Assembly: GCA_018262245.1 (NCBI GenBank)
Contig: JAGTRV010000009.1
Span: forward strand, 1-35,452
DNA: 35,452 bases
From: Pseudomonadota bacterium
GTDB taxonomy: Bacteria; Pseudomonadota; Gammaproteobacteria; Burkholderiales; Rhodocyclaceae
Direction: 5' to 3'
Of the stretch, positions 1 to 35,452 are shown in pieces (the first letter of the stretch is position 1; every line of letters begins with the position of its first letter). The position numbers were made by a program, and so were the translations under genes. The notes beneath the pieces are model-generated. The model was not told the origin of the DNA. It saw only the letters and a program-made list of their open reading frames with translations, and made no database searches.

Positions 1-73
1 GCACTGATGCAGCAGACCATCATGGTCATGCATGGCAAGACTGAAAATTAAACCTAGAACGGAGACAAACCAC

Positions 74-1246
74 ATGAATATTCCCAGCCTCGACTTCGGC
101 CTCGGCGAAGACATCAACCTGCTGCGCGATGCGGTGAAGGCCTTTGCCGATGCCGAAATCGCGCCGCGCGCGGCGGAAATCGACCGCGCTAACGAATTCC
201 CGGCCGACCTCTGGAAGAAATTCGGCGACATGGGCCTGCTCGGCATGACCGCGGGCGAGGAATACGGTGGCACCAACATGGGCTACCTGGCCCACATCGT
301 GGCACTGGAGGAAATCTCCCGCGCTTCGGCCTCGGTCGGCCTGTCCTACGGCGCCCACTCGAATCTGTGCGTTAACCAGATCCGCCGCAACGGCAGCGAA
401 GCCCAGCGCCAGAAATACCTGCCCAAGCTGATCTCCGGCGAACACGTCGGCGCCTTGGCCATGTCCGAGCCGAATGCAGGGTCCGACGTCGTCTCGATGA
501 AGCTGAAGGCTGAGAAGAAGGGCGACCGTTACGTCCTGAACGGTTCCAAGATGTGGATTACCAACGGCGGCGATGCCGACACACTGGTGGTTTACGCCAA
601 GACCGACCTCAACGCCGGGGCCAAGGGGATGACCGCCTTCATCGTCGAAAAGGGCATGAAAGGCTTGACCCACGGCACGCACCTCGACAAGCTCGGCATG
701 CGCGGCTCGAATACCTTCCCGCTGTTCTTCGACGATTGCGAAGTGCCGGAAGAAAACGTGCTGGGCGGTGTCGGCAACGGCACCAAGGTGCTGATGTCCG
801 GCCTCGACTACGAACGGGCGGTCCTCTGTGGAGGCCCGCTCGGCATCATGGCCGCCTGCATGGATGTCGTCGTACCTTACCTGCACGAGCGCAAGCAGTT
901 CGGCCAGGCCATCGGCGAATTCCAGCTGATGCAGGGCAAGGTCGCCGACCTCTATTCGACCTGGCAGGCTACCCGCGCCTACGTCTATGCCGTCGGCCGG
1001 GCCTGTGATGCGACGGACCATTCCCGCACCCTGCGCAAGGATGCCGCCGGCGCCATTCTCTACTCGGCTGAAAAGGCGACCTGGATGGCCGGCGAAGCGA
1101 TCCAGACGCTGGGTGGCGTCGGCTACACCAACGAGTATCCAACCGGCCGCTTGTGGCGAGATGCCAAGCTCTATGAGATCGGGGCAGGCACCTCGGAAAT
1201 CCGTAGAATGCTGATTGGTCGCGAACTCTTCGCTGAAACCGCATAA
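74..1246 (+). CDS. liuA: Isovaleryl-CoA dehydrogenase
   Basis: This 390-residue FAD-dependent acyl-CoA dehydrogenase oxidises isovaleryl-CoA to 3-methylcrotonyl-CoA, passing electrons to ETF, as the first committed step of leucine-skeleton degradation. The sequence has the FAD-contact segment MSEPNAGSD (130-138), WITNGG (161-166) and the C-terminal [12 protein letters not shown]. The catalytic base is placed as in isovaleryl-CoA dehydrogenases: Glu247 lies in [14 protein letters not shown], while the position used by medium-chain enzymes (YEGT type) is non-acidic. The start is the ATG at 74, preceded by GGAGAC at 61-66; an in-frame ATG at 32 lacks a good ribosome site and would add 14 unrelated residues. 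It heads the liu cluster, and liuB, liuC, liuD and liuE downstream support this function over a generic acyl-CoA dehydrogenase. A MerR-type liuR regulator would be expected to the left, outside the window. Confidence 0.95.
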
Positions 1247-1257
1247 CACGCTCCTGC

Positions 1258-1280
1258 CGGCGCTCCGGACAGGAGCGCCG
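1258..1280 (+). promoter_or_regulatory. Intercistronic hairpin between liuA and the carbonic anhydrase fusion
   Basis: A perfect 9-bp inverted repeat, CGGCGCTCC / GGAGCGCCG, has the 5-nt loop GGACA. It starts 11 bases after the liuA stop. No T-run follows, so it does not look like an intrinsic terminator. It sequesters the AGGAG at 1271-1275 that would serve an ATG at 1285, leaving the GGAG at 1287-1290 free for the ATG at 1300. A role in mRNA stability or translation is inferred. Confidence 0.55.
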
Positions 1281-1299
1281 CAACATGGAGCTAAACAGC

Positions 1300-2448
1300 A
1301 TGACCGTTACCCTACGCACCCTCACCGCCAACGATACCGAAGCCCTGGAGCAGGTTCGCCAGTACTTCCGCAACTATGCGGCCTGGCTGGGCGTCGACCT
1401 GTCGTACCAGAACTTCGATCAGGAAATGGCCTCGCTGCCCGGCACCTATGTCGCACCGCAGGGCCGCCTGTTCTTTGCCGAAGTGGATGGTCGCCCGGCC
1501 GGCTGTGTCGGCGTTCGCCCGCTGCCGGACAGCGATGGTGTCTGCGAAATGAAGCGCCTCTATGTCGATCCGGCCGAACGCGGCCACGGGATCGGTGCCG
1601 CGCTGGCGCTGGCCGCGATCAAGGCGGCCAAGGAAATCGGTTTCCGCAAGCTGATGATCGACACCCTGCCCAACATGCGTATGGCCGTGAAGCTCTACCG
1701 CGAACTGGGCTTCACCGAAGCACCGAACTATTACCAGACGCCAGTCGAAGGCACGATGTTCCTCGCCCTTGATCTGGAAAACTGGTCGGAAGAAGAAATC
1801 CGCAGCGAAAACCTGTCGCACCTGTTCGACTTCAACCGCGCCTGGGCCCGCCAGATGCAGGAAGTCGACCCAACCTACTTCGACCGCCTGTCCCACCTGC
1901 AGACCCCGGAATTCCTGTGGATCGGCTGCTCCGATTCGCGCGTCCCGGCCAACCAGATCGTCGGCCTGCTACCGGGCGAGGTCTTCGTCCATCGCAACGT
2001 TGCCAATGTCGTCGTCCATACCGACCTCAACTGCCTGTCGGTGATCCAGTACGCGGTCGATGTGCTGAAGGTCAAGCACATCATGGTCGTCGGCCATTAC
2101 GGCTGCGGCGGCGTCGGCGCGGCTTTGCAACGGGACCGGGTCGGCATCGTCGACCTCTGGCTGCGTCACGTTCATGACGTGCATAACAAGCATCTGGCCA
2201 ACGTCAACAGTCTGCCGGAAGCGCAACGCCACGACCGCCTTTGCGAGCTGAACGTACTGGAGCAGGTGGTCAATGTCTGCCACAACCCGGTCGTCCAGGA
2301 TGCCTGGAGCCGCGGCCAGCAACTGACCGTCCACGGCTGGGTTTACGGCCTGAAAGACGGCCTGATCCACGACCTCGGCATCACGATCGATTGCCCACAG
2401 GATTTGCCTTCCCGCTACGACGCCGCACTCAAAGCGTTGGACGCCTAG
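1300..2448 (+). CDS. GNAT acetyltransferase / beta-carbonic anhydrase fusion
   Basis: One 382-residue reading frame carries two complete enzyme domains. Residues ~1-160 are a GNAT N-acetyltransferase with the acetyl-CoA pyrophosphate loop RGHGIG (94-99) and a typical C-terminal AVKLYRELGF. Residues ~168-382 are a beta-carbonic anhydrase close to E. coli Can: zinc ligands Cys210, Asp212, His266 and Cys269 (IGCSDSR and GHYGCGG) with the Asp212/Arg214 dyad all present. The second domain interconverts CO2 and bicarbonate, the co-substrate of methylcrotonyl-CoA carboxylase encoded downstream. The GNAT substrate is unknown. The ATG at 1300 has GGAG nine bases upstream; an alternative ATG at 1285 has its AGGAG buried in a hairpin. 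The gene lies 28 bases before the thiolase gene in the same operon. The linker between domains is only about ten residues and there is no stop or frameshift, so this is a true fusion. Confidence 0.92.
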   Translation: MTVTLRTLTANDTEALEQVRQYFRNYAAWLGVDLSYQNFDQEMASLPGTYVAPQGRLFFAEVDGRPAGCVGVRPLPDSDGVCEMKRLYVDPAERGHGIGAALALAAIKAAKEIGFRKLMIDTLPNMRMAVKLYRELGFTEAPNYYQTPVEGTMFLALDLENWSEEEIRSENLSHLFDFNRAWARQMQEVDPTYFDRLSHLQTPEFLWIGCSDSRVPANQIVGLLPGEVFVHRNVANVVVHTDLNCLSVIQYAVDVLKVKHIMVVGHYGCGGVGAALQRDRVGIVDLWLRHVHDVHNKHLANVNSLPEAQRHDRLCELNVLEQVVNVCHNPVVQDAWSRGQQLTVHGWVYGLKDGLIHDLGITIDCPQDLPSRYDAALKALDA

Positions 2449-2476
2449 TTACAACAACCACTCAGGAGAAATCAGC

Positions 2477-3667
2477 ATGAATGACCCGATCGTTATCGTT
2501 TCCGCCGCCCGTACCGCCATGGGCGCCTTTCAGGGCGGCTTTGCCGGCCTGACCGCCGCCAATCTCGGCGCCGTGGCCATCAAGGCCGCTGTCGAGCGCG
2601 CCGGCATCGACGCCAACCTGATCGAAGAAGTGCTGATGGGCTGCGTGCTGCAAGCCGGCCAGGGCCAGGCTCCGGCCCGCCAGGCCGCACTGCAGGCCGG
2701 CCTGCCCCTCTCCGCCGGTTGCGCCACCATCCACAAGGTTTGCGGTTCGGCCATGAAGGCGACCATGCTCGGCCACGACGGCATTCTGGCCGGTTCCTAC
2801 GGTGCGGCCGTGGTGGGCGGCATGGAGTCGATGACCAATGCCCCCTACCTGCTGCCCAAGGCCCGCGGCGGTTACCGCCTCGGTCACGGCCAGCTGATGG
2901 ACCACATGTTCCTCGACGGCTTGGAAGACTCCTACGGCAAGGAAACCCGCGGCCGCCTGATGGGCACCTTTGCCGAAGAATGCGCTGCCAGCTACGGCTT
3001 CACCCGCGAAGCGCAGGATGAATTTGCTGTCCGCTCGACGACCCGCGCCATCGAAGCCAGCAACAACGGCAGCTTCGCCTGGGAAATCGCCCCGACCACC
3101 GTCGCCGGCCGCAAAGGCGACGTCGTGATCGACAAGGACGAAGGCCCGTTTGCCGTCAATGTCGAAAAAATCCCGACCCTGAAGCCGGCTTTCAAGAAAG
3201 ATGGCACGGTCACCGCCGCCAACTCCTCGTCGATTTCCGACGGCGCCGCCGCGATGGTGCTGATGCGTCAATCGCAAGCCGCCAAGCTCGGCCTGCAGCC
3301 GATTGCCCGCATCGTCGGCCATACCACCCATGCCGGTACGCCCGCCCTGTTCCCGTCCGCTCCGGTCGGTGCCATGCAGAAGCTGTTCGCCAAGACCGGC
3401 TGGACCGCTGAGTCGGTCGATCTGTATGAAATCAACGAAGCCTTCGCTGTCGTTACCATGGCCTCGCTGCACGACCTCAAGCTCGACCCGGCCAAGGTCA
3501 ACATCCACGGCGGCGCCTGCGCGCTGGGCCACCCGATCGGCGCTTCCGGCGCCCGCATCGTCGTCACGCTGTTGGGCGCCCTGAAGAAGTACGGCAAGAA
3601 GCGTGGCGTGGCCAGCCTGTGCATCGGCGGCGGCGAAGCAACGGCACTCGCGGTGGAAATGCTGTAA
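2477..3667 (+). CDS. Acetyl-CoA C-acetyltransferase (thiolase)
   Basis: This 396-residue thiolase has the full catalytic set: nucleophile Cys89 (HKVCGSAMK), the NEAFA loop, His352 in GHPIGASGA and Cys382 in SLCIGGGEA. The length and spacing match biosynthetic-type acetoacetyl-CoA thiolases such as PhaA/AtoB. In this context it would cleave acetoacetyl-CoA, formed from the acetoacetate released by LiuE, into two acetyl-CoA. A CoA-transferase to activate acetoacetate is not seen in the window. The start ATG has AGGAG at 2463-2467. Other roles such as PHB synthesis or beta-oxidation cannot be excluded from sequence. Confidence 0.93.
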   Translation: MNDPIVIVSAARTAMGAFQGGFAGLTAANLGAVAIKAAVERAGIDANLIEEVLMGCVLQAGQGQAPARQAALQAGLPLSAGCATIHKVCGSAMKATMLGHDGILAGSYGAAVVGGMESMTNAPYLLPKARGGYRLGHGQLMDHMFLDGLEDSYGKETRGRLMGTFAEECAASYGFTREAQDEFAVRSTTRAIEASNNGSFAWEIAPTTVAGRKGDVVIDKDEGPFAVNVEKIPTLKPAFKKDGTVTAANSSSISDGAAAMVLMRQSQAAKLGLQPIARIVGHTTHAGTPALFPSAPVGAMQKLFAKTGWTAESVDLYEINEAFAVVTMASLHDLKLDPAKVNIHGGACALGHPIGASGARIVVTLLGALKKYGKKRGVASLCIGGGEATALAVEML

Positions 3668-4582
3668 TTGCCGCAAAAGGGCCATTCGCTCACTTACGCC
3701 AAACTGGTCGCTGCGATGTTTTTTTGGGGAGGCACCTGGATTGCCGGGCGCATCATCGCGCAGGAGCTATCGGCGCCGCTGGCTGTCGCCTCGATTCGCT
3801 TCGTGGTGACGGCGCTGGCGCTGGCCGGTTTCGCGCTACTCACGGGCAAAGGCGCTCCGGCGCCGAAAACTGCCCGTGAGTGGGGCGTGGTGAGCGGTTT
3901 GGGCTTTTTCGGCATCTTCCTTTACGGCCTGTGCTTCTTCTTCGGCCTGCAGCACATCACGGCCGGGCGCGGCGCGCTGGTCGTGGCGCTCAACCCGGTC
4001 GTCATTGTGCTGGCCGCCTGGCTGTTCGGGCATGAACGGATGAACCGGCGCAAGGCGCTGGGTAGCGCCATTGCCCTGGCCGGCTGCCTGACGGTGATCG
4101 GCAATGGCAATCCGCTGGCGCTGGTCGAAGGCACGGTCGGCATTGGCGAGTGGCTGATCGTCGGTTGCGTGATGAGCTGGACGGCCTACACCTTCATCGG
4201 CCGGATGGCGACCAGGACGCTGTCACCGCTGGCCACGACGCTCTACGCCAGCCTGATCGGCGCCCTGCTGCTTGGGGTGGCCGCACTGGTCCAGGGCGAT
4301 ATCGAACCGGCCAGCTGGTCTTGGCGGGTGTGGACCGGCCTGTTTTTCCTTGCCATTTTCGGCACCGCCATCGCCTACACCTGGTTCACCGAAGCGGTGC
4401 ACACGCTGGGCGCGGGGCATGCCTCGGTATTCATCAATCTGGTCCCCGTCTTTGCCGTACTGCAGGCGGCGCTGCTGCTCGACGAGCGCCTTGGCCTGCC
4501 CGTGCTGTTCGGCGGCCTGCTGGTCATCGCCGGTGTCTGGCTGACCACGAAACAAAAGATTTCTTTGGAGATAAGCAAATGA
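3668..4582 (+). CDS. EamA/DMT-family transporter
   Basis: This is a 304-residue inner-membrane protein of the drug/metabolite transporter superfamily with about ten hydrophobic helices in two EamA repeats. The first repeat opens with FFWGGTWIAGR and closes with a MNRRKALGSAIALAGC segment; the second ends at DERLGLPVLFGGLLVIAGVWL. The probable start is TTG, directly abutting the TAA of the thiolase gene, which implies translational coupling; the next in-frame ATG (3716) lies inside the first helix. It overlaps the next gene by 4 bp (ATGA). The substrate is unknown. Placement between thiolase and acyl-CoA dehydrogenase suggests export of an amino acid or acid intermediate, but that is inference. 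Confidence 0.85.
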   Translation: MPQKGHSLTYAKLVAAMFFWGGTWIAGRIIAQELSAPLAVASIRFVVTALALAGFALLTGKGAPAPKTAREWGVVSGLGFFGIFLYGLCFFFGLQHITAGRGALVVALNPVVIVLAAWLFGHERMNRRKALGSAIALAGCLTVIGNGNPLALVEGTVGIGEWLIVGCVMSWTAYTFIGRMATRTLSPLATTLYASLIGALLLGVAALVQGDIEPASWSWRVWTGLFFLAIFGTAIAYTWFTEAVHTLGAGHASVFINLVPVFAVLQAALLLDERLGLPVLFGGLLVIAGVWLTTKQKISLEISK

Positions 4583-5715
4583 TTCTGACCCAAGAACAAG
4601 AAATGATCCGTGACTCGATGCGCGCCTTCGCGCAGGAGCGCCTCGCCCCCTTCGCCGCCGAATGGGACAAGAACCATACCTTTCCGGCCGAGGCCCTGAA
4701 GGAACTCGGCGAACTGGGCGCCATGGGCATGGTTGTGCCCGAGGAATGGGGCGGCGCCGGCATGGATTACATGTCGCTGGTGCTGACGCTGGAAGAAATC
4801 GCGGCCGGCGACGGCGCCACCTCGACCATCGTCTCGGTCCAGAATTCGCTGGCCTGCGGCATTACTGCCAAGTACGGCACCGACGCGCAGAAGGAAGAAT
4901 GGCTGAAGCCGCTGGCCCGTGGCGAAAAACTGGGCTGTTTCTGCCTGACCGAGCCACATACCGGCTCCGACGCCGCCGCGATCACCACGCGCGCCGACCG
5001 CGATGGCGACCATTTCGTGCTGAACGGCGTCAAGCAGTTCATCACCACTGGCAAATACGCCCACATGGCCATCGTCTTTGCCGTCACCGACAAAGCCGCC
5101 GGCAAAAAGGGCATTTCCTGCTTCCTGATCCCGACCGATACCAAGGGCTTCATCGTCGGTCGCACCGAGGACAAGATGGGCCAGCACGCGTCCGACACCG
5201 TACAGATCATTTTTGAAGACTGTCGTGTGCCGGCTTCCGCCCTGCTCGGCAAGGAAGGCGAAGGCTACAAGATCGCCCTGTCCAATCTCGAAGCCGGCCG
5301 GATCGGCATCGCTTCGCAAAGCATCGGCATGGCCCGCGCCGCGTTTGAAGCGGCGGTGCGTTACGCCAAGGAACGGGTCACCTTCGGCGTGCCGATCATC
5401 GAGCACCAGGCGGTCAACTTCCGCCTTGCCGACATGAACACCTTGCTCGACGCTGCCCGCCTGATGGTCTGGCGCGCCGCGATGCTCAAGGATGCCGGGA
5501 AGCCCTGCCTGAAGGAAGCCTCGATGGCCAAGATGTTCGCCTCCGAGGCTGCCGAGAAGATCGCTTCCGACGCCATCCAGATCCACGGCGGGGTCGGTTA
5601 CACCAGTGATTTCCCGGTTGAACGCATCTATCGTGATGTCCGCATCTGCCAGATCTATGAGGGCGCCAACGACATCCAGCGTCTGGTCATCGGCCGAAGC
5701 ATCGCTGCCGAGTAA
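4579..5715 (+). CDS. Acyl-CoA dehydrogenase (short/branched-chain type)
   Basis: This 378-residue FAD-dependent dehydrogenase has CLTEPHTGSDA, FITTGKYA, an arginine-rich FAD contact and the C-terminal IYEGANDIQR. The catalytic base is Glu361 in YEGAND, the position used by short-chain, medium-chain and 2-methylbutyryl/isobutyryl-CoA dehydrogenases, unlike LiuA. A long in-frame upstream extension exists, but it is the shadow of the transporter gene. The ATG at 4579 overlaps the transporter stop (ATGA) and has GGAG at 4567-4570. In a branched-chain amino-acid cluster a role on valine- or isoleucine-derived acyl-CoAs is likely, but substrate specificity cannot be read from sequence. Confidence 0.9.
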   Translation: MILTQEQEMIRDSMRAFAQERLAPFAAEWDKNHTFPAEALKELGELGAMGMVVPEEWGGAGMDYMSLVLTLEEIAAGDGATSTIVSVQNSLACGITAKYGTDAQKEEWLKPLARGEKLGCFCLTEPHTGSDAAAITTRADRDGDHFVLNGVKQFITTGKYAHMAIVFAVTDKAAGKKGISCFLIPTDTKGFIVGRTEDKMGQHASDTVQIIFEDCRVPASALLGKEGEGYKIALSNLEAGRIGIASQSIGMARAAFEAAVRYAKERVTFGVPIIEHQAVNFRLADMNTLLDAARLMVWRAAMLKDAGKPCLKEASMAKMFASEAAEKIASDAIQIHGGVGYTSDFPVERIYRDVRICQIYEGANDIQRLVIGRSIAAE

Positions 5716-5758
5716 GCCACAAACCGGCGGCCGCTGCCAACAGAGAAGGAGACAAGAC

Positions 5759-6376
5759 ATGACCGATAGCGACAAGAACCCGATCGATTTCTGGTTCGAT
5801 TTTTCCAGCCCCTACGGCTACCTGATGAGCGAGAAGATCGATGCCATGGCGGCCAAATTTGGCCGCAAGGTGCGCTGGCACCCTGTGCTGCTCGGCGTCA
5901 TTTTCCAGGCCACCGGCTCGCGTCCGCCGGCTGACGGCGTCAGCAGCAAGGGCAAGTACATGCTGCACGACTTCCATCGTTCAGCGCGCCACATGGGCAT
6001 TCCGTACAACCCGCCGAGCCACTTCCCGCTGCCGACGCAGAACGCCGCCCGCGCCTACTACTGGCTGCACGGTCAGGACTGCGCGCAGGCCCGTCAGTTC
6101 GCCCATGCCGTCTATCGCGCCTTCTTCGTCGACGACCTTGATATTTCCTCTCCGGACACCGTGCTGGACATTGCAGCCAAGCTTGGCATCGACCGCGAAC
6201 AACTGGCCACCGCATTGCAGGCGCCCGAGATCAAGGCCCGCCTCAAGGACGAATGCGACAAGGCGCTGGCCGCCGGCGTCTTCGGTTCGCCACACGTGAT
6301 CATCGACGGCGAAGCCTTCTTCGGCGCCGACCGTCTGCCGCAGATCGAACACTGGCTGGAAACGGGCGGTTTTTAA
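5759..6376 (+). CDS. GST-kappa/DsbA-like 2-hydroxychromene-2-carboxylate isomerase family protein
   Basis: This 205-residue thioredoxin-fold protein has the N-terminal FWFDFSSPYGYL motif, in which a serine around residue 16-17 replaces the CxxC cysteine, and the C-terminal GVFGSPHVIIDGEAFFGADRL block typical of the isomerase/GST-kappa family. These enzymes use glutathione; the name comes from naphthalene degradation, but no aromatic pathway is visible here, so the natural substrate is unknown. The start ATG has AAGGAG at 5746-5751. It sits 43 bases after the acyl-CoA dehydrogenase gene and is probably co-transcribed. Confidence 0.85.
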   Translation: MTDSDKNPIDFWFDFSSPYGYLMSEKIDAMAAKFGRKVRWHPVLLGVIFQATGSRPPADGVSSKGKYMLHDFHRSARHMGIPYNPPSHFPLPTQNAARAYYWLHGQDCAQARQFAHAVYRAFFVDDLDISSPDTVLDIAAKLGIDREQLATALQAPEIKARLKDECDKALAAGVFGSPHVIIDGEAFFGADRLPQIEHWLETGGF

Positions 6377-6397
6377 GCAAGGTTTTCCGGGACAAAC

Positions 6398-6997
<600 letters not shown>

Positions 6998-7053
6998 CGC
7001 TTTTCAGGAAATCAGAAATTCAGGCAAACGGAAACAAATAAAAGCGAGGAGAC

Positions 7054-8661
7054 ATGACCGTACTGAAAACCCAACTCAATCCGCGAAGCGCCGACTTTCA
7101 GGCCAACGCGGACGCCATGCGGACGGTAGTTGCCGACCTGCATGAAAAGGTCGACAAGATTGCCCTCGGTGGCCCGGAAGCTGCCCGCCAGAAACATCTG
7201 GCGCGCGGCAAGCTGCTGCCCCGCGAGCGGGTCAGTGGCCTGCTCGATCCTGGCACGCCCTTCCTCGAAATCGGCCAGTTCGCTGCTTACGGCATGTACG
7301 GCGGCGATGTGCCGGCCGCCTCGGTGATCGCCGGCATCGGCCGCGTCCATGGGGTTGAGTGCATGGTCGTCGCCAACGATGCGACCGTGAAGGGCGGCAC
7401 CTACTACCCGCTGACGGTGAAAAAACACCTGCGGGCACAGGAAATTGCGCTCGAAAACCACCTGCCCTGCGTCTATCTGGTCGACTCCGGCGGCGCCTTC
7501 CTGCCCATGCAGGACGAGGTCTTCCCGGACAAGGAGCACTTCGGCCGCATCTTCTTCAACCAGGCCAATCTGTCGGCCAAGGGCATCCCGCAGATCGCCG
7601 CGGTGATGGGCTCGTGCACCGCTGGTGGCGCCTACGTGCCGGCGATGTGCGACGAGTCGATCATCGTCAAGAACCAGGGCACGATCTTCCTCGGTGGCCC
7701 ACCGCTGGTCAAGGCGGCGACTGGCGAAGTCGTCTCGGCCGAAGATCTGGGCGGCGCTGACGTCCATACCCGCATTTCCGGCGTCGTCGACCACCTGGCC
7801 GAGAACGATGCCCATGCGCTGGCCATCGCCCGCCGCATCATCAAGGACCTGAACTGGAAGAAGCAGCCGCCGGTCACCCTGACCGCCCCGGCCGAGCCGC
7901 TCTATTCGGCCGATGAGCTGTACGGCGTGATCCCGACCGACAGCAAGAAGCCTTTCGACGTGCGCGAAATCATCGGTCGCATCGTCGATGGCTCCGATTT
8001 CGACGAATTCAAGGCCCGTTACGGCACAACCCTGGTCTGCGGCTTTGCCCGCATCTACGGCTACCCGGTCGGCATCGTCGCCAACAACGGCATCCTGTTC
8101 AGCGAATCGGCCCTCAAAGGCGCCCACTTCATCGAACTCTGCGCCCAGCGCGGCATTCCACTGGTTTTCCTGCAGAACATCACCGGATTCATGGTCGGCC
8201 GCAAGTACGAAAACGGCGGTATCGCGCGCGACGGCGCCAAGATGGTCACTGCCGTCGCCACCGCCAAGGTGCCGAAATTCACCGTGGTGATTGGCGGCTC
8301 GTTCGGTGCCGGCAACTACGGCATGTGCGGCCGCGCCTACTCGCCGCGTTTCCTGTGGATGTGGCCGAACGCCCGCATCTCGGTGATGGGCGGCGAACAG
8401 GCCGCCGGCGTGCTGGCCACCGTCAAGCGCGACGGCATGGAAGCGACCGGCAAGAGCTGGAGCGCCGAGGAAGAAGCGGCCTTCAAGGCGCCAATCCGCG
8501 AACAGTACGAGACGCAGGGCCACCCCTACTACGCCTCGGCCCGCCTGTGGGACGACGGCATCATCGATCCGGCCGATACCCGCCGGGTGCTGGGTTTGGG
8601 ACTGTCGGCCTCGATGAATGCACCGGCCGAAGAAACGAAGTTCGGCATCTTCCGGATGTAA
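7054..8661 (+). CDS. liuB: Methylcrotonyl-CoA carboxylase, carboxyltransferase (beta) subunit
   Basis: This 535-residue acyl-CoA carboxyltransferase transfers the carboxyl group from carboxybiotin on LiuD to 3-methylcrotonyl-CoA, giving 3-methylglutaconyl-CoA. Two crotonase-like halves are visible. The N half has [18 protein letters not shown] and [16 protein letters not shown]; the C half has [17 protein letters not shown] and [25 protein letters not shown], the wording characteristic of methylcrotonyl-CoA rather than propionyl-CoA carboxylase. GAGGAG at 7046-7051 precedes the ATG. Geranyl-CoA carboxylase is the main alternative, but liuE and liuA in the same run favour leucine degradation. 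Confidence 0.95.
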
Positions 8662-8664
8662 GCG

Positions 8665-9282
8665 ATGTACCTGCCCAAGCACTTCGCGGAAACCGAGATT
8701 GGCACCCTGCACGCGCTGATGCGCGAGTATCCGCTCGCCACGCTGGTCAGTCATGGCCCGGATGGTCTGAACGCCAATCACATCCCGCTGCATCTGGATG
8801 CTGACGCCAGCCCGAACGGAACCCTGCAAGGCCATATCGCCCGAGCCAATCCGCTGGCCAAGGCATCGGCCGTCGACGGTGAAATTCTGGTCATTTTCCA
8901 GGGGCCGGAGGGTTATATCAGCCCCTCCGGCTACGCGACCAAGGCCGAGCACGGCAAGGTCGTGCCGACCTGGAACTACACGGCGGTCCATGCCTATGGC
9001 CAGCTGCGCCTGGTCGACGATGCGGACTGGGTGCTGGCCCGGGTATCCGCCCTGACCAAGGCGCACGAAGCCAGCCTGTCACAACCTTGGGCAGTCAGTG
9101 ATGCGCCCGCCGATTACATTGAGAAAATGCTGGGCGCCATCGTCGGCATCGAAATCACCATCAGCCGCCTGGTCGGCAAATGGAAAGTCAGCCAGAACCA
9201 GCCGGCGGCCAATCAGGCCAGCCTGATCGCGGCGCTGGAGGGCCAGCCGATGGCCGATCTGATCCGGCAACGACAACAATAA
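8665..9282 (+). CDS. PaiB-like FMN-binding protein
   Basis: This 205-residue protein belongs to the PaiB (FMN-binding split-barrel) family: MYLPKHFAE at the N terminus, TLVSHGPDGLNANHIP, then KAEHGKVVPTWNYTAVHAYG, which is the family signature. The usual family segment YISPSWY reads YISPSGY here, a Trp to Gly change beside the presumed flavin pocket. PaiB of Bacillus was described as a repressor of sporulation and protease genes, but many homologues have no proven role. It begins three bases after the liuB stop and ends 12 bases before liuC, so it is embedded in the liu operon and co-translated with it. A flavin-dependent oxidoreductase role is possible. Confidence 0.85.
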   Translation: MYLPKHFAETEIGTLHALMREYPLATLVSHGPDGLNANHIPLHLDADASPNGTLQGHIARANPLAKASAVDGEILVIFQGPEGYISPSGYATKAEHGKVVPTWNYTAVHAYGQLRLVDDADWVLARVSALTKAHEASLSQPWAVSDAPADYIEKMLGAIVGIEITISRLVGKWKVSQNQPAANQASLIAALEGQPMADLIRQRQQ

Positions 9283-9294
9283 TTGGAGCGAGAC

Positions 9295-10080
9295 ATGTTC
9301 ACCGCACTAGAAATCGAATTGAACGGCCCGGTCGCCACGATCTGGATGAACCGACCCGACCTGCACAACGCTTTCGACGAAACCCTGATCGCCGAACTGA
9401 CGGCTGCCTGCATCGCACTGAATGAGGACGAAGACGTCCGCGTCGTCATCCTCGCCGGGCGCGGCAAGAGCTTCTCGGCCGGGGCCGACCTCAACTGGAT
9501 GAAACGCGCCGCCAATAACGGTCTTGACGACAACCTGAACGACGCCCGGGCGCTGGCCAAGATGCTGCGCACGCTGGCCGAGATGAAGAAACCGACCATT
9601 GCCCGCGTCCAGGGCGCTGCCCTCGGTGGCGGCATGGGCCTGGCCGCCACCTGCGACATCGCTGTCGCTTCGAGCAAGGCGATATTCGCCACTTCGGAGG
9701 TCAAGTTCGGCATCATCCCTTCGGCCATTTCACCCTACGTGCTGCGCGCCATCGGCGCCCGCCAGGCAACCCGCTACTTCCAGTCGGCCGAACGCATCGA
9801 CGCTTTCCGTGCCCGTGAGCTGGGGCTGGTCCATGAAGCCGTCAGCCCGGAAGACCTGGATGCCAAGATTCAGGAAATCGTCGCCACGCTGCTGCAAGGC
9901 GGCCCGCTCGCCCAGGCTGCCGCCAAGGACCTGATCCACGCCGTCGATAGCCGACCGATCAACGACAACCTGGTCGAGGACACCGCCCACCGCATCGCCC
10001 ACCTGCGCGCCACGCCGGAAGCCCGCGAAGGCATCGCCGCCTTCCTCGACAAACGTTCGCCGAACTGGATGGGGGAATAA
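9295..10080 (+). CDS. liuC: Methylglutaconyl-CoA hydratase (crotonase family)
   Basis: This 261-residue enoyl-CoA hydratase/isomerase-family enzyme is expected to hydrate 3-methylglutaconyl-CoA to HMG-CoA. Oxyanion-hole segments FSAGADL (60-66) and ALGGGMGLA (109-117) are present. The position of the first catalytic glutamate of classical hydratases is Gly115, while a glutamate equivalent to the second is kept at Glu135 (TSEVKFGI); this pattern is common in liu/atu-type hydratases. The ATG at 9295 has GGAG at 9285-9288; an in-frame TTG at 9283 is inside the ribosome site. It lies two bases before liuD. Confidence 0.92.
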   Translation: MFTALEIELNGPVATIWMNRPDLHNAFDETLIAELTAACIALNEDEDVRVVILAGRGKSFSAGADLNWMKRAANNGLDDNLNDARALAKMLRTLAEMKKPTIARVQGAALGGGMGLAATCDIAVASSKAIFATSEVKFGIIPSAISPYVLRAIGARQATRYFQSAERIDAFRARELGLVHEAVSPEDLDAKIQEIVATLLQGGPLAQAAAKDLIHAVDSRPINDNLVEDTAHRIAHLRATPEAREGIAAFLDKRSPNWMGE

Positions 10081-10082
10081 GC

Positions 10083-12083
10083 ATGTTTAACAAGATCCTG
10101 ATTGCGAACCGCGGAGAAATAGCCTGCCGCGTCATCAAGACCGCTCGCCGCATGGGCATCCGCACCGTGGCCGTCTATTCCGAAGCCGATGCCAACGCCC
10201 GCCATGTTCGGCTGGCCGACGAAGCCGTGCTGCTTGGCCCGGCTGCCGCCCGCGAATCCTACCTGGTCGCCGACAAGATCATCGACGCCTGCAAGCGCAC
10301 CGGCGCCCAGGCAGTCCACCCCGGTTATGGCTTCCTGTCCGAAAATGCCGACTTTGCCGATGCGCTGGCAGCCAGCGGCATCGCCTTCATCGGCCCGCCG
10401 GCTTCGGCCATCCGCGCCATGGGCTCCAAGTCAGAAGCCAAGAAACTGATGGGCAGTGCCGCCGTGCCGCTCACGCCGGGCTATCACGGCGATGATCAAA
10501 CCCCCGCCCTGCTCCACAAGGAAGCCGACGCCATCGGCTACCCGGTGCTGATCAAGGCGGCCGCCGGCGGTGGCGGCAAAGGCATGCGCCTGGTCGAGAA
10601 GTCGGAAGATTTCCCCGATGCGCTGGCCTCCTGCAAGCGCGAGGCGATTTCCAGCTTCGGCGACGACCATGTGCTGATCGAGAAGTACATCACCAAGCCG
10701 CGCCACATCGAAATTCAGGTCTTTGCCGACACACTGGGCAATTGCGTTTATCTGTTCGAACGCGACTGCTCCGTGCAGCGCCGCCACCAGAAGGTGCTGG
10801 AAGAAGCCCCTGCCCCCGGCATGCCGGAAGAGCGTCGCCGCCAGATGGGCGAAGCTGCGGTCGCCGCCGCCCAGGCGGTCGGTTACGTTGGTGCCGGTAC
10901 AGTCGAGTTCATTGCCAACCAGGATGGCTCGTTCTATTTCATGGAAATGAACACCCGCCTGCAGGTCGAACACCCGGTCACCGAAATGATCACCGGGCAA
11001 GATCTGGTCGAATGGCAATTGCGCGTCGCCTCGGGCGAGCCGCTGCCGCTGCGCCAGGAACAGCTGCAGATTCGCGGCCATGCGCTGGAAGCCCGCATCT
11101 ACGCCGAAGACGCCAGCAAGGGTTTCCTGCCGGCCACCGGCAAGCTGGTTCGCCTCGCCCCGCCGGCCGAATCGCTGAATGTCCGCGTCGATACCGGCGT
11201 CGAACAGGATGACGAGATCACGCCCTTCTACGACCCGATGATCGCCAAGCTGATCGTCTGGGACGAGCATCGCGATGCCGCACTGGCCCGCATGCGCAAG
11301 GCGCTGGCCGACTATCAGGTGGCCGGCGTCACGACCAATATCGATTTCCTGTCCCGCCTCGTCGCCTGCCCGGCCTTCGCCGGCGCCGACCTCGATACCG
11401 GCCTGATCGAACGCCAGAAGGAATTCCTCTTCCCCGAAACGCAAGCCGTGCCGCGCGATGTGCTACTGGTCGCCACGGTCGGCGAACTGCTCTGGGAACA
11501 GCACGAGGCCAAGCTGGCCGCCAGAGCCAGCGGCGATCCCTATTCCCCGTGGCATGCCCGTGACGGCTGGCGAATGAACCTGTCTTCAGCCCGCACCATC
11601 AGCTTCCGGGATGGCGAAGCGCTGGTCGACACCCAGGTCCGCTATCAGCGCGACCAGTGGCAGATCACGCTGAATGGCGAAACCACCCTGGCCCGCGGCA
11701 AGAAGCTCGACGGCGACCGCTTTGCCGTCGAATTCGACGACCGCCGCCTGATCGCCAGCGTCGTGGCTGTCGCCGACAAGCGCAGCATCTTCCTGCAAGG
11801 CACCACCTTCACGTTGCTTCGCGACGATCCGCTGCATCGCGTTGATGCCGGCGATAGCCATGGTGGCGGCCTGACCGCACCGATGCCGGGCAAGGTCGTG
11901 GCCCTCCTCGCCCAGCCCGGCCAGAAGGTCGAAAAAGGCACGCCACTGCTGATCCTCGAAGCGATGAAGATGGAGCACACCATCACGGCACCGGCTGCCG
12001 GCACCGTCAAGGCCTTCTGCTACGCGGCTGGCGAACAGGTGAGCGACGGCGCCGCGCTGGTCGAGTTCGAAAGCGAGGCATAA
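10083..12083 (+). CDS. liuD: Methylcrotonyl-CoA carboxylase, biotin-carrying (alpha) subunit
   Basis: This 666-residue protein carboxylates its own biotin using ATP and bicarbonate. Residues 1-450 are the biotin carboxylase domain, with the ATP-grasp glycine loop GGGGKGM (162-168), the [12 protein letters not shown] block and [14 protein letters not shown] middle BT linker domain follows, and the C terminus is a biotinyl domain with EAMKME, modified lysine Lys629. The start is two bases after liuC and preceded by a GGGGGAA purine run. Partner subunit LiuB is encoded three genes upstream. The GNAT-carbonic anhydrase fusion in the same cluster may feed it bicarbonate. Confidence 0.95.
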   Translation: MFNKILIANRGEIACRVIKTARRMGIRTVAVYSEADANARHVRLADEAVLLGPAAARESYLVADKIIDACKRTGAQAVHPGYGFLSENADFADALAASGIAFIGPPASAIRAMGSKSEAKKLMGSAAVPLTPGYHGDDQTPALLHKEADAIGYPVLIKAAAGGGGKGMRLVEKSEDFPDALASCKREAISSFGDDHVLIEKYITKPRHIEIQVFADTLGNCVYLFERDCSVQRRHQKVLEEAPAPGMPEERRRQMGEAAVAAAQAVGYVGAGTVEFIANQDGSFYFMEMNTRLQVEHPVTEMITGQDLVEWQLRVASGEPLPLRQEQLQIRGHALEARIYAEDASKGFLPATGKLVRLAPPAESLNVRVDTGVEQDDEITPFYDPMIAKLIVWDEHRDAALARMRKALADYQVAGVTTNIDFLSRLVACPAFAGADLDTGLIERQKEFLFPETQAVPRDVLLVATVGELLWEQHEAKLAARASGDPYSPWHARDGWRMNLSSARTISFRDGEALVDTQVRYQRDQWQITLNGETTLARGKKLDGDRFAVEFDDRRLIASVVAVADKRSIFLQGTTFTLLRDDPLHRVDAGDSHGGGLTAPMPGKVVALLAQPGQKVEKGTPLLILEAMKMEHTITAPAAGTVKAFCYAAGEQVSDGAALVEFESEA

Positions 12084-12120
12084 TGATCCTCGCTTACCGA
12101 CCTCTCTCGCCAGCCTGACC

Positions 12121-12750
12121 ATGAACGATCTGCGCAGAAAACTGATTCTTGTCGGCGGCATGGCCGCGATCCCGATGGCGACCGGCTGCTTCACCAGCGC
12201 CCTCGTCCAGGATGCGACCACCCCGGACCGTACGGTCTATGCCGAAACCGTGTCATCGATTCTGGTTTCCGGTGACGGCAAGGCGCTGGTCGTCGTGGGT
12301 GAGAAGTACCATTACATCTTCGATGCTCCGGAAACGGTCAAAGCGACACTGCAATCGGATTTCCGCAAGATCGTTGAAGTCGGCTTCGACCGGTTTGTCG
12401 TCGATACCTCGCAGCGCATCACCGGCACTTACCGACTGCGCATCGACAAGAATGCGCCGGCCGAACAAAAGGAAAAGGCTTTGGCGGCCGGCTTCAAGGC
12501 GCTACCCACGGGCGAACTGGTCGCCAGCGGCAGCGTTACCGGCCAACGCTATGCGGCCAATGGTATCCAGCCCACGGACGCCAGCCAGAAGCTGCAAAAG
12601 GAATACCAGGTTTCCATCGCCGAAGAGAAAGCCCTCGGGGCGAAACCGGCCAAGCTGCTGCTGACGCCGATTACCATCGCCGTCGACGGCGTCCTGTTCC
12701 TCGCCGCAATACCGCTGCTGGCGCTGGTTGCCTTCGCATCCCAGCGCTGA
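12121..12750 (+). CDS. Putative lipoprotein of unknown function
   Basis: This 209-residue protein is not recognised. The N terminus looks like a lipoprotein signal: basic NDLRRK, hydrophobic LILVGGMAAIP, then MATGC with Cys23 as probable lipidation site (a slightly non-canonical lipobox). The C terminus (about residues 178-206) is a second strongly hydrophobic stretch ending in SQR. Having both a lipid anchor and a terminal transmembrane helix is unusual. The middle is polar with repeated short beta-like segments. It follows liuD by 37 bases; a CATAAT near 12079-12084 could be a weak -10 element. No clear ribosome site is visible. Confidence 0.7.
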   Translation: MNDLRRKLILVGGMAAIPMATGCFTSALVQDATTPDRTVYAETVSSILVSGDGKALVVVGEKYHYIFDAPETVKATLQSDFRKIVEVGFDRFVVDTSQRITGTYRLRIDKNAPAEQKEKALAAGFKALPTGELVASGSVTGQRYAANGIQPTDASQKLQKEYQVSIAEEKALGAKPAKLLLTPITIAVDGVLFLAAIPLLALVAFASQR

Positions 12751-12946
12751 GCCCCTCCATCCGGCGCCACGTCGCGACCAAACGAATCATGATGCAACGA
12801 CTCGAACAACAGGCAGAAACCGGATTGCGTACCATGGAAGCAAACTCCATCACCTTCGGGACACGGCTGCCGCAGATGGGCAACCGAAACCACCGGGAAC
12901 AGCCAAGCATTTACCACTTGATCCACCTGTCGTTACGGGAGCCGCG

Positions 12947-13630
12947 ATGTCCAACCAAAGCCTAGTCGGCAAGCGAGTGCTCATCACCCAGGCCGATATG
13001 TTCATGGGGCCAGTGCTCTGCGAGGTATTTGCCCGGCATGGCGCAACGGTCATTGCCAATACGGATGCTCTGCTTGCGCCTGATGCCCCGGCCACCGTGG
13101 TCGCACAAGCAGGTCAGATTGATGCGCTGGTCGCCAATCTGGCCATACCGGCACCGACGACAGCAGCCACGGAAGTCTCGGATGAGGAATGGCGTGACAC
13201 CTTCGCCATCCTCGTCGATCCGCTGGCCCGATTGTTTCGTGCGACCCTGCCAGCCATGATAGAGCGGCGGTCTGGCAAGATTCTGGTGATGGGCAGCGCG
13301 TCGGCCCTGCGCGGGATGAAGCGTGCGTCCACCTACAGCGCTGCACGCGGTGCCCAGTTGGCCTACGTTCAGGCAGTCGGCGTCGAAGTCGCGCCGCACA
13401 ACGTTCAGGTCAATGCCATTGCACAGAATTTCGTCGATAACCCGACTTATTTCCCGCCCGAAGTTCAGGCCAACCCGCGCTTCCAGGAGCGCCTGAAGCG
13501 TGAGGTTCCGCTCGGGCGTCTGGTCGGCGCCGATGAAGATGCCGAGTTTGCGGCCTATCTTTGCAGCGATTCGGCGAATTGTTTTGTCGGGCAGGTCTTT
13601 CCGGTTTGCGGCGGCTGGGTGATGCGCTAG
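12947..13630 (+). CDS. Halohydrin dehalogenase-like SDR protein
   Basis: This 227-residue protein has a short-chain dehydrogenase fold but not the SDR cofactor motif. Where SDRs have TGxxxGxG it reads T14-QADM-F19-M-G21, an exact match to the T-x4-F-x-G halide-pocket motif of halohydrin dehalogenases. The catalytic set is Ser117-x12-Tyr130-x3-Arg134, with arginine instead of the SDR lysine, again the dehalogenase triad. The C-terminal FVGQVFPVCGGWVMR also resembles that family. Known members release halide from vicinal halohydrins to form epoxides and open epoxides with nucleophiles, without NAD(P)H. The ATG at 12947 has GGGAG at 12937-12941; the in-frame extension to 12728 is non-homologous and overlaps the lipoprotein gene. 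It lies between liuD and liuE, but no halogenated substrate is obvious there. A catalytically repurposed SDR is the alternative. Confidence 0.82.
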   Translation: MSNQSLVGKRVLITQADMFMGPVLCEVFARHGATVIANTDALLAPDAPATVVAQAGQIDALVANLAIPAPTTAATEVSDEEWRDTFAILVDPLARLFRATLPAMIERRSGKILVMGSASALRGMKRASTYSAARGAQLAYVQAVGVEVAPHNVQVNAIAQNFVDNPTYFPPEVQANPRFQERLKREVPLGRLVGADEDAEFAAYLCSDSANCFVGQVFPVCGGWVMR

Positions 13631-13715
13631 CGAAGCCTGATCCCGCTGCTTTAAAACGAATAGCGCCTGCTTTTGTTTAACCAAACCTCTCAAAATCCAC
13701 TGCCGAGCATTCGCC

Positions 13716-14621
13716 ATGTCCCTCCCCGCCAAAGTCAAAATCGTCGAAGTCGGCCCGCGTGACGGACTGCAGAACGAAAAGCTGGTCGTCCCGACCGACA
13801 TCAAGATCGAACTGATCAACCGACTGGCCGATGCCGGCCTGAGCGTCATCGAGGCCACCTCCTTCGTATCGCCGAAGTGGGTGCCGCAGATGGGCGACAA
13901 CGCTGCCGTGATGCAGGGCATCAAGCGGAACCCGTCGACCATTTACACAGCCTTGACGCCAAATCTGCAGGGATTTGATGGTGCCGTACAGGCCGGCGCC
14001 AACGAAGTCGCCATTTTTGGTGCGGCATCGGAGAGTTTTTCCCGAAAAAACATCAATTGCTCGATTGCCGAGAGCCTGAAACGCTTCGAACCCGTCGTTT
14101 CAGCCGCTTCGGCACTGGAAATCCCGGTCCGCGGCTATGTTTCCTGCGTCGTCGGCTGCCCCTACGAGGGTGCGGTCGATCCGCAAAAAGCGGCCGAAGT
14201 GGCGAAAATCCTGTTCGACATGGGCTGCTACGAAGTCTCGCTCGGCGACACCATCGGTGTTGGCAATCCAGCCACCATCCAGCGCATGATCGAGGCCTGT
14301 GCAAAACATATCCCGATCAGCAAGCTGGCCGGGCACTATCACGACACCTACGGCATGGCCATCGCCAACATTTACGCTTCGCTGGAGATGGGCATGGCAG
14401 TTTTCGACAGTTCCATCGCCGGCCTCGGCGGCTGCCCCTACGCCAAAGGCGCCTCCGGCAATGTGGCGACGGAAGACGTCGTTTATTTATTACACGGCCT
14501 GGGCATTGAAACCGGCATCGATCTGGCTAAACTGGCAGGTATCGGCGACTGGATTTCCAGCGCCATCAATCGCCCGAATGGAGCCAAGGCCGGCCGGGCC
14601 CTTTGTACCGGGAACGAGTGA
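13716..14621 (+). CDS. liuE: Hydroxymethylglutaryl-CoA lyase
   Basis: This 301-residue TIM-barrel lyase cleaves HMG-CoA to acetyl-CoA and acetoacetate, the last committed step of leucine breakdown. It begins with the family motif [12 protein letters not shown], has [10 protein letters not shown] carrying metal-binding histidines, and the signature [17 protein letters not shown] with the active-site Cys240. Length is typical of bacterial enzymes. The 85-base gap upstream (13631-13715) holds AT-rich sequence and may contain a secondary promoter; no strong ribosome site is seen before the ATG. Its stop overlaps the next start (GTGA). Confidence 0.95.
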
Positions 14622-15607
14622 GCCTTTTTTCTGCTGTAAGCGATTTTCTCAAGCCTGACCCGCCACTGGATCCATCCGTCCAGAAAGCACTGGACCGGGT
14701 CGCCGAACTCGTCGACCCGCTGCTCAAACTGGCCCCGGGCTTTGAAAAACACTTGAAGGGACCGCTTCAGCATGCGCTCGGCTATTGCGATGGTCTGGTC
14801 GCCTCTTTGCCCGGCCCCATCGACATTAACCGACAGGCTTTCGCCAACGATCCGCTGGTCCACGCGCTGTTTGCCACGGCCAACGACATCGACCAGATGC
14901 TTGGGCGCAGCCAGGCGGTGCGCGACTTTCTGGCCACCCCCTGCAGTTGGGAAAGCGATCATTTCTACGCCATGTTCGCTGCCCGCCGTCAGCAGAAAAC
15001 GCAACTCGGCATGGAACAGCAGGGCGAGGTCATTCGCAACGACGTACCGCAGTTAGTCCTTTACTTCTCCGGGCAAACGCTGATCGAGCCGAGCTGCCAA
15101 CTCGAAACCACGCTCCATGGCTTGCGCTGCAAGGCACTCGAAAGCCTGCTGCATACGTTTCATTCCCACCTCGATGTTCTCCGCCGCGAACGCGAAGGCT
15201 TGCGTACCGATGTTTCAATCGAACGGGCGCATCTGACCACCTTCCGCAGTGCGATGGGCGGCCATGAGATCGAGGTCGGCACCCGACATCTGGCCGAACT
15301 CGACGCCAAGCTGCGGCACAGTGCAGAAGCCATGATGCCAGAGCATCTGCTCTCAGCGCTGGCCGACTATCTGCAATCGCCGGAACCCGCCCTGCGCCTG
15401 ACTCCGGTCAGCATTACCGTCGACCGGCTGGGCATCGTCAAGGATGCGCCGACCGGGGACATCAACACCCACACCATCAACTTCCCGGAACTTACTGCCC
15501 GCGACCGGCGTCTGCATCTGGCCATGCTCGCCAGAATCAGCCGCGACGAAGCCCTCGAAGCCGTTGAGATGGTGCGCGATCAACAACACCGTTTCATGCT
15601 CATCTGA
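14618..15607 (+). CDS. Conserved-looking protein of unknown function
   Basis: This protein of about 329 residues is not recognised. I chose GTG at 14618, whose GTGA overlaps the liuE stop, suggesting coupling; TTG at 14603 is possible and would add five residues. The product is soluble-looking with no signal peptide or membrane helix, and is rich in helix-forming, charged stretches (for example a long helix with [13 protein letters not shown]). It ends with a TGATG overlap into the next small gene, so it is part of a tightly coupled four-gene run that ends at the MBL hydrolase. Codon use resembles its neighbours. Confidence 0.78.
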
Positions 15608-15816
15608 TGGTTCCCTCGCCCTGCATCAACGTCTGCCAAATGGAGGCGAACAACGGCCTGTGTCGCGGCTGCTTGCGCACCATTGAAGAAATTACCGTCT
15701 GGTCGCGCCTCGACGACACGGCAAAAATAAACATCCTTGCCGCTGTCGCCAGGCGCCGGCAGGAGTACGATCCCTGTGAAAGCGAATTGCGCTGCGACTG
15801 CAATCGAAATGACTAG
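15607..15816 (+). CDS. DUF1289-family four-cysteine small protein
   Basis: This 69-residue protein carries the DUF1289 core SPCINVCQME...GLCRGCLRTIEEI.W, with Cys-x3-Cys-x8-Cys-x2-Cys that probably binds a metal such as zinc or an iron-sulfur cluster. Two extra cysteines occur in the tail (CESELRCDC). Its start overlaps the stop of the preceding gene by one base (TGATG), and its end overlaps the next small gene. The biochemical role of DUF1289 is not known. Confidence 0.85.
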   Translation: MVPSPCINVCQMEANNGLCRGCLRTIEEITVWSRLDDTAKINILAAVARRRQEYDPCESELRCDCNRND

Positions 15817-15988
15817 CGAACAAGAAGACCTCTATCAATGCGTCGGCGTCTGCATGTCGGATCCCGACTCCGGCTACTGCCTCGGCTGCGGCCGCCCGCC
15901 GCTCGGCGAACCCGGCATCGTGGCCGAATTGACCCAAGCCACAACGGCAGCGCCCAGCACGCATGGTGACCCGGACACACCGGAATGA
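15809..15988 (+). CDS. Second DUF1289-like four-cysteine small protein
   Basis: This 59-residue protein contains YQCVGVCMSDPDSGYCLGCGRPP, a Cys-x3-Cys-x9-Cys-x2-Cys core like the gene just upstream but one residue longer in the central spacer and otherwise diverged. The ATG at 15809 overlaps the end of the first DUF1289 gene by 8 bases. An alternative GTG at 15776 has AGGAG at 15761-15765 and would give 70 residues. The TGA overlaps the MBL hydrolase start by 4 bp. The acidic, threonine/proline-rich tail has no known motif. This is probably a diverged tandem partner of its neighbour. Confidence 0.72.
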   Translation: MTSEQEDLYQCVGVCMSDPDSGYCLGCGRPPLGEPGIVAELTQATTAAPSTHGDPDTPE

Positions 15989-16899
15989 CCGTCAAGCTCC
16001 CTGGCAGCATGCAGGTTCTCGAACGCGGCTGGCTGTCGGCCAACAACATCCTGTTTTTCGATGGCGAGCAGGCGACGCTGGTCGACAGCGGCTATGTCAC
16101 CCATGCCGGGCAAACCGTCGAGCTGGTCCGCCACTCGCTGGCCGGCCGGCAACTCAGCCGGTTGATCAACACCCATTCCCATTCCGACCACATTGGCGGT
16201 AATGCGGCCCTGAAGGCCGCCTTCGACTGCGAGATCATCGTTCCGGCCGGGCTGCACGCGGCGATTGCCGACTGGGATGAAGATGCCCTGCTTCTCTCGC
16301 CGCTCGGCCAGCAGAATGCGCGCTTCCAGCACGACAGCCTGATCGGCCCCGACAACGAGATCGAGATGGGCGGCCTCAACTGGCAGGCCCTGGCTGTTCC
16401 CGGCCACGACATGGAAGCGTTGGCCTACTACAACCCGGAGCAGCGCATCCTGATCTCCGGCGACGCGCTGTGGGAAAACGGCTTCGGCGTCATTTTCCCG
16501 GAACTGCTCGGTGAAGCAGATGGCCTGGCTAGCACCCAGGCGACCCTGGAAATGCTTTCCCATCTGGCCATCGACACAGTCATCCCCGGTCACGGCCGAC
16601 CGTTCTCCACCGTTGATGCTGCATTCGAGCGCGCTTTCCGGCGCCTCAACCAGTTCCAGAACAATATCGAACAGCTGGCCTGGCACGCCATCAAGGTCAT
16701 CGTCGCCTTTGCCATGATGGAAAAACGGCGGATCGTGAAAAACGACTTTCCGGCCTTTGTCCTCGCCCTGCCCTTCGCCGTTGACGTCAATACCCGTTTT
16801 CTCAGCATGGCAGATGACGCCCTGGTCGCCAGGATCGAACGCGAATTGCTACTGGTTAACGCCCTTAGGCTTGAAGACGGCATGATCCTCGCCGGTTAA
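15985..16899 (+). CDS. MBL-fold metallo-hydrolase
   Basis: This 304-residue metallo-beta-lactamase-fold hydrolase has the dinuclear metal motif THSHSDH (His64, His66, Asp68, His69), VPGHDMEAL with the next histidine, the bridging aspartate in ISGDALW and the final histidine in IPGHGRP. The C-terminal ~90 residues form a helical extension like that of glyoxalase-II-like or DNA-binding MBL proteins. The substrate is unknown; a thioesterase acting on CoA or glutathione esters would fit the neighbourhood. Its ATG overlaps the upstream stop (ATGA). A likely terminator follows 35 bases downstream, so it closes the cluster. Confidence 0.88.
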   Translation: MTVKLPGSMQVLERGWLSANNILFFDGEQATLVDSGYVTHAGQTVELVRHSLAGRQLSRLINTHSHSDHIGGNAALKAAFDCEIIVPAGLHAAIADWDEDALLLSPLGQQNARFQHDSLIGPDNEIEMGGLNWQALAVPGHDMEALAYYNPEQRILISGDALWENGFGVIFPELLGEADGLASTQATLEMLSHLAIDTVIPGHGRPFSTVDAAFERAFRRLNQFQNNIEQLAWHAIKVIVAFAMMEKRRIVKNDFPAFVLALPFAVDVNTRFLSMADDALVARIERELLLVNALRLEDGMILAG

Positions 16900-16934
16900 A
16901 TCGGCTGGCTTGCCAAGAACCGACCAGCACTATC

Positions 16935-16960
16935 AAGCCCTTAATTAAACCAGGGTTTTT
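16935..16960 (+). terminator. Probable intrinsic terminator of the liu cluster
   Basis: AAGCCCT pairs with AGGGTTT around a 10-nt loop (one G-U pair) and is followed by a T-run (five Ts at 16956-16960). It lies 35 bases after the MBL hydrolase stop. The stem is short, so strength is uncertain. Confidence 0.5.
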
Positions 16961-17025
16961 CCGTCAGTTTCCGTCACCGCTTGTTGCTAGGGAGCGCCTG
17001 ATCATGGCGGCCTTCATCTCGGCTG

Positions 17026-17340
17026 TTGTCGCGGCCAATAGTGGCCTGCGCAGCACGTGATGCGGCTGCCCGTTCCGCCACCACCCTCAACGAGTTTGGC
17101 GACGCGCCCCGCCTTGGCCCGCTGGCCAAAACCCTGACCACAGCTCAGGCCGAGGTCATGATCGCCGTCAACGCCGGGAATGTCGATGAAGCCAAAGCAC
17201 TGATCAACAGCAAGAAAACATCGGCCTGGCGAGGCATGAGAAAGGCGCGGCTCGACGATATCGATGGCGCCAGCAAGGCCGGACGCCTGGAGAACATGTC
17301 GGGAGCGCTGCCCCAGCATGTTTCCCGCTTCACGCTCTAA
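17026..17340 (+). CDS. Small hypothetical ORF, possibly the remnant of a frameshifted gene
   Basis: This 104-codon frame starts at TTG (17026); the last ~80 residues show normal-looking codon use and a sensible helical composition (LTTAQAEVMIAVNAGNVDEAKALI), but I do not recognise it. A better initiation signal is in another frame: GGAG at 16991-16994 and ATG at 17004 open an 18-codon peptide beginning MAAFISAVVAANSG and ending at TGA 17058-17060. Joining the two frames would need one frameshift. A good terminator lies 23 bases after the stop, which argues that the segment is or was a transcription unit. It may be a real small gene, a decayed gene, or chance. Confidence 0.35.
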   Translation: MSRPIVACAARDAAARSATTLNEFGDAPRLGPLAKTLTTAQAEVMIAVNAGNVDEAKALINSKKTSAWRGMRKARLDDIDGASKAGRLENMSGALPQHVSRFTL

Positions 17341-17362
17341 GCGATCCTTTAATTTCCCGCAC

Positions 17363-17398
17363 AAGGGCTTGCGACGTTCACCTTCGCCAGCCTTTTTT
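17363..17398 (+). terminator. Intrinsic terminator
   Basis: GGCTTGCGA (17366-17374) pairs with TTCGCCAGCC (17383-17392) with one mismatch and a 9-nt loop, followed by TTTTTT (17393-17398). It separates the small ORF from the nitrogen-regulated transporter operon. Confidence 0.65.
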
Positions 17399-17507
17399 GC
17401 GTGCAGTCCAGTCCGAGGGATAGGGGGCGTAAAAACTGCGCTTCCTTCCCGCTGAACCGGTGCCTCTCTGTTTGGTGCAGAAACAGATTCTGGCGGGAAC
17501 AGTCCGT

Positions 17508-17524
17508 TGCACCCCAAAAGTGCA
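17508..17524. promoter_or_regulatory. NtrC-like enhancer site
   Basis: TGCAC-N7-GTGCA is a perfect 5+5 dyad with the half-site spacing of the NtrC consensus (TGCACcaaaatgGTGCA type). It is centred about 130 bases upstream of the predicted sigma-54 start, a usual enhancer distance. A further half site GTGCAGCTGCAC overlaps its right edge. Confidence 0.65.
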
Positions 17525-17619
17525 GCTGCACTAAATCAATGCAAGGCCCAAGGTGCCACCAACGAAACCAGCAACAGATAATCCTCAGAAAATCAATGAA
17601 CTAGACAGAACCTAACCAC

Positions 17620-17635
17620 TGGCACCAATCATGCT
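17620..17635 (+). promoter_or_regulatory. Sigma-54 promoter of the transporter operon
   Basis: TGGCACCAATCATGCT fits the -24/-12 consensus TGGCACG-N4-TTGCW, with invariant GG and GC exactly ten bases apart (17621-17622 and 17633-17634). Transcription would start near 17646, about 55 bases before the first gene. The NtrC-like dyad upstream supports nitrogen-limitation control. Confidence 0.72.
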
Positions 17636-17700
17636 AAGTAAAAAGCGGCAGTATTACTCAATGGAAATTTCGTAATACCAAACTTTGACAGGAGCTCATG

Positions 17701-18699
17701 ATGAACACCCTCAAGTCCGCAAGTCGTACCCGGCGCTGGCTAACCCGGCTGGTCCTACCCGTCGCTGCTGCCTTCAGCCTCACCGCCCAGGCGGCCCAAC
17801 CCCTGAAGATCGGCTATAGCGACTGGCCGGGCTGGGTGGCCTGGCAGGTAGCCATCGAAAAAGGCTGGTTCAAGGAAGCGGGCGTCGATGTCAAATTTGA
17901 GTGGTTCGACTATTCGGCCTCGATGGATGCCTTCGCCGCCGGCAAGATCGACGCCGTGACGATGACCAATGGCGACGCATTGGTGACCGGCGCCGGTGGC
18001 GCCAAGAGCGTGATGCTGATGCTGACCGACTACTCCAACGGCAACGACATGATCGTCGCCAAACCGGGCATCAAGTCGATCAAGGATCTCAAGGGCAAGA
18101 AGGTCGCCGTCGAGCAAGGTCTGGTCGAACACCTGCTGCTGCTCAATGGTCTGAAGAAGGCCGGCATGAAGGAATCGGACGTCACGCTGGTCAACGCCAA
18201 GACCAACGAAATGCCCCAGATGCTGACAGCCAAGGACATCGCCGCCATCGGCGCCTGGCAACCGGTATCCGGTGAGGCCATGAAGGCTGTACCGGGTTCG
18301 AAGCCGATCTATACCTCGGCCGACGAAGCCGGCCTGATTTACGACGTGCTCGCCGCCAACCCGGCCAGCGTCAAGGCCCGCCGCGCCGACTGGCAGAAGG
18401 TGGTCAAGGTTTGGGACAAGGTTGTCGCCTATATCGAGGACCCGAAAACCCAGCCCGACGCCGTGAAGATCATGGCCGCCCGCTCCGGCATCAGCCCGGT
18501 CGAGTACCTGCCGCTGCTCAAGGGCACCAAGCTGCTCTCCCTGGAAGAAGGCAAGAAGATCTACGTCAAGGGCGATGGCTTCAAGACGCTCTACGGCTCG
18601 ACCAAGATCATCGACTCGTTCAACGTGGCCAACCAGGTTTACAAGGCCCCGGAGAAGATCGACGGCTATCTGGATTCCTCCTTCACCAACGGCAAATAA
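17701..18699 (+). CDS. ABC transporter periplasmic binding protein (urea/guanidine-carboxylase-associated)
   Basis: This 332-residue exported solute-binding protein is of the nitrate/taurine/thiamine-precursor-like class found beside urea/guanidine carboxylase genes. The signal peptide has [17 protein letters not shown], with probable cleavage after AQA (residue 31). The mature protein starts [23 protein letters not shown], typical for this class. AGGAG at 17690-17694 favours the second of two adjacent ATGs (17701 over 17698). It would capture guanidine or a related cation/amide in the periplasm; the ligand is inferred from the riboswitch-controlled operon opposite. It is first in a sigma-54-driven six-gene operon. 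Confidence 0.88.
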
Positions 18700-18729
18700 G
18701 CCGGCATCCATCACCAGGACGGCACAGCA

Positions 18730-19686
18730 ATGAGCGCTCTCACCCTCTGGCTTAATGCTCCACAACGACGACGGGCGTTGCTGACAGTGGGTTCATTCCT
18801 GCTGCCGATCCTGGTCTGGTGCCTGGTCAGCTACCTGCCGTTCGTCTGGCACCCGCAAGTCCTGATCGATGAACCCGGCGGCGTCGATTACTTTCAAACT
18901 GGCATGCGCGTCGACCGTAGCGACTTTGCCGACCAGCTGGCTGACATGGCCCAACAAGGCCTCCCACTGCCCAGCGGGTCGCCGGCAAACCCGATCTACC
19001 TGCCAGCGCCGCATGAAGTGGCCAAGGCCTTCTACAGCGGCTTCACCTCGCCGCCCGAACAAAAGAATGCGCCCTGGCTGCACGAAAGCCTGTGGCACAG
19101 CATCCAGATCATCTTCTGGGGCTTCGTCATCTCGTCGATCGTCGGCGTGCCGCTCGGCATCCTGGCCGGCTCTTACGCCAGCCTGGGACGCCTGAGCGAA
19201 CCTTTCATCGAATTCTTCCGCTATCTGCCCGCCCCGGCCTTCGGCGCCCTGGCCGTCGCCGTGCTCGGCATCTACGACGGCCCGAAAATCGCAATCATCG
19301 TCATCGGCACCTTCTTCCAGCAGGTGCTGATCATCGCCAACACCACCCGCAAACTTGAAGCGACGCTGATCGAAGCCGCCCGTACCCTCGGGTCGCGTGG
19401 CTGGCGCCTGATCGCCCGGGTGGTCGTTCCCGGCATCCTGCCCAACCTCTACCAGGACCAGCGCATCCTGCTCGGCTGGGCGTGGACCTACCTGATCGTC
19501 GCCGAACTGATCGGCACCAGCAGCGGCATCACCTGGTACATCACACAACAAGCGCGCTACCAGCATTTCGACAACGTTTACGCCGCCATCATCATCATCG
19601 GCATCATCGGATTCGGCAGCGACCTGCTGCTCGCTCGCCTGGGCCGCAAGCTTTTCCCCTGGAATACCGGCCGGGAAAAGGGCTGA
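18730..19686 (+). CDS. ABC transporter permease
   Basis: This 318-residue inner-membrane permease is of the TauC/SsuC-like BPD family. A first helix ([15 protein letters not shown]) is followed by a ~75-residue periplasmic segment ([16 protein letters not shown] region), then five to six helices. The ATPase-contact EAA loop reads [24 protein letters not shown]. It lies 30 bases after the binding-protein gene and forms the membrane channel of the same transporter. Confidence 0.9.
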
Positions 19687-19696
19687 GGACATGACC

Positions 19697-20620
19697 ATGA
19701 ACGCCCCCCAGAACAACAGCCAGCCCAGCTATCTCGAGCAGTCGCCCGAAGTGCGCGAACGTTTCCAGCGCATCTACGACCGCGAGACGATCCTCGAGGT
19801 GCGCCAGCTGAGCAAACGCTACCAAACGCCCCAGGGCGAGACGGAAGCCCTGCGCGGCATCGACTTCAAGGTCCACCGCCGTGAGTTCGTCTGCGTCATC
19901 GGCCCCTCGGGCTGCGGAAAATCGACGCTGATCCGCATCCTGGCCGGTCTCGACAAGCACAGCGATGGCGATGTACTGCTCGATGGCAAGCCGGTCAACG
20001 GCCCCGGACGCGACCGTGGCATGGTCTTCCAGGGCTATTCACTTTTTCCCTGGCTGACCGTCAAGGAAAACGTCATGTTCGGCCCCGAAATGAGCGGTCA
20101 CACCCGCAACACTGCGGATAACCAGGCACGCCAGTGGCTCGACCTGGTCGGCCTGAGCAAGTTTGCCGATTCATACCCGCACCAGCTTTCCGGCGGCATG
20201 CGCCAACGCGTGGCAATTGCCCGGGCGCTGGTCAATGAGCCGCGCATCCTGCTCATGGACGAACCATTCGGCGCCCTCGACGCCCAGACGCGGGCCAAGA
20301 TGCAGCATCACCTGCTCGACATCTGGAAGAACCTCGACATCACCATTCTCTTCATCACCCACGATCTCGACGAAGCCGTCTATCTCGCCGACCGCATCCT
20401 CGTTCTCAAGCCACACCCCGGAGAAGTACAGGAGATCATCGAGGTGCCGGTGCCCCGCCCACGCACGCCCGCGCAGTTCGACAGCCCGGTGTTCCGGGCG
20501 ACCAAGGCACGCATCGAAGCTCTGATCCACCCACCGGTCGAGTCCGGCGAAGACGAGGAAAACAACCCCGAGGCCGGCCCGATGATCCGCTTCACCAACG
20601 TCACTGACAACGTCGAGTAA
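19697..20620 (+). CDS. ABC transporter ATP-binding protein
   Basis: This 307-residue ATPase has Walker [11 protein letters not shown]-loop FQGYSLFPW, signature LSGGMRQR, Walker [12 protein letters not shown] and H-loop ITHDLDEA, all intact. It carries an N-terminal ~35-residue extension and an acidic C-terminal tail ([12 protein letters not shown]) beyond the usual ~250 residues. The start at 19697 has GAGGA (19685-19689) seven bases upstream; ATG at 19691 is too close to it. It energises the permease encoded immediately upstream. Confidence 0.92.
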
Positions 20621-20624
20621 ACCC

Positions 20625-21383
20625 ATGCTCTGGAACGACCTGACCTGGCAGGAATTGCCTGATGTTCTCGCCGCCTGCGGCCACGCCGCCATTCTGCCGG
20701 TTGGCGCGACCGAGCAGCACGGCCCCCACCTCGGCTGCGGCGTCGATACCGTGATCGCCGACCAGCTGTGCCGCGCTGTGGCCGAACGGACCGGCGTGCC
20801 GATGCTGCCGCCCTTGCCCTACGGCTGCTCGCTCGGCCACAGCCGGCGCTGGCCGGGCACCATCGCCGTGACACCAGTGATCCTGATCGAGTTCGTCAAG
20901 CAGATCGGCGACTGGGCCTACCACAGCGGCGTACGCCGGCTGTTCATCGTCAATGCCCACGTGACCAACGCAGCACCACTGCGCTGCGCCCTCGAAATGC
21001 TGCGGGCCGAGCACGACGACCTGATGGTGGCGGTCATCAACACCGCCAGCCTCAGCCAGCGCGTCCGCGAATTCCATGCCACCGACGGCGACGACTGGCA
21101 CGCCAACGATGCAGAAACCTCGTTGATGCTGGCCATTGCCCCAGAAGGCGTCCGCCCGGAAAAAATGCCCGAAGCCGACGACCCGGACCGCACCGGCTGC
21201 TGCGTCTTCTCCCACCCGGTCAACCGGACCAGCCGCAACGGCGTCACCGGCCAGCCGAGCGCCGCCACGGCCGCCAAGGGCGAACAATGGTTCGCCTGGC
21301 TGACCGACGATCTGGCCGAGCTGATCGCACGCGGCTGTCAGGAAACACCTCCCCTCGATTTTTCCTATTTCAGTCAGGCCTGA
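20625..21383 (+). CDS. Creatininase-family amidohydrolase
   Basis: This 252-residue protein is of the creatininase fold. Metal-ligand positions are visible as Glu30 and His32 (GATEQHGPHL), Asp41 (GVDT), His112 and Glu164 (HANDAETS). The usual NGHGGN loop is changed to NAHVTN (110-115). Characterised relatives hydrolyse creatinine, formamides or similar small amides with Zn/Mn. In this operon a role in processing a guanidine- or urea-like compound brought in by the adjacent transporter is plausible but unproven. It starts four bases after the ATPase stop. Confidence 0.85.
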   Translation: MLWNDLTWQELPDVLAACGHAAILPVGATEQHGPHLGCGVDTVIADQLCRAVAERTGVPMLPPLPYGCSLGHSRRWPGTIAVTPVILIEFVKQIGDWAYHSGVRRLFIVNAHVTNAAPLRCALEMLRAEHDDLMVAVINTASLSQRVREFHATDGDDWHANDAETSLMLAIAPEGVRPEKMPEADDPDRTGCCVFSHPVNRTSRNGVTGQPSAATAAKGEQWFAWLTDDLAELIARGCQETPPLDFSYFSQA

Positions 21384-21422
21384 CGAAATACCTCTGCCCC
21401 CCATCGCTCTCAAGGATCGAAC

Positions 21423-22784
21423 ATGAACAGCAAAGAAGATCTCGCCCGCCTGCAGCAGGAACTGGAGGCCAAAGGCGTCAAATACTGCATCGGCGCCTAC
21501 GTCGACATCCATGGCGTACCGAAGGCCAAGGTGGTGCCCATCCACCATCTCCTGCATATGGCCAAAGGCTCCGAGCGCTATACCGGCTATGCCCTCGATG
21601 GCCTCGGCCAGGCGCCGAACGACGATGAACTGACTTCCATCCCGGACTTTTCCCGGCTCATCCAGCTACCCTGGGAACCGAAAATCGCCTGGATTCCGTC
21701 CGACAATCATTTTCAGGGCAAGCCCTACCCCCTGAACACCCGCGTGGCCCTGCAAAACCAGCTGGCCGAAGCCGCCAAACTGGGCTTCGGCATGAATCTC
21801 GGCATCGAATGCGAGATTTTCCTGCTCCGCCAGAACGCCGACGGCAGCCTGAGCGTGCCCGACCCCGAAGACAAGCTGGCCAAGGCCTGCTATGACGTAC
21901 GCGGCTTCACCAACAATTTCAGCTGGCTCGACAAGGTGGCGACGGCGATCAACGATCTCGGCTGGGATCTCTATTCCTTCGACCACGAGGACGCCAACGG
22001 CCAGTTCGAGTTCGACTTCCAGTACGCCGACGCGCTGACCACCTGCGACCGCCTGACCTTCTTCCGCTACATGGCCAAGCACTATGCCCGCGAGGAAGGC
22101 CTGCTGGCGACGATGATGCCCAAGCCCTTCGCCGACAAGACCGGCAACGGCGCGCATTTCAACATGTCGCTCTATGACCTGCAGGATGGGAGCAACCTGT
22201 TTGCCTGCGATCCCAAGGATGACCCGAACGGCATCGGCCTGACCAAACTCGGCTACCACTTCGTTGCTGGCATCCTGAAGCATGGCCGGGCGCTGTGCGC
22301 GGTCTTCGCGCCGACGGTCAACAGCTACAAGCGCCTGGTCCGCCGCGGAGCGATGAATTATTTCTCGTGGGCGCCAGTCTTCAACTCGTACGGCTCGAAC
22401 AACCGCACCAATTCGGTCCGCATTCCATCCGGTGGTGGTCGTTGCGAGTCACGCAACGCCGACGGCGCGGTCAATCCCTACCTGGTGGCCACGCTGGTGC
22501 TGGCGGCCGGCCTCGAAGGCATCCGCGAAGGCCTCGATCCGGGCAAGCCGAACGAGGACAACCTGTATGCGATCAGCGAAGCCGAACGCCACGCCCGCGG
22601 CATCGAATTCCTGCCGCAGACACTGCAGGAGGCCGTCGCCGCCTTCGCCGCCGATCCGCTGGTCGAGCAGACCCTCGGCAAGGAGTTGCGCGACGAATTT
22701 ATCCGCTACAAGAGCGAAGAATGGGAGGCGTATCATCTGACCGTCAGCCAGTGGGAAATCGACCGCTACAGCTACATGTTCTGA
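21423..22784 (+). CDS. glnT: Type III glutamine synthetase (GlnT-like)
   Basis: This 453-residue glutamine synthetase family enzyme is of the GlnT/TIGR03105 type. Metal and substrate motifs are present: [30 protein letters not shown], the [10 protein letters not shown] arginine loop and NRTNSVRIP. It would ligate ammonia to glutamate with ATP, capturing nitrogen released by the guanidine pathway; paralogues that gamma-glutamylate amines exist, so an alternative acceptor is possible. AAGGA at 21413-21417 precedes the ATG. It is fifth in the nitrogen-regulated operon. Confidence 0.9.
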
Positions 22785-22811
22785 GCCGCCACACCCACAC
22801 AGGAGCCTGCC

Positions 22812-23276
22812 ATGGCCGATGAGGATAAAAATACATCCGTCAGTCGCATCAGCATCTCGCTGCCCCCCGCCCTGCTCGACGAGCTGGACACGATGGTGGC
22901 GAGCCGCGGCTATGGCAGCCGCTCCCAGGCCATCGCCGACATGGTTCATTACCAGTTGGCCGAGCACAAGCGCAAGCTGGGCAACGACGTCATGGTCGGC
23001 ACCATCACCCTGCTCTACGACCGCTCGACACGCGGCCTGCAAAAGGGCCTGTCCGACATCCAGTTCAAGTACATCGACGAAGTGATCAGTTCGCTGCACG
23101 TGCACCTCAGCCACGACCAGGTGATGGAAGTGATCCTCGTCCAGGGCCATGCCCACGATATCCAGGAAATTGCCAACGAACTGATCACCCAGCGCGGCGT
23201 GATCACTGGCCAGCTGCAACTGATGGCGGCCGTCATCCCGCCGCTGCAGGCCCCGGGCGATTCCCAATCAACATAA
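22812..23276 (+). CDS. NikR-like ribbon-helix-helix regulator lacking part of the nickel site
   Basis: This 154-residue regulator has an N-terminal ribbon-helix-helix DNA-binding domain (SRISISLPPALLDELD...GSRSQAIADMV) and a NikR-type ACT-like C-terminal domain (VGTITLLYD...LHVHLSHD). In E. coli NikR the high-affinity nickel ligands are His76, His87, His89 and Cys95. Here the two central histidines are kept (His96, His98) but the aligned first and last positions are Phe85 and Val104. Nickel sensing is therefore doubtful. AGGAG precedes the ATG. As last gene of the transporter operon it may control one or both convergent operons in response to another ligand. Confidence 0.85.
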   Translation: MADEDKNTSVSRISISLPPALLDELDTMVASRGYGSRSQAIADMVHYQLAEHKRKLGNDVMVGTITLLYDRSTRGLQKGLSDIQFKYIDEVISSLHVHLSHDQVMEVILVQGHAHDIQEIANELITQRGVITGQLQLMAAVIPPLQAPGDSQST

Positions 23277-23303
23277 ATAGCGAGCGCCAGGCAAGCTGCC
23301 TTT

Positions 23304-23335
23304 AAAACTGCCGGCACGGATTAAGGCACCGGCAG
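23304..23335 (-). terminator. Intrinsic terminator of the guanidine degradation operon
   Basis: On the minus strand CTGCCGG and CCGGCAG form a 7-bp GC-rich stem with a 14-nt loop, followed by TTTT. It lies 13 bases past the allophanate hydrolase stop. For the opposing + operon only a weak AGGCA/TGCCT hairpin (23289-23301) is seen. Confidence 0.6.
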
Positions 23336-23348
23336 CAAGCACCTCACC

Positions 23349-25151
23349 TCAGGACGAACGGCTGGCCAGCCAGGTCCGCCAGCCACCGAAGGCCGTGATG
23401 TCCTCGGCGCTGGGCACGGCAGCTCCCTCACAGATGAAGCCGCAGACCTCGCTGCCGTCTTCGAGGCGGACTTTGCCGATGCCCAGCGGCGCCGGAATGC
23501 CGGCGACGAAATCGCCGAAGCGCTCGCTCGGCAATTCCCAGACCTCCATGTCGATAGCGCTACCGCCTTCGTTAACCCGAACCATGCCCGGCCGCTGAGG
23601 CGGACCGCCGGCCAAGGCGTAGAAATAGTAGTCCGGCGCTGAGCGGCAGACCGAGATCAACCGCCCCCCGCGCTGCGTCAGCTGCCAGTTGAGCGGCAGC
23701 CCCGACAGGTGCGCCCCGCAAACAGCAACGCGCACGCGGCCACCAGCCGTCGGATCGACCGCCAGCCCGGGCTCCACTGTTGCCAGTCCGTCCGAGGTGC
23801 CAAGCGGCAGAGCGCTATCCGCCTGCCAGCGCGCCGCCAGTTCGAGCAGCGGAATATCCTGATGCGCCGGGGCGAACAACGTCACGCCAAAGGGCAGCCC
23901 GTCCGGACGGAAGGCAGCCGGCACGGCCACCGCCGAGTAATCGAGCAGGTTCATGAAATTGGTGTAGTAGCCGAGATCGCTGTTCAGGCGGATCGGGTCG
24001 GCCTCGACCGCAGCAATGGTCGGCTGGAAGCCGGCGGTTGGCGTGATGATCAGGTCCAGTTCGGACCACACGGCATCGCAGCTGCGCTTCAGCTCGCGCA
24101 GTCGATAGGCGGCAGCGAAAGCCTCGACCGCCGTTGCCCGCCCCCCGGCCAGCGTGATCTCGCGGGTCACCGGGAACAGTGATTCAGGCTGGCGCTCGAT
24201 GAAATCCTTGATCGCGTGATAGCGCTCGGCCACCCAGGGGCCGCCGTAGAGCAGACGAGCCGTTTCGAGGAAGGGCGCGAAATCGATCTCGCAGCGCTGC
24301 CCGCCAAGCCGCACCAGACTGGCAACGGCGGCCGCGAACAGGGCGGGATTGATGGTATCGCCGAAGAAGGCCAGTTGATCGTCCCTCGGCACGCCAAAAC
24401 GGAAGGCATCGCCAGCCGGAAATCCACGGCCATGCGCCTGCAGCGGCCGGCTGAAGGGATCGGCGGCATCGTAGCCGGCGGCGGCAGCAAAGACCTTGGC
24501 CGCATCCCCGGCACTCAGGGTGAAGATCGACACCGTATCGAGCGAGCGGCAGGCCGGCACGACACCGCGCGACGACAGCAGGCCGCAACTCGGTTTCAGG
24601 CCGACCAGATTATTGAAAGCCGCCGGCACCCGCCCAGAACCGGCCGTGTCGGTGCCCAGCGCGAAGCTGACCTGGCCGAGCGCCACCGCGACCGCCGAAC
24701 CGGAACTGGAACCGCCAGAGATATAGGCCGGGTTGAAGGCATTGCGGCAAGCGCCAAAAGGCGATCGCGTGCCGTTCAAACCAGTGGCGAACTGGTCGAG
24801 GTTGGTCTTGCCAAGAGGAATCGCCCCGGCCGCCATCAATCTGGCGACGACCACGGCACTTTCGGCAGGCTGATAAGCGTAGTCCGGACAACCGGCCGTC
24901 GTCGGCAGGCCGTCGAGATCAATGTTGTCCTTGACGGCAAAGGGGATGCCGTAGAGCGGCAAAGTTGCCGGATCGCGGCCTTCCAGCGCATCGGCCAGGG
25001 CGAGCAGGCGCTCCTCGGGCAACAGGCTGATCCAGGCTTGGCGGGTGTCGTCCTGTGCAAGGCGCAACAGATGGCGAAACAGATCACGCGGTTTCAGGCC
25101 AGCCCGGTAGGCGGCGGCCAGGCTGGCGAAATCGAGTTGGGCGGGAATCAT
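23349..25151 (-). CDS. atzF: Allophanate hydrolase
   Basis: This 600-residue amidase-signature enzyme hydrolyses allophanate, yielding ammonia and CO2. The catalytic triad is visible: Lys74 (FAVKDNID), cis-serine Ser148 in SGGSSSGSA and nucleophile Ser172 in GTDTAGSGRVP. A C-terminal domain (~465-600; VAVCGAHLSGLPLNWQL onward) matches the AtzF/DUR1,2 extension thought to decarboxylate the intermediate. It starts nine bases after the carboxylase stop with AGGAGAG as ribosome site. It is the last step of the pathway encoded by this operon and is followed by a terminator. Confidence 0.94.
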   Translation of the reverse strand: MIPAQLDFASLAAAYRAGLKPRDLFRHLLRLAQDDTRQAWISLLPEERLLALADALEGRDPATLPLYGIPFAVKDNIDLDGLPTTAGCPDYAYQPAESAVVVARLMAAGAIPLGKTNLDQFATGLNGTRSPFGACRNAFNPAYISGGSSSGSAVAVALGQVSFALGTDTAGSGRVPAAFNNLVGLKPSCGLLSSRGVVPACRSLDTVSIFTLSAGDAAKVFAAAAGYDAADPFSRPLQAHGRGFPAGDAFRFGVPRDDQLAFFGDTINPALFAAAVASLVRLGGQRCEIDFAPFLETARLLYGGPWVAERYHAIKDFIERQPESLFPVTREITLAGGRATAVEAFAAAYRLRELKRSCDAVWSELDLIITPTAGFQPTIAAVEADPIRLNSDLGYYTNFMNLLDYSAVAVPAAFRPDGLPFGVTLFAPAHQDIPLLELAARWQADSALPLGTSDGLATVEPGLAVDPTAGGRVRVAVCGAHLSGLPLNWQLTQRGGRLISVCRSAPDYYFYALAGGPPQRPGMVRVNEGGSAIDMEVWELPSERFGDFVAGIPAPLGIGKVRLEDGSEVCGFICEGAAVPSAEDITAFGGWRTWLASRSS

Positions 25152-25160
25152 GATCTCTCC

Positions 25161-28100
25161 TCAGGAGGTCTTGAGAACCAGCAGATCCTGACCGGCGGCA
25201 ACCGGGCTGGCCTCCTGGCAAAGCAGTTGCAGGACTTCGCCGTCCGCCGGGGCGGGGACGGTGAATTCCATCTTCATCGACTCGACAATGACCAGCGGTT
25301 CGCCCGCCTTGACCCTCTGGCCGGGCGTCACCAGGATCTTCCAGACATTGCCGGGAACATGGTTTACCACCAGGCTGGCGCCCTCAGGCAGGTCGAGCTC
25401 GCTGTCGGTGCCGGCAGCGGCAATGTCGCTCTCGCTGATGTATTCCGCCTGCCCGGCCTCTTTCCAGCGCTCGCGCTCGGCCTCGAAAGCCGCCTGCTGG
25501 CGGGCCTTGAAGTCGCCGATGGACGCTGCGTTATCGGTCAGGAATTGACGGTAGTCGGATAACCGGAAGCTGCCTTCCTCGATGCGAACACTGGCCCGGC
25601 CGGCCAGAAAGTCCTGGCGCCAGCGCACCAGTTCCTGTTCGCTGACCGGGGTGAAGCGTACCTGGTCGAAGAAGCGCAGCAGCCAGGGCTGGGCGAACTG
25701 CGCCGTACCCCGTGCCCCGTGGTTCCAGCGATTCCACATCTGCACCGTACGACCGACGAACTGGTAGCCGCCGGGCCCTTCCATGCCATAGACGCACATG
25801 TAGGCGCCACCGATGCCGACGGCGTTTTCCGGCGTCCACGTCCGGGCCGGGTTGTACTTGGTCGTCACCAGGCGATGCCGGGGATCGACCGGCGTCGCCA
25901 CCGGCGCACCAAGGTAAACGTCACCAAGGCCGAGCACCAGATAGCTGGCCTCGAAGACCGTGGCATAGACCTGCTCGATTGACTCCAGACCATTGATGCG
26001 GCGGATGAATTCGATGTTCGATGGACACCAAGGCGCATCCTTGCGCACCGACTGCATGTACTTTTCGATCGCCAGCTTGGTCGCTGGATCGTCCCAGGAC
26101 AGGGGGAGCCACACCGTCCGGCTCGGCACGACCATGTCGTCCACCGCCGGCAGCGCCTGTTCTGCCGCCTGCAGCATGGCAAGCAGCACCGCCCGATCGC
26201 AGCGACGGGCATCGAAATGCACCTGCAGCGAGCGGATACCGGGCGTCAGGTCGAGGATGCCCGGCTGCGGATTGGCCTTCAGCCAGTCCATCAGGGCCTG
26301 AACCCGGAAGCGCAACTCGATGTCGAGCACCAGCGGACCGTACTCAACCAGCAGATAGGCATCGCCGGCCTGGCGATAGACCACGCGCGGCCGGTCGCCG
26401 GCCGCCGGCAACTCGGCCAGGACAGGCGTGCCGAGCTCCGCCACGGCGCTTGGCAAGCGCGTCGTCAAAGGCGCAGCCAGGCTGGCAACGGCCTGATCGA
26501 CTTCGCCCAGACGACATGCAGCACTGGCCGCGCTGATCGGCAGGAAGCGCACCGTATCGCCCGGCCGCAGCTGGCCGAGCTTCCACAATTCCGCCTGGGC
26601 AACCACGGCCGGGCAGACAAAGCCGCCGAGGCTGGGGCCATCCGGCCCGAGAATGACCGGCATATCGCCGGTGAAATCGATGGCACCTATGGCGTAGGCG
26701 TTGTCGTGAATGTTCGACGGATGCAGCCCGGCCTCGCCGCCATCAGTCCGCGCCCACGCCGGTTTCGGCCCGATCAGCCGGACCCCGGTGCGGCTGGAGT
26801 TGTAATGCACCTCCCAGTCAGTCGCGAAGAAGGTTCCGATATCGCCATCGGTGAAGAAATCCGGTGCCCCGTGCGGGCCGTAGAGCACCCCGATTTCCCA
26901 GTGATGGCCATAGACCGGCGCCATTTCGGCCGGCAGCGCCACCATCGGCAAGGTTTCTGCCGCCTCGATATGCAGCACATCACCCAGCCGCAGCGTGCGT
27001 CCGCCATGGCCGCCGAACTGGCCGAGCGTGAAGGTGGATTTGCTGCCCAGATAGTCGGGAACGTCGATACCGCCCGCCACCGCCAGATAACTGCGGCAAC
27101 CGGCATCACGGATGGCGCCGATCTTGAGGATGCTGCCAGCCTTGACGGCATGCGCCTGCCAGAAGGCCAGCGGCTCGCCATCGAGGGTCGCGGCGGTTTC
27201 GGCCCCGCTCAGGGCAATCACCGCCGGGCAATTGAACTTGAGCGTCGGTCCCGTCATCGTGCATTCCAGACCGGCCATGCCCTCCGGATTGCCAACCAGC
27301 CGGTTGGCCGCCCGCAAGGCCAGGTCATCCATCGGCCCGGAGGGCGGCACGCCGACATCCCAGTAGCCGACTCGACCCGGCCAGTCCTGTACCGAGGTCT
27401 GGACACCGGGTTCCAGAACATCGATGCTCGCCGGCTGGTAATGGAAGGCATTGAGGTAGCGCGTTGTCTGTTCTCCGGAACGGAAAACACTGCCGGCCAG
27501 AATCTGGCGCAGGTACTCGCGATTGGTCTCGATGCCGGCGACTCGCGTCGTGGCCAGTGCTGCTGCCAGCTTGTCGACAGCAGCCTCACGGCTTTCGGCA
27601 TGAACGATCAGCTTGGCGACCATCGGGTCGTAATAGGGCGGCACCTCGGAGCCCGTCTTGACCGCCGTCTCGACCCGCACGCCCTCGGGAAAAGTGACCT
27701 CGGTCAGCAGGCCGGAGGAAGGCTGGAAATTCTTGTTCGGATCTTCGGCATAGAGGCGCACCTGGATCGACGCACCCTGCGGCGTCGGTGCCGTGGCCGG
27801 CAATTGCAGGTCACCGGACGCGAGCAGCACCATCCAGGCAACGAGATCGACACCGGTCACCTCTTCGGTCACGCCGTGTTCAACCTGCAGGCGGGTATTG
27901 ACCTCGAGGAAGTAGAAGGCGCCGGTCGCCGCATCCATCACGAACTCGACCGTCCCGGCCGAGCGGTAGGACACCGAAGCCATCAGGCGTACCGCCGTTT
28001 CGGCCAGACCCTGGCGCTGGGCATCGTTCAGGCCGGGAGCCGGCGTTTCCTCGATCACCTTCTGGTTACGGCGCTGCACCGAACAATCCCGCTCGCCGAG

Positions 28101-28766
28101 AGCGAGCACCTTGCCGAAGCCGTCGCCGAACACTTGCACTTCAATGTGCCGCGCCGATTCGACATATTTTTCGAGATAGATGCCGGCTTCCTTGAAATTT
28201 GCCCGGGCCAGCCGGTCAACCGAGGCGAAGGCTTCGGCCAGTTCATCCTCGGCCCAGATCAGGCGCATGCCGATCCCGCCGCCGCCCGCCGTACTCTTCA
28301 GCATCACCGGATAGCCAATGCGCGCCGCCTCGCCGCGGGCGTGGCCGACATCGCTCAGCAAGCCGCTGCCCGCCAGCAGCGGAACACCGGCCGCCTCGGC
28401 CAGTTCGCGGGCCGTGTGCTTGAGGCCGAAAGCCAGCATCTGCGTCTTGGTCGGGCCAATGAAAGCGATGCCGGCAGCCTCGCAGGCATCCGAAAAATCG
28501 GGGTTCTCCGACAGGAAGCCGTAGCCAGGGTGAATCGCCTGAGCCCCGGTCTGCCGCGCCGCCTCAAGAATCCGCTCGGCCTTCAGGTAGCTCTCCGCGG
28601 CCGGTGCCGGGCCGATGCACACGGACTCGTCGGCCAGCGTGACATGCAGGGAATTGGCATCAGCCTCGGAATAGACTGCCACCGAGGCAATCCCCAGCTT
28701 TTTCAGGGTACGGATGATCCGGCAGGCGATGGCGCCACGATTGGCGATAAGGACTTTGCTGAACAT
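25161..28766 (-). CDS. Biotin-dependent guanidine (urea-type) carboxylase
   Basis: This 1201-residue single-chain carboxylase has, in order, an N-terminal biotin carboxylase domain (~1-450; GGGGIGM 161-167, [26 protein letters not shown]), a carboxyltransferase built of KipA/PxpC-like (~455-770) and KipI/PxpB-like (~790-1010) halves, and a C-terminal biotinyl domain with ESMKME, Lys1165 modified. Such enzymes are usually named urea carboxylase. Those beside DUF1989 proteins and under guanidine-I riboswitches have been shown to carboxylate guanidine preferentially. Both features occur here, so guanidine carboxylase is the better call. Which substrate residue the carboxyltransferase uses was not checked. 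Confidence 0.92.
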
Positions 28767-28785
28767 GTTGTCGTCTCTCGTTTGA

Positions 28786-28826
28786 CGGGTCGTCCCGCCG
28801 GATTCTTTTGCCTCCGGGTCGTCCCG
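28786..28826. repeat. Pair of 12-bp direct repeats upstream of the carboxylase gene
   Basis: CGGGTCGTCCCG occurs exactly at 28786-28797 and 28815-28826, a 29-base period, in the 76-base gap between the DUF1989 gene and the carboxylase gene. Each copy is itself a small dyad (CGGG...CCCG). This could be a regulator-binding pair, RNA structure, or a local duplication; there is no other evidence for function. Confidence 0.6.
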
Positions 28827-28842
28827 AAAGCTGTTGCCGGCT

Positions 28843-29496
28843 TCAGTCCCAGATCAGGAACTGCACGGGCGTCGGGTTGTAGGCGTTACAGGGGTTGTTC
28901 AGTTGCGGGCAGTTCGAAACCAGTACCCAGAGGTCCATTTCGGCGCGCAATTCGACGTACTTGCCAGGACCGGACACACCATCGTCGAACTTCAGATCGC
29001 CTTCGCCGGTCACCGGCACGTTCATGAAGAAATTGACGTTGGGCACCAGATCGGCCTTGCCGAGACCGCTGTCCGACTCCTGGATGCACAGCATGTAGTT
29101 GTCGCGACAGCTGTGCATGAATTTCTTCGCCAGCGCGTAGCGGACTGTATTGCTTTCGGCGGCGCAGGCTCCGCCGAGGGTGTCGTGACGGCCGCAGGTA
29201 TCGGCCACGATGCTCAGCATCGGATTGCCATCGCTCGAATAGAGCACGGAATCGGTCGTCAGGTAGATGCCTCCCTGGCGCAGCATGGTTTCGGTCGCGC
29301 TGTAGTGCTCATCGGTATCGTGGCGGTTGTAGAAAATCACGTCGGCGGCCTGATTGCCGTCAAGATCGACGATGCGCAGCGTCTGACCCCGCTTCAGTTC
29401 GTGCAGCCAGGGCTCGCCGGAAGGGAGGGTGACGTCGTGGATGGCATGGGCCGCTTGCAGCTCGCTTTCCCGGACGCGGATGGCGGTAGTCGTCAT
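28843..29496 (-). CDS. cgdA: Carboxyguanidine deiminase subunit (urea carboxylase-associated protein 1, DUF1989)
   Basis: This 217-residue DUF1989 protein is close to urea carboxylase-associated protein 1: [35 protein letters not shown] and the C-terminal [18 protein letters not shown]-like block. With its partner it forms the enzyme shown to deiminate carboxyguanidine to allophanate, releasing ammonia. The ATG at 29496 has GAGGAG (29508-29503) six bases upstream; ATG at 29502 abuts it and the longer frame to 29679 is an overlap artefact. It starts 10 bases after its partner gene. The A/B lettering follows the associated-protein numbering and is tentative. Confidence 0.88.
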
Positions 29497-29506
29497 GGTC
29501 ATCTCC

Positions 29507-30280
29507 TCAAGCCAGGTATTGCAGGTCGCTGTTGTACAGGGCGCGCGCATTCTCGGGACGAAAGGCGCGGCAATAGTCGTCGGCCGGCGCCACACCGCTG
29601 CGCCAGACAGCCACCCCGACAGGCGATGGGGCGTAATCGGGACGCGGGTCGAGCGGGTGCGGAGCAGCCGAGACGGCAACGATGACGTCTATATCCAGGC
29701 GCAGATCGACCGATGCCCCGGCCGGCGAATGCTGCGGGAGGTAGTGGAAGCAGCCGTCCTCATCGACCGTCACCTTAGAGAAGAAATTGACCGGGGCGAT
29801 CAGATCGCGGCGGCTCAGGCCGTACTTGCCGATCTCGATCAGCAGGCCATCTCGACCCGAGCGGTACATGCCATTACGGAAGCTCTGGTAATCATGAGTG
29901 CCGTATTTTTCGTGCAGGCGTCGGGCATCGAGCAGCAGGCCGAGCGGGTCGTGCCAACCCAGACTGTCGCTGATGATTGAGGCCATTGAGCGCCCCATGT
30001 CGCTCATCAGCACATGACCACGGGTGTAGTGGGCAGTATGCTGGGCCTTCAGCGAATCGGGCATGTTGTAGCGCTCAAGCTTTTCGCGAGCGGCGTAGAG
30101 CACCAGCGACAGGTTGGCCCCGGGCTGCAGTGCCGTCAGGCGCAGTGCCGTGCCACGCGGCAAGGTCCACGACCAGTGGCAGCCGCCGGGAATCACCTCG
30201 GAAAACAGCAGCTTCGCCGGATCAAGATCGGGCGCGAACTGCTGCCAGCGGGTATCGACATCAACGGGCGAGTCAAGCAT
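29507..30280 (-). CDS. cgdB: Carboxyguanidine deiminase subunit (urea carboxylase-associated protein 2, DUF1989)
   Basis: This 257-residue DUF1989 protein resembles urea carboxylase-associated protein 2: [20 protein letters not shown] near residue 33, [48 protein letters not shown] and [12 protein letters not shown]. It acts with the neighbouring subunit in carboxyguanidine deimination. It is the first large gene after the guanidine-I riboswitch. ATG at 30280 is preferred; GTG at 30286 would add two residues and neither has a strong ribosome site. A short upstream frame overlaps its start, which may provide coupling. Confidence 0.88.
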
Positions 30281-30329
30281 GGCCACACCCGGCGAAAGAC
30301 GGAACGGTGTTGCTTGGAACGAGGATCAT
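30273..30329 (-). CDS. Possible 18-residue leader peptide upstream of the deiminase gene
   Basis: ATG at 30329 has GGAG (30339-30336) six bases upstream, a better site than that of the deiminase gene itself. The frame encodes 18 residues (MILVPSNT...GCGHA) and its TGA (30275-30273) overlaps codons 2-3 of the deiminase gene. It may deliver ribosomes to the weak downstream start. No conservation evidence is available. Confidence 0.35.
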   Translation of the reverse strand: MILVPSNTVPSFAGCGHA

Positions 30330-30377
30330 GACAGTCTCCATGTTGGGTTGCGACGCGAGAGGGCGCTTCGATAAGCG

Positions 30378-30497
30378 ATCCTCCCGGGCTTTTATCCCTC
30401 CGTGGAGCTCTGACACACCGCGGCAATCACCCACGGCAGACAGAACCGGCAGCTCTTGGACCAGACATTCCCGACGAAACCGGAACCCTAGCCGCCC
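30378..30497 (-). promoter_or_regulatory. Guanidine-I riboswitch (ykkC class)
   Basis: Read on the minus strand the leader contains the three conserved ykkC-I blocks in order: CTAGGGTTCCG (30491-30481), CTGGTCCAAGAGC (about 30464-30452) and GGGATAAAAGCCCGGGAGG (30398-30380). Spacing and length (~115 nt) fit the class, which binds guanidinium and turns on genes for its degradation or export. It lies about 100 nt before the first large gene of the operon. A small CGCTT-ATCG-AAGCG hairpin (30376-30363) follows, but there is no clear U-run, so the expression platform is uncertain. Boundaries are approximate. Confidence 0.93.
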
Positions 30498-30545
30498 ATT
30501 AAAGAAGCGAATGTCTTACTCATCCGCACCTCTCTAATGAGCATT

Positions 30546-30561
30546 AGCAAGGAGCGTTCCA
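30546..30561 (-). promoter_or_regulatory. Sigma-54 promoter of the guanidine degradation operon
   Basis: On the minus strand TGGAACGCTCCTTGCT matches the -24/-12 consensus with GG and GC exactly ten bases apart. Transcription would start near 30535, about 40 nt before the riboswitch. An NtrC-like site lies upstream. Confidence 0.72.
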
Positions 30562-30677
30562 GATGCTCAGCATCCGCCTTGAGACGCTTGGGAGCGGCTA
30601 ACTTGCCAGCCTCTGATGACCAGGCCCCGTCGCCATGGCATGCCTGATGCCGCCTCAAGGTGCGGACAAGCTCAGAA

Positions 30678-30694
30678 TGCACCAAAATCGTGCC
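30678..30694. promoter_or_regulatory. NtrC-like enhancer site
   Basis: TGCACCAAAATCGTGCC is nearly identical to the NtrC consensus (GCAC-N7-GTGC). It is centred about 150 bases upstream of the predicted sigma-54 start. A compact dyad GCACC-AA-GGTGC at 30720-30731 may be an additional weak site. The remaining gap up to about 30830 shows nothing further. Confidence 0.68.
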
Positions 30695-30835
30695 CAAAAC
30701 GACCGGTTGAAACATCCGGGCACCAAGGTGCGTCCCGAAGTGGCCTCGCTACGGCACATCACGCTTGAGTGCTGTACTACGTCACACGGTACGAAACTTG
30801 CTCAATTTCATTGTCACCAGCCACAGGAGGCAGAG

Positions 30836-30961
30836 ATGAAATTTTGTCTAAGCGTGCTTCAGTATTTTCTTCGCGCCATGAGCCTCAGGCATCATGACAC
30901 CATGTCGGGACGACTATCGACCATGCCCAGCGGCAATCACCCGAATCGAAAATCAGCGTAG
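30836..30961 (+). CDS. Possible small ORF with strong ribosome site
   Basis: A 41-codon frame starts at ATG 30836, five bases after AGGAGG (30825-30830), an unusually good Shine-Dalgarno. The product (MKFCLSVLQYFLRAMSL, then basic and polar) has a short hydrophobic start. It ends inside the 3' end of the opposing amidohydrolase gene. It is not recognised and may be chance. Confidence 0.22.
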   Translation: MKFCLSVLQYFLRAMSLRHHDTMSGRLSTMPSGNHPNRKSA

Positions 30962-32122
30962 CCAGCGCCGAACCAGATTCACCCAGTAGCTCGTACCGAG
31001 CGTCAGCAGTTCGTCGTTGAAATCGTAGTGCGGGTTGTGCAGCGTGCAGCCGCCGGTACCCGGCCCATTGCCCAGCCAGACGTAGCAGCCGGGTTTTTCG
31101 TTCAGCATGTAGGCAAAATCCTCGGCGCCCATCGACGGCAGGATGTCGGTCAGCACCTTGTCCTGTCCGAATACCTCGGCGGCCACCTGCTGACAGAACT
31201 TCGCCTCGGCGAGGCTATTGACCGTCGGCGGGTAGCGATGATCAAAACGGACACTGATCTGCGCCCCGTTGGCCGCTGCGATGCCGCTGCACAGACGCTC
31301 AATGGCCCGCTCGACGGCTTCCTGAACCTCCGGCTTGAAGGTGCGGATCGTGCCGCGCAGCACCACTTCTTCGGGAATGATATTCCACGCCTCACCGGCA
31401 TGGAACTGCGTCACGCTGACCACGGCAGACTCGCATGGATGCAAGGTACGCGCCACCACCGTCTGCAGCGCCTGGACCAATTGCGCTCCGGCGACGATGG
31501 AATCGACCCCCTGATGCGGCATGGCCGCATGGCAGCCATGGCCACGCACAAAAATCTCGAAAGCACAGGTTCCCGCCATCACTGGCCCCGGCATAACCAT
31601 CATTTCACCGACCGGGATGCCTGGCCAGTTGTGTAGACCGAACACTGCCTCAACCGGGAAGCGCTCAAACAGGCCATCCTCGATCATGACCGCCGCCCCG
31701 CCTTCCGACTCCTCGGCCGGCTGGAAAATGAACACGGCGATGCCGTCGAAATCAGGCTTTTCCGCCAGATAGCGCGCCGCGCCAAGCAGCGTTGCCGTAT
31801 GGCCATCATGGCCGCAGGCGTGCATCTTGCCGGCATGCTTCGAGTGGTGTGGGAACTCGTTCAACTCGGCGAGTGGCAGCGCGTCCATATCGGCGCGCAG
31901 GCCGATCATGCGCTGCGCAGTACCGGCTCGCAACACGCCGACGACACCAGTTTTGGCGATACCGCGATGCACTTCCAAGCCGTAACGCTGAAGTTCGCGC
32001 GCCACGATATCGGCTGTCCGGTTCTCGTCAAAAGCCAGTTCCGGATGGGCATGAATATCACGCCGCAGGGCAGTCAGTTCGGCCAGAAAAGGCAGATCGA
32101 GCAAAGGTGGGGTCGGGGGCAT
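30953..32122 (-). CDS. M20-family amidohydrolase (hippurate hydrolase-like)
   Basis: This 389-residue metallopeptidase-family amidohydrolase cleaves N-acyl amino acids or related amides. Motifs: HAHPELAF, RADMDALP, the metal-binding ACGHDGH (Cys103, His105), QPAEES (Glu137 catalytic, Glu138 metal), LHNWPG (His164) and a late histidine in LHNPHYDF. This is the M20D arrangement seen in hippurate hydrolases and IAA-amino-acid hydrolases. GGAGACG lies just before the ATG. It is transcribed divergently from rapZ and is downstream-adjacent to the guanidine control region without obvious functional link. Confidence 0.9.
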   Translation of the reverse strand: MPPTPPLLDLPFLAELTALRRDIHAHPELAFDENRTADIVARELQRYGLEVHRGIAKTGVVGVLRAGTAQRMIGLRADMDALPLAELNEFPHHSKHAGKMHACGHDGHTATLLGAARYLAEKPDFDGIAVFIFQPAEESEGGAAVMIEDGLFERFPVEAVFGLHNWPGIPVGEMMVMPGPVMAGTCAFEIFVRGHGCHAAMPHQGVDSIVAGAQLVQALQTVVARTLHPCESAVVSVTQFHAGEAWNIIPEEVVLRGTIRTFKPEVQEAVERAIERLCSGIAAANGAQISVRFDHRYPPTVNSLAEAKFCQQVAAEVFGQDKVLTDILPSMGAEDFAYMLNEKPGCYVWLGNGPGTGGCTLHNPHYDFNDELLTLGTSYWVNLVRRWLR

Positions 32123-32193
32123 GATCGTCTCCTGTTTTCTTTATATTATGCCGTGGGTTGATACGATGCGCTGCGTTGATTATGCTCCGCTTC

Positions 32194-33039
32194 ATGGAAC
32201 TTATTCTGATTAGTGGCCTGTCCGGATCCGGCAAATCCGTCGCCCTGAATCTTCTGGAAGATTCAGGCTATTACTGTGTAGACAACCTGCCGGTCGTCAT
32301 GCTGACCGTACTCATCGGCATGCTGAAGGAAGAACATGTCCATAAAGTAGCCGTTGCCATCGATGCCCGATCCGGCCACGGTATCGATCTGCTCCCCGGC
32401 AAGCTCGACAAGTTAAAAAGGTCGGGCATCAACCTGACCTTCCTGTTCCTTTTCTCCCACGAAGAAACCCTGCTCAAGCGTTATTCTGAATCCCGCCGAC
32501 GGCACCCGCTGGCTACTAAGGGCCAGACGCTGGAAGAAGCCATCCGGGCCGAACGCGCGCTACTCGATCCGATTTCGGACCTCGGTCACCGGATCGATAC
32601 CAGCGGCATGAAGGCTAATGCGCTACGTGAATGGGTCCGCCAATTCATCGAGGCCGAACCCGGGCAGGGCCTGACCCTGATGTTCGAATCCTTCGGCTTC
32701 AAATACGGCATTCCGCTCGATGCGGACCTTGTCTTCGATGTCCGCTGCCTGCCCAATCCGCACTATGATCCGGAGCTCCGTCCATTCAACGGTAAGGACA
32801 AGCCAATCATCGATTTTCTCGAAGGCGAGGACGAGGTCTGCCGCATGCGTGACGACATCGCCCGCTTTGTCGACACCTGGCTGCCTTGCTACATCCGCGA
32901 CAACCGCAACTACCTGACCGTCGCCATCGGCTGCACCGGCGGCCAGCACCGCTCGGTGTACATCGCTGAATGGCTGGCCGGAGAATTTGCCAACCGCGCC
33001 CGCGTCCTGGTTCGTCACCGCACCCTGGCCGGCACCTGA
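32194..33039 (+). CDS. rapZ: RNase adapter protein RapZ
   Basis: This 281-residue ATP/GTP-binding protein is collinear with E. coli RapZ (YvcJ family): Walker A GLSGSGKS (8-15), EDSGYYCVDNLPV, SRRRHPL, RDLGHRID-like segment and the C-terminal IGCTGGQHRSVYIAEWL. RapZ binds glucosamine-6-phosphate and guides GlmZ small RNA to RNase E in enterobacteria; the betaproteobacterial role is less clear. The ATG at 32194 aligns with the known N terminus (MELILISG); upstream in-frame ATGs at 32158 and 32182 add residues lacking homology. No clear ribosome site is visible. Its usual neighbours hprK/ptsN are absent here. Confidence 0.92.
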   Translation: MELILISGLSGSGKSVALNLLEDSGYYCVDNLPVVMLTVLIGMLKEEHVHKVAVAIDARSGHGIDLLPGKLDKLKRSGINLTFLFLFSHEETLLKRYSESRRRHPLATKGQTLEEAIRAERALLDPISDLGHRIDTSGMKANALREWVRQFIEAEPGQGLTLMFESFGFKYGIPLDADLVFDVRCLPNPHYDPELRPFNGKDKPIIDFLEGEDEVCRMRDDIARFVDTWLPCYIRDNRNYLTVAIGCTGGQHRSVYIAEWLAGEFANRARVLVRHRTLAGT

Positions 33040-33413
33040 TGTCGTGGCTGGCGCTGCTCCGGCCCGGTGACTGGCTGGTCATCCTCGGCAGCGCCGCGCT
33101 GGTCGGCAGCAGCATCCCCGTTTTCTGGCAAGGTGGCCTGGCCGACCGTGCCATCATCCGCCAAGAAGGCCGGGTTTTCGCCGAGATCGATCTCAAGGCC
33201 CGCAAGCAGTTCGAAGTGGGCGGACCACTCGGCACGACGCTGGTTGCGGTCGAGCCGGGGCGGGCCCGCATCGTTTCCGACCCCAGCCCACGCCAGTATT
33301 GCGTCAAACAGGGCTGGCTGATGCGTCCTGGCGAAATCGCCATCTGTGCACCCAACCGGGTTAGTGTCCAGATCATGGGCCGGACCAAGGTATATGACTC
33401 GATCAGTTATTGA
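33039..33413 (+). CDS. NusG domain II-containing protein
   Basis: This 124-residue protein has an N-terminal membrane helix (DWLVILGSAALVGSSIPVFW) and a NusG-II-like beta domain ending GEIAICAPNRVSVQI. The start overlaps the rapZ stop by one base (TGATG). Such proteins typically sit beside Gx-transporter genes, as here, and the pair probably forms a membrane module; its role is unknown. Confidence 0.85.
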   Translation: MSWLALLRPGDWLVILGSAALVGSSIPVFWQGGLADRAIIRQEGRVFAEIDLKARKQFEVGGPLGTTLVAVEPGRARIVSDPSPRQYCVKQGWLMRPGEIAICAPNRVSVQIMGRTKVYDSISY

Positions 33414-33924
33414 ACTCAAGGTTAGCGACGAAGACCGCCGGGTCGCCTGGCTGGCTACAGCCGCCGTCGGTCTGTCGCTGGTCGACGCTGCGATCCCCTC
33501 GCCGCTGCCCGGCGTCAAGCCTGGCCTGGCCAATATTGTGACGCTGGTCGTCCTCGCCCGCTATGGCTGGGCCAGCGCCGTCTGGGTCAGCGGCCTGCGC
33601 GTACTGGCCGGCAGCCTGCTACTCGGCTACTTCCTTGCACCCGGTTTCTTCCTGTCGCTCACCGGCACGATCCTCAGCCTGCTCGCCCTTGGGCTCGCCC
33701 GCCATTTGCCCCAACGCTGGTTTGGCCCGGTCAGCCTCTCCATACTCGCAGCCTTCGCGCACATCGGTGGCCAGTTGCTGCTTGCCCGCCTGTGGCTGAT
33801 TCCACACGACGGGGTCTTTCTGCTCACGCCAGTTTTTGCCGGTGCCGCGCTGGTGTTCGGCACCATCAACGGCCTGATCGCGGCTAAACTGCTGGCTGAA
33901 CCCGCGCCTTCGGAAATGCCCTGA
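33394..33924 (+). CDS. Gx transporter / heptaprenyl diphosphate synthase component I-family membrane protein
   Basis: This 176-residue integral membrane protein has five or so helices and the family segment PSPLPGVKPGLANIVTLVVL, where a conserved G/P-rich loop precedes a helix. It resembles small S-component-like transporters. The ATG at 33394 overlaps the preceding gene by 20 bases and its TGA overlaps ubiX by one base. The name of the family is historical; prenyl synthase activity is not expected. Confidence 0.83.
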   Translation: MTRSVIELKVSDEDRRVAWLATAAVGLSLVDAAIPSPLPGVKPGLANIVTLVVLARYGWASAVWVSGLRVLAGSLLLGYFLAPGFFLSLTGTILSLLALGLARHLPQRWFGPVSLSILAAFAHIGGQLLLARLWLIPHDGVFLLTPVFAGAALVFGTINGLIAAKLLAEPAPSEMP

Positions 33925-34535
33925 TGTCCAAGACTATCTGCCTCGCCCTGACCGGTGCCTCCGGGATGCCCTACGGCCTGCGCCTGCTCGAATGCCTGCT
34001 CAACGCCGGCTGCAAGGTACAGCTGCTCTATTCGCAGGCGTCACAGATCGTTGCCCGCCAGGAACTGGATTTCGAACTCCCCTCCCGCCCGGCCGATGCC
34101 AAAAGTGCGCTGCTCGCCCGCATTCCGTCGATCTCCCCGGAAAACCTGAGCGTCTTCGGCCGCGAGGAGTGGTTCGCCCCGGTTGCCTCGGGCTCCAACC
34201 CCCCCGATGCCATGATCATTTGCCCCTGTTCGATGGGAACGCTGGCCGCGATCGCCCAGGGCTTGGCCGACAACCTGATCGAACGTGCTGCCGATGTGGT
34301 CATGAAAGAAGGCCGGAAACTGGTGCTCGTGCCACGGGAAACGCCTTTCTCGGCCATTCACCTCGAAAACATGCTGCGCCTGTCGCGGGCAGGAGCTGTC
34401 ATCCTGCCGCCCAGCCCCGGCTTCTATCACCACCCACAGAGCGTGCAGGACATTGTCGATTTCGTTGTCGCCCGCGCGCTCGACCAGATCGGCGTGGCGC
34501 ACAAGTTGATGCAGCGCTGGGGCGAGGAGCGCTGA
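33924..34535 (+). CDS. ubiX: Flavin prenyltransferase UbiX
   Basis: This 203-residue flavoprotein joins dimethylallyl phosphate to FMN, making the prenyl-FMN cofactor of UbiD decarboxylases in ubiquinone synthesis. Motifs: LALTGASGMPYGLRLLE at the N terminus, ICPCSMGTLAAIAQGLADNLIERAADV and LVPRETPFS. Its start overlaps the upstream stop by one base. No ubiD is present in the window. Confidence 0.95.
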   Translation: MSKTICLALTGASGMPYGLRLLECLLNAGCKVQLLYSQASQIVARQELDFELPSRPADAKSALLARIPSISPENLSVFGREEWFAPVASGSNPPDAMIICPCSMGTLAAIAQGLADNLIERAADVVMKEGRKLVLVPRETPFSAIHLENMLRLSRAGAVILPPSPGFYHHPQSVQDIVDFVVARALDQIGVAHKLMQRWGEER

Positions 34536-34536
34536 C

Positions 34537-35169
34537 ATGGGCTGGTTTGACTTTATCCGTTCCCCATCCGGCAATGCCGTCGAAACGCTGCGCATCCCCC
34601 TCTTCCCCCTCAGCACGGTACTCTTCCCCGGCAGCATGCTGCCGCTGAAAATCTTCGAGCAACGCTACCTCGACATGGCAGCCGCCTGCATGAAGATCAA
34701 CAGCCCCTTCGGCATCTGCCTGATCGAAAAAGGTAGCGAAGTCGGTGCGACGGCCGTTCCCCACCCTATCGGCACGCTCGCAACAATCAGCACCTGGGAG
34801 ATGGAGCAACTTGGCATCCTGATGATCACCGCCCAGGGTGGTCGCCGTTTCCGGATTATCGAAAGCACCGTCGGAGCGGGTGGCCTGCTTGAAGCAAGCG
34901 TCGAACTGCTGGCCGAAACCGGCCCGACACCACTACCGCCAGAACGCGAACGCCTCGTTCCCCTGCTCCGCCGCATCGTCGGCGACCTCGGCAAGGAACG
35001 CATGCCCGAACCGCATCGCTACGACGAAGCAGAATGGGTGGGCTATCGGATTACCGAAGTTTTGCCTATCCAGAATCTGGCCAAGCAAAAGCTGCTGGAA
35101 CTGGATGACCCGATTGCACGACTGGAAATTCTTGAGAAGTATCTTACTCAACGCAGGCTACTTGGCTGA
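34537..35169 (+). CDS. LON substrate-binding domain protein
   Basis: This 210-residue protein consists of a stand-alone Lon N-terminal-like domain (IPLFPLSTVLFPGSMLPLKIFEQRYLDM, GTLATI, GRRFRI) with a helical C terminus and no ATPase or protease domain. Such proteins are widespread and functionally undefined; a role in recognising misfolded or regulatory substrates is inferred. It starts one base after the ubiX stop. Confidence 0.88.
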   Translation: MGWFDFIRSPSGNAVETLRIPLFPLSTVLFPGSMLPLKIFEQRYLDMAAACMKINSPFGICLIEKGSEVGATAVPHPIGTLATISTWEMEQLGILMITAQGGRRFRIIESTVGAGGLLEASVELLAETGPTPLPPERERLVPLLRRIVGDLGKERMPEPHRYDEAEWVGYRITEVLPIQNLAKQKLLELDDPIARLEILEKYLTQRRLLG

Positions 35170-35355
35170 TATCCAGCCATCCTCAAGCGATTAGCGCGTG
35201 AACCAGAGTCAGCCTATTAGCACGCACTACCAGTCCCAAAAGCTCAAAAAGCCCGTTACCAGGCCCAAACGAGGCCTAATTGACATATTTCCTACTGGCA
35301 ATATTCCGCCAATCTGGTCCGCTCATGGCAAGAGGTTGGATCGGTAGTAAACGAC
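35170..35355. other. Intergenic region before the rRNA operon end
   Basis: No gene or tRNA is seen. It is more AT-rich than neighbouring genes and contains a small AGGCC-CAAACGA-GGCCT hairpin (about 35261-35277) without a T-run. Confidence 0.5.
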
Positions 35356-35387
35356 AAACCCCCGTTAGCTTATGCTAACGGGGGTTT
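35356..35387 (-). terminator. Strong terminator downstream of the 5S rRNA gene (bidirectional form)
   Basis: AAACCCCCGTTAGC and GCTAACGGGGGTTT form a perfect 14-bp stem with a 4-nt loop. It lies about 10 bases past the 3' end of the 5S gene on the minus strand and could also stop transcripts from the LON-domain gene side. Confidence 0.85.
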
Positions 35388-35396
35388 GAATGGGGA

Positions 35397-35452
35397 GTCT
35401 GGCGTTGACCTACTTTCGCGAGCGGTAAGCTCACTATCATTGGCGCGATGCT
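35397..35452 (-). rRNA. rrf: 5S ribosomal RNA, 3' part (runs off the window)
   Basis: The reverse complement ends GAAAGTAGGTCAACGCCAGAC, preceded by GCGCCAATGATAGTG, the conserved 3' half of proteobacterial 5S rRNA. About 56 of ~115 bases are inside the window. Its transcription direction implies that 23S and 16S genes lie to the right. Confidence 0.9.

Follow-up and report, generated by a model that had tools for sequence, protein, structure and literature searches.

A predicted D-type halohydrin dehalogenase gene in a leucine-degradation cluster, with some close relatives arranged like integron gene cassettes

Halohydrin dehalogenases (HHDHs) convert vicinal halo-alcohols into epoxides without a cofactor, and the reaction is reversible with small anions. 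The enzyme family is much used. Two sequence motifs serve as fingerprints of HHDHs according to PMC4989007 and PMC11976700; the first is the nucleophile- or halide-binding loop of known HHDHs (PMC11976700), and the second holds their catalytic residues (both papers). D-type HHDHs have already been described up to HheD38, and an identity of at least 57% to verified HheD enzymes is the range for HheD19-38, according to excerpts of PMC4989007. The same paper states that only two HHDH genes then known shared an operon with an epoxide hydrolase. Among solved structures, 7b73 is the halohydrin dehalogenase HheD2 (excerpt of PMC9629495) and 8xxb carries the PDB title of an HheD8 triple mutant with chloride bound. 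HheD12 and its relatives from the Pseudomonas pertucinogena lineage are D-type by their authors' assignment (PMC6922532), and we liken them to the present protein by description. The literature searched, mostly papers outside subscription, yielded no association of HHDHs with integrons and no paper joining HHDH with methylcrotonyl-CoA, or with leucine and operon; wider searches on integrons likewise listed no paper naming HHDHs in its title or the opening of its abstract.

The window, by which we mean the whole analysed stretch of 35,452 nt of Rhodocyclaceae DNA, contains a single open frame at 12947-13630 on the plus strand encoding a protein of 227 aa, predicted from its motifs, identities and predicted fold to be a D-type HHDH and here called hheD. 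The first-pass annotation had reported both diagnostic motifs, and we find them as it said: T14-x4-F19-x-G21 with codons at 12986-13009 (+), and S117-x12-Y130-x3-R134 with codons at 13295-13348 (+), both placed by the position of the pattern in the translation. The patterns searched were T-x4-[FY]-x-G and S-x12-Y-x3-R. A chance origin of the pair can be ruled out, as both occurred jointly in 4 of 200,000 shuffles of the window protein with motif 1 limited to the first 30 residues. Across the 117 rows of a quick protein tree (the window protein, 113 relatives and three solved HHDHs) motif 2 is present throughout and motif 1 in 116 rows, the sole miss being L060. T14, F19, S117, Y130 and R134 are invariant in 65/65 aligned proteins, and G21 is kept in at least 90% of them. 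Five of seven loci with SDR paralogues in the same genome yielded frames (L002-L006) and two, L007 and L008, yielded none; all five carry SDR motifs and none carries HHDH motif 2, while one frame of 288 aa also matches the motif 1 pattern.

A phmmer search against solved structures placed 7b73 and 8xxb at the top and HheB next. The window protein is identical to HheD2 (7b73) at 158/224 positions, 71% over the aligned stretch, to HheD8 (8xxb) at 148/223 (66%) and to HheB (4zd6) at 106/225 (47%); it is closer to the two D-type enzymes than to HheB, with an identity above the 57% mentioned above. An AlphaFold2 model built with 65 aligned proteins reached a mean pLDDT of 82.9 and a pTM of 0.81, with pLDDT below 50 in segments 163-168, 186-192 and 221-227. 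Comparison of this model with solved structures gave HHDHs as the nearest folds, HheD2 first (TM 0.87), followed by chloride-bound HheD8 (0.84) and then HheB (0.83), with SDRs at about 0.79; HHDHs take PDB ranks 1-9, rank 10 bears the title 'Dehalogenation enzyme' and the SDRs come after, the TM margin being small. The phylogeny with known Hhe types that the first-pass annotation called for covered types B and D, with HheB as the sole outgroup row. HheD2 and HheD8 branch within the relatives and belong to a 14-row set (SH-aLRT 97), with the window protein outside that set. HheD2 shares the motifs and is the best fold match but belongs to a tree set without the window protein, HheD8 has the same fold and motifs but sits in HheD2's set, and HheB, an HHDH with both motifs like the window protein, is much more distant. 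Motifs, identities, fold ranks and tree agree with the first-pass placement in the HHDH family and not among NAD(P)-dependent SDRs. Membership of the window protein in the known D-type subfamily is well supported by sequence comparison and modelling, and HHDH activity may be inferred for it by analogy with these enzymes.

The gene lies between liuD and liuE as annotated in the first pass, and Pfam and NCBIfam agree on the neighbours. All on the plus strand, these are a liuA-like acyl-CoA dehydrogenase gene (4570-5715; domains begin near 4588 and the start is not settled), a liuB-like gene for a carboxyltransferase subunit (7054-8661), a liuC-like enoyl-CoA hydratase gene (9283-10080), a liuD-like gene for the methylcrotonyl-CoA carboxylase alpha subunit, a biotin carboxylase (10083-12083), and a liuE-like hydroxymethylglutaryl-CoA lyase gene (13716-14621); the last four have Pfam and NCBIfam assignments. 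Between liuB and liuC there is a gene for an FMN-binding protein (FMN_bind_2, 8665-9282, +), which is kept in L009, L038 and L042. The first-pass annotation omitted an ORF of 209 aa at 12121-12750 (+), likewise situated between liuD and hheD. It has no Pfam match; two other genomes have a relative of it (56% and 59%) between liuD and liuE, with no hheD there.

We scanned genome contigs by tblastn (E<=1e-3) and kept the best 80 of 369 stretches, bearing in mind that the 369 may include other SDRs. These best 80 are 74-93% identical to the window protein, so that the shares of cassettes and liu clusters derived from them apply to near relatives, and many of the contigs are short. Probing with the window's neighbours revealed a liu cluster around hheD in four of the best 80 loci (L009, L010, L038 and L042). 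When the ORFs of the best 80 loci were compared all against all (ORFs >=90 aa, E<=1e-20, with a score threshold), the hheD cluster was present in 78 and any other cluster in at most six. The 142 genes adjacent to hheD in up to 74 loci, called by an in-house codon score, matched 177 Pfam families, the commonest found in five genes; this tally omits L009, L010, L025, L038, L042, L063 and ORFs below 80 aa. No recurring partner gene was found among the best 80 loci or the 142 adjacent genes. Close relatives occupy many unrelated chromosomal sites.

The family had been called rare, which fits in part: hheD is present in 29/76 genomes of the genus (30 copies, E<=1e-60), in at least 38/297 of the taxonomic family and in at least 5/369 of the class, the latter two being lower bounds as mostly nine (family) and seven (class) candidates were scored per genome. 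A plasmid collection gave one distant relative with 44.6% identity (E<=1e-30), a phage collection no relative (E<=1e-20), and in viral contigs none of the 61 stretches fitting the pattern was a relative. One genus genome, G023, carries two copies of hheD, one sited at liu and the other (locus L117) sharing 67% identity with the window protein.

The survey of liu clusters suggested in the first-pass annotation was made within the genus, where hheD loci were viewed with 1.5 kb flanks on each side. liuD is present in 60/76 genomes, hheD adjoins liu genes in six, and liu genes lie within 1.5 kb of 6/30 hheD copies, the window copy included. Together with the four loci among the best 80, these counts do not uphold the earlier idea that a position between liuD and liuE suggests a reaction linked to leucine or isoprenoid intermediates; a leucine-linked function was supported neither by the synteny test on the best 80 relatives nor by the genus survey.

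To compare the liuD-liuE gap we used 30 genus liuD loci, the best of the 60 genomes, with lengths taken from BLAST ends. Five have hheD in the gap, 17 lack hheD and have a readable liuE, and in eight liuE is not reached. Among the 17 hheD-free gaps, liuD overlaps liuE in three and 14 have inserts of approximately 238-1357 nt, which are of several kinds as judged on their first 150 nt; the relatives of the 209-aa ORF mentioned above are in two of them. The gap is a slot that takes different genes in different species. In L042 (8002-10684) the liuD stop precedes the hheD ATG by 1 nt. At the same junction in L038 (7985-10684; Dechloromonas sp. SSD3, the same stretch being found in genus genome G038) liuD and hheD form one frame of 899 aa, which may reflect either a genuine fusion or a fault in the assembly.

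On the quick tree, the liu position takes three changes to explain. In an AU test, for which L090, missing from the first tree, was added and HheB left out, holding the six liu copies together in a single clade gave a likelier tree than the quick one, and their single origin is not rejected (p 0.747). Several separate landings in the liu slot were considered, and the count of three is unsafe because the one-clade tree is likelier. A single arrival followed by losses is possible on these sequences, hence hheD may have stayed at the liu spot for a long time, perhaps for a benefit.

When the flanks of hheD were lined up, several relatives proved to have a GTTRRRY core site about 40 nt ahead of the start and a partner site about 10 nt after the stop. 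Searches for attC by regular expressions gave few sites with strict patterns, and with relaxed patterns 46 matches in real and 46 in shuffled sequence; as the two were equal, the expressions were replaced by covariance models. Model R1, built from nine attC stretches, was run over 1.285 Mb and gave 48 matches (E<=1), of which 45 are on the hheD strand. Since some of its training sites were hheD boundaries, we built model R2 from 13 attC sites away from hheD boundaries, which gave 38 matches in the same set. Seven R2 matches are at hheD edges, in six of the best 80 loci, with 0.109 expected, and outside the training loci there are five edge matches with 0.047 expected; it should be noted that these Poisson expectations treat matches as evenly spread, whereas attC sites cluster. 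The edge matches are on both sides in L028, downstream in L034, L012, L039 and L015, and upstream in L017, either 40 nt before the hheD start or 5-10 nt after the stop. Those at L039 and L015 are weak alone (E 0.23 and 0.56). R1 alone places an attC at hheD in L025, which is a training sequence, and weakly in L023. The other 72 of the best 80 loci have no attC at hheD by R1 or R2, and 74 of the best 80 have no R2 match there. In 146 kb of liuD loci, searched as a control, there was a single match, at E 8.5e-5, so single weak matches count only by position.

The clearest case is L028, a Propionivibrio MAG, in which attC sites at 231-318 and 859-928 precede hheD (969-1652) and attC sites at 1663-1731 and 2413-2479 follow it. 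This is the only locus with attC on both sides within an array, the others with R2 edge matches having attC on one side. In L031, hheD is 393 nt past the last of 13 attC sites (R1, E<0.01). Like chromosomal integron cassettes, L028 and some others have a short leader, an attC 5-10 nt after the stop, an attC ending 40 nt before the start and arrays in one orientation. A minority of the relatives look like integron gene cassettes, judged by this order of leader, ORF and attC in their sequences. The window copy, in contrast, has no attC at its 3' end: a search of 11900-14000 with filters off gave as best model scores 12.2 bits, for a match within the gene but on the opposite strand, and 5.3 bits for one on the strand of the gene. 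That some close relatives of the window gene appear, from their flanking sequences, to have spread in cassette-like fashion was unexpected.

Twelve rows of the protein tree were labelled as cassette (L012, L013, L015, L017, L023, L025, L028, L031, L034, L039, L060 and L110), with L013, L031, L060 and L110 labelled for attC elsewhere on the contig. Nine of the 12 fall in one clade of 12 rows (SH-aLRT 93); going by their titles, the rows of this clade come from beta-, gamma-, alpha- and deltaproteobacteria and from one Holophagaceae MAG. MAG contigs make up many of the loci, and odd taxa may reflect binning errors. The weak case L023 adjoins the window's own clade, and L039 and L110 are elsewhere in the tree. 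In a check of GC content in 11 loci, hheD exceeded its flanks by 10-15 points in L015 and L025, by 8-11 points in L031 and by 6-18 points in L032, and was 5-9 points below them in L034, the remaining checked loci being within about 7 points.

Two genus genomes, G016 (L013) and G022 (L221), have hheD on the same contig as an attC array and a match to an integron integrase; the distance from the last clear attC to hheD is 3.1 kb in G016 and 0.7 kb in G022. Both integrases look incomplete, the match covering residues 1-150 of 315 in G016 and being split between two parts of a 261-aa ORF in G022. In the latter contig (C111) the stretch 1713-9260 holds the incomplete-looking integrase and then at least seven attC sites, before hheD. 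In the genome from which the window comes, a different contig encodes a near full-length integron integrase (1-313 of 315). Integrase matches (E<=1e-50) occur in 52/76 genus genomes with no enrichment alongside hheD (18/29 with hheD, 34/47 without; Fisher p 0.45).

We speculate that D-type HHDHs are a cassette-borne, portable detoxification module passed between proteobacterial classes by integrons, the fixed copies, that in the liu cluster included, being settled cassettes without attC. Because the integrases on the same contigs seem incomplete, and because hheD is found there beyond the last clear attC, we regard this origin as a tentative proposal that may well prove wrong. If true, the role of the subfamily would be a protective function selected by habitat and not a step in a host pathway.

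As to what the protein does, Pfam and NCBIfam assign it to SDR families only (25 NCBIfam matches are listed of 181, all below their cut-offs), as would be the case for an ordinary NAD(P)-dependent SDR that resembles HHDHs by chance. This is already contradicted by the sequence, as the glycine-rich SDR motif TGxxx[AG]xG is absent from the first 30 residues in all 117 tree rows, the nearest solved structures are HHDHs and the motifs are fixed in relatives; we give it next to no credence. A repurposed fold would keep the HHDH residues and either catalyse something else, such as the addition of an anion to an epoxide in chemistry that involves no halide, or have no catalytic role at all. In the literature, other physiological HHDH functions are said to be impossible to exclude (PMC4989007) and the substrates tested on HheC are described as probably not its natural ones (PMC11976700), but dehalogenation is also taken as the natural function (PMC6434027, excerpt). 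HheD2 and HheD8 are further deposited as HHDHs, HheD8 with chloride bound, and the motif residues show the near-complete invariance given above, and we consider repurposing unlikely.

A native job in the breakdown of leucine or acyclic isoprenoids, namely an epoxide, halohydrin or nucleophile-addition reaction related to methylcrotonyl-, methylglutaconyl- or HMG-CoA, would account for the liu position. It draws on the same-strand placement of hheD beside liuD and/or liuE in six genus genomes, the 1-nt gap in L042, the in-frame joining in L038 and the possible single origin of the liu copies. On the other hand, 76 of the best 80 relatives are without a liu cluster, some of them on short contigs, most genus genomes with liuD have no hheD adjoining liu, and the slot takes unrelated genes as well. 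We know of no epoxide intermediate in the liu pathway. Altogether a leucine-linked role appears improbable, and the place of hheD in the leucine-breakdown cluster looks incidental; to infer its function from the leucine genes around it would be misleading.

The explanation we favour, and regard as quite likely, is that the gene encodes a D-type HHDH, an enzyme of epoxides and halohydrins that is portable and stands alone, and that it has here come to rest in a leucine operon. By analogy with the family, Tyr130 together with Ser117 and Arg134 would handle the proton of a vicinal halo-alcohol, whose oxygen would displace the halide as the epoxide forms; the halide would pass into the anion pocket, which T14-x4-F19-x-G21 lines. 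The reverse direction would run with halide, azide, cyanide or nitrite, and the reaction would use no NAD(P). Presence in the liu cluster would reflect a landing in the liuD-liuE gap, where hheD may be co-transcribed with its liu neighbours and yet play no part in leucine breakdown. The role of the enzyme would most likely be the processing or detoxification of environmental epoxides or halo-alcohols, although we are less certain of such a stand-alone protective or catabolic function than of the enzyme type. A lone gene found in many sites, and sometimes as an integron cassette, suggests a self-contained function under environmental selection. Cassette arrays may therefore be a place to seek new variants, and the cassette hosts named here could be used for testing function.

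Two further features of the window were observed. A cluster on the minus strand (23349-30502) encodes a urea carboxylase, an allophanate hydrolase and two DUF1989 proteins (UAAP1/2), with a Guanidine-I riboswitch upstream (30379-30502) and a Guanidine-II riboswitch inside it (28786-28830). Two classes of guanidine riboswitch hence occur in one apparent cluster, which presumably serves guanidine degradation. Finally, a single ORF at 1285-2448 (+) combines an N-terminal GNAT acetyltransferase domain with a C-terminal carbonic anhydrase (Pro_CA) domain.
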